Part shown: positions 1 through 64,000 of the stretch, one piece after another
Numbering within the stretch: the first letter of the stretch is position 1
Layout of the letters: every line of letters starts with the position of its first letter
Source: Agromyces agglutinans
Lineage (GTDB): Bacteria; Actinomycetota; Actinomycetes; Actinomycetales; Microbacteriaceae
NCBI RefSeq assembly: GCF_009647605.1
Contig: NZ_WJIF01000001.1
Location: 521,801 to 585,800 of the forward strand
Direction of reading: 5' to 3'
DNA: 64,000 nt
Program-made: the position numbers and the translations under genes
The notes under the pieces: model-generated
What the model saw: the letters and a program-made list of their open reading frames with translations, nothing else
What the model was told of the DNA's origin: nothing
Database searches by the model: none

Positions 1-330
1 GACGACCGAAGCGAAGATCGGGCCGCGGTGGAACTCGAACATCCCCTTGCCCTGGTCGTAGATCGTGACGCCCGTGACGTCGGAGGGCAGCAGGTCGGGC
101 GTGAACTGGATGCGCGAGTTCGTGCCGTCGATCGTGTTCGCCAGGGCCTTGGCGAGCACCGTCTTGCCCGTGCCGGGCACGTCTTCGAGCAGCACGTGAC
201 CGCCGGACAGCATCGCGGTCAGCACGAGCGAGATCGCCTCGCGCTTGCCCATGATCGCCTGGTCGACGTTGTCGACGAGCTTGCCGAAGGCGTCCTGGAA
301 CCAGGCCGCCTGCTCTTGGGTCACTGCCAT
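1..330 (-). CDS. MoxR-family AAA+ ATPase, N-terminal part only
   Basis: The gene runs off the left edge, so only its first 110 residues are visible. They contain a Walker A loop (EDVPGTGKT, residues 49-57) in the MoxR setting, preceded by the helical lead typical of the family (DQAIMGKREAISLVL). MoxR ATPases act as chaperone-like remodelling factors and are commonly encoded with DUF58 and transglutaminase-like genes, which would be expected beyond the edge. The ATG at 330 follows GAGGACAG. The gene starts 51 nt after the stop of the large Ig-like protein on the same strand, so the two are probably cotranscribed. Confidence 0.9.
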   Translation of the reverse strand, partial: MAVTQEQAAWFQDAFGKLVDNVDQAIMGKREAISLVLTAMLSGGHVLLEDVPGTGKTVLAKALANTIDGTNSRIQFTPDLLPSDVTGVTIYDQGKGMFEFHRGPIFASVV

Positions 331-381
331 CTGTCTGTCCTCACTCGATTGCTCCGTCGGCCGCATGCGGCCGCGTCATGC

Positions 382-3300
382 TCACCACGGCCCGCCGGGC
401 ACGCCGTCGACCGTGACCCGGCCGACGTCGCCGCAGAAGCTCTGCGGGTTGCCGCCGCTCCAGCCGCCGACGTACCGGCCGGTGCCGTTTCCGTCGACGT
501 GGATGTCGTAGCGTCCGCGCAGCGTGGTGCTGTTGCACTGCGGCACGACGGTCACCGTCGACCCCGGTGCGAAATTGTGGACGGTCACGTCGAAGAAGTA
601 GCACGTGCCGTTGCAGTTGCCGTAGGTGCCGTGGTACGGACCCATCGCCGGGCCGCGCCGGAGCGTGACTGAGCGCGGGGGCGGCGGCGGGTTGGCCACC
701 GAGATGGATGCGCGGTCGACGGGTCCGACGTTGCCACCGCCGTTGATCGCGCGCACCTCGACGGTGTGCGTGCCGGCGCCGACGCCGCCCCACGATTTCG
801 CGCTGCCGGACACGTCTTCCCAGCCGTTGCCGTCGATCCGTGCCTGGTAGCGGATGCCCGGGCCACCGGTCTCCGAGGGCGCACTCCAGTCGGCGCGAAT
901 CGTCGTCGGCGCGTCGCCGCCCTTCTGCAGGCTGAGGCCGCGCGGCGCCGTCGGCGTGCCCCACGGCGTGACCGCAGCCGACTGGCCCGAGACGTCGCCC
1001 GCCCCGATCTTGTTGATCGCGCGCACCTGGAACCGGTATGTGGTGCCGTTGGCGAGGTTGTCGATCCTGTGGTTCTTCCCGGCCGCGTCGGCCGCGAACG
1101 ACCTGGAGCCGCCGTTCCAGGTCACCTCGTAGCCGGTGATCGGCGAGTTGTTGCTCGCCGGGGCCGCCCAGCTGATGACCGCGGAACCGTCGCCCGGCGA
1201 CGCCGAGGGCGCGCTTGGCCGGTCGGGCTTGTCGCGCACGACGATGTCGATGCGACCCTGCGCCTGGCGGGCCGGGTCCTTCGTGCCGTCCTCGATGCGG
1301 TAGATCACGCTGAGGTTGCCGACGAAGGCGGAACCGGTGCGAACGGTGACGTTGGACGCGGTGAACGTCGCGCTCGCACTGGATCCGACGCTCGCCTGGT
1401 CGATATCGGCCGCGATCACACGCAGCGGCACGCCGTCCTGTTGGAACGGGTTGAAGTCGTTCGCGAGCACGTCGACCACCTGCGAATCGCCGCGCGTCAT
1501 CTCGATCTGGCCCGTGTTGGGGTCGTCGACCGCCCGCGGCTTCGCCCGCGTCGAAGACACGACCTTCACATCGACGTATCCCGGCACCGTGAACTCGTTG
1601 AATCCGACATCGAACGTGATGCGGGTCGACGCGCCCGGCTGCACGCCCAGCGGGGCCGAGAGCTGCAGCGTCGCTCCGTCGACGATCTGCGCCTTGATCT
1701 CGGTCGTGCTGCCGCCGAGGTTGGTGTAGGTGACCTTCTCGATGTTGTCGGGGTTCGGCTGGTCGGTCATGCCGCGGAGGTCGATCTCGCGCGGCGCCTC
1801 GCCGGCCTCGATCGTCTCGCTGCGCGGTGTGAACGTCGGGGGCACGTCGTCGAACTCCGGGTCGCCGACGGTGATCGGGATGGTGAGCACCGACTTGCGG
1901 CCGACCGGGTCGTCGGCGCTCTTCCCGTCGGTGACCTCGAACGTGAGCGTCGCCGGTCCGCGGAAGTCCTTCGCGGGCTCGTAGCGCAGCTGGGTCGCGC
2001 TCACGAACGGCTGCGAGCGAACGTTGGTCGCCGACGCCGAGAGGATGGTCGCCGGCTGCCCCGACGGCACCTCGACGAGTTCGTCGACCGACCACGCGAT
2101 GCTGCCGTTCATGGGCACGATGATCTCGCCGAGGTCCTTCAGGTGCGGAGCGGGGAACTTGGCGCGTTCCTCGGCTTCCAGCTCCTCCTTGGTCTTGGGC
2201 CGCTGGGTCTCCTCGGTTGCGGGGTCGTCGTCGCCAGCCGGCACCGGCGGCACGATGACGAACGCCATCGCGGAGAGATCGTCGAGTTCGTTGGTCAGCC
2301 GGAAGGCGACGGCGTAGCGCTGACGGCCGGGCTCGACCGAGATGGTGCCGTCCGAGGCCACATCGGCACGGTCGGCATTGGGCCCCTCGGCCGTGACCAC
2401 GAGGTCTTCCACGAGGCCGCCGGGGTTGGTGGCATCCTTCAGCGCATCGACGACGATCGCCTCGCCGGACGCGACCTCTTCGGGCTCGATCACCTGGTCT
2501 TCGGCGGTCGGCGGATCGATGACGGCGTCGTCGCTGACGGCGACCTGCAGGAACGCCGAGTCGGTGCCGCCGTGCCCGTTCGTGATGTCGTAGCGGATCG
2601 TGTAGGCGCCCTCGCCGTCGGGCGCGCTGACGACCACGCGACGCTTGTCGCGGATCTCGGCCTCGATGCCGTCGTCGACCTCGGGCAGGTCGGCAACGCT
2701 CAGCGGGTAGCCGTTGGGGTCGGAGTCGTTGAGCAGCACCTCGACGCCGACGGTACGGCCCGGCTTCATCTCGATGACGTCGTCGACGGCCGTCGGCGGC
2801 AACTGGGTCGCCGGCCGCGGCACGACGCCGATGCGGATGGTGCCCGTCGCGGTCGCGCCCTGCGCGTCTTCGACCTCGTAGTCGAAGGTGTCGGTGCCCG
2901 TCGAGCCGTCGAACGCCTGGTAGGTGAACGACGTGCTCGTGCGCTCGATGATGCGCCCGAAGGCCGGCTCGCTCACGATGTCGCGCAGGCGCACCGAGTC
3001 GCCGTCGGGGTCGAGTCCGTCGAGCGGCACGTCGATGACCACGGCCGAGCCGGCGAACGTGCGCGAGGTGAGCGGCAACGGCTGCGGCGGCCGGTTCTCG
3101 CCCTCGGGGCCGACCACCGTCAGCGTGAGGCTGGCCCGGGCGATCTGCTCGAAGTCGTCGGTGAGGGTGTACACGACGGTTTGGTTGCCCGGAGTGGTCG
3201 GCGCCTGGAACCGGATCGATTCGCCGTCGACGAACGCGAGGCCGCCCTGCACGCCGGTCTGGTCGAGCTCGGGCGAGAGGTGGAGCGTCGAGGCATCCGG

Positions 3301-5712
3301 GTGGTAGTCGTTGTCGAGCACCGGCACGGTGACGATGTCGCCCGCGCGCACGATCGCGGTGTCGTCGACAGCGACGGGCGGCTGGTGCTTCACGAGCGGC
3401 GGCACGGGCACGACGGTGACCGTCGCGGTCGACGTGTTCACGCCGTCGGAGACGGTGTACTCGAACTGCAGCTGGCGGTCGAGCGCCTCGGATGCGCTCA
3501 CGCGCGTGACCGTGTTCGTCAGCAGCTCGACCGAGACGAGCCCCTCGGTCGCGGTGTCGTCGATCGACTGGACCGCGAGGACCCGACCCGATGGCGAGAC
3601 GTCGTTGGCAAGCACCGACACGGAGACCGGTTCGCCGGGCCGCAGGTACGCCGTGTCCTTGACGGCGATGGGCGGCGGCGCGTCGTCGGGTGGCTCGACG
3701 ACCTGCACGCGCACGAGGCCCTTGCTGACATTCGCGCCCGCCCCGACGTCGTAGAGGAAGATGTACTCACCGGGCTGGCTGCTCGAGAACGTGATCGTGC
3801 CGCGCTCCGTGTTCGCGGTGACCTCGGCGTTGTCGGGCGGCTCGGGAACGCCGAGCAGTTGCAGCGGGGCGCCCGACGGGGTCGTGTCGTTCACGAGCGG
3901 CTCGATCACGACCGACTCGCCGCGGAAGGCCTGGACGTAGTCGGGCGTTCCGACGGGATTCAGCGATCCCGCGGTCTTCACGTCGACCGTGAAGGTGCCG
4001 GTGGCGCTCGTCTGCCCGTCGGAAACGGTGTACGCGACCTCCTTCAGGCCGAGCTCCGCCGACTTGTGCTCGAACGTGATGTACCCGTCGGGGCTCGAGC
4101 GCACGACGTCGCCACCGGTGGGCGACGCGTCGATGAGGTACAGGTCGTCGCCGTCGGGGTCGTTCCAGTCGGCGAGCAGGTTGTAGCCGATCTGCTGGCC
4201 CTGCTCGACCGAGACCGCGCCGTTGCGCAGCGCGATCGGTGCCGCGTTCTCGGTCTCGGGCACGATGCGCACGTTCACGGATGCCTCGGCGACGCCGCCC
4301 CGACCGTCGTCGGCCGAGTAGCGGAACGAGACCGTGCCCGCCGCGCCGTCGCTCGGGGTGAACTGGAGTGCGCGCCCGCCGTCGATCAGCTCGAGCCGCC
4401 CCGCCGCCTCGGAGACCCCGGTCGTCGAGGCGATCGTGAGGACGTCGCCGTCGGGGTCGGTGTCGTTCTCGAGCACCTCGATCACGGTGCTGCGGCCCGG
4501 GCGCACGCCGTAGTCGTCGTCGCGTGCGGTCGGCGGCCGATTCTGGTCGGTGCGTTCGGCGAGGGTGTCCTCGAAGGTCTGCTGTGAGCTCTTCTCCTCG
4601 CCCTCCTGCTCGTCGCTCTCTTCGGGAGGGGTGACCTCCTCCCAGTTGTCGACGAGGCGCATGTCGGAGTCGATGAGCCAGGCGTCGCCGTTCGCGAGGT
4701 TGTTCAGCGCGATCACGTCCCGGTTCACCCGGAACTCGAGCCGCCCGCCGGTCGTCGACTGCTCGAGGTCGACCCCGCGCGGCTCCTCGCCGTCGCAGGC
4801 GGCCAGGTAGCGGCCGGCATCGGCCCACGCGCCGTGCGCGCAGTCGCCGAGGCGCACCGGCGCGGCCGGTCCGCCCTCGCCGGTGCCGGTGCCCTCGTGC
4901 GGGATCTCGCGGACGTCGCCGCCGAACGAGACCTCGAGCAGCGCGGATTCGGTGGCGACGAGGGCGTCGTCGCGCTCGGGACCCGACTGCTGCAGCCGCA
5001 GGCCGGGCGAGGGCAGCTCGACGGCCTTGCCGTCGACGCGCAGCACGTTCTCGTCTTCATCGAGCACGACCGCGCGCTCGCCCACCGCGGCGAGCTGGTG
5101 TTCACCGAGTTCGACGCCGAGCTCGGTGCGCGTCGGGTCGTCGGCGTCGCGCAGCAGGGTGACGAGCTCGCCGTCTTCGGCGTTCGTGGCGAACACCGTG
5201 CCCTCTTCGCTGACCGCGACGCGGCTGTCTTCGCCGACCTTCGCGACCGGGTCGGTGCCGCGCCAGTCGAACGAGAGCTCGCCGCCCGCGGGCACGCGCC
5301 ACAGCTCGCCCTTCGGGGAGAGCACCGCGAGCACGTCGTCGCCGTACGCGATCTGCGAGGCCGGCGGCACGTCGACGCGTTCGACCAGCGTCGTGAAGGA
5401 CGGGTCGATGCGCTCGACGGCCCCGCCTGATGGGTCGTAGAGGAAGACGTCGTCACCGTTCTGGAAGACGTCGGTCTCGCTCGAGGTCGTCGCGACCGCC
5501 GCGTCGAGCTCCTCGATCTGCCGGTTCAGACGACCCGCGAGCAGGTCTTGCGCATTGGTCACCCAGACGTCGCGGACGCGCAGGTCGGGGTCGGTGACGG
5601 GGAATCCCTGGTGCAGGATGGCGATGCTCAACGGGACGCCGGCAAGCACCGCGATCGCGGCGCCCGAGGCGATCGTCTTGCGCGCGGGAATGCGAGACGT
5701 GAAGGTCCCCAT
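382..5712 (-). CDS. Giant membrane-anchored Ig-like/fibronectin III repeat protein
   Basis: This 1776-residue protein has one N-terminal membrane segment (about residues 15-34) and a large outside portion. Residues of about 40-380 look beta-rich and propeller-like. They are followed by roughly eleven tandem cadherin/Ig-like repeats of about 95 residues, recognisable by motifs such as RPPTARDDDYGV, VLENDTDPDGD, VLANDVSPSG and VLLNDSDPNG (Big_9/PF17963-like). Two fibronectin type III domains follow (PSAPSASPGDGSAVISW and a second copy), and the C-terminal domain of about 95 residues has four cysteines. Family knowledge suggests a cell-envelope or adhesion role. Its place between the kinase/FHA genes and moxR suggests it is a target or reporter of this signalling locus, but that is inference. 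Confidence 0.85.
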   Translation of the reverse strand: MGTFTSRIPARKTIASGAAIAVLAGVPLSIAILHQGFPVTDPDLRVRDVWVTNAQDLLAGRLNRQIEELDAAVATTSSETDVFQNGDDVFLYDPSGGAVERIDPSFTTLVERVDVPPASQIAYGDDVLAVLSPKGELWRVPAGGELSFDWRGTDPVAKVGEDSRVAVSEEGTVFATNAEDGELVTLLRDADDPTRTELGVELGEHQLAAVGERAVVLDEDENVLRVDGKAVELPSPGLRLQQSGPERDDALVATESALLEVSFGGDVREIPHEGTGTGEGGPAAPVRLGDCAHGAWADAGRYLAACDGEEPRGVDLEQSTTGGRLEFRVNRDVIALNNLANGDAWLIDSDMRLVDNWEEVTPPEESDEQEGEEKSSQQTFEDTLAERTDQNRPPTARDDDYGVRPGRSTVIEVLENDTDPDGDVLTIASTTGVSEAAGRLELIDGGRALQFTPSDGAAGTVSFRYSADDGRGGVAEASVNVRIVPETENAAPIALRNGAVSVEQGQQIGYNLLADWNDPDGDDLYLIDASPTGGDVVRSSPDGYITFEHKSAELGLKEVAYTVSDGQTSATGTFTVDVKTAGSLNPVGTPDYVQAFRGESVVIEPLVNDTTPSGAPLQLLGVPEPPDNAEVTANTERGTITFSSSQPGEYIFLYDVGAGANVSKGLVRVQVVEPPDDAPPPIAVKDTAYLRPGEPVSVSVLANDVSPSGRVLAVQSIDDTATEGLVSVELLTNTVTRVSASEALDRQLQFEYTVSDGVNTSTATVTVVPVPPLVKHQPPVAVDDTAIVRAGDIVTVPVLDNDYHPDASTLHLSPELDQTGVQGGLAFVDGESIRFQAPTTPGNQTVVYTLTDDFEQIARASLTLTVVGPEGENRPPQPLPLTSRTFAGSAVVIDVPLDGLDPDGDSVRLRDIVSEPAFGRIIERTSTSFTYQAFDGSTGTDTFDYEVEDAQGATATGTIRIGVVPRPATQLPPTAVDDVIEMKPGRTVGVEVLLNDSDPNGYPLSVADLPEVDDGIEAEIRDKRRVVVSAPDGEGAYTIRYDITNGHGGTDSAFLQVAVSDDAVIDPPTAEDQVIEPEEVASGEAIVVDALKDATNPGGLVEDLVVTAEGPNADRADVASDGTISVEPGRQRYAVAFRLTNELDDLSAMAFVIVPPVPAGDDDPATEETQRPKTKEELEAEERAKFPAPHLKDLGEIIVPMNGSIAWSVDELVEVPSGQPATILSASATNVRSQPFVSATQLRYEPAKDFRGPATLTFEVTDGKSADDPVGRKSVLTIPITVGDPEFDDVPPTFTPRSETIEAGEAPREIDLRGMTDQPNPDNIEKVTYTNLGGSTTEIKAQIVDGATLQLSAPLGVQPGASTRITFDVGFNEFTVPGYVDVKVVSSTRAKPRAVDDPNTGQIEMTRGDSQVVDVLANDFNPFQQDGVPLRVIAADIDQASVGSSASATFTASNVTVRTGSAFVGNLSVIYRIEDGTKDPARQAQGRIDIVVRDKPDRPSAPSASPGDGSAVISWAAPASNNSPITGYEVTWNGGSRSFAADAAGKNHRIDNLANGTTYRFQVRAINKIGAGDVSGQSAAVTPWGTPTAPRGLSLQKGGDAPTTIRADWSAPSETGGPGIRYQARIDGNGWEDVSGSAKSWGGVGAGTHTVEVRAINGGGNVGPVDRASISVANPPPPPRSVTLRRGPAMGPYHGTYGNCNGTCYFFDVTVHNFAPGSTVTVVPQCNSTTLRGRYDIHVDGNGTGRYVGGWSGGNPQSFCGDVGRVTVDGVPGGPW

Positions 5713-5847
5713 ACGTCTCCCCAGTTCCGTGTGCGCGCGTCGTCGGCCGGAACACGCCGACCGGCCAACAAACTAACATGCTGGGCGCAAGCCCTAAAAC
5801 GGGGAGCACTCCCCATGTGATTCGTCCAGCGGACTCCCGGCGTTCAC

Positions 5848-6555
5848 TCAGGAGGCGTCGCCGGCATCGCCTTCGGAATCGAGCATGGGCAGATCCTCGG
5901 CACTCACCAGCCGCGTCGCGACCGCGTACTCGACCAGCCGGGCCCGGCGGTTGGTGGCGAGCTTGCCCCGTCCGCCGCGAAGCCCCTGCACGCCGATGCG
6001 GTCGAGCTTCTCGCACACGTTGTCGAGCTTGCGGTTGAACGTCGTCATGCTCCACCCGAGTCGCGCGGCCGCGTCGGCCGAGGTGGGCACGGTGGCCCGG
6101 CCAGCCGAATGCTGCAGCAGGATGGGCTCGGCCAGCGCGAGCACGAGCAGCCGCTGCCCGGTCGTCAGCGTCACGGGCATGATCGTCGTGCCGGCATCGG
6201 AGGCCGAGTGCGAGAGCGACGACGCGTAGTAGTCGGTCTCGGCGTGGATGGAGAAGTCGTACGTCGTCGATCCGGCGCTGAACATGACGTGCATCGTCTG
6301 GAAGACGATCGGCAGTCGCGCGCCCGGTGCGAGCCACGCCTGCACGCCGCCGGCCGTGTCGGCGACGGTCGCCGACAGCAGCTGGCCCACGTTGTGCAGC
6401 CACCAGAGCCCGTGCTCGGCGCTCAGCGTGAGGAACGTGCGGTGCAGGTACGGGTTGTCGTCGATCACGAGGTCGCCCTCGCGGCCGATGCCGAACGGAC
6501 GCCCTGGATCGACGTCGTACCATTCGCCGCAGAACTCGACCTTGAGGGGCGTCAT
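5848..6555 (-). CDS. FHA-domain protein with C-terminal helix-turn-helix
   Basis: A protein of 235 residues. The N-terminal 95 residues resemble a forkhead-associated (phosphothreonine-binding) domain: GRPFGIGREGDLVIDDNPYLHR gives the glycine-arginine strand and the histidine position. The C-terminal part (about 150-215) looks like a winged or helix-turn-helix region (SADAAARLGWSMTTFNRKLDNVCEKL). The ATG at 6555 overlaps the TGA of the kinase gene (ATGA), which favours it over a GTG at 6564. Translational coupling to the kinase suggests this is a DNA-binding effector of that kinase. The binding partner and target are not visible. Confidence 0.8.
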   Translation of the reverse strand: MTPLKVEFCGEWYDVDPGRPFGIGREGDLVIDDNPYLHRTFLTLSAEHGLWWLHNVGQLLSATVADTAGGVQAWLAPGARLPIVFQTMHVMFSAGSTTYDFSIHAETDYYASSLSHSASDAGTTIMPVTLTTGQRLLVLALAEPILLQHSAGRATVPTSADAAARLGWSMTTFNRKLDNVCEKLDRIGVQGLRGGRGKLATNRRARLVEYAVATRLVSAEDLPMLDSEGDAGDAS

Positions 6556-8183
6556 GCGGTGCACCCCCTCACCGGTTCGGAGGTCTTCGTCCCCCGCTGC
6601 ACCGTGACGTCGACGCAGACCGACTGGCCGGGCGCGAGGCCGGTGACGACGACGTCGGGCCCCTTCGAGAGCTGCGTGTCGCCGATGCCGTCGACGCGCT
6701 TCCAGCGGTAGACGTCGCCCTCCTCCGCAGCGTCGTGCGAGACGGCGAACGTCGCCGACGTTCCGTCGGGGGCGACGACGCCGGGCGCCACCGTCGGCAT
6801 GGGAATCGCCTCCTCGACGACCGCGTCCTCCGATTCGGATGCCTCCGGCCCGGGGTCGTCGGGCGACGGCGACGAGAGGCTGAGGGCGACCGCCACCGCG
6901 ACCACGACGGCGACGATGCCTGCCGCGACACCCGCGACCACGACACCCACCCGCGTCCGGCGCCGCGCGGTCGTGGCGGCGGCGGCCTGCGCCGGGTCGG
7001 GCTTGGTGCGGATGACGGTCTCGTCGGTGACGCCGTGATGCGCCTCGTGCGTCGTGCCCGGCGGCCGGATGACCGTGCGATCGTCGACGGCCGGCTGCTG
7101 CGCCACGACCTGCTGCGGCGCGCGGTGCCTCGTCGCCTCCTCCTGCGGCTGCTGGGCCACGACGGACTGCACCGAGCGTGCCCGGGTCGCCTGGGCGTCA
7201 CCCGGCTCGGGAGGCGCGATCGCGCCGCCGGCGTCGCCGGGCGCAGCCTGCTCCTCGACGAGCCGCGGCACCTCGATCGACGTCGTGGCGTAGCCGAGCT
7301 CGAGCTCCACGCGCTGCAGGGCCCGCGCGAAGTCGACCGCACTCGCGTAGCGGTCGTCGGGCCGCACGGCCATGCCCTTGCGCAGCACCTCGACGAGGCT
7401 CCGGGGCAGGTCGGTTCGCGTGAACGGCGTGATCGCGCCGCGCTCGATGCGACCCATCAGGTCGAGCGAACCGTTCGGCCGCCCGGCGATCTCGAACGGC
7501 GAGCGACCCGCGAGCAGGGTGTGCACCGTCGCCGCGAGCGAGTACACGTCGCTGCGCACGTCGGCGCGCGCCTCGTCCTCGAACAGTTCGGGCGGCGACC
7601 ACGGCACACTCAGGCCCACCGCCGACTGCCCGGTGCTCGTCGCAGCGTCGCCGGCGCCGCGCGTGAAGGTCATCGTGTGCACCGGCAGCTCGCCCTCGAG
7701 GTTGCTCGAGATGCCGAAGTCGCTGAGCGCGGGCCATCCGTACGCGTTGGTGAGCACGTTCGCCGGCTTGATGTCGCGATGCAGGATGCCGGCGGCGTGC
7801 GCCGTCGCGACGGCGCCCGCGAGCCGGATGCCGGTGCGCAGCGCGTTCTCGACGCCGAAGGGCGCCTGCTTCAGCTGCGCCGCGAGGCTCGGCCCCGGGC
7901 AGTACTCCATCACGAAGTACGGGCGCCCGTCGCCGGCGACGTCGGCGTGGAAGATGGTGACGATGTACGGATGCGCCGACAGCTGCGCCATCAGGTTCGC
8001 CTCGGCGACGAACTGCGACCGGGTGTCGCGCGAGAGGTCGTCGGCGAGGAGCACCTTGACCGCGACCTGGCGGCGCGGCAGGCGCTGCTCGTAGAGGAAG
8101 ACGTCGGCGAAGCCGCCGGATCCGAGGATGCCGACGTGCCGGTAGCCCGGGAGTTCGGGCGGCTGCGAGGGGGCGCGGCGCAT
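6552..8183 (-). CDS. PknB-type membrane serine/threonine protein kinase
   Basis: A 543-residue Hanks-type kinase. The glycine loop GSGGFADV is near residue 21, the ATP lysine is K43, the helix C glutamate is about E61, the catalytic loop HRDIKPAN is at 135-142 and DFG at 155-157. After the kinase domain comes a juxtamembrane stretch rich in Ala/Gln/Thr with two TVIR motifs (DRTVIRPPG, DETVIRTKP). One transmembrane helix and a short outside domain with two cysteines follow; there are no PASTA repeats. The start overlaps the preceding FHA gene (ATGA) and the stop overlaps the following FHA-HTH gene. It presumably phosphorylates proteins of this cluster and is reversed by the PP2C enzyme two genes upstream. 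Confidence 0.92.
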   Translation of the reverse strand: MRRAPSQPPELPGYRHVGILGSGGFADVFLYEQRLPRRQVAVKVLLADDLSRDTRSQFVAEANLMAQLSAHPYIVTIFHADVAGDGRPYFVMEYCPGPSLAAQLKQAPFGVENALRTGIRLAGAVATAHAAGILHRDIKPANVLTNAYGWPALSDFGISSNLEGELPVHTMTFTRGAGDAATSTGQSAVGLSVPWSPPELFEDEARADVRSDVYSLAATVHTLLAGRSPFEIAGRPNGSLDLMGRIERGAITPFTRTDLPRSLVEVLRKGMAVRPDDRYASAVDFARALQRVELELGYATTSIEVPRLVEEQAAPGDAGGAIAPPEPGDAQATRARSVQSVVAQQPQEEATRHRAPQQVVAQQPAVDDRTVIRPPGTTHEAHHGVTDETVIRTKPDPAQAAAATTARRRTRVGVVVAGVAAGIVAVVVAVAVALSLSSPSPDDPGPEASESEDAVVEEAIPMPTVAPGVVAPDGTSATFAVSHDAAEEGDVYRWKRVDGIGDTQLSKGPDVVVTGLAPGQSVCVDVTVQRGTKTSEPVRGCTA

Positions 8184-9520
8184 CAGTCGCCCTCCTCGAC
8201 CTTGACCGACCAGCCGCCGCCGAGGTCGATCACGGTGCCGACGAGGACGGGCGTGTCCTCGCCCGCGCGCAGCCGCACCGGCGGGCGCCCGGGTTGGATG
8301 ATCACCGTGCCGTTGCGCGAGTCGAGGTCGGTCACGACGACCGTGCCGCCGTGCAGCCCCACCTTCACGTGGCTGCGCGAGATGTCGGGATCGCCGGCGC
8401 CGATCGTCACCAGTCGAGGCAGTCGCCCGCCGACCGCGCGGGTCACCCCGGGCGAACGGCCCAGCACGATCTCGCCGGTCAGCGCCTCGCGCGCCTGGCC
8501 GGGCAGCGCGAGATGGATGCTCGGCGTCGACGCCGCGCCAGGTGACGACGTCGGTGCCGATGCCGATGACGTCGCGGCCGGCATCGCCGCTGCGTCGATC
8601 GTCTTCGCTCCGCCGCCCGAGGCGGTCCCGCGCTCGCGTCGAAGGCGCTGGATCGACGGCAGCGCGATCGTGCCGTCCTCCTCGAGGGAGTCGTCGGCGA
8701 CCGGAGCGGGCTTGGCGCCGCGGGCGATCACCACGGTGCGGTCCTCGACCTCGTCGTCGACGGAGAGCAACGTCTGCTCGGGAATGAGCGTGGCCTCGAC
8801 CGGCGCGGTCACGGGTGCGACCGCGGCGGGCGGGTTCGCGGAGGTCTGGTTCGCAGCAGGCGGCTTGCCGCCGGCCGGCGCGTCCGCGCTCGGCGCTGCG
8901 GCGACGGCCGGGGCTGCCCCGGTCGGCTTCACCGCTTCGGCGGCGGCCTCCGGCTCGGGAAGGGCCTCCGCGGCGGCGGCGGGGGCATCCGGTTCGGATG
9001 CGGTCTTCGCCGCAGGCGTGGCATCCGCCGCCCCGGTGGCCTCCGACCCCGTGGCATCCGAACCGGCGGCGCCCGCGGCGGGCGACGCGGTCGCCGCGCG
9101 CTCGCCGACCCGCACGCATCCCGTGGCGACGACGCCCTCGACCAAGCGCCATCCGGCGCCTGCGGCGCGGGCGAACGGGGCGACGACCTCGAACGAGCCG
9201 TCGGTCTCGAGCACGTGCTCACTCCAGGTCGACACTCGGGCACCCGTCATCGCTTCGCCGCTGCCCCGCACCCGGAACCCGCCGCGCACGACCGCGTGCA
9301 CCTCGGTCGCGCCGACCGGGACGGCCAGCGCGAACTGCGGCGCGTCCTGGATGCCGTCGCGCGTCATCACCTCGAGCACGGCCGGCACGGGCTCGGTCGC
9401 GGCCACCGCCTCCCAGAGCGCCTCGATGAGCGGAGAGGAAGCCGAGGGCACCATGAGCACCCGTCCGCGACGCACGACGCCGATCCACTTCGAGCCCTGG
9501 TCGGGCACGTACTCGATCAC
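8183..9520 (-). CDS. FHA-domain protein with long Ala/Pro-rich linker
   Basis: A 445-residue protein. The N-terminal 130 residues form a folded region of unknown type, followed by a low-complexity Ala/Pro/Glu linker. A C-terminal FHA domain occupies about residues 350-445: GEIVLGRSPGV, ISRSHVKV and DLDSRNGTVI give the conserved Arg, Ser-x-x-His and Asn-Gly. The linker contains EDRTVVIARG, similar to the TVIR motifs in the neighbouring kinase. The start is GTG at 9520, with GGAGGA eight bases upstream, and it overlaps the PP2C stop (GTGA). Gene order implies it reads the phosphorylation state set by the kinase/phosphatase pair. Confidence 0.85.
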   Translation of the reverse strand: MIEYVPDQGSKWIGVVRRGRVLMVPSASSPLIEALWEAVAATEPVPAVLEVMTRDGIQDAPQFALAVPVGATEVHAVVRGGFRVRGSGEAMTGARVSTWSEHVLETDGSFEVVAPFARAAGAGWRLVEGVVATGCVRVGERAATASPAAGAAGSDATGSEATGAADATPAAKTASEPDAPAAAAEALPEPEAAAEAVKPTGAAPAVAAAPSADAPAGGKPPAANQTSANPPAAVAPVTAPVEATLIPEQTLLSVDDEVEDRTVVIARGAKPAPVADDSLEEDGTIALPSIQRLRRERGTASGGGAKTIDAAAMPAATSSASAPTSSPGAASTPSIHLALPGQAREALTGEIVLGRSPGVTRAVGGRLPRLVTIGAGDPDISRSHVKVGLHGGTVVVTDLDSRNGTVIIQPGRPPVRLRAGEDTPVLVGTVIDLGGGWSVKVEEGD

Positions 9521-10368
9521 GCAGCTCCTCCATCGCGCGGTGCGGTCTCTTCCGGGAACCGGCCGTCGCGGTCGCGGGTCGTCTCGCCGTCGTCGTCGAT
9601 GCCGGTGTCGGATTCGACGAGCACGGCCGTCACGTTGTCGCGACCGCCGCCGGCCAACGCCGAGGCGATCAGCTCGTCGGCGCGCCCGCCCTCGGCGAGG
9701 ATGCGCGAGATGTCGTCGACGCCGACCTCCTTGGTCAGCCCGTCGGAACACACGAGGAACGCCTGTCGACCCCCGACCGGCAGGATCCACACGTCGGGTT
9801 CGACGTACTCGTCGGCACCGAGGGCGCGCGTGATGACGTTGCGTTCGGGGTGCCGCTCGGCCTCGGCCGCCTCGAGGAGGCCCGCGTCCACGAGCTCCTG
9901 CACGGCCGAGTGATCGACGCTCACCTGGATGAGCCGACGGCCGTCCCACGAGTAGACCCGCGAGTCGCCCACGTTGAAGGCCATCCACTTCAGGCCCTGG
10001 CCCGCGCCCGCATCGATGAGCGCGACCCCGGCGAGCGTGGTCCCGGCTACGGCCACGCCCTCATCGCCCGCCTCGCTGAGCGCGCGGACCGCGTCGTTGG
10101 ACGAGTGGATGGCGTCGAGGACCTGCTCGGGCGTCGAGGCCTCCCCCGTGCCGAGATGGCGACGGAACGTCTCGACGACCGCTCGGCTGGCCGCGTCGCC
10201 GCGGGCGTGCCCGCCCATGCCGTCGGCCACCAGGAACACGGGCGCCTCCGCCAGGAACGAGTCCTCGTTCACCTGACGCACGCGGCCGACGTCGCTCGCC
10301 GCGCTGTGCACCACGACGACCGCGGAGTGGCCGTCGTGCGCGAGCGTCTCTCTGCCGTCAGCCGACAC
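9517..10368 (-). CDS. PP2C-family serine/threonine protein phosphatase
   Basis: A 283-residue enzyme with the PP2C metal-binding motifs: VRQVNEDSFL, VADGMGGHARGD, CSDGLTKEV and GGRDNVTAVLV. These supply the aspartates that hold two Mn2+/Mg2+ ions. It should dephosphorylate Thr/Ser residues modified by the kinase encoded two genes downstream. I chose GTG at 10368 (preceded by GAGGAG) rather than a longer reading frame because PP2C homology begins just after it. It is the first gene of the overlapping PP2C-FHA-kinase-FHA/HTH operon. No membrane segment is present, so it is a cytoplasmic stand-alone catalytic domain. Confidence 0.92.
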   Translation of the reverse strand: MSADGRETLAHDGHSAVVVVHSAASDVGRVRQVNEDSFLAEAPVFLVADGMGGHARGDAASRAVVETFRRHLGTGEASTPEQVLDAIHSSNDAVRALSEAGDEGVAVAGTTLAGVALIDAGAGQGLKWMAFNVGDSRVYSWDGRRLIQVSVDHSAVQELVDAGLLEAAEAERHPERNVITRALGADEYVEPDVWILPVGGRQAFLVCSDGLTKEVGVDDISRILAEGGRADELIASALAGGGRDNVTAVLVESDTGIDDDGETTRDRDGRFPEETAPRDGGAA

Positions 10369-10530
10369 GTGACTCCTCGATGGTTCCGAAGGCGGGCTCG
10401 CGCCCGGGCCCCTCATCGGGGCCGGACACCCACGCTAGCAAGGCACGAGGCCGCGTTTCAGCCCCGCGGCGTCGACGCGGCCCGTGGACGGCATGCGGGG
10501 TCGGCCCGCCGGTGGCCGGCCCCGACCGGC

Positions 10531-11568
10531 TCAGCCCTGGCGCGACGACGAGTCGTCGGTGAAGTGGGGCACCTCGTCGAGCAGCTTGTGGCCGCGGGTC
10601 TTCGCGTCATGGCGGGCCTTGATCAGGCTCGCCACCGTGGCCACCGCCATCGCCGCGAGGATCACCCCGAGCGACATCCACGTGGAGATCTCGGGTGCCC
10701 ACTCGATGTGCTCGCCGCCGTTGATGAACGGCAACTCGTTCACGTGCATCGCGTGCAGCACGAGCTTCACCCCGATGAAGGCGAGGATGAACGCGATGCC
10801 GTACTTGAGGTACTCGAGGCGTTCGAGGAGGCCTCCGAGGAGGAAGTACAGCTGACGGAGGCCCATGAGCGCGAACACGTTCGCGGTGAACACGATGAAC
10901 GGGCTCTGGGTGATGCCGAAGATCGCGGGGATGGAATCGAGCGCGAACAGCAGGTCGGTCGTGCCGATCGCGATGAAGACGATCAGCATCGGCGTGAAGA
11001 ACCGCTTGCCGTCGATCGTGGTGCGCAGCTTCACGCCGTCGTACTCGTCGGTCAGGTTCACGCGCTTGCGGATCATCCGCACGACGAAGGTCTCGCTGTC
11101 TTCAGCTTCGTGGTCGCCGCGCACCTGCTGGATGGCGGTCCACACGAGCCACGCGCCGAAGATGTAGAAGATCCAGCTGAAGTTCTCGATCAGCGAGGCG
11201 CCCAGCAGGATGAAGATGCCGCGAAGCACGAGCGCGATGATGATGCCCACCATCAGCACCTCCTGCTGCAGCTTCCGCGGCACCGAGAACCTCGCCATGA
11301 TGATGACGAACACGAAGAGGTTGTCGATCGAGAGGCTGTACTCGGTCAGCCAGCCGGCGAGGAACTGGCCGCCGTGCTCAGCATCGCCGAGCACGAACAT
11401 GAGGCCGGCGAAGACCAGGGCGAGCACTACGTAGAAGACGACCCAGAGGGTCGACTCCTTGAACGAGGGCACGTGCGGGCGCTTCAGCACCAGCAGCAGG
11501 TCGCCGATGAGGATGAGCGTCAGGACGACGAGGGATCCGACTTCGAACCAGACGGGGAGCTCGAGCAC
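10531..11568 (-). CDS. TerC-family integral membrane metal exporter
   Basis: A 345-residue multi-pass membrane protein with the TerC motifs SLSIDNLFVF and LFALDSIPAIFGIT, whose acidic residues inside the membrane are characteristic. Members related to Alx/YkoY export Mn2+ or help metallate exported proteins. The start GTG at 11568 follows GAAAGG and lies 45 nt below a riboswitch-like element of the Mn2+-sensing class, which supports a manganese role. A longer in-frame start at 11652 would lie inside that RNA element and is rejected. The gene stands alone, 160 nt from the PP2C operon. Confidence 0.9.
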   Translation of the reverse strand: MLELPVWFEVGSLVVLTLILIGDLLLVLKRPHVPSFKESTLWVVFYVVLALVFAGLMFVLGDAEHGGQFLAGWLTEYSLSIDNLFVFVIIMARFSVPRKLQQEVLMVGIIIALVLRGIFILLGASLIENFSWIFYIFGAWLVWTAIQQVRGDHEAEDSETFVVRMIRKRVNLTDEYDGVKLRTTIDGKRFFTPMLIVFIAIGTTDLLFALDSIPAIFGITQSPFIVFTANVFALMGLRQLYFLLGGLLERLEYLKYGIAFILAFIGVKLVLHAMHVNELPFINGGEHIEWAPEISTWMSLGVILAAMAVATVASLIKARHDAKTRGHKLLDEVPHFTDDSSSRQG

Positions 11569-11612
11569 AGGCTGCCTTTCGGGGAGAACATGGAAAGTGG
11601 GTACGACAGGAC

Positions 11613-11731
11613 CCGAAAGTCTCTCCCCTTCGCACCGATGGTGCTCGGCCACGCCCGGAGCGGCTACTGCGGCGCTCGTACTGACGATCGTGGCCCGAGG
11701 CTCCTCGCCCCGCGGGATACTCCCCTTCGCT
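11613..11731 (-). promoter_or_regulatory. yybP-ykoY (Mn2+) riboswitch candidate
   Basis: On the minus strand the leader of the TerC-family gene carries the three signatures of this class, in order and spacing. GCGAAGGGGAGTA lies at the 5' side, CGTCAGTACG in the middle and GAGACTTTCG at the 3' side. The outer ends can pair (CGAAG with CTTTCG) to close the junction. The total length of about 119 nt is usual for the class, and TerC/YkoY proteins are its typical downstream genes. Read by eye; not checked with a covariance model. Confidence 0.8.
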
Positions 11732-11758
11732 CCCGGAAGTCTAACGGATGGTGCCGCC

Positions 11759-11764
11759 TAGGCT
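11759..11764 (+). promoter_or_regulatory. -10 box (TAGGCT) for the YqhA-like gene
   Basis: TAGGCT lies 25 nt before the GTG start and upstream of a clear AAGGAGA ribosome-binding site. This is the common actinobacterial -10 form. No convincing -35 is visible. Confidence 0.45.
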
Positions 11765-11789
11765 GGAGGCCCGCATCCGAAGGAGAACC

Positions 11790-12503
11790 GTGAGCGCCAA
11801 GACGACGCCCCCACCCGCCCCGACGACCTATCGAACCGCCCCGTGGTCACGCGCCGTCGGCGGACTCATCTTCACCAGCCGCTGGCTGCAGGCGCCCCTG
11901 TACCTGGGCCTCATCGTCGCCCAGGTGATCTACGTCGTGGTCTTCGTCATCGAGCTCGTGCACCTCGCCGAGACGGTGCTGCACGATCCGACGCACATCG
12001 ACGAAGCCGACATCATGCTCGCCGTGCTCGGCCTGATCGACGTCGTGATGATCGCGAATCTGCTCATCATGGTGATCATCGGCGGCTACGAGACGTTCGT
12101 CTCGCGCATCCAGGTCGACGGGCACCCCGACCAGCCCGAGTGGCTGAGCCATGTCAACGCCAACGTGCTGAAGGTCAAGCTCGCGATGGCCATCATCGGC
12201 ATCTCGTCGATCCACCTGCTGAAGACGTTCATCGAGGTCGGCGACATGACCGACGGGCGGGCCGCAGGCACCGAGACCGGGCAGAGCTACACGTGGGACG
12301 GCGTGCTCTGGCAGGTCGTCATCCACTCGGTCTTCATCCTGAGCGCCCTCGCGCTCGCCGCGATCGACCGCATGTCGTACCACAAGGTCGCCCCCCACGA
12401 GGTGCACGACGGGGTGCCGGTGGCGTACCCGAACGCCCGCCAGGGGCTCGGCGACGACCCGTCGGATCTCCCGGAGCGGGCGCCCGCGACGCCACGCGCC
12501 TGA
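11790..12503 (+). CDS. YqhA/UPF0114-family membrane protein
   Basis: A 237-residue protein with four hydrophobic segments. It matches the TIGR00645/YqhA family, with stretches such as [17 protein letters not shown] and [18 protein letters not shown] typical of it. Function in the family is unknown; it is an inner-membrane protein. GTG at 11790 is preceded by AAGGAGA at good spacing. It is divergent from the TerC gene, with the riboswitch between them, and ends in a convergent arrangement with tRNA-Glu. Confidence 0.85.
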
Positions 12504-12623
12504 GCCGCTGCGAACGTGCGAGCCCGGTCGAGACACCCGGCCGGGCCCGCGCCGCGCAGGGATGCGAATCGGCACCGACTGCGCGACGTGCGACGCGGCG
12601 CCGAATCGACCCGTGAAACGACG

Positions 12624-12649
12624 AACGCCCCCGCGATCGCGGGGGCGTT
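12624..12649. terminator. Bidirectional hairpin terminator
   Basis: A perfect inverted repeat AACGCCCCC-GCGATCGC-GGGGGCGTT lies between the convergent YqhA-like gene and tRNA-Glu. It could serve both. There is no long T run, which is common in high-GC hosts. Confidence 0.7.
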
Positions 12650-12664
12650 GCGCCGTGTTGCCGT

Positions 12665-12740
12665 TGGTGACCCCAGCGGGATTTGAACCCGCGCTACCGC
12701 CGTGAGAGGGCGGCGTCCTAGGCCGCTAAACGATGGGGCC
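12665..12740 (-). tRNA. tRNA-Glu (anticodon CTC)
   Basis: The reverse strand folds as a full cloverleaf. The acceptor GGCCCCA pairs with TGGGGTC, the anticodon stem is CCGCC/GGCGG around the loop CTCTCAC (anticodon CTC, codon GAG), and the T loop is GGTTCAAATCC. The discriminator A is followed by an encoded CCA (12665-12667). Confidence 0.96.
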
Positions 12741-12860
12741 GTGTCGTTCGGAATCTCGTTCCGTTTCCGGCAACTCGAAGAGTATGACACATCTCGCGGG
12801 GCGTTTCCAAATCGGGCGCCGACCGTCCGCGCACGGCTCCGAGCGCCCGGAGACGGCCGC

Positions 12861-13763
12861 TCAGACGAAGACCGACAGCGCTCCCGGCACCACCTCGATG
12901 TCGACCGGGAGCGCCCCGAGACGCTCGCCGTCGGCGAACGCGACGACGTCGGATGCCTCGATCCGAACCGACCTCGCGCGCACGAACTCGACCGCGGGAT
13001 GCTCGACGTGGGTGCCCGAATAGACCTTCGGGAACACCCGCAGCAGGCCGACTCGGCCGAGCGGGTGGACGATGAAGACGTCGAGCGCGCCGTCGGCGAG
13101 GTCGGCGTGCGGCACGATCCGCATGCCGCCGCCGATCGACCGGTTGTTCGCCACGGACACGAGCATCGCCCGTTGCTCCCGCCGCACGCCGTCGATCGTG
13201 ATGACGTACGCGCGGGGGCGGAAGATCAGCAGCTCGCGCACGAGCGCGAGCGTGTAGCGGCTCGGCCCGCGAGGGCGGAGCATCCGGTTCGCCCGCTCGT
13301 TGACGACCGCGTCGAACCCGGCCGACAGCACCCCCGCGTACCAGGTCGTGAGCGCACCGTGGCGCACGCGCGCGGCGTCGATGCGGCGCGGGGCGCGGCG
13401 CAGGGCGTCGACGAGCACCTCGATCGACAGCGGCGGGTCGTCGAACGGCAGGTCGAGCCCGCGCGCGAGGTCGTTGCCGGTGCCGGCGGCGACGATGGCG
13501 AGCGGGATGTCGGTGCCGGCGACGAGGTTCACGCCGAGCGACACCATGCCGTCGCCGCCGACGACCACGAGGCCGTCGGTGCCGAGCGCGACCGCCTGCT
13601 CGGCCTCGCGCCGCAGCAGTTCCACGTTCGCCTCGCGGAGCATGGTCACGTCGTAGCCCTCGCGGGTGAGTCGATCGACCACGGCTGGCCCGACGGCGCG
13701 GTTGCGCCCGAAGGATGCCGCCGGGTTGACGGCGACGGCGAGTCGCTTCGGGGTTCCGGTCAC
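12861..13763 (-). CDS. Diacylglycerol kinase-family lipid kinase
   Basis: A 300-residue protein with the DAGK catalytic core: VNPAAS near the N-terminus, the glycine-rich VVVGGDGMVSLGVN and AAGTGNDLARGLDLP. C-terminal motifs such as NNRSIGGGMRIVPHADLADG complete the fold. Family members phosphorylate diacylglycerol or related lipids (DgkB/YegS type). The GTG at 13763 starts directly before the conserved KRLAVAVNPAAS; the upstream reading frame has no homology. It is convergent with the downstream tRNA region and divergent from the MBL-fold gene. Confidence 0.9.
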   Translation of the reverse strand: MTGTPKRLAVAVNPAASFGRNRAVGPAVVDRLTREGYDVTMLREANVELLRREAEQAVALGTDGLVVVGGDGMVSLGVNLVAGTDIPLAIVAAGTGNDLARGLDLPFDDPPLSIEVLVDALRRAPRRIDAARVRHGALTTWYAGVLSAGFDAVVNERANRMLRPRGPSRYTLALVRELLIFRPRAYVITIDGVRREQRAMLVSVANNRSIGGGMRIVPHADLADGALDVFIVHPLGRVGLLRVFPKVYSGTHVEHPAVEFVRARSVRIEASDVVAFADGERLGALPVDIEVVPGALSVFV

Positions 13764-13895
13764 CCTGCGATTCTGGCAGTCGCCCAGTGCACATGACGCC
13801 CGATGCACGTGACGCACGGTGGGCCCGTGCCATCGGCGGCGCCTGCCGCACGCAGGGCCTTGCCATCGGAAGGCCGGCTCGTGTTGGCTCGAGAC

Positions 13896-14540
13896 ATGCG
13901 ACTCACCAAGCTCGAGCACTCCGCCCTCGTGATCGACGACTCGGGGGCCCTGCTGTTCATCGATCCCGGCAAGTTCACGACGCCGATCACCGAGGCCGCG
14001 GGCGCGGTGGCGGTCGTGATCACGCACCAGCACGACGATCATTGGACACCCGAGCAATTGCGCCGCATCGGCGACGTGAATCCCGACCTGCGCGTGTTCG
14101 GGCCGGCCGGGGTCGTGCGCGCGGCCCGCGAGCAGGGCATCGACGTCGAGGAGGTGCACGCCGGCGACCGGGTCGAGGTCGGGCCGTTCCGCCTCAGGTT
14201 CTTCGGCGGGCAGCACGCGGTGATCCACGCGTCGATCCCCGTGATCGACAACCTGGGGGTGCTCGTCGACGAGAAGCTGTACTACGCGGGCGACTCGTTC
14301 ACGGTGCCCGAAGGAGTCGAGGTCGACGTACTGGCCGTGCCCGCGGCAGCCCCGTGGATGAAGATCGCCGAGGCGATCGACTACGTGCTCGAGGTCGCAC
14401 CGAAGCGCGCCTTCCCGACCCACGAGATGCTGCTCTCACGCGCGGGCAAGGACCTCTCGAACACCCGGCTGACGTGGGCGGTCGAGCAGGGCGGCGGCAC
14501 ATTCGCGCCGCTCGAACCCGGCGACACGCTCGACTTCTAG
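13896..14540 (+). CDS. Metallo-beta-lactamase-fold hydrolase (UlaG-like)
   Basis: A 214-residue protein with the signature THQHDDHW (HxHxDH) plus a second histidine in GGQHAVI and an aspartate in YYAGDSF, enough for a two-metal site. The start LTKLEHSALVID is typical of the UlaG-like small MBL group, whose substrates are mostly unknown (lactones, phosphoesters). I chose ATG at 13896 because homology begins there; upstream codons look like leader DNA. It ends 5 nt before the convergent stop of the penicillin-binding protein gene. Confidence 0.85.
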   Translation: MRLTKLEHSALVIDDSGALLFIDPGKFTTPITEAAGAVAVVITHQHDDHWTPEQLRRIGDVNPDLRVFGPAGVVRAAREQGIDVEEVHAGDRVEVGPFRLRFFGGQHAVIHASIPVIDNLGVLVDEKLYYAGDSFTVPEGVEVDVLAVPAAAPWMKIAEAIDYVLEVAPKRAFPTHEMLLSRAGKDLSNTRLTWAVEQGGGTFAPLEPGDTLDF

Positions 14541-14545
14541 TCGGC

Positions 14546-17053
14546 TCAGCCGCCGCCGCGACCTCCGCCACGGTCGCCGCCGCCGCCGTCACCGCCACCT
14601 CCACCGCCGCGGCCACCACCACCGCCGCCATCACCGCCCGGGCCATCCCCGCCGCCGCCGCCGAAGTCACCATCGCCGCCGCCGTCGCCCCAGCCGCCGT
14701 CGGCGGGCGGATCGACCTGCGCCGGTGCCGGCTCCGGAGTCTCACTCTGAGGCTCGTCGAGCGGCGGCGTCGGCGTACCCGGACGCGAGACCACCGGTCC
14801 CGGCCCCAGTTCGCTGAAGCCGTCGCCGCCGTACTTCGCCGATGCAGCGGACATCACGATCGGCCACATGCGATGCCGTGCGGTCGCGGCCGAGCCGCTG
14901 TCGAACCTGACGGCCCGCTGGTTCGCCTCGCCGGTGACGCTCACGACGCCCACCGCGGTGGCGACCTTCGTGCTCGCACCCACCATCCACGTGTCCTTCG
15001 CGCCGTCCGTGGTACCGGTCTTGCCGATGAGCGGCACCGACGGAACGGTGTTGCGGTTGGACTCGCCACCGGTGCCGCTGGTCATCACGCGCCGCATGCC
15101 GTAGTGCATGCCCGCAGCCACCTCGGGCGAGACGGCCTGGGTGCAGGTCGACTTCGGCGGCGGGACCTCCTGGCCGTCGCTGCCGGCGATGCGGTCGATC
15201 GCGACCGGCGAGCACGACAGGCCGTTGTTCGCGATGCCCGCGAACGCGACCGCGAGGCTGAGCGGCGCGACCTCGTTGATGCCGAGCACCGCCGACGGGT
15301 ACTGCACGAGCGGGTTGCCGTCGGCCCGGTGCACGCCGAACGCCTCGGCCGTCTTCGCGATGCCGCACTGGTCGAGCAGCTTCGCCATGCCGAGGAAGCC
15401 CGTGTTGATCGACCCGATCGTCGACTCGAGGGCCGTGTAGTTGGCCCCGGGCTCGTTGGCGTCGTTGCGCGGGTTCCATCCGGGATCGGCGTACTGGGTG
15501 CCGAGGCAGCTGTCGCGGAACGCACCCCAGTTGGACTTGCGCCGCGAGTCGACGCGCTCGCTCAAGCCGTGACCCTCGTTCAGCCACTGGGCCAGCGTGA
15601 ACACCTTGTACGACGAACCCGGCTGGAACCCGCTCGAGCCGCCGTAGTCGTAATCGGTGTTGTAGTTGATGCCCGTGTACTGCGGTTGCCCGTTCACGAC
15701 CGCCGGATCCTGGCTGTAGGACTTGTTCTGCGCCATCGCGAGCACGCGCCCGGTTCCCACCTGCACGCTCGAGACGACCCCGCCGACGTCCCAGCCGGGA
15801 TAGGTCTGCGGCACGTTCTCGGCGATCGCGCGCTCGGCGGCGGCCTGCAGGTCGAGGTCGAGGGTCGTGTAGATCTGGTACCCGCCGCGGCGGAAGTTGA
15901 GCATCCGCTCCTCGGGGTCCTCGCCGAAGACCGGGTCGTTCTGCAGGATGTGGATGACGTAGTCGCAGAAGTATGCGGCACCGCCGGCGGTCTGGCATCC
16001 GGTACTGGGTTCGGTGATCGCCGGTTGCACCGGCGTCGCGATCGCCTCGTCGTACTGCGCCTGCGTGATCTTCTTGAAGTGCAGCATCCGCTCGAGGATG
16101 TAGTCGCGGCGCCCGTGGTTGGCGGCGTACCCGTTCGCCGCTCCGTTCTCGGCGTCGTCGGGCCGGTCGAGCTGGAACTTCACCGGGTTGTTGACGATCG
16201 CGATCAGCGAGGCCGCCTGCGCGAGCGTGAGGTTCGCGGCCGTCGTCGAGAAGTAGTAGTTGGCCGCAGCCTCGATGCCGTAGACCGTGCCGCCGAAGCC
16301 CGCGATGTTGAGGTATCCGAGGAGGATCTCGTCTTTGGTGTATCGCTTGTCGACGCCGATCGCGAGGCGCATCTCCTTCAGCTTGCGATCGATGGTCGTC
16401 TCGGTCGCGGAGTCGTAGCAGGCGAGCTTCTCCTCCTCGATGAGCGCGAACCGCTCGTCGGGCGTCAGCGCCGTCTGCTCCTCCTCGGTGAGGCGGCCGA
16501 GCGCGACGGAAGCGGCCTCGCGTTCGCACTCCTGCACCCGCACGTTCTTGACGTACTGCTGCGCGATCGAGGAACCGCCCTGCGTCTCGCGGCCGGTCGC
16601 GGTCGTCACCGCGGCGCGGAGCGTGCCCTGCAGGTCGATGCCGCCGTGATCGTAGAAGCGCGGATCCTCGCCGGCGACGGCCGCGTCCTTCGCGAACTGG
16701 CTGACCTGGTCCCAGCCGACCATGATGCGGTTCTGGTCGTAGAACGAGGCGAGGTGCACCGGCGTGCCGTCGCTGCTCGTCGCCCAGATGTCGCTCTTCT
16801 CGGAGAGATCGCCGATCTCGAGGTATCCCGGGAGGTTCTCGAACATGCCGATCGTGCTCGACGCGGTCACGCCGACCACCGAGAGCGCGGGCGTCGCCGC
16901 CGTGACGACCAGCGCGCCGGCCGCCACACTCGCCACGACGAGGCCGAGGAACCCGCCAAGCACGCCCGCGGGCGTTCGCGTCTCCTCGAAGTCGCGGGCC
17001 CGCTTGTTGCGGAAGCGCCCCGGCTTCACCTCGCCGTCATGCTCGGCATCCAT
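14546..17053 (-). CDS. Bifunctional penicillin-binding protein (glycosyltransferase/transpeptidase)
   Basis: An 835-residue class A PBP. One membrane helix lies at about 31-53. The GT51 domain shows the catalytic motif GEDPRFYDHGG (E129), GGSSIAQQYVKN (159-170) and ILLGYLNIAGFG. The transpeptidase domain has S480-S-Y-K483, S548-I-N550 and K678-T-G680. It polymerises and cross-links peptidoglycan at the outer membrane face. The last 65 or so residues are proline-rich and then almost pure glycine with Asp and Arg, an unusual tail. The gene is monocistronic and convergent with the MBL gene. Confidence 0.95.
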   Translation of the reverse strand: MDAEHDGEVKPGRFRNKRARDFEETRTPAGVLGGFLGLVVASVAAGALVVTAATPALSVVGVTASSTIGMFENLPGYLEIGDLSEKSDIWATSSDGTPVHLASFYDQNRIMVGWDQVSQFAKDAAVAGEDPRFYDHGGIDLQGTLRAAVTTATGRETQGGSSIAQQYVKNVRVQECEREAASVALGRLTEEEQTALTPDERFALIEEEKLACYDSATETTIDRKLKEMRLAIGVDKRYTKDEILLGYLNIAGFGGTVYGIEAAANYYFSTTAANLTLAQAASLIAIVNNPVKFQLDRPDDAENGAANGYAANHGRRDYILERMLHFKKITQAQYDEAIATPVQPAITEPSTGCQTAGGAAYFCDYVIHILQNDPVFGEDPEERMLNFRRGGYQIYTTLDLDLQAAAERAIAENVPQTYPGWDVGGVVSSVQVGTGRVLAMAQNKSYSQDPAVVNGQPQYTGINYNTDYDYGGSSGFQPGSSYKVFTLAQWLNEGHGLSERVDSRRKSNWGAFRDSCLGTQYADPGWNPRNDANEPGANYTALESTIGSINTGFLGMAKLLDQCGIAKTAEAFGVHRADGNPLVQYPSAVLGINEVAPLSLAVAFAGIANNGLSCSPVAIDRIAGSDGQEVPPPKSTCTQAVSPEVAAGMHYGMRRVMTSGTGGESNRNTVPSVPLIGKTGTTDGAKDTWMVGASTKVATAVGVVSVTGEANQRAVRFDSGSAATARHRMWPIVMSAASAKYGGDGFSELGPGPVVSRPGTPTPPLDEPQSETPEPAPAQVDPPADGGWGDGGGDGDFGGGGGDGPGGDGGGGGGRGGGGGGDGGGGDRGGGRGGG

Positions 17054-17204
17054 CTGCAGACACCACCCCCAGTTCGCGTTGCGTGTTCAATCGAACCTCA
17101 GCGCGACGGAGATGTCCAGCCACCGCGGCGACGACGGGACTGACGAGGATGCCTCGATTCGAGCCGTCTCGAACGGGCGGGCGACGTCGCGCGGCGAGCC
17201 GGCG

Positions 17205-18173
17205 TCACCCGCGCGGCGCGACGTGCGTCGACGGCGCCGGCTGCGGCATCCGTCGCACCGTGCCGGAACGCTCCGCGAGCGGTGCGAGCACGAGAGGCCT
17301 CGCGAGCACCCACCCGGCGACCATCACGACCAGCGACCCGGCGAAGACGGCGAAACCGATCCAGTCGTCGGCGTCGCGCGACGCGTACATGTGGTTCAGG
17401 TTCCGCAGCGCCCCCGTCGTCAGCACGAGCACCACGTGCACGAATGTGAAGAGCAGGAAGAACAGCATCGTCGGGAAGTGCACCGCGCGCGCCGAGCGCT
17501 CGCTCGGCAGATTCGCCCAGCGACCCTGCATCGGCCAGGTCGGCGAGAGCCGCAGGCCCGTGATGATCGCCACGGGCGACGCGATGAAGACGACGGCGAA
17601 GTACGCGAGCACCTGGGCGTCGTTGTACGACACCCAGGAGTTCTCGACCGGCCATTCGAGCGAAAGGTACTGCAGCACCACCGAAAGCGCGTTGGGCACC
17701 ACCGACCAGTCGGTGGGCACGATGCGCACCCAGTGACCGGTCGCGAACAGGAGCACGACGTAGACGACGCCGTTGAGCACCCAGAGGGCGTCGACCCAGA
17801 GGTGCAGCCACACCGAGATGCCGAGCCGCCTCGGCGTGCCCTTGGTGCGCGGGAAGCGCGAGGTGTCGCGGGTCCAGAAGGCGGGCGGGCGCTGCTTCGA
17901 ACGGATGATGAGGCCGGTGCGCACGATCATCACGAGCAGGAACGCCGTGAAGAAGTGCTGCCAGCCGAGCCACGCCGGGATGCCGACCGGCGCTCCCTCG
18001 GGCAGGTCGCTGTGGCCGGGGTACTCCTCGATGAAGTCCTGCACGGCCGTCAAGCTGCGCAGGCCGCGCGCGGCGAGGACCGCGACGGCGAGCAGCACGA
18101 GCGCACCGACGACGAGCCAGGCGAGCCGTTTCCACGAGACGTTCTGGAACGCGGGGCGAAGGGGCGACGGCAC
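17205..18173 (-). CDS. Cytochrome b-like integral membrane protein
   Basis: A 322-residue protein with about six membrane segments. Histidines within or near helices (GWQHFFTAF, WLHLWVDALW, FTFVHVVLV) are placed like the heme ligands of the cytochrome b561/FdnI-type N-terminal domain. Such proteins usually pass electrons between quinones and a molybdenum oxidoreductase, but no such enzyme is adjacent here. The start is GTG at 18173 with GAGGG just upstream. Heme binding is an inference from the motif positions. Confidence 0.75.
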   Translation of the reverse strand: MPSPLRPAFQNVSWKRLAWLVVGALVLLAVAVLAARGLRSLTAVQDFIEEYPGHSDLPEGAPVGIPAWLGWQHFFTAFLLVMIVRTGLIIRSKQRPPAFWTRDTSRFPRTKGTPRRLGISVWLHLWVDALWVLNGVVYVVLLFATGHWVRIVPTDWSVVPNALSVVLQYLSLEWPVENSWVSYNDAQVLAYFAVVFIASPVAIITGLRLSPTWPMQGRWANLPSERSARAVHFPTMLFFLLFTFVHVVLVLTTGALRNLNHMYASRDADDWIGFAVFAGSLVVMVAGWVLARPLVLAPLAERSGTVRRMPQPAPSTHVAPRG

Positions 18174-18245
18174 GCCCTCAGCGTGACAAACGGCGGCTGC
18201 CGATGCAACTCGACGGATGCCCCGGTGTCGCGAGGTTACCGGCGG

Positions 18246-19118
18246 TCAGCGCTCGTCCCGGAAGAACTCCCCCAGTGCGGATGCCACGTCCTCGGGCGCC
18301 TCTTCGGCCAGGTGGTGACCGGACTCGATACGGCGGCCCCGCACCTCGTCGGCCCAGTCCCGCCAGATCCGGCGGGGGTCTCCGTACAGGTCCTCGAGGT
18401 CGTCGCGGCTCGACCAGAGCACGCAGACCGGCATCTCGAGGCGTCGACCCGCGGCGCGGTCGGCCTGTTCGTCGCGAAGGTCGACGGTGAGCCCGGCCCG
18501 GTAGTCCTCCAGCATCGCTCGAACGGTCTGCGGATCCCGCACCGCGGCCATGAGTTCGGCGTGGTTGGCGGCGCCCATCTTCGCCGGGTCGGCCTTCGGC
18601 CGGTACCACGCCTCGGGATCGGCCGTGATGACGCGCTCGGGGATCTCGGGTTGCGCGAAGAAGAACCAGTGCCACCACGCGGTGGCGAATCGGGCGTCGG
18701 CCCGAGCGAGGTGCTCGCTGATGGGGATGGAGTCCATCACGGCCAGGCGCTCGACGAGGTCGGGATGGTCCAGCGCGAGCCGGAACGCGACGTAGCTGCC
18801 CCGATCGTGCCCGGCGAGGAGCATCCGCTCGTGGCCCAGTGCTCGGGCGACCGCCCGGATGTCGGCGGCGACCGCGCGCTTGGAGTGCGGTGCGTGGTCG
18901 GCGGCGGGAGCCGGACCGCGCGACCGGCCGTACCCCCGCAGGTCGGGGCAGACGACGGCGAACCCCTGCTCGAGCAGCAGCGGTGCCACGCGATGCCAGG
19001 TCGCCGACGTGCGCGGGTGCCCGTGCAGCAGGTACACCGCCGGCCCGTCACCGGCGTGGCGCACGAAGATCCGTGCCGCCCCGGTGTCGACCTCGGTGGC
19101 GTCGAAACCCTCGAACAC
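18246..19118 (-). CDS. Alpha/beta hydrolase, haloacetate dehalogenase-like
   Basis: A 290-residue hydrolase. The nucleophile elbow is GHDRGS, with aspartate D105 instead of serine, as in haloalkane/fluoroacetate dehalogenases and epoxide hydrolases. The oxyanion-side motif is HGHPRTSATWH, and the general base histidine lies in ESGHHLAEE near the C-terminus. The cap contains WWHWFFFAQPE, similar to the Trp/His halide pocket of fluoroacetate dehalogenases. However, the second Arg of the usual RG-x-R carboxylate site is not obvious, so substrate identity is open. It overlaps no neighbour and lies 23 nt from the short-chain dehydrogenase stop on the same strand. Confidence 0.8.
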   Translation of the reverse strand: MFEGFDATEVDTGAARIFVRHAGDGPAVYLLHGHPRTSATWHRVAPLLLEQGFAVVCPDLRGYGRSRGPAPAADHAPHSKRAVAADIRAVARALGHERMLLAGHDRGSYVAFRLALDHPDLVERLAVMDSIPISEHLARADARFATAWWHWFFFAQPEIPERVITADPEAWYRPKADPAKMGAANHAELMAAVRDPQTVRAMLEDYRAGLTVDLRDEQADRAAGRRLEMPVCVLWSSRDDLEDLYGDPRRIWRDWADEVRGRRIESGHHLAEEAPEDVASALGEFFRDER

Positions 19119-19141
19119 GCGCTCGCCCCGGGCGTATCGGC

Positions 19142-20056
19142 TCAGGGCGTCGGCTTGCCGCCCGTGACCCCGAGCGTCTCGCCGGCGACGTAGCTCGACT
19201 CGGCCGACGCGAGGAACACGAATGCGGGCGCGAGCTCGGCCGGCTGGCCCATGCGGCCGAGCGGCGTGTTCTCACCGAACTCGTCGAGCTTCTCGGGCGG
19301 CTGCCCGTCGGTGACCTGCAGCACCGTCCAGACCGGGCCCGGCGCGACGGCGTTGACCCGGATGCCCTTCGGCGCGAGCTGCTGCGCCAGCGCCTTGGTG
19401 AACGCGTTGATGGTCGCCTTCGTCGAGGCGTAGTCGACGAGGATCGGCGACGGCTCGTAGGCCTGGATCGAGGTCGTGTTGATGATCGTCGAGCCCGGCG
19501 GGAGGTGAGGCACCGCGGCCTTCGTGATCCAGAACATCGCGTAGACGTTGGTCTTGAACGTGTCGTCGAACTGCTCGTCGGAGAGGTCGGCGATCTCCTC
19601 GACGTAGACCTGCTTGCCGCCGTTGTTCACCACGAGGTCGAGCCCGCCGAGCGCTTCGACAGCGCGCTCGACGAGGTCTCGGCAGTAGGCGGGATCGCGC
19701 AGGTCGCCCGGGACCGTGACCACCTGCACGCCCGCGTCCTGCGCGATCGCGGCGACACGCTGCGCGTCGGGCTCCTCCTCGGGCAGGTACGACATGACGA
19801 CGTCGGCGCCCTCGCGCGCGTACGCGATCACCGTCGCCGCGCCGATGCCCGAGTCGGCGCCGGTCACGAGCGCCTTGCGCCCCTGCAGCCGGCCGCTCCC
19901 CCGGTACGTGTCCTCGCCCAGGTCGGGCTTCGGGTCGAGCTTCTGGTCGAGTCCGGGCTCGGGCTGGTGCTGGCGCTTCGGGTCGTACCCGGCGTACAGC
20001 TTCGACGGGTCGGTGAACGTGTACTGGTCTCGCGTCTCTCGCGTGCGGTCGCTCAT
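19142..20056 (-). CDS. Short-chain dehydrogenase/reductase, general-stress type
   Basis: A 304-residue classical SDR with an N-terminal extension of about 50 residues (YPP-rich, PKRQHQPEPGLDQKLDP) as in the YdaD/Gsp39 stress group. The NAD(P)-binding TGADSGIGAA, the NNGG turn, the catalytic Ser in TTSIQAYEPS and the YASTK motif (Tyr and Lys) are all present. The ATG at 20056 begins MSDRTRETRDQYTF. It reduces an unknown carbonyl in the cytoplasm. It may be cotranscribed with the following dehalogenase-like gene. Confidence 0.88.
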   Translation of the reverse strand: MSDRTRETRDQYTFTDPSKLYAGYDPKRQHQPEPGLDQKLDPKPDLGEDTYRGSGRLQGRKALVTGADSGIGAATVIAYAREGADVVMSYLPEEEPDAQRVAAIAQDAGVQVVTVPGDLRDPAYCRDLVERAVEALGGLDLVVNNGGKQVYVEEIADLSDEQFDDTFKTNVYAMFWITKAAVPHLPPGSTIINTTSIQAYEPSPILVDYASTKATINAFTKALAQQLAPKGIRVNAVAPGPVWTVLQVTDGQPPEKLDEFGENTPLGRMGQPAELAPAFVFLASAESSYVAGETLGVTGGKPTP

Positions 20057-20213
20057 GCGACGACCGTAGATCCCTCCGAGGGCGGCCGGCAGGGCCTTGC
20101 GCGGTGCGGTGATCGGGGTTAGCGGATCGCTGGACCCTGGGCCCTTCACGCGAAGCGGTCCGGCATCCGACCTGGTCGGATGCCGGACCGCGGAGTGTCG
20201 GCTCGCGCGTCGA

Positions 20214-20828
20214 TCAACCGCGAGTCGACGTGGGCGCGGCGGTGCCCGCCGACCCGCCGCCCGAGGCGTGCTGCTGTGCCGCCTGCTGCGCTTCCGCCTT
20301 GACCTCGGATGCCGCGGCCCCGCCCTCCTCGCGGACAGTGCCGACCGCTTCGGCGGCACGCTCCTTGACCGCCTCGGCCGCGTCCTTCGCGGGTTCGCGC
20401 AGGTGATCGGCCGCCTCGGCGGCGACCTCCTTCGCCTGGTCGACGAGCGGTGCCGCGGCATCCTTCGCCTGCTGCGCGGCATCGCGCTCGAGCTTCGAGG
20501 CCGGGATGAGGGAGGCGGCGAGCAGGCCGGCGCCGAACGCGATCAGCCCCACTGCGATCGGGTTGCCCCGCGCCGTGGACGCGAGCCGGTGCGGCGCGTC
20601 GGCGACGGCCTCGCCCGCGTGGCCGAGTGCGGCCTGCGTCGAGTCCGTGGCATCCGATGCCGCGCCCATCACGCGGTCCTTCAGCGAGCCGACGGCCCGA
20701 CGCATGCGGCGCGTCTGCCGCTCGGCCATCTTGGTCGGCGAGACCTTGTCGGCGAGCGCGTCGACATCCTGGCCGAGTTCGGCCCTGGTGCGCTCGATGT
20801 CCTCGCGGATCTCATCGGGATTGCTCAT
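20214..20828 (-). CDS. DUF3618-domain membrane protein
   Basis: A 204-residue protein with a typical DUF3618 N-terminus (DEIREDIERTRAELGQDVDALADKV). One membrane segment follows near residues 88-108, then a long Ala/Glu/Lys amphipathic tail resembling LEA-like or apolipoprotein-like helices. It is the third gene of an overlapping operon (ATGA with the holin-like gene). DUF3618 proteins often sit with phage-holin-3-like proteins and are thought to act in envelope stress; the precise function is unknown. Confidence 0.8.
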   Translation of the reverse strand: MSNPDEIREDIERTRAELGQDVDALADKVSPTKMAERQTRRMRRAVGSLKDRVMGAASDATDSTQAALGHAGEAVADAPHRLASTARGNPIAVGLIAFGAGLLAASLIPASKLERDAAQQAKDAAAPLVDQAKEVAAEAADHLREPAKDAAEAVKERAAEAVGTVREEGGAAASEVKAEAQQAAQQHASGGGSAGTAAPTSTRG

Positions 20829-21259
20829 CGGTTCTCCTCATTCCTCTTCAACGTCTCCGGGATCTCCTTGACGGTCTCGACCGTCTGCGGCACCCCCGAG
20901 ATCTCCTCGATCTGCTTCTTGCCCGTGAGCGCCAGCACGAGCGCGACGACGCCCCAGATCACGGCGACGATCACGGCCGACCAGGCGTTGCCCATCAGGT
21001 AGCCGAGCGCCCACCAGAGCGCGATCGACAGGAAGACGAGCGCGAGCATGCCCGCGACGCCGGCCCCGCCGAGCAGGCCTGCACCTCGGCCGGCCCGCTT
21101 CGCGGACTCGCGCACCTCGGCCTTGGCGAGCTCCACCTCCTGCCGCATCAGGGTCGAGACGTCGCGGGAGACCTCGGCGAGGAGGTCGCCGAGCGAGGTC
21201 GTCTCCGCCTGGCGTTCCGACGGCGTCTGGTCGGGCGACATGTGGCGTGGATCGGTCAT
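20825..21259 (-). CDS. Holin-like membrane protein (DUF1469/phage_holin_3_6 type)
   Basis: A 144-residue protein whose N-terminal helix (SLGDLLAEVSRDVSTLMRQEVELAKAEV) is characteristic of the family, followed by two membrane helices. Despite the family name, chromosomal copies with DUF3618 partners are not lysis genes. Both ends overlap its neighbours through ATGA, showing a translationally coupled three-gene operon. The role is probably envelope maintenance. Confidence 0.8.
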   Translation of the reverse strand: MTDPRHMSPDQTPSERQAETTSLGDLLAEVSRDVSTLMRQEVELAKAEVRESAKRAGRGAGLLGGAGVAGMLALVFLSIALWWALGYLMGNAWSAVIVAVIWGVVALVLALTGKKQIEEISGVPQTVETVKEIPETLKRNEENR

Positions 21260-22056
21260 CGCGCACCGCCCGTCGTCGGGGTGGTGCCGGGTGCGCCGGA
21301 CGTGCCGGGTGCGCCGGCACCGGTGACCGGCACGCCGGTCGCGCCGGTGGTGCCGGTGGTGCCGGTGGTGCCGGCGGTGCCGCCCAAGCCTGCTCCGACG
21401 GTCGTGGTCTGCGGCGGCACGCCCTCGGTCATCGGCGGCACGGGCGGCGTCGCGAAGCCGACATCCGGCGACGACACGTCGCGCGAGCCGGATGCCCCGA
21501 CCGTGCGGTCGCGGCCGGTCGCGCCTGCGGAGGCATCCGTCGTCTCGCCGGACGATGCGATCGCGCGTGTCAGGCGACCGACGACGACGCCCGCGCCGAC
21601 CGCGATGGCGATGAAGACGCCGGGACGGCGGCGCGCGAAGCCCTTGACCTCTTCGAGCAGCGAGCCCGGGTCCCGGTCGCCGAGCCAGCGGGCGGCGGAC
21701 TCGACGCGCTCGCCCGCGCCCCGGACGAGCTGGGACGCGAACCCGGACTGCTCGGACCGGTCGGCCATGTCGGCGAACTCGGAACCCACGGAGTGGAGGC
21801 CCTCGGCCGCCTTGGATTGCTGGGTCGACGCTTGGCTGCGCAGTTCGTCGCCCACCTTGCCGAGGAACTGCTTGGCCTGGCTCTTGGTCTCGGAGGCGAC
21901 GGAACGCGTCTCCTGCTTCGCGACGTCCACGACGTGGCGGCCGGCGTCGCCGGCGTCGGACGCGAGGTTCGCGGCGTCGTCGCGGAGATCGCCCGTCGCG
22001 CGCGGCTGCGTGCCTTGGACGGTACCGCCGGTGCTGGACTGGAATGGTTCGCTCAT
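21256..22056 (-). CDS. Envelope-associated protein with collagen-like Gly-X-X tail
   Basis: A 266-residue first gene of the three-gene operon. The N-terminal 110 residues are polar and helical, and a membrane helix (about 145-165, PGVFIAIAVGAGVVVG) follows. The C-terminal 100 residues are low complexity, ending in a run of Gly-Thr-Thr and related G-x-x triplets. The DNA for the tail is a short tandem repeat of GGTGCCGGT units, so its length may vary between strains. I recognise no enzyme domain. Confidence 0.72.
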   Translation of the reverse strand: MSEPFQSSTGGTVQGTQPRATGDLRDDAANLASDAGDAGRHVVDVAKQETRSVASETKSQAKQFLGKVGDELRSQASTQQSKAAEGLHSVGSEFADMADRSEQSGFASQLVRGAGERVESAARWLGDRDPGSLLEEVKGFARRRPGVFIAIAVGAGVVVGRLTRAIASSGETTDASAGATGRDRTVGASGSRDVSSPDVGFATPPVPPMTEGVPPQTTTVGAGLGGTAGTTGTTGTTGATGVPVTGAGAPGTSGAPGTTPTTGGAR

Positions 22057-22226
22057 CGTTGAGGCTCCTCACGGATCTGCGATCGAAGGCGTCCGCCACA
22101 CGGATGTTGGCGAGCCCCACCGGTCGGTGGGCGTCCACGGTAGGCATCCCGACGGAGGCGCCTGAAGAGTCTTCCTCCGGGAGGATGCGGCGCGTATAAT
22201 CCCGCGCGAGCCGGCCGCGTGCCGGA

Positions 22227-24599
22227 TCAATCCGACGCGGACTCGAGCGCTGTGCGGGCGGGCCGGGGCCTCCGCCAGCGCGGCTGCACCGGGCGCCGTC
22301 CCGCGTCGATGGGCGGCGGGGTCGCCATCGTCGTCGCCTCCCCCGGCACGAGAACGACCACCTCGCCGAAGTGGCGCACCCGGATCGCCGGGCCGCTGGC
22401 GAGCCGGTACGTGGTCGCCTCCGGTCGCACGTCGAGACGCAGCGTGTGCCCGGCGACCTTCACGCCGAACACCATCCTCGTCATCGGAGGTGCCAACCTC
22501 GGTGCGAAGCTCAACCCGTCGGCCGCGTCGCGCATGCCGCCGAATCCGGCCGCGAGCGCGATCCAGATGCCCGCGAGCGAGGCGAGGTGCAGGCCTTCGG
22601 CGGTGTCGTCCCGCAGGTCGTCGAGGTCGAGCGTGGCGACCTCCGCGAGGTAGTCGACGGCGAGGTCGAGATGACCGACCTCGGCGGCGATCACCGCCTG
22701 CACCGCCGCCGACAGCGAGGAATCCCGCACGGTGAGCTCCTCGTAGTACGCGAAGGCCCGCGCCTTCTCATCGGGCGTGAACGCGTCGTGGGCGACCAGC
22801 AGGGCCAGCACGAGGTCGGCCTGCTTCACGACCTGCTTGCGGTAGAGGTCGAAGTACGGGAAGTGGTCCTGCAGCGGGTACTGCTCGCGCGCCGTGCCCT
22901 CGAAGTCCCAGCGCTCGCGGCGCGTGAATCCGGCGGACTGCTCGTGCACGCCGAGCCGCTCGTCGAAGGGCACGGCGACGGCGTCGGCGGTGGCGGTCCA
23001 CCGGCCGATCTCCGAATCGTCGACGTGCTCGGCCCGCGCGGCCGCCGGGTGACGGCGCGCCGCCTCGGCTGCCGCACGCAGGTTCCGCTGCGCCATCAGG
23101 TTCGTGTAGACGTTGTCGTCGACCACGGCGGAGTACTCGTCGGGACCGGTCACGCCGTCGAGGTGGAAGACGCCCCGATCGTCGTGATGTCCGAGCGACA
23201 TCCACAGCCTCGCCGTCTGGACGAGGATCGGGAGGCCGCACTCCCGCTCGAACCGCTCATCACCCGTGACGCGCGCATGGAGCGCGGCAGCGGCCGCGAT
23301 GTCGGCGCTGACGTGGAACGCGGCGGTGCTCGCCGGCCAGTAGCCCGAACACTCGCGGCCGTCGATGGTGCGCCACGGGAAGGCGGCCCCTTCGAGGCCC
23401 AGGTGCTCGGCCCGCTCTCTCGCCACGTCGAGCGTCGCCCGGCGCCACAGCAGGGCCTGGCGGGCGGCATCCGGGGCGGTGTACGTGAGCACCGGCAGCA
23501 CGAAGGCCTCCGAATCCCAGAACGCGTGACCCTGGTACCCGGCGCCGGTCAGGCCCTTGCCCGGTATGGAGCGCACCTCGAGCCGGGCAGCGGCCTGGAA
23601 GACGTGGAAGAGCGCGAACCGAACCGCCTGCTGCAATCGCAGGTCGCCCTCGATGACGACGTCCGCGCACGACCAGTAGTCGTCGAGCCGGGCGCGCTGG
23701 CCGGCGACGAGGTCCTCCCACCCCGCGTGCACGGCGTCGGCGACCGCGGCGTCCGCGCGGTCGCGGAGGGCGGATGTCGACAGCGAGGCAGACCATTCGT
23801 GGCCGACGAGCTTCAGCACGTCGAGGCGCTCGCCCGGATCGAGCCTCGAGGTGATGGTGGTGCGGGCGAGGTCCTCGGCGACCTCGACGCGAACATCGGC
23901 CTCGGTCGGGGCATCCACGAGGTGGTCCATCGAGACCGCGATGGCGAGTTCGCTGCGACGCGTGCGGTGGACGAGGGTCGCCCGCGTGCCGATCGCGTCG
24001 TGCGCGATCGGCTCGAGCGGGTCCTCCAGCACCGCCTTGACGCGCGGATCGTGGTGCACGTCGAGCAGGTCGATGTTGGCGACGACCTCGGACTGCACCG
24101 CGACCGTCGCCGCCGAGTCGATCGGCTCGACCACGTACCGCACGGCGCCGATCGAACGATGCTCGAACGAGACGAGCCGAGTCGACTCGATGCGCACGCG
24201 TCGGCCCGCGGGCGAGGTCCACTCCACCTCGCGATGCAGCGTGCCCGCCCGGAAGTCGAGGCGCTGCTCGTGCCGGTGCAGCTCGCCACGACGGACGTCG
24301 AACGGCTCATCGTCCACGAGGAGGCGGATCACCTTGCCGTCGGGGACGTTCACGACGCTCTCCCCGGTCTCCGGGTAGCCGTAGCCCTCCTCGGCGTACG
24401 GCATCGGAAACCGCTCGAAGACGCCGTTCAGGTAGCTGCCCGGGATGCCGCACGGATCGCCCTCGTCGAGGATGCCCCGCCAGCCGAGGTGCCCGTTCGA
24501 GAGCGCGAAGACGGACTCCCGCCGCTCGAGCTCGTCGACGTCGACGCCGCTCAGGCCGATGCTCCAGGGGTCGAGGTCGAACGAGAGTGAGCTGCTCAT
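22227..24599 (-). CDS. GH65 family disaccharide phosphorylase (trehalose/maltose/kojibiose type)
   Basis: A 790-residue protein matching glycoside hydrolase family 65 in length and motifs: FALSNGHLGWRG at the N-terminus, GHAFWDSEAFVLPVLTYT in the centre and the catalytic-acid motif GPDEYS with Glu at about residue 488. Family members phosphorolyse alpha-glucosyl disaccharides to beta-glucose-1-phosphate. The usual partner, beta-phosphoglucomutase, is not next to it in this window. Downstream on the minus strand the three-gene envelope operon follows after 170 nt. The specific disaccharide cannot be told from sequence alone. Confidence 0.9.
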   Translation of the reverse strand: MSSSLSFDLDPWSIGLSGVDVDELERRESVFALSNGHLGWRGILDEGDPCGIPGSYLNGVFERFPMPYAEEGYGYPETGESVVNVPDGKVIRLLVDDEPFDVRRGELHRHEQRLDFRAGTLHREVEWTSPAGRRVRIESTRLVSFEHRSIGAVRYVVEPIDSAATVAVQSEVVANIDLLDVHHDPRVKAVLEDPLEPIAHDAIGTRATLVHRTRRSELAIAVSMDHLVDAPTEADVRVEVAEDLARTTITSRLDPGERLDVLKLVGHEWSASLSTSALRDRADAAVADAVHAGWEDLVAGQRARLDDYWSCADVVIEGDLRLQQAVRFALFHVFQAAARLEVRSIPGKGLTGAGYQGHAFWDSEAFVLPVLTYTAPDAARQALLWRRATLDVARERAEHLGLEGAAFPWRTIDGRECSGYWPASTAAFHVSADIAAAAALHARVTGDERFERECGLPILVQTARLWMSLGHHDDRGVFHLDGVTGPDEYSAVVDDNVYTNLMAQRNLRAAAEAARRHPAAARAEHVDDSEIGRWTATADAVAVPFDERLGVHEQSAGFTRRERWDFEGTAREQYPLQDHFPYFDLYRKQVVKQADLVLALLVAHDAFTPDEKARAFAYYEELTVRDSSLSAAVQAVIAAEVGHLDLAVDYLAEVATLDLDDLRDDTAEGLHLASLAGIWIALAAGFGGMRDAADGLSFAPRLAPPMTRMVFGVKVAGHTLRLDVRPEATTYRLASGPAIRVRHFGEVVVLVPGEATTMATPPPIDAGRRPVQPRWRRPRPARTALESASD

Positions 24600-24793
24600 G
24601 CGGTGACGCCTCCGGGGTCGATGCGAGTGGGCCGGGCGCTTCGTGCGGCCGGCCGATGTGCCCAGCCTCGCGCAGGCGCCGGTCGCGGGTCGATCCGTTG
24701 ACGCGCCGCACGGTGCATGGCAGGCCTCCTCAGCCCGTGGCGATCTCGTGCTCGGCCTCGGCCAGGCGGGTGACGGCGGCGCTCGCGCCGACT

Positions 24794-24799
24794 TAGGCT
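24794..24799 (+). promoter_or_regulatory. -10 box (TAGGCT) of a leaderless arr gene
   Basis: TAGGCT ends six nucleotides before the GTG of arr and no ribosome-binding site separates them. This is the classical layout of leaderless transcripts in Actinobacteria. Confidence 0.6.
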
Positions 24800-24805
24800 G
24801 GCGCG

Positions 24806-25216
24806 GTGAGCCGAACGCTGGATGAGGGTCCGTTCTTCCACGGCACGAAAGCCGACCTTCAGGTCGGAGATCTGCTGAGCGCGGGATTCCGCTCGAACTA
24901 TCGACCCGAAGTCGTGATGAACCACATCTACTTCACCGCGCTTCGCGACGGCGCCGGTCTCGCCGCCGAACTGGCCGCAGGCGACGGCGAGCCCCGCGTC
25001 TACGCCGTCGAACCGACCGGGCCCTTCGAGGACGACCCGAACGTGACCGACAAGAAGTTCCCGGGCAATCCCACCCGTTCGTACCGCAGCTCCGCCCCGC
25101 TCAGGATCGTCGGCGAGGTCACCGATTGGACACGGCTGACGCCCGAGGCGCTGCAGGAATGGCGCGAACGGCTCGCGGCCCTCCGGGCTGACGAGCGAGG
25201 CGAGATCATCAACTGA
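24806..25216 (+). CDS. arr: Arr-type rifamycin ADP-ribosyltransferase
   Basis: A 136-residue protein aligned by eye to Arr: FFHGTKADLQVGDLL at the N-terminus (NAD-binding His), the VMNHIYFTA strand and FEDDPNVTDKKFPGNPTRSYRS with the conserved Asp. Arr enzymes transfer ADP-ribose from NAD+ to the C23 hydroxyl of rifamycins. The length is standard (about 140). It is the last intact chromosomal gene before the island edge. Whether it confers resistance here is not shown by sequence. Confidence 0.93.
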   Translation: MSRTLDEGPFFHGTKADLQVGDLLSAGFRSNYRPEVVMNHIYFTALRDGAGLAAELAAGDGEPRVYAVEPTGPFEDDPNVTDKKFPGNPTRSYRSSAPLRIVGEVTDWTRLTPEALQEWRERLAALRADERGEIIN

Positions 25217-25225
25217 CCCTGCCCG

Positions 25226-25524
25226 TCACCGGACGCCGGATCGAACCCACACGTCAGCCGGGAGATCCGGGCGCCCGGGTACCTGACGGTAATCGAGCGC
25301 CCATCGATGGTCGGCCTCAACCGCGACGGTCCGCCAGAACCGTGCCGCGACGGCGTTGCGCTCCTGGAAGGCGACGGCCCAGGGCCCTGGCCGCCCTGAC
25401 TATCGGGCAAGGACCCGGTGAATGCAGACAGGTCGTGCTGGAACATCGTCCAGAGTCGTTCGAGTACCGGGCGATGCTCCTCGCCGACGGCGCTGATATC
25501 GAGCGGGTTCCGTGAAGTGGTCAT
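25226..25524 (-). pseudogene. GNAT acetyltransferase remnant with internal deletion
   Basis: The first about 45 codons from ATG 25524 read like a GNAT start (LDISAVGEEHRPVLERLWTMFQHDLSAF). After about residue 47 the original frame loses all similarity, while another frame on the same strand reads WAVAFQERNAVAARFWRTVAVEA and ends at a TGA (25226), a typical GNAT C-terminus. The acetyl-CoA-binding middle (about 70 residues) is missing. So the gene is a deletion plus frameshift product and cannot be active. It sits directly beside the island boundary, which may explain the damage. Confidence 0.75.
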
Positions 25525-25528
25525 ACGA

Positions 25529-25556
25529 GAAACCTCCACCCGTGGGTGGAGGTTTC
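25529..25556 (-). terminator. Rho-independent terminator stranded at the island edge
   Basis: Perfect 13-bp arms (GAAACCTCCACCC and its complement) form a strong hairpin. On the minus strand it follows the tRNA-Gln fragment immediately, so it is probably the native terminator of that tRNA. It was left behind when the island inserted. Confidence 0.75.
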
Positions 25557-25569
25557 GGTATCGACAGTG

Positions 25570-25603
25570 CTGGGGTACCTGGACTCGAACCAAGAACAAC
25601 TGA
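25570..25603 (-). other. 3' fragment of tRNA-Gln(CTG); candidate att site / island left end
   Basis: The minus strand reads the last third of a tRNA: part of the anticodon stem (TCAGT), TGTTC, the T arm (TTGGTTCGAGTCCAG) and the acceptor TACCCCA plus G. This matches the 3' end of actinobacterial tRNA-Gln(CTG), whose anticodon loop normally precedes TCAGT. The upstream bases do not continue the tRNA. A 3' tRNA fragment with its terminator on the chromosome side is what a tRNA-targeting integrase leaves at the distal end of an island. The intact tRNA should then lie at the other end, beyond 64,000. Confidence 0.75.
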
Positions 25604-26335
25604 ATGATGGATCGACCATGTAACTGTCGCCCGCGAGGGCGGGAATTCCGCGGATTTCCGCGGATCTCATGCGTCCATTCTACCGGTGAATACGGATTGA
25701 TTCGGGCGCATTCTGGTACCGCTCGAGGGGTTTGTGGTTCGTTTGTGGTCAGCGAGAGCGCAGCCCGTTCCGCCGAGCCGAATCCCGCGCGAGCCGCGCG
25801 TGCGCATGGAGATTGCGCTGGCGCCGATCGGGTTTCCATCGCTCCCTCAATCTTCAGCGGACCACGAGTACCCGGTGAACGGCGCCCGAGGCAGATCGCC
25901 TCGAGCGCCGTTCATCGGGTGTCACGTGCGTCTGCGACGGATCGAGCGAGATAGTGAGCTTGGCGACGTCGAGCGTGTGGCCGGCGCGCACCGCCGCCGA
26001 TCCTTCGCGCAGCCCGGGGTGCCCGGTTGGTGCCGGCGAGGCCCCGGTCGACATGAATGTTCTCGTCGTCGACGTCGTGCGCCCGGCGTCCGCCGCGTCG
26101 TTGTAGTGCCATCATGCGTGTTCGCTGAGAAGCTGGCGCAGCCGATGACGACGGTCGAGCAATCGCGGTGAAGGCACGTTCACCGCGCCCTCGTGCGTGC
26201 GGGTCATACGGGAATATGGGAGTGCGAGGATGTGCGATCACCGGCGCACGACTCAGATCAAGCAGGTTTCCCGATGATGGACCGGCTGTCGAGCATCGGG
26301 TCCGGTGCTCGCATCGCGCCGCTAGGCTCGGCGAC
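25604..26335. other. Gene-poor island edge
   Basis: These 730 bases just inside the island have no reading frame I can support on either strand. Possible frames are short and of biased composition. An integrase gene would be expected near an att site, but no recognisable tyrosine recombinase motif (R..HxxR..Y) is readable, so it may be lost or lie at the other end. A 17-mer at 26199-26215 recurs at 52149-52165. Confidence 0.5.
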
Positions 26336-26563
26336 GTGGTGGAGGTGAAGTTCTCGCTGAGTCGAAGCGAAGCCCTGGTGCTATTCGACTGGCTTTCCCG
26401 GTTCAACGAAACGGGTGATCCGGCGTTCGCAGATCAGGCTGAGGAACGAGTGTTGTGGGACATCGAAGCTTTCCTGGAACGTCAACTCCCCGAACCTTTC
26501 GACCCGGATTATGAACGCCTCCTCGCGACCGCACGCGAGGCCGTCCGAGACTCAACCGCGTAG
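26336..26563 (+). CDS. Small conserved-looking protein of unknown function
   Basis: A 75-residue acidic helical protein (KFSLSRSEALVLFDWLSRFNE and FADQAEERVLWDIEAFLERQL). A TAGGCT -10 box at 26323-26328 ends seven bases before GTG 26336, suggesting a leaderless transcript. A second GTG follows directly and a third three codons on, so the exact start is uncertain. The pattern resembles small proteins widespread beside mobile genes in Actinobacteria, but I do not recognise a family. Confidence 0.65.
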   Translation: MVEVKFSLSRSEALVLFDWLSRFNETGDPAFADQAEERVLWDIEAFLERQLPEPFDPDYERLLATAREAVRDSTA

Positions 26564-26649
26564 GCCGTCGCGACCGGGTGGTGGCGGCTCGCTACTCACG
26601 TTAGTGGTCGCAAGCGGACCGGCTTGCGGGTGGCGGCTAGTGTGTGGGC

Positions 26650-27216
26650 ATGCCGCGGATCGAACGACTCACCTCGGAAGCATCGAGTGGCGCGCCGGTC
26701 GCTCTCGTCCTGCCTGGAGCTGGATACACAATCCAAGGCCCACTGCTCTATTGGCCGGTCCTCGCTCTCGAACAGGCAGGGTGGGATGTGTGGTCGGCCA
26801 ACTGGCATACCGAAATCACGGATTCGGTTCGGCGCGATCTCGCGAAGTTCATTAAGGAGACTCTCTCGCAGGCGGACGACGTGCTACCCGGCCCCCCAAA
26901 CGTCGTGATTGGTAAGTCGCTCGGTACGCATGCGCTGCCCTACTTCGTCGATCGTGCTGTGCGCGCGGCGTGGATCACGCCGTTGTTGACCGTCCCGGCA
27001 ATCGCTGACGCGGCACGGGTCGCCTCAGCCAGCCATCTCCTCGTCGGTGGCACCGCTGACCCTTCTTGGGAACCCGACGCTATCCGCGGCACCCGCGCCG
27101 AGATCGTCGTGGTGCCATCAGGCAACCACAGTCTCGAGACCGACGGTGCAGGATGGGAAGCGTCGGCCAAATCTCAGCTCGACGCCCTGGCCCGGGTCAT
27201 CGCTCACATCCTCTGA
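26650..27216 (+). CDS. Alpha/beta hydrolase-fold protein
   Basis: A 188-residue small hydrolase. The nucleophile elbow is GKSLGTH (Ser in VVIGKSLGTHALPYF), preceded by the strand VALVLPGAGYT; an Asp lies in GGTADPSW and a His in VPSGNHSLE, giving a complete Ser-Asp-His set. TAGTGT ends six bases before ATG 26650, a leaderless layout. A 7-bp inverted repeat (CGCAAGC/GCTTGCG, 26609-26628) lies just upstream. The substrate is unknown. Confidence 0.8.
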   Translation: MPRIERLTSEASSGAPVALVLPGAGYTIQGPLLYWPVLALEQAGWDVWSANWHTEITDSVRRDLAKFIKETLSQADDVLPGPPNVVIGKSLGTHALPYFVDRAVRAAWITPLLTVPAIADAARVASASHLLVGGTADPSWEPDAIRGTRAEIVVVPSGNHSLETDGAGWEASAKSQLDALARVIAHIL

Positions 27217-27400
27217 AGGCATACAACTAAGCGCCTCCGTACGCCGAACGATCCCCCACTGATTTCGCATCGGTGCGAGGTTGAGACGCTTCCTCTTCGC
27301 GGACAAGCCCTTACCTTTGGGTACCTCTCCCCATTCCGTGACCGCGCTCAACCAGGAGAGGATGTGGCCGTCGGACCATGAGTGTGAGAGGGGGTAGGTG

Positions 27401-27727
27401 ATGAGCGTCGCTTCCGATCCGCCGACCAGACGCCGGCTCGTTCGGTGGCCGGTCGTTGCGGCCGGCGCGGCGTTCGGGGCATTTGCGCTCCCCGTCGGCT
27501 ACGCCGTCGCGGGTGCTGTGGTGCACGTGATCACCGACCTCGGGCTGGTCGTGATCACCGCCGTTCCGACGGTGCTCGTCGCCACCACGGTGCTGGTTCC
27601 ACGTTGGCGTCCGCTTGCGCTCAGCCTCATCATCGGGACTGCGGCGGGCACCCTGCTGGTGATCTTCTCCTTCGTCGCGGTCATCACCGCGCTCACCTCA
27701 CTCTTCTCCGACCCTGTCTCGGGGTGA
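27401..27727 (+). CDS. Small membrane protein, unknown function
   Basis: A 108-residue protein with three hydrophobic segments (VVAAGAAFGAFALPVGYAV, LVVITAVPTVLVATTVLV and LALSLIIGTAAGTLLVIFSF). A GTG three bases upstream of the ATG is an equally possible start; GAGAGGGGG precedes both. No family is recognised and there is no operon partner. Confidence 0.6.
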   Translation: MSVASDPPTRRRLVRWPVVAAGAAFGAFALPVGYAVAGAVVHVITDLGLVVITAVPTVLVATTVLVPRWRPLALSLIIGTAAGTLLVIFSFVAVITALTSLFSDPVSG

Positions 27728-27812
27728 TGCCGGGTCGGTGACGCGGTTCGCGCGGGCCGTGAGCGCCCTGCGAACAACCGCTCGCGCCCACCCATTGAGG
27801 CTGTCGCCCGGG

Positions 27813-28652
27813 TCAGCGTTCAGTCAATGCGTCGGCGATCGCCGCGGTGAACGCGGCGGGCTGGTCGACCCACGGGAAGTGTGCGCTGTCGGGCAGCATG
27901 GTCACGGATGCTCGCGGGAACAGCGTGACCAGTTCGGCCGCAACCAGTGGCCCGGGCGCGAGATCCCTCTCGCCGATCAGGAACCGCACGACGGCATCCA
28001 TCCGCAGCACTGCGGCTCTGATGGTCTCGGGGTCGACCTGCCAGCGCCAGAATGCCGCGGCTGCCTCGGGATGCCGCTGGCCGGGATCGGCGTGAGCGGG
28101 GCCGCGGTGAGATCGTTCCAGTCCCCGTACGGGAATGGCGACATCGCGAGGCTTCGCTCAGGGGTGAAGCCGTCGCGCTCGATCTCGCGCAACGCGTCGA
28201 GTGCGCCAGGGAACCAGGTCTCCTGAGCCCGGGACTGGATGCGCCGTTCCCATTCGTCCTCGGATTCCTCAATGCCGAGCCCTTCGCGTGCTCGGCGTCA
28301 CGAGGAGGAGCCGTTCGATCCGTCGGAGGTGGTTCGCCGCGTAGGCGAGCGCGACTTCGCAGCCGGCCGAGTGGGCGAGCAGGTCCATCCTGTCCAGTTC
28401 GAGGCGGGCTAGGAACGCCTCGAGGACTTCGGCGGTGCGTTCGACCGAGTACTCGTCCGCGCTCGGTGAGCCTCCGGTGCCGCGCGGCTCGAGGACGGCG
28501 ATGCTCCGATCGATCCGTGGGGCCAGCCCACCGAGATCGGCCAGGTATTCCGCATCCCGATCGGGACCGCCGGGAACGACGACGAGCGGCCGGCCCGAAC
28601 CCCAGCGGAGCGCGTTCACGGATGCGCCGTCGTGACTCTCGGATCGTCCCAT
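27813..28652 (-). pseudogene. Frameshifted alpha/beta hydrolase (proline iminopeptidase-like)
   Basis: From ATG 28652 the frame reads VPGGPDRDAEYLADLGGL, LEPRGTGGS and LLAHSAGCEVALAYA (nucleophile elbow), then breaks at 28269 after LLLVTPS. Similarity continues in a second frame (WFPGALDALREIERDGFTPER) and finally in a third (IGERDLAPGP, LPDSAHFPWVDQP, ending at 27813) with the Asp and His of the triad. The total length (280 codons) is normal for the family, so two indels rather than a large deletion inactivated it. Confidence 0.8.
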
Positions 28653-28796
28653 AGGCCCACTCTTGCAGTCGCAGCCCCTGCCGTCATGCCGGGACCGCCC
28701 GTTGCACACGCGATGGAGCCGAATCGCCTGCCGCGTCGGACGTTCCGGCGCGCCCCGGACATCTCTCCTTCAGGACCCGATGAACTGGAGGAGTCC

Positions 28797-29420
28797 ATGG
28801 AGCTGGACAAACTACTCGATCGAGTGCGGGAGCAGACCCGCCCACCGGCCGACGCCGAACGGATTGCGAGGAGCCTTGCCGCAGATATTGCGCGAGCACC
28901 ACGCCGATCCCGCCGTCGCCGTGCCGTCGGCGCGGGGATCGGCGTGGGTGCCCTGGTGCTCGGTATGGGCGGAGCGGCGATCGCCGCGGAGTCGAACCTG
29001 TTCCCGTGGCTCGACTGGACGCCTGACCGGGAGATGTCGTACTCGGTCGTGCTCGCCGACGGGTCACGGTACTCGTGTCCGATTGCGCTGCGGATCACGC
29101 CCGCGGCAGCCGAGAATCGCGCCGGAGGGCTGGGTGAGGGCGCTGAGCGCGCCAGCGTCGACGAGGCGGTCGCAGAAGCCCGCCTGTACTTCGACTCACC
29201 CGACCTCGACAGCATCCGAATCGATCCGGTTCGGCTCGCCCAGGAGCGCGAAAAGCTGGAGTCCGAGGCGTATACGTCGCTCGAGTTGAGCGACGCCGAT
29301 GAAGTCATGGGCGCTTGGCAGTCGACCGTCTCCGACATGGTCTTCACGTATCTCGAGAAGCACGACCTGGACGGCGTCTCCATCGAGGCCGCCGGCACGA
29401 CCTGCGAGCCCCGGTCATGA
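28797..29420 (+). CDS. Single-pass membrane protein, putative anti-sigma-like partner
   Basis: A 207-residue protein with a basic cytoplasmic N-terminus of about 40 residues (LDKLLDRVREQTRPPADAERIARSLAADI), one membrane helix (about 43-62) and an outside domain of about 145 residues. The stop overlaps the sigma factor start (ATGA), so the two are translationally coupled. This layout (membrane protein plus ECF sigma) suggests a regulator of the sigma factor, although here it precedes the sigma gene. GGAGGAG lies before ATG 28797. No HxxxCxxC zinc anti-sigma motif is present. Confidence 0.65.
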   Translation: MELDKLLDRVREQTRPPADAERIARSLAADIARAPRRSRRRRAVGAGIGVGALVLGMGGAAIAAESNLFPWLDWTPDREMSYSVVLADGSRYSCPIALRITPAAAENRAGGLGEGAERASVDEAVAEARLYFDSPDLDSIRIDPVRLAQEREKLESEAYTSLELSDADEVMGAWQSTVSDMVFTYLEKHDLDGVSIEAAGTTCEPRS

Positions 29421-29986
29421 TCGAGGCGGAGTTCACCAGGCTCGTCGAGGATTCGGCGCCGCGCCTGCTCGCATACTTCGCCCGCCGGGTCGAGCCAGCC
29501 GCGGACGCCGCCGACCTGTTGAGCGAGACCCTCACGGTTGCATGGCGGCGCAGGTCGAAGATCCCTGCAGCGCCCGATGAGCAGCTGAGCTGGTTGTTTG
29601 GGGTGGCTGCATACGTCCTGGCAAACAGTCGGCGCAGCCGCCGGCGCCAGTCCGCCCTCGTCGCCGAGCTTCGCTCAGCCCTCACCCTGCGCACCGACCA
29701 CGACCCGACCGAGGCCACCGACCTGCAACTGCTGGTCCAAGACGCGATGGCCGCAATCTCGCCGCAGTCGGCTGAGATCGTTCGCCTCATCCACTGGGAC
29801 GGGCTATTAATCGTCTAGGCCGCCCGTGTACTCGGCATCACGCCGTCGACCGCGAGGTCGCGGTACGCGACCGCTCGGGCCCGCCTTCAGCGACAACTCG
29901 GCGACGCACTCGCGGCAGCTGACGTGCCAGCAACAACAACGCAGTCGTCCCCGGCCATGTCGGTACTGCGGAACGTGATCGGATGA
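29417..29986 (+). pseudogene. ECF sigma factor interrupted by an in-frame TAG
   Basis: The reading frame starts with a normal ECF region 2 (FTRLVEDSAPRLLAYFARRV and DLLSETLTVAWRRRSKIP) and linker. At 29816-29818 a TAG stops translation after 133 residues. The same frame then continues without further damage through a full region 4 (AARVLGITPSTARSRYATARARL) to a TGA at 29984, total 189 codons. GAG at this place would give a complete protein. So a single G-to-T change appears to have removed the -35-binding half. Sequencing error or rare read-through remains possible. Confidence 0.85.
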
Positions 29987-30043
29987 ACGCACTCGGGATG
30001 AGTCCGAGGGATCCGATCGGACTTTCGGGAGAGGGCCGATGCA

Positions 30044-30472
30044 TCAATCGACGATCTCGGCCCACGTCCAGCGAGAGCCGGGATCGCAGCCGAGGGTGAT
30101 CAGGGCTCGGACCGCGGCAACGGCGGCGTCCGGAGCTGCCTCCAAGTCGAAGCTACGGACGAGGTTCTCAGTCGGGTACTCTCGCAATGTGTTCGGCTCA
30201 TGCCATCCTGCCGCGACCAGCTCGGCCTTCTGTTCGGTGGCCATCGACGGCCAATAGGCATCGCTGACGCATTCGACGACGAGCGCGTCCTCCAACCGGA
30301 GAAACTGGACGTACCGCACGGGAACTGGACGGCGGCCGCGGCGAGCGAAGAACCCGCGCGGCGATGCGGACGCCTCGGAGTCTGGCTCACTGAGGACCAG
30401 CGCCTGGCCGGTGAGGAGCGATCGAAGCCGCCGTTCGAGCTCGACCCGAGTCGCGCCCCATGGATCCGTCAT
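30044..30472 (-). CDS. Hypothetical protein with YbjN/TY-Chap-like fold
   Basis: A 142-residue soluble protein. The pattern VRYVQFLRLEDALVVECVSDAYWP and a C-terminal EIVD resemble small alpha/beta YbjN or TY-Chap chaperone-like domains, but the match is weak. ATG 30472 fits better than longer starts because the upstream residues are of atypical composition. It stands between the broken sigma gene and a membrane protein on the same strand, 46 nt downstream of the latter. Confidence 0.55.
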   Translation of the reverse strand: MTDPWGATRVELERRLRSLLTGQALVLSEPDSEASASPRGFFARRGRRPVPVRYVQFLRLEDALVVECVSDAYWPSMATEQKAELVAAGWHEPNTLREYPTENLVRSFDLEAAPDAAVAAVRALITLGCDPGSRWTWAEIVD

Positions 30473-30518
30473 CGGTACGTCGTTCTCTCTGGTCCTCTGG
30501 CGCAGGTGGCGGGATAAG

Positions 30519-31091
30519 TCATCGTTCGCCGCGATCCGGTGTTCTCGTGCGGCGGGTCGGGTTGCGCATGCGCCGGTATGCACCGGCGAATCCGAAGATC
30601 GTCAGGATGACTGCGGCAAGGGTGAGCAGGGGGAGTCCGACATCGATTCGCCAGCCGTCCGTCGCGACCCCGAGCATCAGCAACGCCCACAAGACGGCGC
30701 AACCGACGAGCGCGAGGACGGCGCAGATACGCACGAGAACATCGCCGCCCTGATCGCCCACCGCCAGGGCCGCTGAGTTCCATGAGCCGACGATCAAGAC
30801 GAGGGCCAGCCCAAGGATTCCCAGTCCGATCATGAAGCTGAAAGGGTCACCAGGGTCGGATCGGCCCGACAGCACGAGTACGGCGTATTCCGCGATACTG
30901 ACACTCGCCGGATCTCCGGTGATCCGACCCGTCGTGAACGGGACGAGCAAGCCAAAGCCCGTCAGCGTGCCGGCGACTGCGGCCGTCCAGAGCGTCGTGA
31001 TGCGCTCGAGCTGCCGCACCCGTCGGTGGATCCCGTCCTCGACCTCGACGTCATCCGCACTGCCCATGTCCACCGTCCCATCCTTCGTCAT
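30519..31091 (-). CDS. Four-helix membrane protein, unknown function
   Basis: A 190-residue protein with four hydrophobic helices (TLWTAAVAGTLTGFGLLVPF, FMIGLGILGLALVLIVGSW, VLVRICAVLALVGCAVLWAL and GLPLLTLAAVILTIFGFAGA) and a basic tail. The acidic N-terminus lies inside. No family recognised. It may form an operon with the following 142-residue protein. Confidence 0.65.
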   Translation of the reverse strand: MTKDGTVDMGSADDVEVEDGIHRRVRQLERITTLWTAAVAGTLTGFGLLVPFTTGRITGDPASVSIAEYAVLVLSGRSDPGDPFSFMIGLGILGLALVLIVGSWNSAALAVGDQGGDVLVRICAVLALVGCAVLWALLMLGVATDGWRIDVGLPLLTLAAVILTIFGFAGAYRRMRNPTRRTRTPDRGER

Positions 31092-31512
31092 CGCGCCCAC
31101 GATACGCCCGGCAGCGCCTTCGTACCTCCGCCGCGTCAGCCCAATGGCGCGTCCCGATCCTCACCGCCCCATTCTTCAATGGCTCCTTTGAACATCGCTT
31201 GTATCCCGCACCGCCCGCGGGCGGGCGGGAGGGAGGGAGGGAGCACTCTAAGCCGCGCCTCATTCCAGACATGCGTGAGACGGCCACCGCGGCCGGCTGG
31301 GACGAGCGCGACTGCCCGGGCGGGACTCGGCAGGATACGCCTTGGGCATGATCTAAGCCCCTCAGTGAGAGCCCGATCGACCGCAAACCGACGACTCACC
31401 GACCGCCCGGATCTAACGAAGTGAACGGCCCAGCCATCCAGAGCAGGAGCATCCGGCGGAGCAACGCGAAGGCACGTCGGTCGGGCCGAGAAACCGATCG
31501 CTCCGCTGCGAC
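31092..31512. other. Intergenic stretch without supported genes
   Basis: About 420 bases between the membrane protein and the end of the alpha-mannosidase gene. It contains a run of G-rich repeats (GGGCGGGCGGGAGGGAGGGAGGG at about 31211-31237), which could form a G-quadruplex, and no credible coding frame. A 126-codon minus-strand frame has biased composition and no similarity. Confidence 0.5.
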
Positions 31513-34500
31513 TCATCCCGGGGTGATCCGCAGTGTGACGACCTGGAAAGGACGCAACCCGAGCTCGATCGTCCCGCCGTCGACCGCGAGATACCGTGAC
31601 CGCGGTGCGTTCGAGGTGAGCGCATTCTCTAGCAGGTCGACCTCTCGGACCGCGCCGATCGGGAACCCTGCCGTGAAGGTCGTCTGAGCGCGATGCCCGA
31701 GCGCCTCGTAGACCCGCACCACGACATCGCCGGAACGGTCGTCAGCGAGTTTGATCGCCTCGATGCGCACTCCGGACTCAGACGAGCTCAGGAAGCTCCA
31801 GTCCTGCACCGCCGCGGGGGACGCGGGAACACGAAGGGGAAGGTTCTGCTCATAGCCGCTCGACACGACGTCCGCGATCGAAGCGCCGGGGTGCACGGCG
31901 TATGCGAACGAGTGGTGTCCGGCGTCCTGCTGAGGATCCGGCGAGTTGGCCGCCCTGACGAGGGTCAGCCGCACCTCTGTCTCGACCTCGCCGGACATGC
32001 CCACCCCCCGTGTGATGTCGTGGCCGTACGTCGCCGCGTTGCTGACGCCGATGCCATACCCGGGCTCGCCCACGTGGACCCAACGGTGGGCCATGACTTC
32101 GAACCGCGCGTCATCCCATGAAGTGTTCGTGTGCGTTGGTCTGCGGACGTGCCCATACTGGATCTCCGCGCTGTGATGCTGTGCATGCACGACGAACGGC
32201 AAGGAGGCCTTCAACAGCTTCTCGCGCTCGTTCCAGTCGAGTTCCACACCGAGGTGGACCCGGACGTCATCGGCGTGCACGGCAATGGTCTGCTCGACGC
32301 GGGAGGTGCCGAACGTGCGCGTCACCTTCACCCGCGCACGGAGGACGCCGTCCTGGACGACCTCAATGCGGTCGCTCGCGTCGAGGTTGCGGACAGTGTG
32401 GCGGTAGTGGGCGTCGATGTCCCAGGCGTCCCAGGCGTTCGGCAGGTCCTCGTGCAGCTGCAGCAGATTCGCCACGCGACCGGCCGGAACAAGCTCGCGG
32501 CCGTTCACGACATCCACGATCGATGTCACGTGGCCCCTGGCGTCGATGCGGACGCGGACGAGGCCGTTGTCTATCAGGACGCCCTCCGCGTCCTGCACCG
32601 CGGCGACCGGGTACCGAGGCGCGACGATCGTGAGGGACGAGATGCCCAGACCCGGAGTGTCGACAATCCCCAGCGGCACGTTCGCGCTGTCCACCACGAG
32701 CGAGCGACGTGCGTGATCTGCGGAGTTGGCGACAGCACCCGAGAGGCCTGCCGCATCAAGCCCGCCCACGATCAGTTCCTCGAGCTCACCGAGAACGCGC
32801 GCGTAGTCAGCTTCGTTCTCCTCGTGGACCCACTGGATCGATGACCCCGGCAGGATGTCGTGGAACTGCTGGAGAAGGACGGACTGCCACAGCCTGTCCA
32901 GCCGCTCGTAGGGATACTCGGCGCCACGGAGGGCGGCAACGCTCCACCAGAGTTCAGCCTCGCGGAGCCGGTGTTCGGCCTCGCGATTGCCGCGCTTCTC
33001 GCGCGCGTGCGAGGTGAACGTGCCGCGGTGCAGTTCCAGGTAGAGCTCGCCGACCCACACGGGCGCTTCCGGGTACTCTGCTTCGGCGCGAGCGAAGAAG
33101 TCATCGGGGTGTTCGATCTCGACGCGCGGGGAGCCCTCAAGCGACTGCACTCGACGCTGACGCTCCATCATCTCGCGGGTCGGGCCCCCGCCGCCGTCAC
33201 CGTAGCCGAAGGGCACCAGCGACATCGTCGCATGGCCCTTGTCGCGGAATCGCCGCACGGCGTGGTGCAACTCCGCTCCTTCGAGCGTGGCGTTGTACGT
33301 GTCGATGGGTGGGAAGTGCGTGAAGATCCGGGTGCCGTCGATGCCTTCCCACCAGAATGTGTGGTGCGGGAAGGGGTTGGTCTGGTTCCAGGAGAGCTTC
33401 TGCGTAAGGAACCAGTCCAGACCGGCCAGGCGCGCGATCTGCGGGAATGCTGCCGTGTATCCGAAGGAGTCTGGCAGCCAGATGCCCCGCGTCTGAACCC
33501 CGAACTCGTCGCGGAAAAAGCGCAGACCCTGAGTGATCTGGCGGGTCATGGCTTCACCGCCGGGAAGGTTGCCGTCGGCTTCTACCCACTGCGAGCCGAC
33601 CACGATCCATTGGCCGCGTGAGATGGCGGCTTTGATGCCATCCCAGAGTGAGGGGTATCGTTCTTTCACCCACGCGTATTGCTGCGCGGAGGATGCCGCG
33701 AAGCGGAACTCGGGGTACTGCTCAGCCAGCGTGAGCACGTTCGAGAACGTCCGCGCCGTCTTGCGCCTTGTTTCGCGAATCGGCCACAGCCAGGCGGTGT
33801 CGATGTGGGCGTGCCCGATCGCGGAGAGTCGATGGGCGGAGGCGTGCGCAGGCCGTGCGAGGACGTCGGCGAGCTCGCCGCGAGCACGCGCTGCGGTGCC
33901 CGCGATGTCATCGAGCTGGAGCACGTCGAGAGCGCGTTCCAGCGCGCGGAGCACCTCATGTCTGCGAGGTTCGGTATCGGGGATCGCTTTCAGGAGCTGA
34001 AAGAGAACCTCTACGTCGAAGTGGAGCGCCCAGACCTCGTGCTCGAAGACGGCCAGTTCTGCAGTACGGAACGTGTAGATCGGAGCGACGGGTGCGGTCC
34101 GCTTCGTGCCTAAGGCCGTCGGACGGAACCCGTCCTTCAGGATGTCGGGATTGGCTGCGGCCTCCACATAGAAGTGCACGTGCTCGTTGCCCACGGCGGC
34201 TTCCGTGACGCGCACATAGCCATTGCGAGGGTGGATGCCCTTGACCGGTACCCCTTCGCTCGTGTGGACGAGTGCTTCTGCCTGGTTGCCGGGCCAGTCG
34301 CCTTGAAACCCCGGGTCGAAGAGGAGCTCGACCGTCCTACCTGCCCACTCGGCCGGTACGCGCCCGCGTACCTCGAACCACCACGTCGACCAGGCACGTC
34401 CCCACCTATCCCCCGGGGCGAACGGCTCGTAGGTGGCGGCGATCGCCTCGGTCGCGGACACGGGCTCGTCAGGGACCTCCCAGGCGCGAATATCCAGCGG

Positions 34501-34587
34501 CACCCGTGAGGAGTAGATTGCTGGGGCTATGCGCTCCGCGAGCACACGGAGGATGCGCCCTTCAACGAGCTTCTGGTTCTGATGCAT
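31513..34587 (-). CDS. GH38 alpha-mannosidase
   Basis: A 1024-residue enzyme. The metal-binding motif GHAHIDTAWLWP supplies H261 and D263, and the nucleophile is D373 in GIWLPDSFGYTAAFPQ. A third His lies in LVPFGYGDGGGG-R context, as in bacterial/fungal class II GH38. C-terminal beta domains complete the family length (about 1000). It removes alpha-linked mannose by a retaining, metal-dependent mechanism; no signal peptide is visible, so the enzyme is cytoplasmic and acts on imported oligosaccharides. ATG 34587 follows GAGGAA. It is the last gene of the DeoR-GH4-GH38 operon. Confidence 0.93.
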   Translation of the reverse strand: MHQNQKLVEGRILRVLAERIAPAIYSSRVPLDIRAWEVPDEPVSATEAIAATYEPFAPGDRWGRAWSTWWFEVRGRVPAEWAGRTVELLFDPGFQGDWPGNQAEALVHTSEGVPVKGIHPRNGYVRVTEAAVGNEHVHFYVEAAANPDILKDGFRPTALGTKRTAPVAPIYTFRTAELAVFEHEVWALHFDVEVLFQLLKAIPDTEPRRHEVLRALERALDVLQLDDIAGTAARARGELADVLARPAHASAHRLSAIGHAHIDTAWLWPIRETRRKTARTFSNVLTLAEQYPEFRFAASSAQQYAWVKERYPSLWDGIKAAISRGQWIVVGSQWVEADGNLPGGEAMTRQITQGLRFFRDEFGVQTRGIWLPDSFGYTAAFPQIARLAGLDWFLTQKLSWNQTNPFPHHTFWWEGIDGTRIFTHFPPIDTYNATLEGAELHHAVRRFRDKGHATMSLVPFGYGDGGGGPTREMMERQRRVQSLEGSPRVEIEHPDDFFARAEAEYPEAPVWVGELYLELHRGTFTSHAREKRGNREAEHRLREAELWWSVAALRGAEYPYERLDRLWQSVLLQQFHDILPGSSIQWVHEENEADYARVLGELEELIVGGLDAAGLSGAVANSADHARRSLVVDSANVPLGIVDTPGLGISSLTIVAPRYPVAAVQDAEGVLIDNGLVRVRIDARGHVTSIVDVVNGRELVPAGRVANLLQLHEDLPNAWDAWDIDAHYRHTVRNLDASDRIEVVQDGVLRARVKVTRTFGTSRVEQTIAVHADDVRVHLGVELDWNEREKLLKASLPFVVHAQHHSAEIQYGHVRRPTHTNTSWDDARFEVMAHRWVHVGEPGYGIGVSNAATYGHDITRGVGMSGEVETEVRLTLVRAANSPDPQQDAGHHSFAYAVHPGASIADVVSSGYEQNLPLRVPASPAAVQDWSFLSSSESGVRIEAIKLADDRSGDVVVRVYEALGHRAQTTFTAGFPIGAVREVDLLENALTSNAPRSRYLAVDGGTIELGLRPFQVVTLRITPG

Positions 34588-34616
34588 GGGATTCCTCGAG
34601 GGTTTCGCGTGGCGGG

Positions 34617-35957
34617 TCAGCGCAGGTAGGCCAGGTCTGGAAAGCTCGCGCACGCGTCATCGAAGAGCGCATGTGCAACTCTCACCGAGTCGATGAGGGG
34701 ATGGTGCGCGAGAGCACGAAGGGCGGCCGTCCGCGAGGCCGACAGCGCCGCTTCGATCGTCTGCTGCTCGACATACTTCACTGTCGATACGAGTCCGGCG
34801 CCGAAGGACGGGACGCGAGCGCCTTCGATTGGACGCGGTCCGTCGGCGCCCACGATGCAAGGCACCTCGACGACCGCGTCCGGGTCCAGGCCGGCGAGGG
34901 CTCCGCCACCGCGCACGTTAAGGATCAGTCGTGCGCTCTGGTCATATGCGATCGCCCGCATCAGGGCGATCGCGACGTCTTCGTAACCACCCGAGCTAAG
35001 GTCGTTCTCGGCTCTCTCGCCCATCCGCGCCACGTCACGATTCGTCGACATGTAGGTCGACTCGCGCTCGTGTCGGCAGTGCTCCCATACTGCGTAGGGC
35101 CGCGAAGCTGCGGCCGCCTCGCGCCAGAAAGACTCCTGTTGCCCAAGCAGGTAGCGCCCGCGAGAGTGCGCCGCGATCTGATCGGCCTGCAATACGTCGC
35201 GACGATAGGAGAAATAGTGCAGGTACTCGTTGGGCAACGCGCCGAGCGCATGCACCCACTCCGCTCCAAAGAGACGCCCTTCCTCGAAGGACTCGATCTG
35301 CTTCGGCGCGGCGAGCAGCTCAGGGAGTCGGTCCACACCGCGAACCCGTAGAGCGGTGAGCCAGCCCAGATGGTTCAATCCGGCGTACTCGACCTCGACG
35401 TCCCCCTCATCGGCAAGGCCCAGAGCACCGAGCGCTCGCCGCGCGAGACCGACCGGTGAGTCGCAGATGCCGATCACCCGTTCGCCGAGCACGCGGCCCA
35501 TCGCCTCAGTCACCACACCCGCCGGATTTGTGAAGTTGATCACCCACGCATCGGGGGCGACGCGACGGATTAGATGCGCGAGCGCCGTGACGACCGGCAA
35601 CGTGCGTAGAGCATAGGAAATCCCGCCGAAACCCACGGTCTCCTGACCGATCACGCCATGCGACAGCCCGATACGCTCATCCGTCGCGCGACCCTGCATG
35701 CCGCCCACCCGGATGGCGGAGAACACAAAGTCCGCGCCGCGCAGGCCCTCCTGCGCGTCGGTGTGGGCGCTGACGCGCGGCGCATCCGCAACACCCTCTG
35801 CCTGGTCTGTGAGGATGCGCGCCATCGTCCTCAGTCGTGAACCGTCGACGTCGATGAGCGCGACTTCGTCGACGCGGCCGGCGCCGCGGTCACGCAGGAG
35901 CGCCTGGTAGACGAGCGGGCTGCGGAACCCTCCCCCGCCGATCATCGCCAGCTTCAT
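34617..35957 (-). CDS. GH4 glycosidase (6-phospho-beta-glucosidase-like)
   Basis: A 446-residue enzyme with the NAD-binding start MKLAMIGGGGFRSP and the motifs VGGMQGRATDERIGLSHGV, INFTNPAGVVTEA and GICDSPVG. These are characteristic of family GH4, which uses NAD+, Mn2+ and an oxidation-elimination mechanism. The NPAG..TE pattern is nearest to 6-phospho-glucosidases rather than MelA-type galactosidases. It is coupled to the DeoR gene by ATGA and is 29 nt upstream of the mannosidase. A PfkB kinase across the divergent promoter could make the phosphorylated substrate. The exact sugar is unknown. Confidence 0.88.
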   Translation of the reverse strand: MKLAMIGGGGFRSPLVYQALLRDRGAGRVDEVALIDVDGSRLRTMARILTDQAEGVADAPRVSAHTDAQEGLRGADFVFSAIRVGGMQGRATDERIGLSHGVIGQETVGFGGISYALRTLPVVTALAHLIRRVAPDAWVINFTNPAGVVTEAMGRVLGERVIGICDSPVGLARRALGALGLADEGDVEVEYAGLNHLGWLTALRVRGVDRLPELLAAPKQIESFEEGRLFGAEWVHALGALPNEYLHYFSYRRDVLQADQIAAHSRGRYLLGQQESFWREAAAASRPYAVWEHCRHERESTYMSTNRDVARMGERAENDLSSGGYEDVAIALMRAIAYDQSARLILNVRGGGALAGLDPDAVVEVPCIVGADGPRPIEGARVPSFGAGLVSTVKYVEQQTIEAALSASRTAALRALAHHPLIDSVRVAHALFDDACASFPDLAYLR

Positions 35958-36700
35958 ACGATCGCGACCTCCACGTCATGCCGAGCGAACGCTTCGGCGG
36001 TCGGTCCGGGCAGTGGAGCATCGGTGATGACGCGGCGCAGCGCGCGAGGCAGGTCGATGCGCCCGGCTCCCGTGCCGGGGAACTTGTCGTGGTCGGCGAG
36101 GACGGTCGCGCGATCACAGGCCGCGACCATTGCCTGCTTGATCGGCACCTGCGCAAGCGTCGTGTCACGAAGGTCACCATCTTCGGTGATGCCGCTGACG
36201 CCTAAGAACGCCTGATCCGCGCGTATGAGGCGAAGGGACTCCGTCGTGAGGAAACCCGAAACGCTGCGATAGACCCGGTCGTAGTCACCCGGCAGCAGAA
36301 CGAGGTGCACTTCCCGCTCGTCGCGCAAGACCTCGTATACGGCCATGTTGGGCGTGATAACCGTGACCCGCCGGCCACGAAGCAATTGCGCGAGCCGAAG
36401 CGTCGTCGTCCCGATGTCCAGAATGATGGTCTGGCCGTCGTGCACACTTTCCGCCGCCGCGCGCGCGATGCGCTCCTTGGCGTCACGATTCACAGACTCG
36501 ACTGCGCCGAACGGGGCGTCGCCATCGCTCACCACCGCGCCACCGTGAGTGCGCTTGAGCAGACCGGCGTGGTCGAGACGCTGCAAGTCGCGCCGAATGG
36601 TGGCGATGCTCGATCCCGTGGCCTGCGCGAGTTCGCTGACCGTAGCCGCCCGCGAACTGCGTAGGTGCTGCAGGATCGCTTGATCACGCACGTCTCTCAT
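35954..36700 (-). CDS. DeoR-family transcriptional regulator
   Basis: A 248-residue regulator. The N-terminal HTH (AILQHLRSSRAATVSELAQATGSSIATIRRDLQRL) carries the DeoR signature ending in RTHGGAV. The effector domain has DIGTTT and VVTPN-like segments (VITPNMAVYEVL) and a C-terminal ADHDKF. Members bind phosphorylated sugars. ATG 36700 is followed by standard family homology; residues before it do not match. It is divergent from the PfkB gene over an operator with 12-bp inverted repeats, so autoregulation plus control of both arms is likely. Confidence 0.92.
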   Translation of the reverse strand: MRDVRDQAILQHLRSSRAATVSELAQATGSSIATIRRDLQRLDHAGLLKRTHGGAVVSDGDAPFGAVESVNRDAKERIARAAAESVHDGQTIILDIGTTTLRLAQLLRGRRVTVITPNMAVYEVLRDEREVHLVLLPGDYDRVYRSVSGFLTTESLRLIRADQAFLGVSGITEDGDLRDTTLAQVPIKQAMVAACDRATVLADHDKFPGTGAGRIDLPRALRRVITDAPLPGPTAEAFARHDVEVAIV

Positions 36701-36718
36701 TGGACCCCAATCTCTACC

Positions 36719-36779
36719 CACAATCGCTCACAACCCGCTCAGGACCGATCAGATTCTAGCGCGATTCTGAGCGATTGTG
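36719..36779. promoter_or_regulatory. Putative DeoR operator: 12-bp inverted repeat pair
   Basis: CACAATCGCTCA at 36719-36730 and its exact complement TGAGCGATTGTG at 36768-36779 flank 37 bp between the divergent DeoR and PfkB genes. A TATAAC -10-like box at 36781-36786 abuts the right arm, so binding there would block PfkB transcription. The half-site AATCGCTCA resembles sites used by DeoR/GlpR-type repressors. No clear -35 is visible. Confidence 0.7.
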
Positions 36780-36823
36780 CTATAACAGGGACGAACCGCT
36801 CGCCGACGAGACGGAGGACCCAT

Positions 36824-37828
36824 ATGGCAGCTGTAGCTGAGGATGCGCCTGCCCCGCGGATGCTCGCCGCAGGGCAGCTCTTTCTCGACGTGGTGTTCTC
36901 CGAACTCGCCGAAGCACCGCGGCCGGGCGAAGAGTGCTGGACCACCTCCTTCGGGTGGGGCCCGGGGGGCGTCGCCAATTACGCCATCACCGCTGCGCGA
37001 CTCGGCGTTCCCACGGTGCTGTGTGCCGACGTCGGCAGCGATCCCATCTCGGCGCTCTTGTGCGCGCGATTGGCGGATGAGGGGATCATCGACGGGACGC
37101 GCGCTCGCACGGATTGGTCGGTCCCGGTGACCGCTGCCATGAACTTCGACGGCGATCGCGCGTTGGTCACCGGCGGTGTTCCCGCCGCACCGTTGGCAGC
37201 ACTGTTGGATTCCGCGCCCGTCACGGAGGTGGCGACGCTTCACCTCGACGGCTCAGTGGCGGCGTGGGTACGATCACGCGCGGCACGCGGTACCCGGGTG
37301 ATCGCCGATGTGGGCTGGGACCCCAGTGTCAGCTGGGATCCCGCGCTCCTCCGGATGCTCGACGGATGCTACGCATTCGTCCCGAATGAGGCGGAAGCCC
37401 TCGCATACACGCGTGCCGACGACGCCCTCGAGGCGGCACATCGGCTGAGCGAGCGGGTGCCGCTGAGCGTGGTAACGCGTGGAGTTCGGGGCGTCGTCGC
37501 CGTCGATTCCTCCACGGGCGACGAGGTCACCACCACGGCTGTTGATGTCCCCTTCGTGGACGCCACCGGGGCTGGAGATGTTTTCGGAGCGGCGCTGGCC
37601 GCGGCGACGTTGGTCGATTGGACTCTGCGCGAGCGTGTCGACTTTGCGTCGCTCGTGGCGGCGATCACCGTTTCACGACCAGGCGGTGCCGGCTCAACAC
37701 CGCTAGGACGCGAGCTTCTGCCGTGGCTCGACGCACATGTAGGAGCGGCTGAGGAGGGCCGCTTCGACTACCTCCGCGACGCGTTCTCCGACGGCGCGCC
37801 GCCCTTCGACACTCGAACCACGTCCTAG
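36824..37828 (+). CDS. PfkB-family carbohydrate kinase
   Basis: A 334-residue ribokinase-like enzyme. The GGVANYAITAARLG motif near the N-terminus and the C-terminal DATGAGDVFGAAL (catalytic Asp and anion hole) are diagnostic. It phosphorylates a sugar or nucleoside with ATP. Strong GGAGG precedes ATG 36824. It is divergent from DeoR-GH4-GH38 and thus belongs to the same regulon. It probably phosphorylates the product released by the glycosidases, but this is inference. Confidence 0.9.
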   Translation: MAAVAEDAPAPRMLAAGQLFLDVVFSELAEAPRPGEECWTTSFGWGPGGVANYAITAARLGVPTVLCADVGSDPISALLCARLADEGIIDGTRARTDWSVPVTAAMNFDGDRALVTGGVPAAPLAALLDSAPVTEVATLHLDGSVAAWVRSRAARGTRVIADVGWDPSVSWDPALLRMLDGCYAFVPNEAEALAYTRADDALEAAHRLSERVPLSVVTRGVRGVVAVDSSTGDEVTTTAVDVPFVDATGAGDVFGAALAAATLVDWTLRERVDFASLVAAITVSRPGGAGSTPLGRELLPWLDAHVGAAEEGRFDYLRDAFSDGAPPFDTRTTS

Positions 37829-37881
37829 CTCCCAGCGAAGGCGTCACTCCCTTTTCATCGAAAGGAATCTCAATTGAGTTG

Positions 37882-38165
37882 TCAAGCTGCGGCGAGTGAG
37901 GTCGAGGCTTCCTGATGCATGGTCGTGCCGTCGCCCAGGAGCGTCCATATCACGTTGATGCGTCCACGTGCGAGGCCGAACATGGCTTGCTTGTGGTCCT
38001 TCTGCTGACGGCCGCTGCGCTCCCAGCAGGCGCCGGATTCGGGGCGGGATCGGGCGGCGACGCCGGCGAAGAGGTATCAGGTGCGCAGCAGGCGCTTGTT
38101 GTAGCGCTTCGCGCGGCGAAGGGTCCCGCTGATGCGGCCGGAATCACCGGGGGTCGTGTCGGCCT
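37882..38165 (-). pseudogene. IS110-family transposase remnant (C-terminal part)
   Basis: The minus strand reads DSGRISGTLRRAKRYNKRLLRT, then a TGA, then YLFAGVAARSRPES and DHKQAMFGLARGRINVIWTLLGDGT before a natural stop at 37882. This is the C-terminal Tnp_20 domain of an IS110 transposase, with one in-frame stop in place of a Cys/Tyr codon. The catalytic RuvC-like DEDD N-terminus is absent, so it is inactive. It lies between the kinase and ABC transporter genes and marks a rearrangement point in the locus. Confidence 0.75.
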
Positions 38166-38417
38166 CCACTCCGCTTCACCGTCGCGGCATCCGCGTGTCC
38201 GTGCTTTCAGATGCTCCCGCCCCAGCGAACAACCACGCCGCCTCGTCCGTACACACCGATCAGATCTCGTCACTCATCAGCGGCCGAGCCGTTGCGGGGC
38301 ATCGGGCGACTACCTCCCAGGCGTCGAACTGGCAACCGCATGGAGCCACACCCGCGATCCCCGGGGCGGCCAGAGGCCTACGACGCTCCGAACCCACACA
38401 ACAGTAAAGGACCGCTC

Positions 38418-39686
38418 ATGTTAATCAGAACCCGCCGTACCCGCTGGGCGGCCGCCCTTGCCGCCATCGCGGTCGCAACTCTCGCCCTCACCAGCTGCAG
38501 CGACTCCGGCGCCGAAGGCGACGAGGAGATTACGCTGTGGACCTGGCCGGGCGGCCTAAGCGAAACCGTGACCTCAGCGGCCGTGAGCGAGTTCCCTGAA
38601 GCCGACCTCGAGGTCTCAACGATCGGCGACGATTTCAAGCAGAAGCTTGTCACAGCCTTCACCGGACGCAGCGGCATTCCCTCCATTACCGGCGTCAAGG
38701 GTGAGGACATGCCCTACTTCCTGCAGGAGGCCGACCTCTTCACCGATCTCAATACGCTGGACATCGACGATCTGCTCGATGATTTCCCCGACTGGAAGAT
38801 CGAAGAAGCCACGACAGCCGACGGCAAACTCATCGGTCTGCCGACCGATATCGGCCCGACCGCGCTGTTTTATCGCACCGACATCCTCGCCGAGGCGGGC
38901 CTACCCACCGACCCCACTGAAGTCGCCGCGGCGACCTCCACCTGGGAGGACTACTTCACCTGGGGTGAGCAGCTGAAGGCTCGCACGGGAACGTTTCTCG
39001 AGGTCTCTCTCAGTGATGTTTTCAACAAGGCCATGGGGCAAGGCGAAACGAAGTTCGTCGCGGAGAACGGCGATTTCCTCGGCGACACCGACACGGTTCG
39101 CGCCGCGTGGGATCTGGCAATCGATGCGTGGGACCGAGGCATCGTCGCCGGCATCCAAGACGGGAGCACCGATTGGGCGTCAGCGGTCAGCAACGGCACC
39201 CTCCCCACCCTTCTCGGCGCGGCCTGGTACCAAGGCGACATCAAGAGCAACGCTCCCGACACCAGCAGTTTGTGGAAGGTGACAGCGATGCCGGGCGGTC
39301 CGGCCAACATCGGCGGGTCGTTCCTCACGATCCCCGCTGCCACAGAGGACAAGGAAGCGGCGCTGGAGATCATCAAGTTTCTTGTGAGCCCCGAGAATCA
39401 GGCGACCACGTACAGCGAGATCGGTAACTTTCCCTCGTCGATCTCAGCGATCGACGCCCCTGCGCTGCAAGAGCCAGACGAGTTCTTCGGCGGGCAGGTC
39501 ACGACCGACGTCTTTCGCGAGGCCTCCGAGAACATGCCCACGAACTACACCAGCCCCATCGACAACGAGGTATCCGCGCCTTACTTCACTGAACTGATCA
39601 ACATCGAATCTCTCGGCAAGGATCCTGAACAAGCCTGGGACGACGCCGTCGCGGCCGCGAAGCAGGTGTGGGAGACCGCCCAGTGA
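38418..39686 (+). CDS. Sugar ABC transporter substrate-binding lipoprotein
   Basis: A 422-residue protein with a lipoprotein signal: basic start RTRRTRW, hydrophobic core and lipobox LTSC with Cys near residue 27. The mature part (ITLWTWPGG, GRSGIPSITGVKGEDMPYFLQEADLFTDLN, LPTDIGPTALFYRTDILAEAGLP and WYQGDIK) matches family 1 solute-binding proteins of the CUT1 type for oligosaccharides. It is the first gene of the SBP-permease-permease operon; AAAGGA precedes ATG 38418. Confidence 0.93.
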   Translation: MLIRTRRTRWAAALAAIAVATLALTSCSDSGAEGDEEITLWTWPGGLSETVTSAAVSEFPEADLEVSTIGDDFKQKLVTAFTGRSGIPSITGVKGEDMPYFLQEADLFTDLNTLDIDDLLDDFPDWKIEEATTADGKLIGLPTDIGPTALFYRTDILAEAGLPTDPTEVAAATSTWEDYFTWGEQLKARTGTFLEVSLSDVFNKAMGQGETKFVAENGDFLGDTDTVRAAWDLAIDAWDRGIVAGIQDGSTDWASAVSNGTLPTLLGAAWYQGDIKSNAPDTSSLWKVTAMPGGPANIGGSFLTIPAATEDKEAALEIIKFLVSPENQATTYSEIGNFPSSISAIDAPALQEPDEFFGGQVTTDVFREASENMPTNYTSPIDNEVSAPYFTELINIESLGKDPEQAWDDAVAAAKQVWETAQ

Positions 39687-40648
39687 CGTCCATCACCCGG
39701 ATCACGGCTGCAGGAATGCGGCCGCGAGGAGGCCCGCCTCGCCGCGGGGCGATCCGATACTGGCCAATGTACGCGGCCATCGCTCCGTTCTTCCTTCTCT
39801 TCCTCGCATTCGGAGTCTTCCCGACCGCCTATTCGCTCGTCCTATCGTTCCAGGACTGGAACGGGCTCGGCGCCCCCGAGTGGGTCGGGACCAGCAATTT
39901 CGAGCGGCTGTTCACGGACGGGACATTCTGGCTCGCGGTACGCAACACCTTCGTGATCTTCGTCCTGTCGACCTTTCCGATGCTCGCAATCGCCATCACG
40001 ATCGCCGCCATGCTGAACAACGCCGTCCGCTACAGCACAGCATTCCGTATCGCCTATTTCGTTCCGAACATCACGTCCGTGGTCGCGATGGCGGTACTTT
40101 TCGGGTCGATCTTCAGCGACAACTTCGGCCTGGCCAACGCGGCACTCAACGCCGTAGGACTCCCCGACATCCCGTGGCTGTCGACGCCGCTTGGCATCCA
40201 AGTGACGATCGCCATCCTCATCACGTACCAATGGACCGGCTACAACGCCATCATCCTCCTTGCTGGTATGCAGTCGATCGGGACCGAGATCTATGAGGCC
40301 GCGAAGCTCGACGGCGCCGGTCCGATCCGGAGTTTCTTCTGGATGACGCTCCCGCTCCTGCGCCCCACCATCCTCTTCGTGCTCGTCATATCAACGATCA
40401 CCGGTCTGCAGAGTTTCACCGAAGCGCAGGTGTTGACCTCCACCGCGAGCACCACTAACCCCAACAGCGGCGGCGCGGGTCAGGGCGGCCTCACGATGGT
40501 CCTGTACTTCTACCAGCAGGCGTTCAGCTACTCCCGATTCGGCTACGGCGCCGCGATCGCGTGGGGCGTCTTCTTGATCGTGGTTGTCTTCACCATCATC
40601 AGCTGGCGTTTTGTCGCAGGGCGCAGAGAGGACAAGCTCAGCGGATGA
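39683..40648 (+). CDS. Sugar ABC transporter permease (MalF-type)
   Basis: A 321-residue permease with six membrane helices and the EAA loop, EIYEAAKLDGAGPIRSFFWMTLPLLRP, which docks the ATPase. GTG 39683 overlaps the binding-protein stop (GTGA). It pairs with the next permease to form the channel. Confidence 0.94.
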   Translation: MTSITRITAAGMRPRGGPPRRGAIRYWPMYAAIAPFFLLFLAFGVFPTAYSLVLSFQDWNGLGAPEWVGTSNFERLFTDGTFWLAVRNTFVIFVLSTFPMLAIAITIAAMLNNAVRYSTAFRIAYFVPNITSVVAMAVLFGSIFSDNFGLANAALNAVGLPDIPWLSTPLGIQVTIAILITYQWTGYNAIILLAGMQSIGTEIYEAAKLDGAGPIRSFFWMTLPLLRPTILFVLVISTITGLQSFTEAQVLTSTASTTNPNSGGAGQGGLTMVLYFYQQAFSYSRFGYGAAIAWGVFLIVVVFTIISWRFVAGRREDKLSG

Positions 40649-41538
40649 CCTCCACACGGCTTCCGGTCACGGTGACCGAGAGTATCGTCACGGCCTACGA
40701 ACCCCGGAGGTCGCAGCGACGATCGACGCCACCTCAGATCGTCATGTACATCGTGTTGACTATCGGGGCAGTCGTGTCGATCTTCCCCCTCTACTGGCTG
40801 CTCGTCATGGCCAGCAACGCCACCGGCGACATCTACAAGTCGCCCCCGACGTTCGTCCCCGGCCCGCGGCTCTTCGAGAACGTCGCCATGGTGTTCACGC
40901 GTATCGATTTCGCCGGCGCTCTCCTGAACACCATTATCGTCGCGAGTTCAGTCACCTTCCTCGTCTTGGTGCTGGACTCCCTCGCAGCTTTCGCCTTCGC
41001 GAAGTTCGACTTTCCGCTCCGGCGGACCCTGTTCACGATCACGCTCGTGACGTTCATGCTCCCCATGCAATTGGCCGTCATCCCCCAATTCATCACGATG
41101 ACCAACCTGGGCTGGGTTGGGGAACTCCAAGCCCTTATCGTGCCGGCCGCGGCGAACGCGTTCGGAATCTTCTGGCTGCGGCAGTACATAGTGTCCGCCA
41201 TCCCCGACGAGCTGATGGACGCTTCGGTTCTCGACGGCGCGGGGTTCTTCCGACAGTGGTTCGCCGTCTGTCTTCCGCTGATTCGGCCAGGTCTGGGCTT
41301 CCTGGGGATCTACACATTCATCACGGCATGGAATGACTACATGTGGCCACTCGTCGTCCTCACTGACCCTCACCGTCTCACGCTCCAGGTGGCGACGGCT
41401 CAGCTCAAGTCCGCCTTCGGGCAGGACTACGGCATGGTCATGGCCGGCGCACTGCTCTCCGTGCTCCCGCTGCTGGTCGTGTTCCTCCTAGGCGCTCGAC
41501 AGTTCGTTGGCGATATCGCGAAGGGGGCCATACGATGA
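40645..41538 (+). CDS. Sugar ABC transporter permease (MalG-type)
   Basis: A 297-residue permease with the EAA-like loop IPDELMDASVLDGAGFFRQWFAVCLPLIRPG and C-terminal helix pattern typical of MalG partners. ATG 40645 overlaps the first permease stop (ATGA). No ATP-binding subunit follows, so a shared MsmK/UgpC-type ATPase elsewhere is presumably used, as is common in Actinobacteria. Confidence 0.94.
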   Translation: MTSTRLPVTVTESIVTAYEPRRSQRRSTPPQIVMYIVLTIGAVVSIFPLYWLLVMASNATGDIYKSPPTFVPGPRLFENVAMVFTRIDFAGALLNTIIVASSVTFLVLVLDSLAAFAFAKFDFPLRRTLFTITLVTFMLPMQLAVIPQFITMTNLGWVGELQALIVPAAANAFGIFWLRQYIVSAIPDELMDASVLDGAGFFRQWFAVCLPLIRPGLGFLGIYTFITAWNDYMWPLVVLTDPHRLTLQVATAQLKSAFGQDYGMVMAGALLSVLPLLVVFLLGARQFVGDIAKGAIR

Positions 41539-41575
41539 CCCGCAACAGCCGTGCGATGTGGCGAGGGGGGCTTTC

Positions 41576-43528
41576 ATGACTCCGGTGGAGATCGCCCGCG
41601 GTATATGGCGCATCGCAGACACCTGCGCGGTATACCTCATCATCGACCCCGATAAACCCTCGGGGGAACGCGATGCGATAGCCATCGATTTCGGGTCGGG
41701 GCGTGCCCTCGACCATCTCGCTGAACTCGGTATCCGCTCGCTCACCGACGTGCTCATGACCCATCATCACCGCGACCAGGGGCAAGGGCTGCCGCGCGCG
41801 GTCGCAATAGGCGCACGCATCCACGTCCCGCCAGTCGAGGTGGAGTTGTTCGAACAAGTCGAGTTGATGTGGGAGGGCCGCCAACTCGACAACGACTACA
41901 ACCTCCGCCAGGACCGATTCTCGCTGCTGGAATCCGTTCCCGTCCACGCGACGGTTCCCGAGTATCGCGCGTTGGTGTTCGAGGCCGCCACCTTGCGTGT
42001 GCTCCCCGCTCCGGGGCACACCATCGGATCCGTGGCCTACCTTCTCGAGCGGGACGGCGAGCGTATCGCGTTCACCGGTGATCTCATCTACGCGCCAGGA
42101 AAGGTTTGGTCCCTCGCCGCAACCCAGTGGTCCTACCGGTTCAACGAGGGGCCCGCGATGACTGTCCTCAGCTGCATCCTGCTCGAGCGTGAGAAGCCAT
42201 CGATGCTCGCCCCCTCGCATGGCGACGTCATTCGCGACGCACAAGCCGCTCTCGCACGACTCGCCGATGCGATGCAGGACTATGTCGACAGGCGCAGCGC
42301 TGAACCCTGTAACCTCGCCGATCTCCTCGACCATCCCTTCGTCACGCTTGCGCCGCATCTCTTGCTCAACCGCACCTCGATGTCGAGTTCCTACGTGCTG
42401 CTGTCGGACACCGGCGAGGCGCTCGTTGTCGATTACGGCTACGACATGTCGACCGGTATCGCACCCGGCCAGGAGCGAGCGGCGCGGCGCCCTTGGCTCG
42501 CTTCATTGGCAGCGCTGCGGCGTGACCACGGCGTGACGAAAATCACGGTCGCGCTCCCGACGCACTATCACGACGACCACGTCGCGGGAATGCCGCTCCT
42601 CCGCGACGTCGAGGGGACTCAGCTGTGGGTCCCCGAGAACGTCGCACCGACGATGGCGAACCCCTGGCGGGAAGATCTCCCGTGCCAGTGGTACGACCCG
42701 ATCGTCGCGGATCGCGTCCTCGCGCTCGACGCGCCTTTCCGGTGGAACGAGTACGAGTTCACTGCGCACGCACTCCCCGGGCACACTCTCTACGCCGTCG
42801 CCTATAGCCTCGTCGTGGACGGCATCACGGTTGCATTCACGGGAGACCAGACCGAGAGACTGGATGACCCCGACAGCCATCGCGACATCACGAACTATCA
42901 GTACCGCAACCTCTTCCGACTCGGCGATTACACCCGAAGCGCCGCACTCTTCCAGCGGATCGCGCCCGGCCTGATCGCCTCGGGGCATTGGGATCCGAGA
43001 TGGACGGATGCCGCGTACTTCGACTCTCTCGTCCAACTGGGACAGGAAACGGACGCCGTACATCGTGGCCTGCTCCCTCTCGACGACATCTCGATCGGAC
43101 CCGACGGGCAGACCGCACGAATCGTGCCATACCGGGCGCAGGCGCGGTGCGGGGAAACGCTCAACTTCGCAGTGAGGGTTCGAAATCCTCTGCCGGCCGA
43201 AGCAGCTGTTCGCCTGAGTGTTGTCGTGCCGCCGGACTGGCAGTCCTCTGAGCACGAATTCGTGACGCGATTGGCATCCGGCGACGACGTCACCATCGAA
43301 TTCAGCGTTGTGGCCGCTACCCCTGGCCGTCGGCAGCGGATGGCCGTCGACGTCACGATCGGTGAACTGCTGCTCGGCCAGCATGCTGAGGCCCTTGTCG
43401 ACGTCGTGGCAGTGGACGCGGATGCCGCCGCCCCAACCGCGGGAGCCGCTCGCACGGATCGCCCCGACGAGGATGGTCCGGCGACGCCGACTGCGCAACA
43501 ACGCGCATCGCCGCGACGATCTCGATGA
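41576..43528 (+). CDS. Tandem metallo-beta-lactamase-fold protein with C-terminal beta domain
   Basis: A 650-residue protein. Domain 1 (about 1-240) has MTHHHRDQG at 61-69, where the usual final His of HxHxDH is Gln68, plus a later GHTIGS and TGDLIY. Domain 2 (about 280-500) has the complete THYHDDHVAGM, GHTLYAV and TGDQTE. The last 110 residues look like an Ig-like beta domain (VRVRNPLPAEAAVRLSVVVPPDW) and end in a disordered tail. GCGAGGGGGG precedes ATG 41576, 37 nt behind the permease. The substrate is unknown; placement suggests hydrolysis of a compound brought in by the transporter. Confidence 0.8.
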   Translation: MTPVEIARGIWRIADTCAVYLIIDPDKPSGERDAIAIDFGSGRALDHLAELGIRSLTDVLMTHHHRDQGQGLPRAVAIGARIHVPPVEVELFEQVELMWEGRQLDNDYNLRQDRFSLLESVPVHATVPEYRALVFEAATLRVLPAPGHTIGSVAYLLERDGERIAFTGDLIYAPGKVWSLAATQWSYRFNEGPAMTVLSCILLEREKPSMLAPSHGDVIRDAQAALARLADAMQDYVDRRSAEPCNLADLLDHPFVTLAPHLLLNRTSMSSSYVLLSDTGEALVVDYGYDMSTGIAPGQERAARRPWLASLAALRRDHGVTKITVALPTHYHDDHVAGMPLLRDVEGTQLWVPENVAPTMANPWREDLPCQWYDPIVADRVLALDAPFRWNEYEFTAHALPGHTLYAVAYSLVVDGITVAFTGDQTERLDDPDSHRDITNYQYRNLFRLGDYTRSAALFQRIAPGLIASGHWDPRWTDAAYFDSLVQLGQETDAVHRGLLPLDDISIGPDGQTARIVPYRAQARCGETLNFAVRVRNPLPAEAAVRLSVVVPPDWQSSEHEFVTRLASGDDVTIEFSVVAATPGRRQRMAVDVTIGELLLGQHAEALVDVVAVDADAAAPTAGAARTDRPDEDGPATPTAQQRASPRRSR

Positions 43529-43700
43529 TCCATGCGAGCCCGAGTAGCAGCGCGCCCCCCGCCCTCGCCGGAGGGTCGCGCGGTTGACGTGGTCCATCGC
43601 CACCACGGATGTGCAGGACTATCGGCAAGACGTGTGGATGCGTTCTTGATCTAAGTGACGGCAGTCGCGTTGCACGCCGTCGAGAACATGAGACGGGATT

Positions 43701-44507
43701 ATGACCCTTACAAACGTGCGCGTCGGCATGGCGCAGATGCTCGTCCAACCCGGGCAACGGGACCACAACCTCTCCCGAGCGATCGAAATGATCCGCGGAG
43801 CAGCGGCGGCCGGGTGCGACATCGTCGTCCTGCCAGAATGCCTCGACCTGGGATGGACACATGACAGCGCCCGCAGCGAAGCCACTGCTGTGCCGGGAGC
43901 TATCACCGACGCTCTTAGCTTCGCCGCCGTCGAAAACGACATCCTGGTCGCTGCAGGGCTGACAGAACGATCAGGCGGACGGATCTACAATGCCGCGGTG
44001 CTCATCTCTGCTCAGGGAGAGATTCTGCTGCACCATCGCAAGATCAGTGAGTTGGACTTCGCGAAGAACCTGTACTCGGTGGGCTCATCGCTCGCTGTCG
44101 CCGATACATCCATCGGCAGAGTCGGCCTGAACATCTGCGCCGACAACTCCCTTTCTTCACGGGCCCTTGGCCAGACCCTCGGACACATGGGCGCACAGCT
44201 CATCGTGTCCCCATGCTCTTGGGCCGTACCGCCTGACCATGACAATGTGGCCGATCCCTACGGTGGCCCGTGGCACGAATCGTACAGTTCCCTGGCCGAC
44301 GCCTTCGGTCTCGCGATCGTCGGCGTCAGCAATGTGGGGCCGGTCGTCGGCGGAGACTGGAACGGCTGGCGGTGCATCGGCAACTCGCTCGCTATTGGAC
44401 CCGACGGCAACGTCCTGGTGAAAGGTCCGTACGGCGAACAAGCAGAGGAGCTGCTGATTGCCACCGTACCGCTGGACACGTCGGCGCAACCGAGCTCCCC
44501 GGCCTGA
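43701..44507 (+). CDS. Carbon-nitrogen hydrolase (nitrilase superfamily amidase)
   Basis: A 268-residue enzyme with the complete Glu-Lys-Cys set: E46 in VVLPECLDLGW, K114 in LLHHRKISELDF and C146 in GLNICADNS. Members hydrolyse amides, carbamoyl groups or nitriles. It is the last gene of the catabolic locus, 172 nt after the tandem MBL gene on the same strand. Together with that hydrolase it suggests that the imported substrate carries an amide or N-acyl group. Start ATG 43701 follows GAGACGGGATT. Confidence 0.9.
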   Translation: MTLTNVRVGMAQMLVQPGQRDHNLSRAIEMIRGAAAAGCDIVVLPECLDLGWTHDSARSEATAVPGAITDALSFAAVENDILVAAGLTERSGGRIYNAAVLISAQGEILLHHRKISELDFAKNLYSVGSSLAVADTSIGRVGLNICADNSLSSRALGQTLGHMGAQLIVSPCSWAVPPDHDNVADPYGGPWHESYSSLADAFGLAIVGVSNVGPVVGGDWNGWRCIGNSLAIGPDGNVLVKGPYGEQAEELLIATVPLDTSAQPSSPA

Positions 44508-44554
44508 GGAGTATCGACTGACACGTCGCCCGCCGTTATTCGGATGCCGTCCGA

Positions 44555-44945
44555 TCAGCAAACCTCGACCCATGCGCGCGCGTCAGTCGCCATGCGCTTC
44601 CGTGCGGCAGAGAGGCGAGGATCCTTTCTCGGGTTCTTCGCGACATTGATCGGAGGACACCACTCACGGATCACGAGGGTTTCCACCGAATCGAGGACAA
44701 TTCGCTCGGAAGGACGCGGCCATGTGGAGAGGGTGAGGTTCCGATTCATCCACTCCGAGAGCCGAACTTCGCCATCCTCCGAGATGCCGAAGTTCGCGAA
44801 GTAGCCAGGCTTGGCTCTGTTCCGAGGCTGCGCCATCAGGCCAAGCTGCTCGCGGAGGAGCGCAGCGAATGACCGTCGCACCGTGGCCGAGCCAGTCTTC
44901 CCCTCACCGAAATGAGTTCGGACGTTCGCGCAGGTCGCGAAGCGC
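44555..44945 (-). pseudogene. GIY-YIG nuclease-like gene, 5' truncated by IS3 insertion
   Basis: The C-terminal 125 residues on the minus strand are intact (THFGEGKTGSATVRRSFAALLRE, LSEWMNRNLTLSTWP and VIREWCPPINVAKNP, with RLSAARKR near the end). They resemble the GIY-YIG/excinuclease-like family present in many actinobacterial accessory regions. The N-terminal GIY-YIG catalytic half is missing: at about 44945 the frame runs into IS3 sequence. So it is a truncation product. Confidence 0.6.
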
Positions 44946-45372
44946 TTCGGGATTTCCGAGTCGTGTGTGCAGAGCTGGGTCCGCCGGGCGATATCGAGGA
45001 TGGCGCCGTGCCTGGGCAGACGCGCGTCGAGCTGGACGAGGTCCGTGAGCTGAAGAAGCGGGTGCGGCTGCTCGAACAGAAGAACGAGGTCCTGCGCCGG
45101 GCTGCGGCATATCTCTCGCAAGGCGTGCTGCGTTCCTCAAAATGATCTACCCGCTCGTCCGAGCTTGCCGCGACCAGAGCGCCTGTCAGGGTGCCGGTCG
45201 CGGTGAGGTGCCGGGTCCTTCGTATCGCGCAGCAGCCGTTCCGTTCTACCGGTGGTTGAAGGACCCGGTGTCGGATCGGTACTGGGAGGAAGCGCAACTG
45301 ATCAACGCGACCGTCGACACACACGCTGAAGCGCCCGCGTTCGCGTACCGGTTGATCGCCGACGAACTCGGG
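44946..45372 (+). mobile_element. IS3-family remnant 1 (OrfA end and part of OrfB)
   Basis: The plus strand encodes an OrfA C-terminus with the coiled-coil motif VELDEVRELKKRVRLLEQKNEVLRRAAAYLSQ. An OrfB start follows (YPLVRA... and YRWLKDPVSDRYWEEAQLINATVD). OrfB breaks off at 45375 after YRLIADELG. The DDE catalytic core is absent, so the copy cannot move by itself. Confidence 0.75.
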
Positions 45373-45525
45373 TGAACGCCGAGCTGCGCAAGGCGAACGA
45401 GGTGTTCAAGGCCTCGAGCATGCCTTTCGCGAAGGAGCTCGACGGCCCTTCACGAGATGACCCGGTTCATCGACGAGCACCGGGATCGGTTCGGGGTCGA
45501 GCTGTCTGCCGGGTACCGCGCCCAC
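45373..45525 (+). mobile_element. IS3-family remnant 2 (different subgroup)
   Basis: Directly abutting remnant 1 the frame reads NAELRKANEVFKASSMPFAKELD and then MTRFIDEHRDRFGVELSA, the junction of OrfA and OrfB in an IS3 subgroup different from remnant 1. Only about 150 nt remain. It runs into the 3' end of the next gene (minus strand). Confidence 0.7.
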
Positions 45526-46804
45526 CATAGTATCCGAGCCGATCGCGCCCGCTCATCGCACGCGTCTTCGCCCCCTCTGGCTCAGCGAGCCGCGTGATGG
45601 CCTCGCCCAACGCACGGCGAGTTGCTGCCCCATCAAGCAGGTCTGTCGACACTCGCTCGCTCGCTTCCTGCATGGCGATCATCACCACGAGCCGTTCCAA
45701 GGCGATCGCCGGCTTGCCGCGCAGCCGCCGTGCTCGGTTCTCCAGCTCCGCATCGGCGAGCAACGCTGCACGATTGCCTTGCACGTTCGTCACTGTTGCG
45801 CCCACGATCCAATCGAGCTGTTCGCGCCGCTGGGCCTGGCGCAAGGTCTCCTTTGTGGTGCGCACGGCGGCCGCAACATCCCGACTCGTGAGCAGGTCCA
45901 CACGGCGCCGTTCCTTGTCGAGCACGATGTCTACGGCTCTCGCCCACATGACATCGTCGACCTGCACGGACGGCAGGCCCATCCGTTGACGCGTGCTGAT
46001 GTAGGACTCGGCGAACTCGCGCATTCCTGCGTGATAGTTGAGCATGTGCTTGACCAGCGCATTGCAGAATTCCTGTAGCTGTTGGAGGCGCCCGGTGAAC
46101 GCGGGGTCGGCGAAGAAGGCGTCGGCAGCCCGATCGTTCGCACGTCGCTCGGCTGCGGTCGAAGGGTGCAGGCGCTTCGGCGGAAGACCCGCCCGAGCCA
46201 AGGCTCGCTTGAGCCGACGAGCCGCGGCGTTCGCCTCGAGTTCCGCAGCGTACACCGCGGGGTCGGCCCGTCTCTCTCGCTGCAGCTCGGCCCGACGCTC
46301 TTGATGTGACGCCGCCCACGCCTGCTGCCGCTGTTTCGTGCCCTCGGGATCGGCATCACGGCGCGCCGTCGCCCGAGCGTTGACCTCATCGCGATGTGCT
46401 CGGTAGTACCGGTTGTAGTACTCGCGGACCTTCTCGCTGTTCGCGGCGACCCACTCGCGCTGATAGTCACGGACGCGATCCGGGTGTGCTTCCCGCCACA
46501 ACCGGGCCCGCTCACGCGCCTTCGCGCGTTGCGCCGCATCGCGACGCTTCCGCGCGGCGGCGCGACGCATCGACTCACGATTGATCTCCCGTGCGCGCTC
46601 GAGGTGTTCAGCCCTCCACCGAGCGTTCGACTCCCGAATGCGGTCGCGGTTGGCCTCGATCCATCGCCGCCGCTTCGCGGCGTGCTCCTCCGGATGTTCG
46701 AGCCGGTACCGTCGCGCCCACTCCCGCTTCCGTTCGCGAGCCGCTTCAGCCGACGCTACCTCGCGGGTGTCGCGCGCTGCGTCCCCGTCATTCGATCGGC
46801 CCAT
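45467..46804 (-). CDS. Arg/Trp-rich tandem-repeat protein, unknown function
   Basis: A 445-residue protein. Residues of about 20-190 consist of irregular helical repeats of roughly 20-22 residues, each with Trp or Tyr followed by basic residues (REWARRYRLEHPEEHAAKRRR, RWIEANRDRIRESNARWRAEH and later weaker copies). The rest is an ordinary mixed helical domain (residues about 210-400). Similar basic repeats precede HNH nucleases in mobile elements, but no HNH motif is present. The last about 18 residues are encoded inside the IS3 remnant 2, so the native C-terminus was probably replaced. It follows the 88-residue gene with a gap of 5 nt. Confidence 0.6.
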   Translation of the reverse strand: MGRSNDGDAARDTREVASAEAARERKREWARRYRLEHPEEHAAKRRRWIEANRDRIRESNARWRAEHLERAREINRESMRRAAARKRRDAAQRAKARERARLWREAHPDRVRDYQREWVAANSEKVREYYNRYYRAHRDEVNARATARRDADPEGTKQRQQAWAASHQERRAELQRERRADPAVYAAELEANAAARRLKRALARAGLPPKRLHPSTAAERRANDRAADAFFADPAFTGRLQQLQEFCNALVKHMLNYHAGMREFAESYISTRQRMGLPSVQVDDVMWARAVDIVLDKERRRVDLLTSRDVAAAVRTTKETLRQAQRREQLDWIVGATVTNVQGNRAALLADAELENRARRLRGKPAIALERLVVMIAMQEASERVSTDLLDGAATRRALGEAITRLAEPEGAKTRAMSGRDRLGYYGGRGTRQTARPRTDPGARR

Positions 46805-46809
46805 GATCG

Positions 46810-47076
46810 CTACTCGGTCGTCGGCGGCGAAAGTTCGATGACCAGCGCGAGCAGGTCACCGCGGTACCCGGTCGGGTCGGCGATCGCCTGTCGAATGGCG
46901 TCGCGCAACCGCAGCTTGTCGCCGTCGGGCACTCCTGTGACCGGCTCCAAGCAGTACTCGACGTCGTCTTCGATGCGGTAGTCGCCGCCGTCGACACCGA
47001 CCTCGGGAAGGTAGAAGAGCGCCGCCAGAGCAGTACGGCCGAGGAGATCGTCGAATTGCGGCTGCGCGTTCGTCAT
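46810..47076 (-). CDS. Small acidic protein of unknown function
   Basis: An 88-residue protein (LLGRTALAALFYLPEVGVDGGDYRIEDDVEYCLEPV and LRLRDAIRQAIADP). It precedes the Arg/Trp-repeat gene by 5 nt, so the two probably form an operon. ATG 47076 is preceded by weak ribosome-binding sequence. Its acidic charge next to a strongly basic partner would fit a protein pair, but this is speculative. Confidence 0.6.
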   Translation of the reverse strand: MTNAQPQFDDLLGRTALAALFYLPEVGVDGGDYRIEDDVEYCLEPVTGVPDGDKLRLRDAIRQAIADPTGYRGDLLALVIELSPPTTE

Positions 47077-47203
47077 GATGGTGGGCCTTCCGGTCGGCGT
47101 GGTCGTGCGCGACCAGCATGCCGTGCCCATCAGGTGCGCGCGAGTTGCCAAGCCGACGAGCGTTCAGTGACTCGGCGGCAGGGTTCAGCGGCACGAGGCC
47201 AGC

Positions 47204-47587
47204 TCAGGTCCGTAGCGCAGGCTCCGCGCGCTCGCCGGCGACGTGACCGCGCTCTGCCTCGAGCTCGAGCATCGCCTGGATCCGCCGAGCACGCCGCTCC
47301 CGGGCGCGCACCCGCAGCAGCTGCAGGAGCGTTGCGGGCCCGGCGACGAGAAACTTGAACGCATTCCACACGAACAACAGCGCGAGGACGCTGAACCAGC
47401 CGCTCTGCTCGCCCATAGCGGCACACACCATCGCGGCGAACGCGTACGGCACCGCGAGCAGCATCGCGGGCACGCCCCATTTGAGTCCGCGGCGGGTGTG
47501 CAGGCGGTCCATCAGAATGCTGGTCGGCAGGAACCGCCGAACGGACATCACGGTGCGTAGGCTCAACGCCCAGACGATTGCGAACAC
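47204..47587 (-). CDS. Small membrane protein of the mobile element
   Basis: A 127-residue protein with two to three membrane helices (LKWGVPAMLLAVPYAFAAMVC and FSVLALLFVWNAFKFLVAGPATLL) and a basic-acidic helical tail (RERRARRIQAMLELEAERGHV). Proteins with this layout occur close to MobF relaxase genes in actinobacterial elements. GTG 47587 is the longest start; an ATG at about 47548 is possible. Confidence 0.6.
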   Translation of the reverse strand: MFAIVWALSLRTVMSVRRFLPTSILMDRLHTRRGLKWGVPAMLLAVPYAFAAMVCAAMGEQSGWFSVLALLFVWNAFKFLVAGPATLLQLLRVRARERRARRIQAMLELEAERGHVAGERAEPALRT

Positions 47588-47704
47588 GCGGCTGCTCTCC
47601 GATCGATCGGCAAGCAGTAGCGGTGACGTGGTGTCCGAGTGCGAACGTCGTCCCGCCGCGACGAGCGGCGGCGTTGGAGAGGTTGCCTTGGCGACAGGTT
47701 AGAC

Positions 47705-50700
47705 CTAACGACCGACGGCCGGGCGGCCGGTGCGGACGTTTGGCCTGCGACCGGGCATCCAGCTCGCGGGCTCGGCAGCGAGGCTGCGAGCGCTCGCCAT
47801 CGCGATGCGAGCCCGGTTGGCGTCCGCATTCTGAGCGTCGGATGCCGGTGGTTCGACGCCGAGCGGACGTCCACCGCGGATGCCGTATCGCTCCCGATAC
47901 GCCGCGACGGTGCTCGCGTACAGGCGCCATTGCGCGCCAGTCTCGCCGTGGGGCGGCGTCCCGAGCGCGGCGATCCACGGCTCCCGGTGATCGACGGCGC
48001 GGTCGACCAGCGCTCGAGCACGCTGCTCGATCAGGTGGGCACGCTCCCCCAGCGCCCGCCGGGACTCGAGATCCATAGCCCCGACCGCCACCGGCAGCAT
48101 CCCCGCGACGAAGTTCGACGCTCGCCCCGGGCGCGGGCCGCGATCTCCAAACACTACCTGCGCGATGCGGGCGCGCAGCACGGCCGCCACGTCGGCGGCA
48201 TCCTCGAACCCACGTTGCCCGATCGCCAGCGGAAGCATCCGCGTGATGTCGAGCCCGTTCGCCTCGGCGCGACGCAATTCAGCACCCAGTGGACCGAACG
48301 CATCCGATGCGGCTGCGACATCCGTCTGCTCGACCGTCAGCCCGCTCTCCCGCAGGAGCGCGACCCATCGATCGTGCTGGGCGGCCGCGGCGATGGTCTC
48401 GTACTCGGCGGCGAGCTGTGCGATCGAGCCCCAGGTCTCGTGCTCGGCGGCGATCGTCTCGTGTGCAGACAGCTCAGCACCGACGTGATGGAGTACACCG
48501 ATCAGCACCGACCGCGCGCTCGCATCGGCGTCGTCACGAGGACGGATGCCGGTATGCGTGAGATCCGGCCGGTCGAGTGCGACGTACGCCGTGTTCGAGG
48601 CGCGGCCCCGGGTCATCGCGACGTAGAGATTCTCGCGGGTCATGCCGCGGCCGACGACGACGTGCGCACTGCCGGTCGTGAGGCCTTGCGCACGATGCGC
48701 GGTGACGGCGTAGCCAAGTTCGACGTGATCGGCGACGTATCCAGGCGGCAGCATCACGACCCCTCGCTTGCGTCCGTGGCGACACACTTCGAGACTGCCG
48801 TTTCGATGCACGGCGAGCACGGTCCATCGGTCACCGTTGCGCACCCACGAGCGCCCGGTGTGCAGAGTGCGGTCGTTGCGACGCGTGATGATCGTGTCGC
48901 CATCGGCGGCGCGGGTGCCGTCGTGCAGCGCGACCTCACGCGATCCGACGACGCGCCCGTCGAGGATGGAGTCATTGCGAGCACGTTCGTTCAGTGCTGC
49001 GACCGCCTCATTCGAATCGCTGATGAGTACGCTGGCCCGGCCCGCACGTGCATCCGCTCTCCAGGCGAGATACGCGGCATCCGCCATCGTCTCGGTATCC
49101 CCTTCACGCACGCGATCGTGCGCGAAGTAGCTATCGAGGGATGCTGGGTCGCCACGTCGCAATCCGAGGGATGCTGCGCTCTCCCAACCTGCGACGAACC
49201 GGTGTACGTCGAGCAACTCCGGTGCATCGGGCCGCGCGTGCACGAGCATCGCGAACGCACCACCCGCGTCGACCGATTGCAGCTGGGCGGCGTCGCCGAC
49301 GAGCAGCACCTTCGCGCCAGCCGCCGCAGCGAGTACGCTGACCCGGTCGATCGCCAACGTGCCCGCAAGGGATGCCTCGTCGACGATGACGAGCTGGCCG
49401 GCGCGGAACGCATCGCCGCTCGCCAGATGCTGGTGCCACCACTTGGCGAGATTCTCGGTGCCGATGCCGAGGTCTTCTGCGAGCACATGCGCCGCTGCTG
49501 CCGACGGCGCCAGGCCGATGACGGAGCCGCGGCCGTACTCGTATTCCCACGCGCGACGCAGTGCGCCCATGACCGTGGACTTGCCCGCACCTGCGGGGCC
49601 GACGAGCACATCGACCGTTCGTCCGGATGTCGCAACGGCCGTGAGAGCGGCGAGCTGGTCGTCGCTGAGCATGACGCCGCCGGGAAGCCTCCGTCGAGCA
49701 ACGTCCTGGACGGACGTGATCCTGATGGTCGGTGCCGAGGCATCCGTCGCTCGCCTGAGAAGCCGGTCTTCGGCCGCGAGGAGAGCCTCGGAGGTGAAGA
49801 TCGCCGAGTGCCTCGGCCGGAACACCGACGTACCGTCGTCCCGACGAAACGCTGCCGGAGTCGATGCCAGTTCGGGCGGCGTAACGCGCAACGACGCACG
49901 CTCCGCGGCGTCGACGATGAGCCCGAGCACCGCTTCGCGATCAGCGGGCGTCGCGAATCGGAGATGGGTGGTCTGGCGTGCGGCCTCGGCGGCGAGGTTC
50001 CAGTAGCGCCAGGTCGCACGCTTCTCGCCGACCGCGTGCACGACCCGTGCACCGACTCCTGCAATGTGCTCCAACGGCACATCTTCGGCGTGCACGAGCG
50101 CAGGCACCGACTGCTGTGATGCACGACGTGCCCACACGGTTGCATCCTCGCGGAGTATCCGAGTGGCACGCTCACGCCAGTCGTGCGTGAGTTCGGCGAG
50201 CGAGCGCACGTGCTTCTCGGGGCGGGTAGCGAGAGCGGCCTGCGCACGCAGCTTCATGATCGTCGCCGCACTCGGACGGCGCCCATGTGCGTGCACGAAC
50301 TCGTCGATGAGCTCATCGGTGGCGGCGTCGATGTGCCGCGCACGAGTGGAGAACTCGACGACGAGGTGCTCGGGCACCGAGGTGATCGCCCACGCCGCGT
50401 TGCGGTCACGACCGCGCTCGCGCTGCTCCCAGTTCACCCTGAGCGCACGCGTGAGGGCATCCATGAAGTGTGCCTCATGCAACTCGGATAGCGCGACGAC
50501 TGCGCCGTGCAACGGGCGCCCGTCGAGGGATCGCCACTTGCCATCGAATGTGGTCTGCACCTTGTTGCTCACAACGACGTGGGTGTGCAGGTGCGGGTCG
50601 CCGGCACGCGAATCGAAGTGGTCGTATGCCGTCGCGATCAGCCCGGTGACATCGACTTGTGCGACTGCTCCATCGCCAGCCGCAACTCCGGTGCGCGTCG

Positions 50701-51151
50701 CAGCGACCTCGCGCTCCATGAACTCCACCACCTGCGCGACCGCGGCGTGATGCGCGCGCGCGATGACCTCCTGTGTGCGTGCGTCGGCCACCCCCCAGAG
50801 GACGCTCGCCGATTTCGGCACCGAGAACGTGAAGTCGAACCCCGCAACTGCGCGGCGGTCGGCTGCATACTCGGGGAACGCGCGGCCGAGTGGTTCGCCG
50901 GTGACCGGATCCCGGCCGAGCCCGATCAGCAGTTGAAGCTGTGCCTCGGTGACCTCATCACCCGCCGCGACGACCCCACCGCCAAGGGCACGCACTCCCC
51001 CGCCCAACCACCGGCCGGGCGGTGTGCCCTTCGCCTCGTAGTAGCGGGTGAGCGGCGAGGCCGTCGATCGGACGCCGTCGCCAGCGACGACGGTTCGCAG
51101 CAGATATCGGTAGCCGTCGCCGGAACTCATGACCCTCATCGACACCGTCAC
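47705..51151 (-). CDS. MobF-family relaxase-helicase (TrwC/TraA-like)
   Basis: A 1148-residue conjugative relaxase. The N-terminal domain has catalytic-type tyrosines (Y14, Y16, Y37, Y38 in GDGYRYLL and LTRYYEAKG). The metal site is the triad H187, H189, H191 in DPHLHTHVVVSN. A helicase follows with Walker A GPAGAGKS (518-525), Walker B LVIVDEAS and later motifs including YAVTAHRAQGLT. It nicks at oriT and unwinds the transferred strand. I chose GTG 51151 (GAGAGG upstream), since relatives begin TVSMRVMSSGDGY. An in-frame GTG at 51160 is the alternative. Confidence 0.95.
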   Translation of the reverse strand: MTVSMRVMSSGDGYRYLLRTVVAGDGVRSTASPLTRYYEAKGTPPGRWLGGGVRALGGGVVAAGDEVTEAQLQLLIGLGRDPVTGEPLGRAFPEYAADRRAVAGFDFTFSVPKSASVLWGVADARTQEVIARAHHAAVAQVVEFMEREVAATRTGVAAGDGAVAQVDVTGLIATAYDHFDSRAGDPHLHTHVVVSNKVQTTFDGKWRSLDGRPLHGAVVALSELHEAHFMDALTRALRVNWEQRERGRDRNAAWAITSVPEHLVVEFSTRARHIDAATDELIDEFVHAHGRRPSAATIMKLRAQAALATRPEKHVRSLAELTHDWRERATRILREDATVWARRASQQSVPALVHAEDVPLEHIAGVGARVVHAVGEKRATWRYWNLAAEAARQTTHLRFATPADREAVLGLIVDAAERASLRVTPPELASTPAAFRRDDGTSVFRPRHSAIFTSEALLAAEDRLLRRATDASAPTIRITSVQDVARRRLPGGVMLSDDQLAALTAVATSGRTVDVLVGPAGAGKSTVMGALRRAWEYEYGRGSVIGLAPSAAAAHVLAEDLGIGTENLAKWWHQHLASGDAFRAGQLVIVDEASLAGTLAIDRVSVLAAAAGAKVLLVGDAAQLQSVDAGGAFAMLVHARPDAPELLDVHRFVAGWESAASLGLRRGDPASLDSYFAHDRVREGDTETMADAAYLAWRADARAGRASVLISDSNEAVAALNERARNDSILDGRVVGSREVALHDGTRAADGDTIITRRNDRTLHTGRSWVRNGDRWTVLAVHRNGSLEVCRHGRKRGVVMLPPGYVADHVELGYAVTAHRAQGLTTGSAHVVVGRGMTRENLYVAMTRGRASNTAYVALDRPDLTHTGIRPRDDADASARSVLIGVLHHVGAELSAHETIAAEHETWGSIAQLAAEYETIAAAAQHDRWVALLRESGLTVEQTDVAAASDAFGPLGAELRRAEANGLDITRMLPLAIGQRGFEDAADVAAVLRARIAQVVFGDRGPRPGRASNFVAGMLPVAVGAMDLESRRALGERAHLIEQRARALVDRAVDHREPWIAALGTPPHGETGAQWRLYASTVAAYRERYGIRGGRPLGVEPPASDAQNADANRARIAMASARSLAAEPASWMPGRRPNVRTGRPAVGR

Positions 51152-51301
51152 CCGCGCCACCTCTCGCTACGGGATCAAGGTGCGCGTCCTCGATCTGCAA
51201 GAGGCGTGGCAGATCGTCGAGGGCCGAAGTCGTTCTGTGAGGATCGCCCGTCTCAGATCTCTCTTGGACGGGTTGGGGTGTCAGGTGTTGTGATCTAGAC
51301 T

Positions 51302-51317
51302 TCGAACATTCGTTCGA
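51302..51317. promoter_or_regulatory. LexA-binding SOS box
   Basis: TCGAACATTCGTTCGA is a perfect TCGAAC-N4-GTTCGA palindrome, the actinobacterial LexA site, 17 bases before the ATG at 51334. The downstream gene is therefore likely induced by DNA damage. Confidence 0.8.
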
Positions 51318-51333
51318 ATACTCGGGAGGGGTC

Positions 51334-51615
51334 ATGATGACGATGCACACGTCCGAGCCGGTTGCCGTTTGGCTCGACCAGGCCCATGCGCCGACAAGGC
51401 TCGTCTATCGGAACGTCGAATTTCGGATCATCGACAGCCCGACCCGCCTTCCGCGTCACGCGTGGCTCGCGAGTTCTGCCGAATCGGCCTCGCAACGCAT
51501 GGATCAGGCCGAACCTGGATGGCGGGTGACGGGATGCGCCGACACTCAGGAGACACGCGTCTTCGATCTACGCCTGCTCCCAAGGGGCTGGATCGTCGAA
51601 AACGTGTTCGCGTAG
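51334..51615 (+). CDS. Small protein resembling DUF6504, SOS-controlled
   Basis: A 93-residue protein (PVAVWLDQAHAPTRLVYRNVEFRIID and ETRVFDLRLLPRGWIVENVF) similar in pattern to DUF6504 proteins, which are often encoded next to mutagenic Y-family polymerase genes. TCGGGAGGGG is a strong ribosome-binding site for ATG 51334. It lies divergent from the relaxase with a LexA box between them. Confidence 0.65.
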   Translation: MMTMHTSEPVAVWLDQAHAPTRLVYRNVEFRIIDSPTRLPRHAWLASSAESASQRMDQAEPGWRVTGCADTQETRVFDLRLLPRGWIVENVFA

Positions 51616-51620
51616 CACCC

Positions 51621-51938
51621 GTGGGAACCAACCGACGCTACCCAGATCATCCCGATGAACGCCGCGACGCGATCGCGCTCGAGTCGGCCAAGCGCGGCTC
51701 ACCGATGTCTCTCACGACGAGCGAGGTTCGCGCCACAGGACGCCGAACTGAGCCTCCGGCGCCCATCCCCGTGATCGCGACCGTCAAGTACCGGGTGATC
51801 TACGAAGAGCCGCGAACTGTCGAAGCCGAAGCAATCGCCTGGACTCGCGGTGCAGTCCTCATCCGTTACGCGGATCCCAAGGCACCGGGTCACCATTTCG
51901 TCTGGGTGTATGCCAACGCCGTGCGGCGACGCAACTAG
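51621..51938 (+). CDS. Small protein of unknown function
   Basis: A 105-residue protein (VIATVKYRVIYEEPRTVEAEAIAWTRGAVLIRYAD) in the same direction as the SOS-box gene and starting 6 nt after its stop, so probably in the same transcript. ATG 51705 (77 residues) is an alternative start that keeps all of the ordered part. The C-terminal beta-rich part could be a small nucleic-acid or protein-binding domain, but no family is recognised. Confidence 0.55.
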   Translation: MGTNRRYPDHPDERRDAIALESAKRGSPMSLTTSEVRATGRRTEPPAPIPVIATVKYRVIYEEPRTVEAEAIAWTRGAVLIRYADPKAPGHHFVWVYANAVRRRN

Positions 51939-52344
51939 AGTCAGCAGCTCAGCCGGTGTGCCCAGCGCCGGACTCGGAGACGAGCTTCTTGTCGTGGCGA
52001 GCCCTTGCTTCGCGACGGGGTGGGGACGGGACTGGGTATCGCGCTACACGGTGAGATCGATCTTGAGTGATTGTGGCGCACGAGCGCGGCCGACAGGTTC
52101 GATCCGACCTGCTGCGTTTGGCGTACCCCGAATCGGACTGTCTCGCGGGCGGGTCATACGGGAATCGCCGCTGTGCGGACACTCGCGATCGATAGGCGAC
52201 GGCACAGCCCTCGGGTGGCAGCACCGGCTAGCGACCGGCTTGCGGGCGGCCAAGACCGGTGGGAGGCGCTAACGACACGAAACACCGACCGTGAGATCTT
52301 GCGCTTCGGCGCCATCAATCCTGCGAGATGCGAGGGTGGCTTTC
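51939..52344. other. Non-coding stretch near the relaxase; possible oriT region
   Basis: About 400 bases without supported genes. It is one of the few non-coding stretches close to the relaxase, so oriT could lie here, but I see no strong inverted repeat with a nic-like sequence. A 17-mer at 52149-52165 is shared with the island left end. Confidence 0.35.
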
Positions 52345-53655
52345 ATGAATAGGCGCGTCGATCGGTCGTATGCCGCTGGTCCAACTGTGCTGGACGTTGT
52401 TGAGACTGCACTCGGTGCCAAGCCCAAACGAGCCGAGCTCGAGCGCTTGACCATCTCGGAGCTTGAGGAGCTGCGCGACCTTCTTTCCCAGCTTTGGGAG
52501 GCTCAGTATGACCAGCCTGCTGGGGAGGATGCGTATTTAGTAGGTGGGTGGCTCGGCGCCTTTTGGAGCGCAGGCTCGCTCCGCGCTGAGCTGAGTGATT
52601 CGCTGCTGTACTACCCGAGGCTTCTCGTCCTTGATCCGCTGGCCGACTTCTTCGCTGAGGCTTCGCTGCTGCCCCCTTCGCGAGGAATCCGCTACCGGCG
52701 ACGTGACGGCCAGTACAACACGGTGATGACGGGTGCGTCGGAGTGGAGCCAATGGTCAAGCTTCGCCAGATTGCGCGAGACTCCAGAGCTGGCCGCGTCT
52801 CAGTTCGCAGCCATCGTCTCGAACCTCTTTGAAGTCGAGCACTTGATTCGGTCCGGCGTGGTTGTTGTCCGGAGCCAATGGCCAACGCTACGGCAGCGCG
52901 CGCATCAGCTCGCTACTTCAGTCCGTCACGACATCCGGTCCTCCGAGATGCAGGCATTCGCTAGATCTGTCTCGGCATCCGGGGCGCCGTTGCAGGTCTG
53001 GGATAACCTTCGCGGCGGAGCGGTTGAGATGCAGTTGCCAGTCCATCGTGCCGATGAGCCGTGGCAATCGGAGCCCGCCTTCTACTACCTTTCGAAGACG
53101 CTTGCGATCGCGGACGAGTCGAGTGCACAGTACGTCCCTGCAACTGAGCAGGATCTCGACCTGCTGCGCCTAAAGGTCAGAACGGCACTTCCGAGCATGC
53201 ACCCCGCCAAGTTCCTGCGCGAAGTGTCTCGGGTCATCGTTCCATCCGTCGACGTGCCGATCGAACGCGCCATTGAAATCCGCGAGTCGTCCGAAAACTT
53301 CGACGACTGGCGACGCTCGCTGAGGAAGCTTCGTCGCGCCGTCAGTGCTGATACAGAAGATGACCTCACGGAGCAAGTTCAGGATGAGCTTCGTCCGCGT
53401 GTACGTGCTGTTGAACGTGAATTGAAGGGCGGGAGCGCGTCCGTGCGTGAGGATGGCGCTGCGATCGTGATCGACGGCATGATCGGTTTGGGTGTGGGGC
53501 TGGCCGTCGGCGCGGCAGCGCAGGACACGTTCGCTGGAATAGCGGCAGGCTCGCTTTCAGGCGCCGTCCAATGGATTCGTCGGGCTTACACGCGGGAAAA
53601 GCCCGGAGGAGCGGATGCGGTCCTTGCCACGCTTATCAAACGCCCCTACCGCTGA
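52345..53655 (+). CDS. Cargo protein of unknown function with C-terminal glycine-zipper helix
   Basis: A 436-residue protein, mostly helical and soluble (SELEELRDLLSQLWEAQYDQP and the long middle). Near residues 378-412 lies a hydrophobic Gly/Ala-rich stretch (IDGMIGLGVGLAVGAAAQDT and GIAAGSLSGAVQ) that could insert in a membrane. GAGGGTGG precedes ATG 52345. Its base composition is slightly less GC-rich than neighbours. It sits between the relaxase and regulatory modules where mobile elements carry accessory genes. The glycine-zipper end is reminiscent of membrane effectors in phage defence, but this is speculation. Confidence 0.7.
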   Translation: MNRRVDRSYAAGPTVLDVVETALGAKPKRAELERLTISELEELRDLLSQLWEAQYDQPAGEDAYLVGGWLGAFWSAGSLRAELSDSLLYYPRLLVLDPLADFFAEASLLPPSRGIRYRRRDGQYNTVMTGASEWSQWSSFARLRETPELAASQFAAIVSNLFEVEHLIRSGVVVVRSQWPTLRQRAHQLATSVRHDIRSSEMQAFARSVSASGAPLQVWDNLRGGAVEMQLPVHRADEPWQSEPAFYYLSKTLAIADESSAQYVPATEQDLDLLRLKVRTALPSMHPAKFLREVSRVIVPSVDVPIERAIEIRESSENFDDWRRSLRKLRRAVSADTEDDLTEQVQDELRPRVRAVERELKGGSASVREDGAAIVIDGMIGLGVGLAVGAAAQDTFAGIAAGSLSGAVQWIRRAYTREKPGGADAVLATLIKRPYR

Positions 53656-53805
53656 AGTAGCGGGAGAGGACCGTCGCCGACTCAGCTGGGAACCCGAACA
53701 GCTGCCGGTCGCACTCCTGGCGCGTCGTGCGCAACCCAAAGGCCCATCCGCTTCCGACCGCCAGCGAACTCAAGCCGTGTCTGATGTTCATGGAATGCTC
53801 GAAGT

Positions 53806-54699
53806 ATGAGGGCTACTCGGCAGAGCATCTCCGATCCAGACGAGGCGCGTTTAGCGAGTGAGCTCCTTCATCGGCTGTCGTACATCGATGTCGTGTTGGA
53901 TCGCCAGGACATTGTTACCTCGCGCACGCCGGCGCCGTGGTCGCAGTTGGGGGCGGACGATGCAGCCACCCGCTGGCTTCAGGTGAGCCACCAACTCACG
54001 ACCATCCTCGGCATGTCGGTCGACAACCTTCGCGTCGCGAGAGAAATGTTGGTCACCGACGGCGACATGGTCGTGCCTATGTACGGGCACTACCCCGTGC
54101 TTCGGTCAGTGATTGAAGCGTCGGCGCTTGCGAAGTGGATCGCGGAGCCAAACGAGCAGCTCGAGCGGATTCGACGCTCACTAAGCGCGAGGATCGCGGA
54201 CCTCAACGAAGACAAGGCTCTGCACGAGGAAGCGATGAAGGGCGCCGCACTGTACGGCGAGATCGACGCGGGCGTTCTCCAGCGCGGCGACGAGAGCTTC
54301 CGGGCGGGAGACTTGAAGGCCCGGCGTGTGATCCGCGAAATCTGCGTTGAGCGAGACATCCAGTGGAGCCGCGTGAATCAAGGGCTGCCCGGTTACGCCC
54401 GCATCATCCGGGAGGTGGGTGATGCTGGAGATGTCCCGGGGAACTATGCGGCAAGCGTCTGGCGGATCATCAGCGGCCTGAGTCACCCATCGGCGAGCCG
54501 TGCCACCCGGTTTTCAGCTGTCGAGGTGCTGGGCGAGTCCAAGGATGGCATCTTGAACGCTCGGCTGTCTGCATCCATGCAATGGACCCAAGCGGCTACG
54601 CTCGTGGCAATCTCACTGACGATCGATGCCTTCTCCAGCGTGCAGCGTCGGCTCGACACCAAGCAGCCACGACGAGACTCGGCCTTCGGCAGAATCTGA
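53806..54699 (+). CDS. Cargo protein of unknown function (DUF5677-like pattern)
   Basis: A 297-residue helical protein. The pattern HYPVLRSVIEASALAKWIAEP and SASRATRFSAVEV near the C-terminus recalls DUF5677-type proteins, whose function is unknown. It lies 150 nt behind the glycine-zipper gene on the same strand. No catalytic motif can be named. Confidence 0.65.
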   Translation: MRATRQSISDPDEARLASELLHRLSYIDVVLDRQDIVTSRTPAPWSQLGADDAATRWLQVSHQLTTILGMSVDNLRVAREMLVTDGDMVVPMYGHYPVLRSVIEASALAKWIAEPNEQLERIRRSLSARIADLNEDKALHEEAMKGAALYGEIDAGVLQRGDESFRAGDLKARRVIREICVERDIQWSRVNQGLPGYARIIREVGDAGDVPGNYAASVWRIISGLSHPSASRATRFSAVEVLGESKDGILNARLSASMQWTQAATLVAISLTIDAFSSVQRRLDTKQPRRDSAFGRI

Positions 54700-54875
54700 T
54701 TCATGAGTCACATCGAAAGCCGCGTCGAGAGGGCTCAGGGGACACGAGTCCGGAATTTCGCTTGACGGTCGCGCCGCGAACGCGGACCGACGTCTCGTAA
54801 GCGGATCCCCTTACGCGACGGCGGAATACCGTGTCACAACGGAAGCGCCGATATTCTCCGCGCGGCGCGGGATCA

Positions 54876-56039
54876 TCATCCCATTGCTTCGGTCAGGCGG
54901 AGAGTTGTGATCCATCGCGTCACGTGGGCGCGCCAGCCACTCGCATCAACGTTCCAGGTCATGGTGTGATCGGCGTCGAACTCTTCGAGACGAACATGGG
55001 CAACCGCGTTGGCACGAAGCCGACGGCCAAGTTCGACTGGCGCAGATCTGTCGCGTGTGCCGTGCAGCACGAGCACCGGAATCTGGATGTGGGAACCGCG
55101 GTCCATCCAATCAAAGCGGCGCGTCCGAACTGCGCCGCCCAGGCCGACGACTCGCGCCAGTTGTGGCGAATCGAGCCAAGGTAACGCCAGCGCCCCGAAC
55201 CAGCCTGGCAGGCCGGCGCGGGTGCAGTTCTCCTTGAGGGTTTCGACCCAGTCGAGCACCGGTGACTCGAGCACGAGTCCGGCAATCCGATCGCGCACGC
55301 CCGGCCGTGCGGCAAGGTGCAGGGCGATCGCCCCACCCATGGACCAGCCGAAGAGAACCATCTGGCGAGCGCCGTGTTCAATCGCGAAGCGAACGGCTGC
55401 CTCGACGTCGTCCGCTTCCGTGGCACCGAGTGTCGAGCGGCGAGAACCCACCGTTGGTCCTTCGCCATCGTTCCGGTAGCTCACCACCAGAGACACAAGT
55501 CCGGCTCGCGCGGCCACCTGCACTCCGCGGAGCGTCCCGGCGCGCGTGCCGCCGAGTCCGTGGATGTGAATCGCCCAGACGTCGGCGGCGGTGTCGCTCG
55601 TGGGCTCGATGCGCCAGGCCGGTGCGGGGCCCACCGGAGTCGGTACGGCCACCTCGGTCGCCTCAAGGCCAGCATGCGCAGGAGTTCGGAAGTACATCCC
55701 GCTCCACGAGGCTCGCACGCCCACCCGCAACGCCGCCGTGTCTCCGAGCGCCTCCCGCTCGACGGTTTCCTCGCCGACGGGCCGGACCTCCTCCCCGAGC
55801 CGAATCCATTCCCCGGTCTCGAGGATCAGGTTGAACCGCCCAGGTGTCGCCGTCTGCTCGGTGCGATCGAGCACGACGAGCGTCCTGCCATCGGAGACGT
55901 CCACGCCACGCACGATGAGATCGAATCGTCGCGGTCCCACCGGCGCCGTCACTTTGCGCGCGATCACGAACCCGATTCCGGTGAAGGCCGCCGCGACACC
56001 GGCCAGCATGCCCGCGGCGATCGCCCCCCACGCCCTCAC
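54876..56039 (-). CDS. Membrane-anchored alpha/beta hydrolase
   Basis: A 387-residue protein with one N-terminal membrane helix (AWGAIAAGMLAGVAAAFTGIGFVIA). An accessory beta region (about 35-140) and a serine hydrolase domain follow: HIHGLGGTRAG, the nucleophile GWSMGGA, Asp in LHGTRDRSAP and His in DADHTMTW. GTG 56039 overlaps the stop of the seven-helix protein (GTGA). It is the last gene of the XRE-ImmA-7TM-hydrolase operon. It could process a lipid or peptide signal at the membrane, but this is inference from the context. Confidence 0.85.
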   Translation of the reverse strand: MRAWGAIAAGMLAGVAAAFTGIGFVIARKVTAPVGPRRFDLIVRGVDVSDGRTLVVLDRTEQTATPGRFNLILETGEWIRLGEEVRPVGEETVEREALGDTAALRVGVRASWSGMYFRTPAHAGLEATEVAVPTPVGPAPAWRIEPTSDTAADVWAIHIHGLGGTRAGTLRGVQVAARAGLVSLVVSYRNDGEGPTVGSRRSTLGATEADDVEAAVRFAIEHGARQMVLFGWSMGGAIALHLAARPGVRDRIAGLVLESPVLDWVETLKENCTRAGLPGWFGALALPWLDSPQLARVVGLGGAVRTRRFDWMDRGSHIQIPVLVLHGTRDRSAPVELGRRLRANAVAHVRLEEFDADHTMTWNVDASGWRAHVTRWITTLRLTEAMG

Positions 56040-57019
56040 GTTCGCACCCGCATCGGCGTGGAGTTCCCCGCACCACCGACGAGGTGACGTTCGGCCTCCT
56101 CGAGCAGCTCACGCTGCGCGACGCTGATGGTGAAGGTGACTCGACCATCGATGAGCGCGTCCCGGATCTCGACGACCTGCCGGTGCAAGAGCGCCTCTGG
56201 GTCGGCGTCGTCGAAGGCGGCATCCTGGCTGATGCCAGGTCGCACCTCAGAGGCCGCCTGCCAGACCGGCGCGAGCTGGGCAGTCAGGCTCAGCGTGGTT
56301 CGAGCCCGCTCGCGAGCACGAATCGTTCGCACAGCCGGCTGCCCCGCGAATCCGAGGCAGAGGAACACGAACGTCAGCAGGTACAGCGGTCCGTACGCGA
56401 CGGCAGCACCAGTCATGACATCGAGGTTGCCGCTGATGTGTGCGATATCCATCACCGCCACGACCGCCGAGAGCGCCACGCCGCACGCGCAACCGATCAC
56501 GAGCAACACCGGTGGCAGGGCGTCGATGCCGTGACTCACTCGCACCTGCCGGGTGGCGACTGCGCCCATCGCCACGAGCACGACGGCGTAGTAGGTGAAA
56601 AGGATCATCGAGTAGGCCGCGGTAGCCGGTTGACCGCCCAAGTCGAGCATGAACTCCGGTGTAGTGGCTCTGCGATCGATCAGCACGAACGCGACGGTCG
56701 CGCTCACCACGGCAATCGTGAACGCAAGGCGCCCCAAAGCGATGCGCACGGCTCGTGATGGCGCATCCGCTGCCTTCATGACGCCGCGTCCCAAGAAGAA
56801 GACTCCGGTCATCAGCGCGAGGTCGGCAGCAAGGGTGACGAGGTTCGTCCCGCCGAGCCAACCGTCGAGTGCGAGGTACACCGCATCAATGTTGAGCGTG
56901 ATCGAGACCGCGATCGTGAACGACGCGTACGTGATGCTGCGTTCCACGCGTCCTCGACGAAGCACGAGCAGGCATGCGACGAGCAGCCACATGCAGGCCG
57001 AGACGATGACTGCGATCAC
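56036..57019 (-). CDS. Seven-helix membrane protein (MAB_1171c-like)
   Basis: A 327-residue protein with about seven hydrophobic helices in the first 235 residues. A cytoplasmic tail of about 90 residues follows (WQAASEVRPGISQDAAFDDADPEALLHRQVVEIRD). The layout matches the actinobacterial MAB_1171c-type putative transporter family. Such genes often follow an XRE regulator and an ImmA/IrrE peptidase. Both ends overlap neighbours by GTGA, so the operon is tightly coupled. Whether it transports or senses a ligand is not known. Confidence 0.75.
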   Translation of the reverse strand: MIAVIVSACMWLLVACLLVLRRGRVERSITYASFTIAVSITLNIDAVYLALDGWLGGTNLVTLAADLALMTGVFFLGRGVMKAADAPSRAVRIALGRLAFTIAVVSATVAFVLIDRRATTPEFMLDLGGQPATAAYSMILFTYYAVVLVAMGAVATRQVRVSHGIDALPPVLLVIGCACGVALSAVVAVMDIAHISGNLDVMTGAAVAYGPLYLLTFVFLCLGFAGQPAVRTIRARERARTTLSLTAQLAPVWQAASEVRPGISQDAAFDDADPEALLHRQVVEIRDALIDGRVTFTISVAQRELLEEAERHLVGGAGNSTPMRVRT

Positions 57020-57477
57020 CCGAATATCTCCACGAACCGGGAGTCGTGGCGGGCGGATGAGCGAATGGCAGCTGCGAACCGATCGGCGAGGGACTCGGCC
57101 TCCACCTCTTGGGGGTCGTACGAGTCTTGCCGTCTCAGGAGACGACGCCGAGTCTCGGGTGGGATGTCAGGCAGAAGGAAGTCGGGCAGGCTCGGCTCCT
57201 GGCCATCGATGTGGCCGAGCAGGAGGTGGGCGAACTCATGCAGCACGAACTGCTGCCGATGCAGCAGGGACTCGGTCGGCGCGTGAAAGATGAGGTCTTC
57301 GTCGTCGCATTCGATGAGCAAAGCGCACAGGCCGGCTTCGTGGCCGAGATCCTCGAGCTCGATGATTCGGATGCTGCGACCTCGCCGTTCCTCAACGGCG
57401 GCGACGAGCTCGGGAAATGTGAACTCGTCGCCGAGCGCGAGCTCCCGCATCGCCGTCGCAACGCCTTCGGTGTTCAC
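57016..57477 (-). CDS. ImmA/IrrE-type metalloprotease
   Basis: A 153-residue protein with the zinc motif HEFAHLLLGH (H80, E81, H84) and a distal glutamate in EVEAESLADRFAAA, giving the gluzincin site. ImmA-type proteins cleave or inactivate the XRE repressor of an element such as ICEBs1 ImmR, thereby inducing transfer. It starts 57 nt after the XRE gene with GTG at 57477. Confidence 0.88.
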   Translation of the reverse strand: MNTEGVATAMRELALGDEFTFPELVAAVEERRGRSIRIIELEDLGHEAGLCALLIECDDEDLIFHAPTESLLHRQQFVLHEFAHLLLGHIDGQEPSLPDFLLPDIPPETRRRLLRRQDSYDPQEVEAESLADRFAAAIRSSARHDSRFVEIFG

Positions 57478-57534
57478 AGTGCCGTCCCCCCCTCGGACGT
57501 GTATGGCGGCGGCCTCGGTGCGGGCGCGCCGCGG

Positions 57535-57957
57535 CTACCGGTTCGAGACCTCCTCGTCGAGGTACCTGCTGATGGCCGTGAGCGCCGCCGGCGAGATGTC
57601 GCCGAGCGTGCGGGCGGCGTACGCCTTGACGCGCGCGGCACGCATGGAGCGCACCAGGTCGAGCTGAGCGCTGACTCGCTCGGGTGTCGCGGCACCGTGT
57701 TGCCCCGTGAGGAATCCCGGCTCAACGTCGAAGAATGACGCGAGACCGTCGAAGAGCCGTTGGTCTTGCACGTACCGGTGCCCGTTGACCATATAGGTCC
57801 ACCTCGAGCGCGAGAGCTTAATGCCACGCTCCCCCAGATAGGCGGCGATCTGCGTGTAGGTCGGCTCGCTGCCGGTCTCCGTGACGGCGACGTCGATGAG
57901 CAACCGAAGGCGTTTGGCAAGGTCTTCAGCTGCGGCGGCGTTCTCGTCTTCGATCAT
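57535..57957 (-). CDS. XRE-family HTH regulator (ImmR-like)
   Basis: A 140-residue regulator. The N-terminal helices give an HTH (PTYTQIAAYLGERGIKLSRSRWTYMVNGHRYVQDQRLFDGLASFF); the C-terminal half is a helical partner domain (PERVSAQLDLVRSMRAARVKAYAARTLGDIS). GGGAGGG precedes ATG 57957. Upstream lies an array of four palindromes, which is most simply its operator. The ImmA-type protease follows it in the operon, the arrangement of repressor/antirepressor pairs in conjugative elements. Confidence 0.85.
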   Translation of the reverse strand: MIEDENAAAAEDLAKRLRLLIDVAVTETGSEPTYTQIAAYLGERGIKLSRSRWTYMVNGHRYVQDQRLFDGLASFFDVEPGFLTGQHGAATPERVSAQLDLVRSMRAARVKAYAARTLGDISPAALTAISRYLDEEVSNR

Positions 57958-58014
57958 GCGAGTGAGTCCCTCCCCTTTCGGGCCAGGTAGGGCTGTTCGA
58001 TGGCTCAACACAGA

Positions 58015-58119
58015 TTGAGCATGCTTCACGTTACCGATTGGGCATGCCCAACGCAATGGTTGCGCATGCTCAATTCGGAGTGCTAGACCTGACCCCAAAG
58101 ACCAATTGAGCATGCTCAA
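58015..58119. promoter_or_regulatory. Array of four palindromic operators (TTGRGCATGCYCAA)
   Basis: Four 14-bp sites lie between the divergent XRE and ArdC genes: TTGAGCATGCTTCA (58015-58028), TTGGGCATGCCCAA (58038-58051, perfect), TTGCGCATGCTCAA (58060-58073) and TTGAGCATGCTCAA (58106-58119, perfect). Their centres are 23, 22 and 46 bp apart, close to two, two and four helical turns, so bound proteins would sit on one face. A split half-site pair (CTCAA...TTGAG, about 58005-58019) overlaps the first site. This is the layout of a cooperative repressor switch. Confidence 0.88.
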
Positions 58120-58271
58120 CGGGACATCGGTCGCAGGGCCGGACCTGTTCCCGCCAATATCGCCGCAGCAACCGCACGCGCGCCGCGATCCCTGCGCGCT
58201 GCGCCGGAACGCGTGCGCGGCCAGCACACCTCTGCTGCAGCCGCGCACGCAGCGCTGGCCACGTAGGGAAG

Positions 58272-59348
58272 GTGATCGAATTGCCAACGAATCCCGGCTC
58301 CCGCGCCGACCGGGAGGCCAAGCTTTCCGAGCTCCACGATCAACTCACCGCGGCAGTCGAAGCACTGGTCACCAGTGAGCAGTGGGTGCGCGCCCTCGAA
58401 TTCGCCGCACGCTTCCGAACCCGCTCGTTCAATAACGTGCTGCTCATCCACGCACAGCATGCCACCGCATTCGAGGCGGGTCTCGTTCCCCATCCGACGC
58501 CGACGTACGTCGCCGGATTCCGGCAATGGCAGGAACTCGGCCGAAGAGTCGCCGCCGGTCAGCACGGCTACAGCATCCTTGCACCGCTGACTGCGCGCGT
58601 CGCAACCTCCGAGCCCACTCGTCCGGATTCGTGGCGACCACTCGGCCGCGGCGAGCGTCCGCGCGCCGGCGAAGTCGTCCGGTCCAAGCTCATCGGGGTA
58701 CGACGCGCATACGTGTGGGATATCTCCCAGACCGACGGTCGTCCACTCCCCGAACCTCCGACGCCGCAACTTCTGCGGGGCGATGCGCCTCAAGGCCTGT
58801 GGGACGGGCTTGCCGCTCTCATCGACAACGCGGGTTTCGCACTCACCACCTCGGACGACCCCACTCTCGGCAAAGCCAACGGCCGCACCGACTTCCTGGG
58901 TCGCACGGTGATGATCCGCGGCGACCTCGATGCGGCTGCGCAAGTCAAGACGCTCGCGCACGAACTCGCCCACGTGCGCATGCATGACACGATGACCGAG
59001 GCGGCGGCTCTCCATCGCGGCATCGGCGAAGTCGAGGCCGAGTCGGTCGCTCTCATGATCGGCGCCGCGCACAGCATGGACACGACCGGATACACCATCC
59101 CGTACGTGAGCGGCTGGGCTTCGACCGTTTCGGGCAAGACCCCCATCGAGGTCGTGCAGGCTGTCGGCGAGCGCGTTCGTCGCGCGGCCGCCGACATCCT
59201 CGCGAACCTTCCGGCCGGGCAGCTCGGCACGGCCGACCTTCCCGGGCTCTCTCGGGCGACCTCGCCGATGCCGCCGTCGATTCCCACGGCGACGACCGCT
59301 CCGCCGAACCGATCAGTCGAGCACGCTCGACCACGGAGGTTGGCATGA
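58272..59348 (+). CDS. ArdC-type antirestriction protein
   Basis: A 358-residue protein. The N-terminal domain (about 15-150) is the ArdC ssDNA-binding type (FNNVLLIHAQHATAFEAG, GFRQWQELGRRVAAGQHG and WDISQTDGRPLPE). The C-terminal part carries a zinc-protease-like site, HELAH (H230-H234) with E257 in EVEAESVA. ArdC proteins protect incoming single-stranded DNA from host restriction. GTG 58272 is preceded by GGGAAGG. First gene of the right-going operon beyond the operator array. Confidence 0.88.
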   Translation: MIELPTNPGSRADREAKLSELHDQLTAAVEALVTSEQWVRALEFAARFRTRSFNNVLLIHAQHATAFEAGLVPHPTPTYVAGFRQWQELGRRVAAGQHGYSILAPLTARVATSEPTRPDSWRPLGRGERPRAGEVVRSKLIGVRRAYVWDISQTDGRPLPEPPTPQLLRGDAPQGLWDGLAALIDNAGFALTTSDDPTLGKANGRTDFLGRTVMIRGDLDAAAQVKTLAHELAHVRMHDTMTEAAALHRGIGEVEAESVALMIGAAHSMDTTGYTIPYVSGWASTVSGKTPIEVVQAVGERVRRAAADILANLPAGQLGTADLPGLSRATSPMPPSIPTATTAPPNRSVEHARPRRLA

Positions 59349-60229
59349 ACATCGGGGAACTGTTCCTTCACGCGACCTCGGCGAGCGCGCGCGACGCTGC
59401 GTACGCGTTCGCCGACGCGGGCATCCCGGTGTTCCCCTGCCTCCCAGACGGAAAACGCCCGCTGACACCGGCCGGGTTCCACGACGCGACGACCGAGCTC
59501 ACCATCGTGCGGTCGTGGTGGGCGACCTGGCCGAGGGCGAACCTCGGGATGCCGACCGGCGCGGCATCCGGTTTCGACGTCATCGACGTCGACACCGGCG
59601 ATATGGGCACCGGGTTCACGGCGCTCGAGTCAGCCCGAAAAGCGGGCCTCCTTGACGGAGAGGCCGCCCGGGTGCGAACGCCATCGGGCGGGCTCCACAT
59701 CTACTACCCGACTGATCCCGATGGTGATCAGCGGTGTTGGCAGTCCGCGTTCGCGCACATCGACTTCAGGGGCGAGGGCGGATACATCATCGTGCCGCCC
59801 TCGACTGTGCGGGGCATCGCGTACCGCCTGTCCGTGCTGCGCGCCGGCGCGCAGCATCCGGTCGATGCGACTGCGTTGCGGGAGCTGATCGATCCACGAC
59901 CGCCGCAGACCCCCAATCCGCGAGACGCAATCCATCACGCAGATCCGGACCGCTTGGCCCGTTGGGTGCTGCATCTTCAGGAGGGCGAACGCAATCACGG
60001 ACTCTTCTGGGCGTCCTGCCGACTTGTCGAGGCAGGCTACTCCCCCACGGCCATCGAGACGACGCTCGGATCTGCTGCGGCGAGCGTCGGACTCTCCGCT
60101 CGCGAGATCGCCTCGACGATCCGCTCGGCGAGCAGGCAAGGAGCACCTCAGACCGCTACCACCTCGCCGACCTGGAACGAGCCTCGCGCATCAACGCGAC
60201 GCGAGAGTGATGCTCCATGGCTGGCATGA
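59345..60229 (+). CDS. Bifunctional primase-polymerase (Prim-Pol)
   Basis: A 294-residue protein with the Prim-Pol (PF09250) motifs: IPVFPCLPDGKRPL, the metal-binding VIDVDTGD, SGGLHIYY (SGxxHxY) and FRGEGGYIIVPPS. It makes primers and extends DNA for the element's replication. The C-terminal 90 residues are a primase-linked helical segment (HGLFWASCRLVEAGYS). ATG 59345 overlaps the ArdC stop (ATGA). No helicase domain is fused; replication probably uses a separate one. Confidence 0.9.
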   Translation: MNIGELFLHATSASARDAAYAFADAGIPVFPCLPDGKRPLTPAGFHDATTELTIVRSWWATWPRANLGMPTGAASGFDVIDVDTGDMGTGFTALESARKAGLLDGEAARVRTPSGGLHIYYPTDPDGDQRCWQSAFAHIDFRGEGGYIIVPPSTVRGIAYRLSVLRAGAQHPVDATALRELIDPRPPQTPNPRDAIHHADPDRLARWVLHLQEGERNHGLFWASCRLVEAGYSPTAIETTLGSAAASVGLSAREIASTIRSASRQGAPQTATTSPTWNEPRASTRRESDAPWLA

Positions 60230-60900
60230 TCGCGCGGCGCCCCGATGGTGTGCGCGTAGCGACCGTCACGGCCATCGTTGGAACGGTGTTCATTGCGGCC
60301 GGGGCGTTCTGGCTCTCGTTCATATCGCTGAGCGACCTCGCGCGGCGATCGGGGATCGATACGGCGCAGGCTTGGGTGTGGCCGCTGATCGTCGACGGAA
60401 TCATCGTCGTCGCAACCGTGGCAGCCGTCGCGCTCGCGCGCTCGCGGGTGGCGTGGTATCCGTGGATGCTGCTCGCGGCCGGCGCCGCGATCTCGGTCGT
60501 GGCGAACGCGATCCACGCCGTGGTCGCCGAGACCACAGAGGTTCCCCTCGTGCTCGCGGCGGCCGTCGCTTCGGTGCCGCCACTCGTGCTTCTGGCGATC
60601 ACCCATCTGACGTCCGTCCTGGTTCGCACGCCGCACCCGACTCGTGACGCGAGACAAGTCCAGGCGGCTGCGACGCCGGAAGCAAACACACAGGTCGTCG
60701 CCCTCCGGGCTCCCGAACCGGCGTCGAGCGCGCTTGCACCCCGCGACGATGCGTCATCACTCCGGGCGCTCGGCTGGTCGCACTCCGCTATAGCCCGAAA
60801 GCTCGGCGTCCACCCGTCGACGATCAGCCGGTGGCTGCGCGATCACGCCGGCGCACCTACGTCGCACAGCACGCTGACGGAAGGCGCGAACGATGGATGA
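60217..60900 (+). CDS. DUF2637 membrane protein with C-terminal HTH
   Basis: A 227-residue protein with four membrane helices (ATVTAIVGTVFIAAGAFWLSF and three more), characteristic of DUF2637 from actinobacterial plasmids and conjugative elements (related to Spd spread proteins). A C-terminal helix-turn-helix, LRALGWSHSAIARKLGVHPST, follows. It overlaps the Prim-Pol gene by 13 nt. A membrane part and a DNA-binding part in one protein suggest tethering of the element to the membrane or transfer machinery. Confidence 0.85.
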   Translation: MAGMIARRPDGVRVATVTAIVGTVFIAAGAFWLSFISLSDLARRSGIDTAQAWVWPLIVDGIIVVATVAAVALARSRVAWYPWMLLAAGAAISVVANAIHAVVAETTEVPLVLAAAVASVPPLVLLAITHLTSVLVRTPHPTRDARQVQAAATPEANTQVVALRAPEPASSALAPRDDASSLRALGWSHSAIARKLGVHPSTISRWLRDHAGAPTSHSTLTEGANDG

Positions 60901-61303
60901 ATACGACCTCGAAGAGTACAGCCGCAGAAACGCGAGCGGCCTACGCCCGGGCTCTTCCGTCGATGCGAAGTCGAACGATGTCGCAGATCGCATCCGGATG
61001 GCGCTCGCACGCAGCGCGCATAGCCCGGATAGCTCCGCGCTGGACCCGACCCACGACGAGCAACACGGCCAGCGTCCCGGAATCACGTGGGTCCGGGCAT
61101 CCGATCTCCTCAACGCAGGCAGCGGCCGCATCGCCGGCCGCAGTTTCGACCTCGAGACCGAACTCGCACGGCGCCTACGCCGAGCACCCGCGACGACCCG
61201 TCGAGCGATCCGCGAACGAGCGGCAAAGCTGCCTCCCCTCTCCGAGTTCGGCCGCAGCCCCGAGCACGCCCACTTCAGCCGACCCGGGATGGGACGGCGG
61301 TGA
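60893..61303 (+). CDS. Hypothetical protein of the lead operon
   Basis: A 136-residue polar protein, basic at the end. It overlaps the DUF2637 gene by 8 nt and so belongs to the same transcript. Segments such as GRSFDLETELARRLRRAPATTRRAI suggest helices; no family is recognised. Confidence 0.6.
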   Translation: MDEYDLEEYSRRNASGLRPGSSVDAKSNDVADRIRMALARSAHSPDSSALDPTHDEQHGQRPGITWVRASDLLNAGSGRIAGRSFDLETELARRLRRAPATTRRAIRERAAKLPPLSEFGRSPEHAHFSRPGMGRR

Positions 61304-61360
61304 GTCATGGGCATCCTGCAGACCGCGGCAACACGCACCGATCCGACAGGAGGTGCCGCG

Positions 61361-62191
61361 ATGGACTGGAGCTCGGAGAGGGAACCCGAACCTGGAGCCT
61401 TCCGCAGGTCCGAAGGCCTGAGGAAGTTGCTCAAGCGATTGCATGAATCCGGGCCCGGTGCCTGGCGCACCGACCCTGAGGCCAACGCGCTGCTCCAGTT
61501 CGCCGCAGAAAAGTACTCGGCTCTGGCGCGCAAGCATGGCCTCGACCCGTGGGAGGCGGCATCCGCGGCATTCGATGCGATGCGCGCGCCCGCGACGCTT
61601 CGTGCCGATGACCCTTGGGCGCTCGTCACCCGTGCCGTGCAGATCACCTGCATTGCCGAGGAACGCGCGCAGGGTTTGCTCTGCTCGGTGCATCAGGCAC
61701 GCCGCGCGAAGGTGTCGGTGTTCCACGACGCCGAACGGTTCAGCGATCGCGAACACGAGCTGCCCGAGTACCACCCGGCGTTCCGTACCGCTCCAATCGA
61801 TGCCCAACCAGACAGCGCGCCCCGCGAAGACGTGCAGGCCGCTGTCGCCGATGCCATCATGCTCTTCACCCTTCTTGGTTGGCCGAACGACCGCGCGCGC
61901 GTCGGCGTCGAGTACGTCTGCGGGCGACTCGCGGATGCCCCGTCACGACCTTCGGCGTACGAGTCGCTCCGCCGCGACTATGCGGCGCGCGCCCAGCTCG
62001 ACCTGCCGCAGCAGGCCTGGCTCGCAATGCTCAAGGCACTCTTGGGATGCTGCGACCCGCTTCACCAGCACACCGTCGCGGGACGCGGGGTTCTGCTGCG
62101 CTTGATCGTCGGCGAACCGCTCCGTGCGCTCCTGCACGACGACGACCTCGTCACCGGCATCGTCGTCAACACCCCATGGACGAGCGCATGA
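61361..62191 (+). CDS. Hypothetical protein with sigma-like helical core
   Basis: A 276-residue protein. The ribosome-binding site AGGAGGT eight bases before ATG 61361 decides the start over an upstream ATG at 61307. The region LLQFAAEKYSALARKHGLDPWEAASAAFDAMR through WALVTRAVQITCIAEERAQGLL looks like the helices of sigma region 2, but region 4 is absent, so a sigma function is only a possibility. The stop overlaps the ParB gene (ATGA), which links it to partition or replication control. Confidence 0.6.
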   Translation: MDWSSEREPEPGAFRRSEGLRKLLKRLHESGPGAWRTDPEANALLQFAAEKYSALARKHGLDPWEAASAAFDAMRAPATLRADDPWALVTRAVQITCIAEERAQGLLCSVHQARRAKVSVFHDAERFSDREHELPEYHPAFRTAPIDAQPDSAPREDVQAAVADAIMLFTLLGWPNDRARVGVEYVCGRLADAPSRPSAYESLRRDYAARAQLDLPQQAWLAMLKALLGCCDPLHQHTVAGRGVLLRLIVGEPLRALLHDDDLVTGIVVNTPWTSA

Positions 62192-63141
62192 CCGGAGCCC
62201 ACGGCCACATCGAGCTCGAGCGGGCGATCGACTCGATTCGCGTCGGCGCCCGCCATCGCACTGACCTCGGCGACGTCGACGAACTCGCCGCGTCCATCGA
62301 GCGACAGGGGTTGCTGCAGCCGATCACCGTCACACCTGACGGAGACCTCGTCTGCGGCGCACGACGACTCGCCGCACTGCGGAAGCTCGGTGTACGCACG
62401 CTCAGCGTGTGGGTGCGGTCGGGCATCTCAGACGGCCTTGCCCGGCTGCTCGCCGAACAGGACGACAACGCGCTGCACAAGCCGCTCGCCCCGACCGAAG
62501 CCGCAGGGCTCTACCGCGAGGTCAAGCAACTGCTCGCCGAAGACGCGAAGCGGAGGCAGGCGGGGAGCCGCTTCCACTCCGGCGTCGCTCAAGTACCCGG
62601 TGCCGCACCCGGTGCGGCACCGCAGCGACGGGGCGACGGCGACGCCCGCGCCCAGGCCGCCCAACTTGTGACCGGCAATCGGTCGTACAACACGCACGAG
62701 CGCATCGGCGAGCTCCAGCGGATCGCCGCGGACGAGGATGCCGCAGAGGAGCAGCGTGCCGAAGCGGCGCGAGCCCTTGCCGCCATCGATGCCGGAGCAC
62801 CGGTAAAGCCGCTGCTCCGCGCCGTCACCGGTGCCCCTGAGCTCGAACGGCTCGCGCAGGATGCCCTCGCTCGCGTTCGCGCCGAGCGGCGGTCGAAGCG
62901 GCGCGGGCGTCAAGCCCAGCCCACCAATGACACTGCGGAGATCGTGAAGCTCCCGATCCGTGCGTTCGTGTTGCAGTGGAGCGATCTGCAGCAGTGGTGG
63001 TTTCGCTTCGACGCCGAAAAGATCGCCGCAGACCTCACCGACTCCCAGCTCGAGGAATTCGAAGCGACCGTGGCCGGCACCGTCGAGTTTCTTGCAAGGA
63101 TCCGAGCGCTTCGACGCGGAACGCGCGCTGTCGCGCTTTGA
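62188..63141 (+). CDS. ParB-family DNA-binding protein
   Basis: A 317-residue protein. The ParB/Srx N-terminal domain is clear: IELERAIDSIRVGARHRTDLGDVDELAASIERQGLLQPITVTP and LVCGARRLAALRKLG (GERR-like box). An HTH follows in AAGLYREVKQLLAED and later helices (ARAQAAQLVTGNRSYNTHERIGELQRIA). The C-terminal 80 residues are specific. No ParA gene is next to it, so it may act in partition with another ATPase or as a regulator. ATG 62188 overlaps the preceding stop; an in-frame ATG at 62176 is possible. Confidence 0.85.
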   Translation: MTGAHGHIELERAIDSIRVGARHRTDLGDVDELAASIERQGLLQPITVTPDGDLVCGARRLAALRKLGVRTLSVWVRSGISDGLARLLAEQDDNALHKPLAPTEAAGLYREVKQLLAEDAKRRQAGSRFHSGVAQVPGAAPGAAPQRRGDGDARAQAAQLVTGNRSYNTHERIGELQRIAADEDAAEEQRAEAARALAAIDAGAPVKPLLRAVTGAPELERLAQDALARVRAERRSKRRGRQAQPTNDTAEIVKLPIRAFVLQWSDLQQWWFRFDAEKIAADLTDSQLEEFEATVAGTVEFLARIRALRRGTRAVAL

Positions 63142-63193
63142 CTTGCGCACCTTCAAGGCGACCGCGCATTGGATCGCTGAAGGGAGGCCGCAC

Positions 63194-63853
63194 ATGACGT
63201 TCGCCAATCGTCGCCGACTGCTCATCGCCGTGCTCGCGGGCGCCGGCGTACTCATCGTGCTCGTCGGCATGGGGGTCTTCGGGTTGCTGCGTGGACCGGC
63301 CGGATCCGCCGATGACCACGAGGTTGCCAGCGCAGCCTTGACCACGACCCCAGTGGCCTCTCGTGCCGCACCGGCGACGCCAAGACCGCTCGCGGAGACA
63401 TCCGACCCTGAACGCTTCGCCCGTGCCGTCGCGCGCGCGCTCTACGACTGGGACACTCGCACACCCGACAAACTGTCGGAGTGGGTGCAACCGATCATCG
63501 ACGCAGCCGAACCCGATGAGCAGCCAGGTGTCGCCGCCGACGTCCGCGCGTACCTGCCGCCAACGCAGGCGTGGGAACAGTTGAGCGCCTACTCCACGCA
63601 GCAAACGCTTCGAATCGAGTCGCTGCGGGCCCCGGATGCCTGGGCCACCGCCTTGGCCCAGGCGTCTGCCGAGCAGATCCCACGCACGGCAACTGCGCTC
63701 ACGGTCACCGGTACGGCGGAGCGCGCCGGCATCTGGAATCAGGAGTCAGTCACGAGCGCACGACGCGTTGCCTTCACGGTCTTCCTTGACTGCCCAGATG
63801 ACTCATCGTGTCGACTGCTCCGACTGTCCCGGCCCGACGCGCCGCTGAGATGA
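63194..63853 (+). CDS. Single-pass membrane protein, TcpC/VirB8-like candidate
   Basis: A 219-residue protein with one N-terminal membrane helix (RRLLIAVLAGAGVLIVLVGMGVFGLL) and an outside domain in which PERFARAVARALYDWDTRTP resembles the NTF2-like start of TcpC/VirB8 conjugation proteins. GAAGGGAGG precedes ATG 63194. Order behind parB and before another exported protein suits a transfer-channel component. The assignment is tentative. Confidence 0.65.
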   Translation: MTFANRRRLLIAVLAGAGVLIVLVGMGVFGLLRGPAGSADDHEVASAALTTTPVASRAAPATPRPLAETSDPERFARAVARALYDWDTRTPDKLSEWVQPIIDAAEPDEQPGVAADVRAYLPPTQAWEQLSAYSTQQTLRIESLRAPDAWATALAQASAEQIPRTATALTVTGTAERAGIWNQESVTSARRVAFTVFLDCPDDSSCRLLRLSRPDAPLR

Positions 63854-63860
63854 GCCCCTA

Positions 63861-64000
63861 TTGAGCAAGCTGCTCCTGATTCTCGTGGTGCTGCTGTTCG
63901 CCAGCCCGCCGATCGCCCTCGTCAGCGTCGCGGCGATGGCGAACCCGGCGCTCCAGAGCTGCGCAGCCGGCTCGCTCATCGTCGCCGATGTGCCGGAGTC
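63861..64000 (+). CDS. Exported protein, N-terminal part only
   Basis: From TTG 63861, seven bases after the preceding stop, the frame reads MSKLLLILVVLLFASPPIALV, a signal or membrane segment. It continues with a Cys-containing exported region (ANPALQSCAAGSLIVADVPES) to the window end. In related elements such a start belongs to a peptidoglycan-hydrolase-type transfer protein, but the catalytic part lies outside the window. Confidence 0.6.
   Translation, partial: MSKLLLILVVLLFASPPIALVSVAAMANPALQSCAAGSLIVADVPE

What the first reader, a model, noticed from the sequence alone, without database searches (positions are those of the whole stretch)
54876..57957. Coupled operon XRE regulator - ImmA protease - seven-helix protein - membrane hydrolase: candidate signal-responsive switch of a conjugative element
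XRE plus ImmA/IrrE is the known repressor/antirepressor pair of ICEBs1-type elements. Here it is translationally coupled (GTGA overlaps) to a MAB_1171c-like seven-helix membrane protein and a membrane-anchored serine hydrolase. The set could form a sense-and-respond unit in which a membrane ligand is processed by the hydrolase, perceived by the membrane protein and relayed to ImmA. Such four-gene sets are, to my knowledge, uncharacterised.
Basis: inference. Interest (0 to 1): 0.68.

Follow-up and report, generated by a model that had tools for sequence, protein, structure and literature searches.

The report
Seven-helix receptor switch of mobile element
A mobile DNA element of soil bacteria carries a conserved four-gene switch (a repressor, a protease, a seven-helix membrane protein and an enzyme) that probably lets the element sense a chemical cue before it spreads, and the same protease plus membrane protein pairing, with the enzyme exchanged, recurs in many actinobacteria.

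Summary
The four genes are real and in place; two of three junctions (not all) are GTGA overlaps. They lie in an ICE of about 58.7 kb, probably of an Agromyces (36-bp att repeat, tRNA-Gln, integrase, MobF relaxase, coupling protein). Between XRE and the divergent ArdC-primase genes, four TTGAGCATGCTCAA-like palindromes overlap both candidate promoters. Of 80 related loci, 75 keep XRE-ImmA-7TM-hydrolase; in 77 of them 283 of 288 palindromes lie just upstream of XRE. XRE is EspR-like; ImmA has the metal motif and an IrrE-like predicted fold; the hydrolase keeps Ser-Asp-His. In a class-wide sample ImmA lies directly upstream of 97 of 113 7TM genes, and one enzyme gene often follows: flavin monooxygenase, PAP2-like, P450, amidase, amidohydrolase, MpaB or hydrolase; enzyme type tracks the 7TM tree (9 changes; 36.8 if shuffled). 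Best reading: XRE holds transfer off, ImmA destroys it, the 7TM protein (N-out, C-in; GPCR-like model, weak evidence) gates ImmA, the enzyme makes or removes its ligand. Operators are well supported; binding, cleavage, gating and ligand are inferred. My searches of an open-access library found no description.

The parts
57535..57957 (-). XRE/EspR-like repressor, 140 aa
   Evidence: profile A2 matches EspR 3r1f at E 8.5e-24
57016..57477 (-). ImmA/IrrE-type metalloprotease, 153 aa
   Evidence: HExxH and downstream E invariant in 22 of 22 rows; predicted model: IrrE 3dti Z 8.3, 102 residues, 3.8 A
56036..57019 (-). seven-helix membrane protein, MAB_1171c/DUF6545-like, 327 aa; N-out, C-in by charge; cytosolic tail with LHRQVVEIRDA
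54876..56039 (-). alpha/beta hydrolase with N-terminal membrane helix, 387 aa; S233, D330, H358
58015..58028 (.). palindrome O1 (2 mismatches to TTGAGCATGCTCAA), next to XRE; candidate operator
58038..58051 (.). palindrome O2 (2 mismatches); candidate operator
58060..58073 (.). palindrome O3 (1 mismatch); candidate operator
58106..58119 (.). palindrome O4 (perfect); candidate operator
58028..58056 (-). candidate promoter of the XRE operon, TTGCGT-N17-TAACGT (family consensus TTGATT-N17-TAgATT), spans O2 and touches O1
58060..58089 (+). candidate promoter of the ArdC operon, TTGCGC-N18-TAGACC (family consensus TTGCGC-N17-TAGAAC), -35 inside O3; O4 lies downstream
58272..59348 (+). ArdC-like antirestriction protein, first gene of the divergent operon
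   Evidence: Pfam ArdcN, Peptidase_M78
59345..60229 (+). primase-polymerase
   Evidence: Pfam Prim-Pol 107 bits
60217..60900 (+). DUF2637 membrane protein with HTH
60893..61303 (+). conserved backbone ORF
61307..62191 (+). conserved backbone ORF
47705..51160 (-). MobF relaxase/helicase of the element
   Evidence: TrwC 291 bits, MobF 216 bits
25569..25604 (.). left att site: 36-bp repeat of the 3' end of tRNA-Gln (other copy at contig position 606052, outside the window)

Best explanation
It is the on/off switch of an actinobacterial ICE. The EspR-like XRE protein binds the four-palindrome array and shuts both the divergent ArdC-primase (replication/transfer-side) promoter and its own promoter. 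ImmA is the dedicated anti-repressor that removes XRE. The seven-helix protein is a receptor whose cytosolic tail holds or releases ImmA; its start codon overlaps immA because the two work as a complex. The membrane-anchored hydrolase makes or destroys the receptor's ligand, so that the element can judge its surroundings (for example crowding, or neighbours that already hold it) before transferring. Shown: genes, conservation, palindromes at the promoters, catalytic residues. Inferred from known families: repression and anti-repression. Inferred from gene linkage alone: receptor role, coupling to ImmA, role of the enzyme.
For: Order conserved in 75 of 80 loci and in 12 of 12 close same-genus loci from 11 genomes. 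In 77 of the 80 loci, 283 of 288 palindromes (up to 2 mismatches) lie within 300 bp upstream of the XRE hit; 60 of 77 have four sites, 58 of those 60 at spacings of 43-47, 22-23 and 22-23. Column conservation in 70 distinct sequences shows -35/-10 boxes interleaved with the palindromes on both strands. XRE = EspR profile; ImmA metal motif and IrrE-like model; hydrolase triad. 7TM topology N-out/C-in, well kept second outer loop and LHRQVVEIRDA tail. In the wider sample ImmA is directly upstream of 97 of 113 7TM genes; one enzyme gene often follows and its type follows the 7TM tree. The set survives three gene arrangements. dN/dS is below 1 wherever it could be computed; in L082/L085 and L140/L141 it is 0.08 and 0.05 (XRE), 0.09 and 0.09 (ImmA), 0.15 and 0.17 (7TM), 0.33 and 0.27 (hydrolase).
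Against: No binding, cleavage or ligand was measured. Counted over the whole genome the palindrome is not enriched (12 places, against 22 for the pattern read backwards); only the cluster here stands out. XRE lies near the pair in only 78 of 106 wider loci (8 of 23 in the monooxygenase group, 0 of 3 in an unnamed group), so ImmA must have other targets there. Foldseek found no PDB match at E 0.001 or better for either model, and helical bundles can reach Z 13-14 without kinship. The side of the membrane of the hydrolase is unresolved (net charge about +2.5 on both flanks), and some related hydrolase genes look broken (L116). Clustering of enzyme type on the tree is also what plain operon inheritance gives. 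The dN/dS order is not seen in every pair (L098/L113: 0.10, 0.07, 0.30, 0.29).
Confidence: 0.5

Rival explanations
1. Plain XRE/ImmA switch answering an internal cue such as DNA damage (as RecA does for ICEBs1); the 7TM protein and hydrolase are co-transcribed passengers, for instance exclusion or surface-modifying factors that stop redundant transfer.
For: ImmA-type switches answer DNA damage in ICEBs1 (passages of PMC6540685). Operons of mobile elements often carry unrelated genes (recalled). The hydrolase has the highest dN/dS in two informative pairs and looks broken in L116.
Against: The 7TM gene is tied to immA even where no XRE is near (98 of 106 loci have ImmA, 78 XRE), and a start codon overlapping immA exists in 77 of 77 loci; passengers would hardly keep this across a class.
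Confidence: 0.2
2. Transporter: the 7TM protein exports the product of the enzyme (NCBIfam calls the family a putative transporter), and ImmA/XRE only control its expression.
For: Family name; in the one paper found, the MAB_1171c mutant made about half the biofilm and the authors call it a transporter (passages of PMC8707978).
Against: The rows shown for the model are mostly receptors and rhodopsins (weak evidence, and NarI and a soluble enzyme also appear); a long cytosolic tail holds one of the best kept motifs; the passages seen of that paper show no transport assay.
Confidence: 0.13
3. Stress or toxin-antitoxin-like module: ImmA with XRE as proposed for COG2856-Xre pairs, the enzyme being the toxic or protective output.
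For: COG2856-Xre pairs were proposed as TA-like (passages of PMC2701414).
Against: That survey set aside Xre pairs with a membrane protein because no type II system with a membrane component had been detected; the enzymes found are ordinary metabolic folds; the palindromes face the element's own operon.
Confidence: 0.1

Closest known systems
ICEBs1 ImmR/ImmA switch with RapI-PhrI (Bacillus subtilis)
   Same: XRE repressor plus ImmA metalloprotease guarding an ICE; a sensor acting through ImmA (passages of PMC6540685; abstract of PMC8960796)
   Different: No match to the Rap N-terminal family in the genome; the proposed sensor is a membrane protein with an enzyme beside it; repressor is EspR-like; relaxase is MobF
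EspR (Mycobacterium tuberculosis)
   Same: Same protein family by profile, nearly whole length
   Different: EspR is named ESX-1 regulator/nucleoid-associated protein in the PDB; here a candidate element repressor with a local array of sites
IrrE/PprI-DdrO
   Same: Metalloprotease with the same predicted fold (Z 8.1-8.3) that cleaves a repressor (title of a reference seen)
   Different: No membrane partner or enzyme known (recalled)
BlaR1/MecR1
   Same: Works alike: membrane sensor, metalloprotease, repressor cleaved (recalled)
   Different: Sensor and protease are one protein there (recalled); no sequence kinship tested
MAB_1171c family / DUF6545
   Same: The 7TM protein belongs here loosely
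   Different: Below the NCBIfam cut-off; family called transporter without a proof that I saw

Membership tests
ICEBs1-type ImmR/ImmA regulation | XRE repressor gene next to an ImmA gene on an ICE | tested here: met
ICEBs1-type ImmR/ImmA regulation | ImmA catalytic motif HExxH plus downstream Glu | tested here: met
   22 of 22 rows of A3; in the set of close relatives A8 the first His is nearly, not fully, invariant
ICEBs1-type ImmR/ImmA regulation | repressor sites at the divergent promoter of the transfer-side operon | tested here: inconclusive
   palindromes and promoter boxes are there; binding itself not tested
ICEBs1-type ImmR/ImmA regulation | RapI-PhrI cassette as sensor | tested here: not met
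   RapH_N family: 0 matches in the whole genome at E 0.01; control genomes B. subtilis and M. jannaschii gave matches
ICEBs1-type ImmR/ImmA regulation | ImmA cleaves the repressor; RecA-dependent induction | not testable with these tools
   needs bench work
MAB_1171c family (NF042915) | score over the curated cut-off of 100 bits | tested here: not met
   78.5 bits
DUF6545 (PF20182) | score over gathering cut-off | tested here: met
   24.7 against 24.4 bits, residues 246-291 only
EspR family | full-length profile match | tested here: met
   E 8.5e-24, positions 9-140 of 143
alpha/beta hydrolases | nucleophile Ser, acid Asp, His in order | tested here: met
   S233, D330, H358 invariant in 16 of 16 rows; two of these rows (L059, L061) are probably another branch
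GPCR/rhodopsin-like 7TM fold | seven-helix arrangement, N-out, C-in | tested here: inconclusive
   best Z 14.3 to Ste2 7ad3_A, 3.6 A over 208 residues; the 50 rows shown are GPCRs or a GPCR-like design; Foldseek E 0.02 at best; GPCRs are over-represented in the PDB
COG2856-Xre toxin-antitoxin | toxicity relieved by the partner | not testable with these tools
   needs bench work

The most novel reading that the evidence does not exclude
A so far undescribed class of bacterial chemical signalling: a seven-helix, GPCR-like receptor paired with a cytosolic ImmA metalloprotease, each receptor lineage carrying its own dedicated enzyme (hydrolase, flavin monooxygenase, P450, PAP2-type phosphatase, amidase, MpaB oxygenase) that makes or removes its ligand, with DNA-binding repressors as outputs. 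The ICE switch in this window would be one branch, used to decide on transfer.
Probability: 0.35. Interest if true: 0.88.

Novelty: new variant of a known kind. Interest (0 to 1): 0.7.

Why it matters
It would explain how a widespread family of actinobacterial ICEs is controlled, replace a doubtful 'transporter' label on a large family by 'receptor', and offer a chemical language (enzyme plus receptor plus protease) in actinobacteria that can be tested at once with single deletions. Near-identical copies in different families and orders suggest that these elements have moved recently.

Tried and rejected
Phage origin: no match to the 7TM protein in 50,697 phage records; of 19 pattern matches in viral contigs none encoded a relative. 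RapI-like sensor: no RapH_N match. A peptide pheromone gene inside the operon was not searched for; I only printed the 57-nt XRE/ImmA gap and the stretch below the hydrolase. Known motif: two pieces of the palindrome were not found in the text of PMC12565409. Apparent fast divergence of the hydrolase between L095 and L116 (dN 0.27) was rejected: the L116 frame is 222 aa with an out-of-frame tail against 378 aa, while the DNA is about 97% identical over most of the region. An idea that the cassette jumps between unrelated backbones (L108 against L118) was dropped: the sharp fall outside it came from a comparison without gaps; with gaps the first 11 kb align at 93.3%. L059 and L061 hydrolases are probably another branch and carry no label in the tree. 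Profile A3 finds no ImmA relative in the PDB by sequence, profile A1 only chance-like rows for the 7TM protein. The VIA rows for the 7TM model list no carrier family; this does not exclude one.

Paper searches (PMC open library only). In 27 and 73 the term 'imma' matched other words, so they say little. No paper on DUF6545; one naming MAB_1171c. Papers outside that library were not seen.

Rows dropped: from 78 called downstream genes I left out 11 (short, paralogous 7TM genes or doubtful) before the family scan, so 67 were scanned. Of 123 places listed I fetched 80 stretches, mostly strongest first, besides those already held; searches scored at most six or five candidates a genome, so their counts are lower bounds. 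Some loci overlap (L183/L226) or repeat a contig (L153 and L085 have contigs of one length), so counts are not independent. Loci with more than one 7TM gene and loci without an enzyme label were left out of the tree. Six of thirteen plasmid hits were not opened.
Full report
What is there. On the minus strand, in reading order: XRE 57957-57535, a 57-nt gap, ImmA 57477-57016, a GTGA overlap, the seven-helix protein 57019-56036, a second GTGA overlap, the hydrolase 56039-54876. The set is divergent from an ArdC-like gene (58272-59348) followed by primase-polymerase, a DUF2637 protein and two conserved ORFs.

The element. A 36-bp repeat of the 3' end of tRNA-Gln lies at window 25569-25604 and at contig position 606052, near an integrase-family gene. 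Between them are a MobF relaxase and a TraG/VirD4-type coupling protein. So the window holds the left two thirds of an integrated element of about 58.7 kb. I did not show excision or transfer.

Conservation of the set. 19 of 150 genomes, the window's own included, have the 7TM gene; 12 of 12 close same-genus loci in 11 genomes carry ArdC divergent from XRE-ImmA-7TM-hydrolase. A scan of named genomes found 98 relatives, of which the best 80 were kept: 67 Micrococcales, 6 Propionibacteriales, 1 Actinomycetales, 6 unassigned. 75 of 80 have hits to all four genes in order on one strand. Of 13 plasmid records with a match, nine typed conjugative, I opened seven: five (Arthrobacter, Paenarthrobacter, Citricoccus; L026-L030) have ImmA-7TM-hydrolase-XRE and two an MpaB-type oxygenase in place of the hydrolase. 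In L052 the hydrolase faces the other way. The set therefore holds together through rearrangement, which argues for shared function.

Palindromes and promoters. Four palindromes (58015, 58038, 58060, 58106) fill the XRE/ArdC gap; the window holds 7 matches at up to 3 mismatches against 1.26 expected. The genome as a whole is not enriched (12 places at up to 2 mismatches, 22 for the pattern read backwards), but four of the 12 lie here and the others are scattered. In 77 related loci with 300 bp upstream of XRE, 60 have four sites, 13 three, 1 two, 2 one and 1 none; 283 sites lie in these stretches and 5 in all the rest, 12.25 against 0.005 per kb. Aligning 70 distinct gap sequences shows, between and within the palindromes, TTGATT-N17-TAgATT toward XRE and TTGCGC-N17-TAGAAC toward ArdC, with the first T and A of the former -10 box invariant. 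The window's own boxes are weaker (TTGCGT-N17-TAACGT and TTGCGC-N18-TAGACC). A protein on these sites would block both promoters and, at O4, the start of the ArdC transcript. This is sequence evidence; binding was not tested.

The proteins. XRE matches EspR along nearly its whole length. ImmA keeps its metal ligands in 22 of 22 rows, and its model (pLDDT 77) resembles IrrE/PprI best (Z 8.1-8.3), although Foldseek itself gave no E at or below 0.001. The 7TM model is good (pLDDT 85.8, pTM 0.79); positive charges put the loops after helices 1, 3 and 5 and the tail inside. The second outer loop (mean identity 0.80 in 50 rows) and the tail helix PEALLHRQVVEIRDALI (0.83) are among the best kept parts. 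Structure comparison lists mostly GPCRs, a GPCR-like design and, in Foldseek, bacteriorhodopsins, with NarI and a soluble decarboxylase among its weak rows. I take this as a hint of a receptor-type bundle, not as kinship. The hydrolase keeps its triad; all 69 related frames longer than 300 aa have an N-terminal membrane helix, 7 of 76 frames are shorter; which side it faces is open.

Beyond the element. In 66 of 394 class genomes a profile of the 7TM family matches; a phylum sample had 10 of 296 with the narrower NCBIfam model. I fetched 80 stretches from the former, 17 from the latter and used 9 older loci (106 in all). Of 113 complete 7TM genes, 97 have ImmA directly upstream by the script's position rule and 81 have an XRE gene in the stretch; per locus 98 and 78 of 106. 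A same-strand gene was called downstream in 78 of 113; 33 of these 78 overlap the 7TM stop by 4 bases and 10 by 8. Of 67 scanned, sequence clusters are: 26 flavin monooxygenase-like, 13 of about 200 aa (8 members score as PAP2), 5 P450, 4 amidase, 3 amidohydrolase, 3 of an unnamed family, 2 MpaB-type, 2 XRE genes, and 9 singles, among them a methyltransferase, a further XRE gene and three alpha/beta hydrolases. On a tree of 64 7TM proteins the eight enzyme types need 9 changes (least possible 7; shuffled mean 36.8, as low in 0 of 200). On pACHL01 and pYJN5-1 an MpaB-type oxygenase stands where the hydrolase should be, and the 7TM protein of the latter falls in the 15-row clade of the hydrolase type (support 99). 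So the core is ImmA plus 7TM plus one exchangeable enzyme; XRE is the commonest but not the only partner.

Selection and movement. Eight pairs were compared. In the two with most change dN/dS rises from XRE through ImmA and the 7TM protein to the hydrolase; L098/L113 gives 0.10, 0.07, 0.30, 0.29; L095/L116 is spoilt by a broken hydrolase frame; the other four have too few changes. The four genes are identical in L108 (Leifsonia MAG) and L114 (Microbacterium), and L118 (Propionicicella, another order) differs from L108 only in the hydrolase, slightly; the neighbouring backbone agrees less (about 90%, 93.3% over 11 kb in all). L130 (Herbiconiux MAG) and L131 (Arthrobacter) agree at 99.97% over 14,954 bases.

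How it most likely works. Default off: XRE on O1-O4. Trigger: a change in a small, probably hydrophobic ligand (guess from the enzyme types) seen by the 7TM protein. Relay: its tail activates or frees ImmA. Output: XRE is destroyed, the ArdC-primase operon and the switch operon itself come on. The hydrolase sets the ligand level.

Known or new. The logic is that of ICEBs1, where RapI acts through ImmA on ImmR (passages of PMC6540685). The proposed sensor is of another kind, no Rap match is present, and my searches (listed under tried and rejected) found no description of the four-gene set or of the ImmA/7TM/enzyme module. I therefore call the switch a new variant of a known kind and keep the wider receptor idea as the bolder case.

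Noticed in passing
window 25569-25604 and L151:252-287: 36-bp att repeat with the 3' end of tRNA-Gln bounds an ICE of about 58.7 kb; integrase-family gene at L150:18658-19863.
   Followed up: yes
window 52345-53655 and 53806-54699: Two plus-strand genes between hydrolase and relaxase with no Pfam or NCBIfam match; tblastn found them in none of the other loci tested. Possible cargo or defence.
   Followed up: partly
L150:8643-11726 and L150:16612-18453: N6-DNA methyltransferase-like protein and a GmrSD_C/Excalibur/DUF2510 protein inside the element.
   Followed up: no
window 41558-43528: Metallo-beta-lactamase-fold protein next to two six-helix membrane proteins inside the element.
   Followed up: no
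L057, L063, L064, L179, L050: Two 7TM genes close together, which might form a heterodimer.
   Followed up: no
L031 (pACHL01) 2410-6811: XRE, then ImmA-7TM twice in tandem, then an MpaB-type oxygenase.
   Followed up: partly
L074/L081 and L099/L114: Agromyces italicus and Microbacterium sp. BR1 each carry two copies of the cassette in one genome; whether they are immune to each other is open.
   Followed up: no
L108, L114, L118; L130, L131: Cassettes identical or nearly so between different families or orders, which points to recent transfer. Some are MAGs, so contamination is possible.
   Followed up: partly
L116: Hydrolase frame of 222 aa with an out-of-frame tail beside an intact-looking 7TM gene: a broken gene or a sequencing error.
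   Followed up: no
L092, L099, L114: Passages of PMC6868719 describe a TrwC/MobF relaxase next to sulfonamide-degradation genes in Microbacterium and Leucobacter; whether those elements belong to the family here was not tested.
   Followed up: no
NCBIfam NF042915: The 'putative transporter' name of the MAB_1171c family rests on little that I could see; 97 of 113 members sampled lie directly below an ImmA gene.
   Followed up: partly
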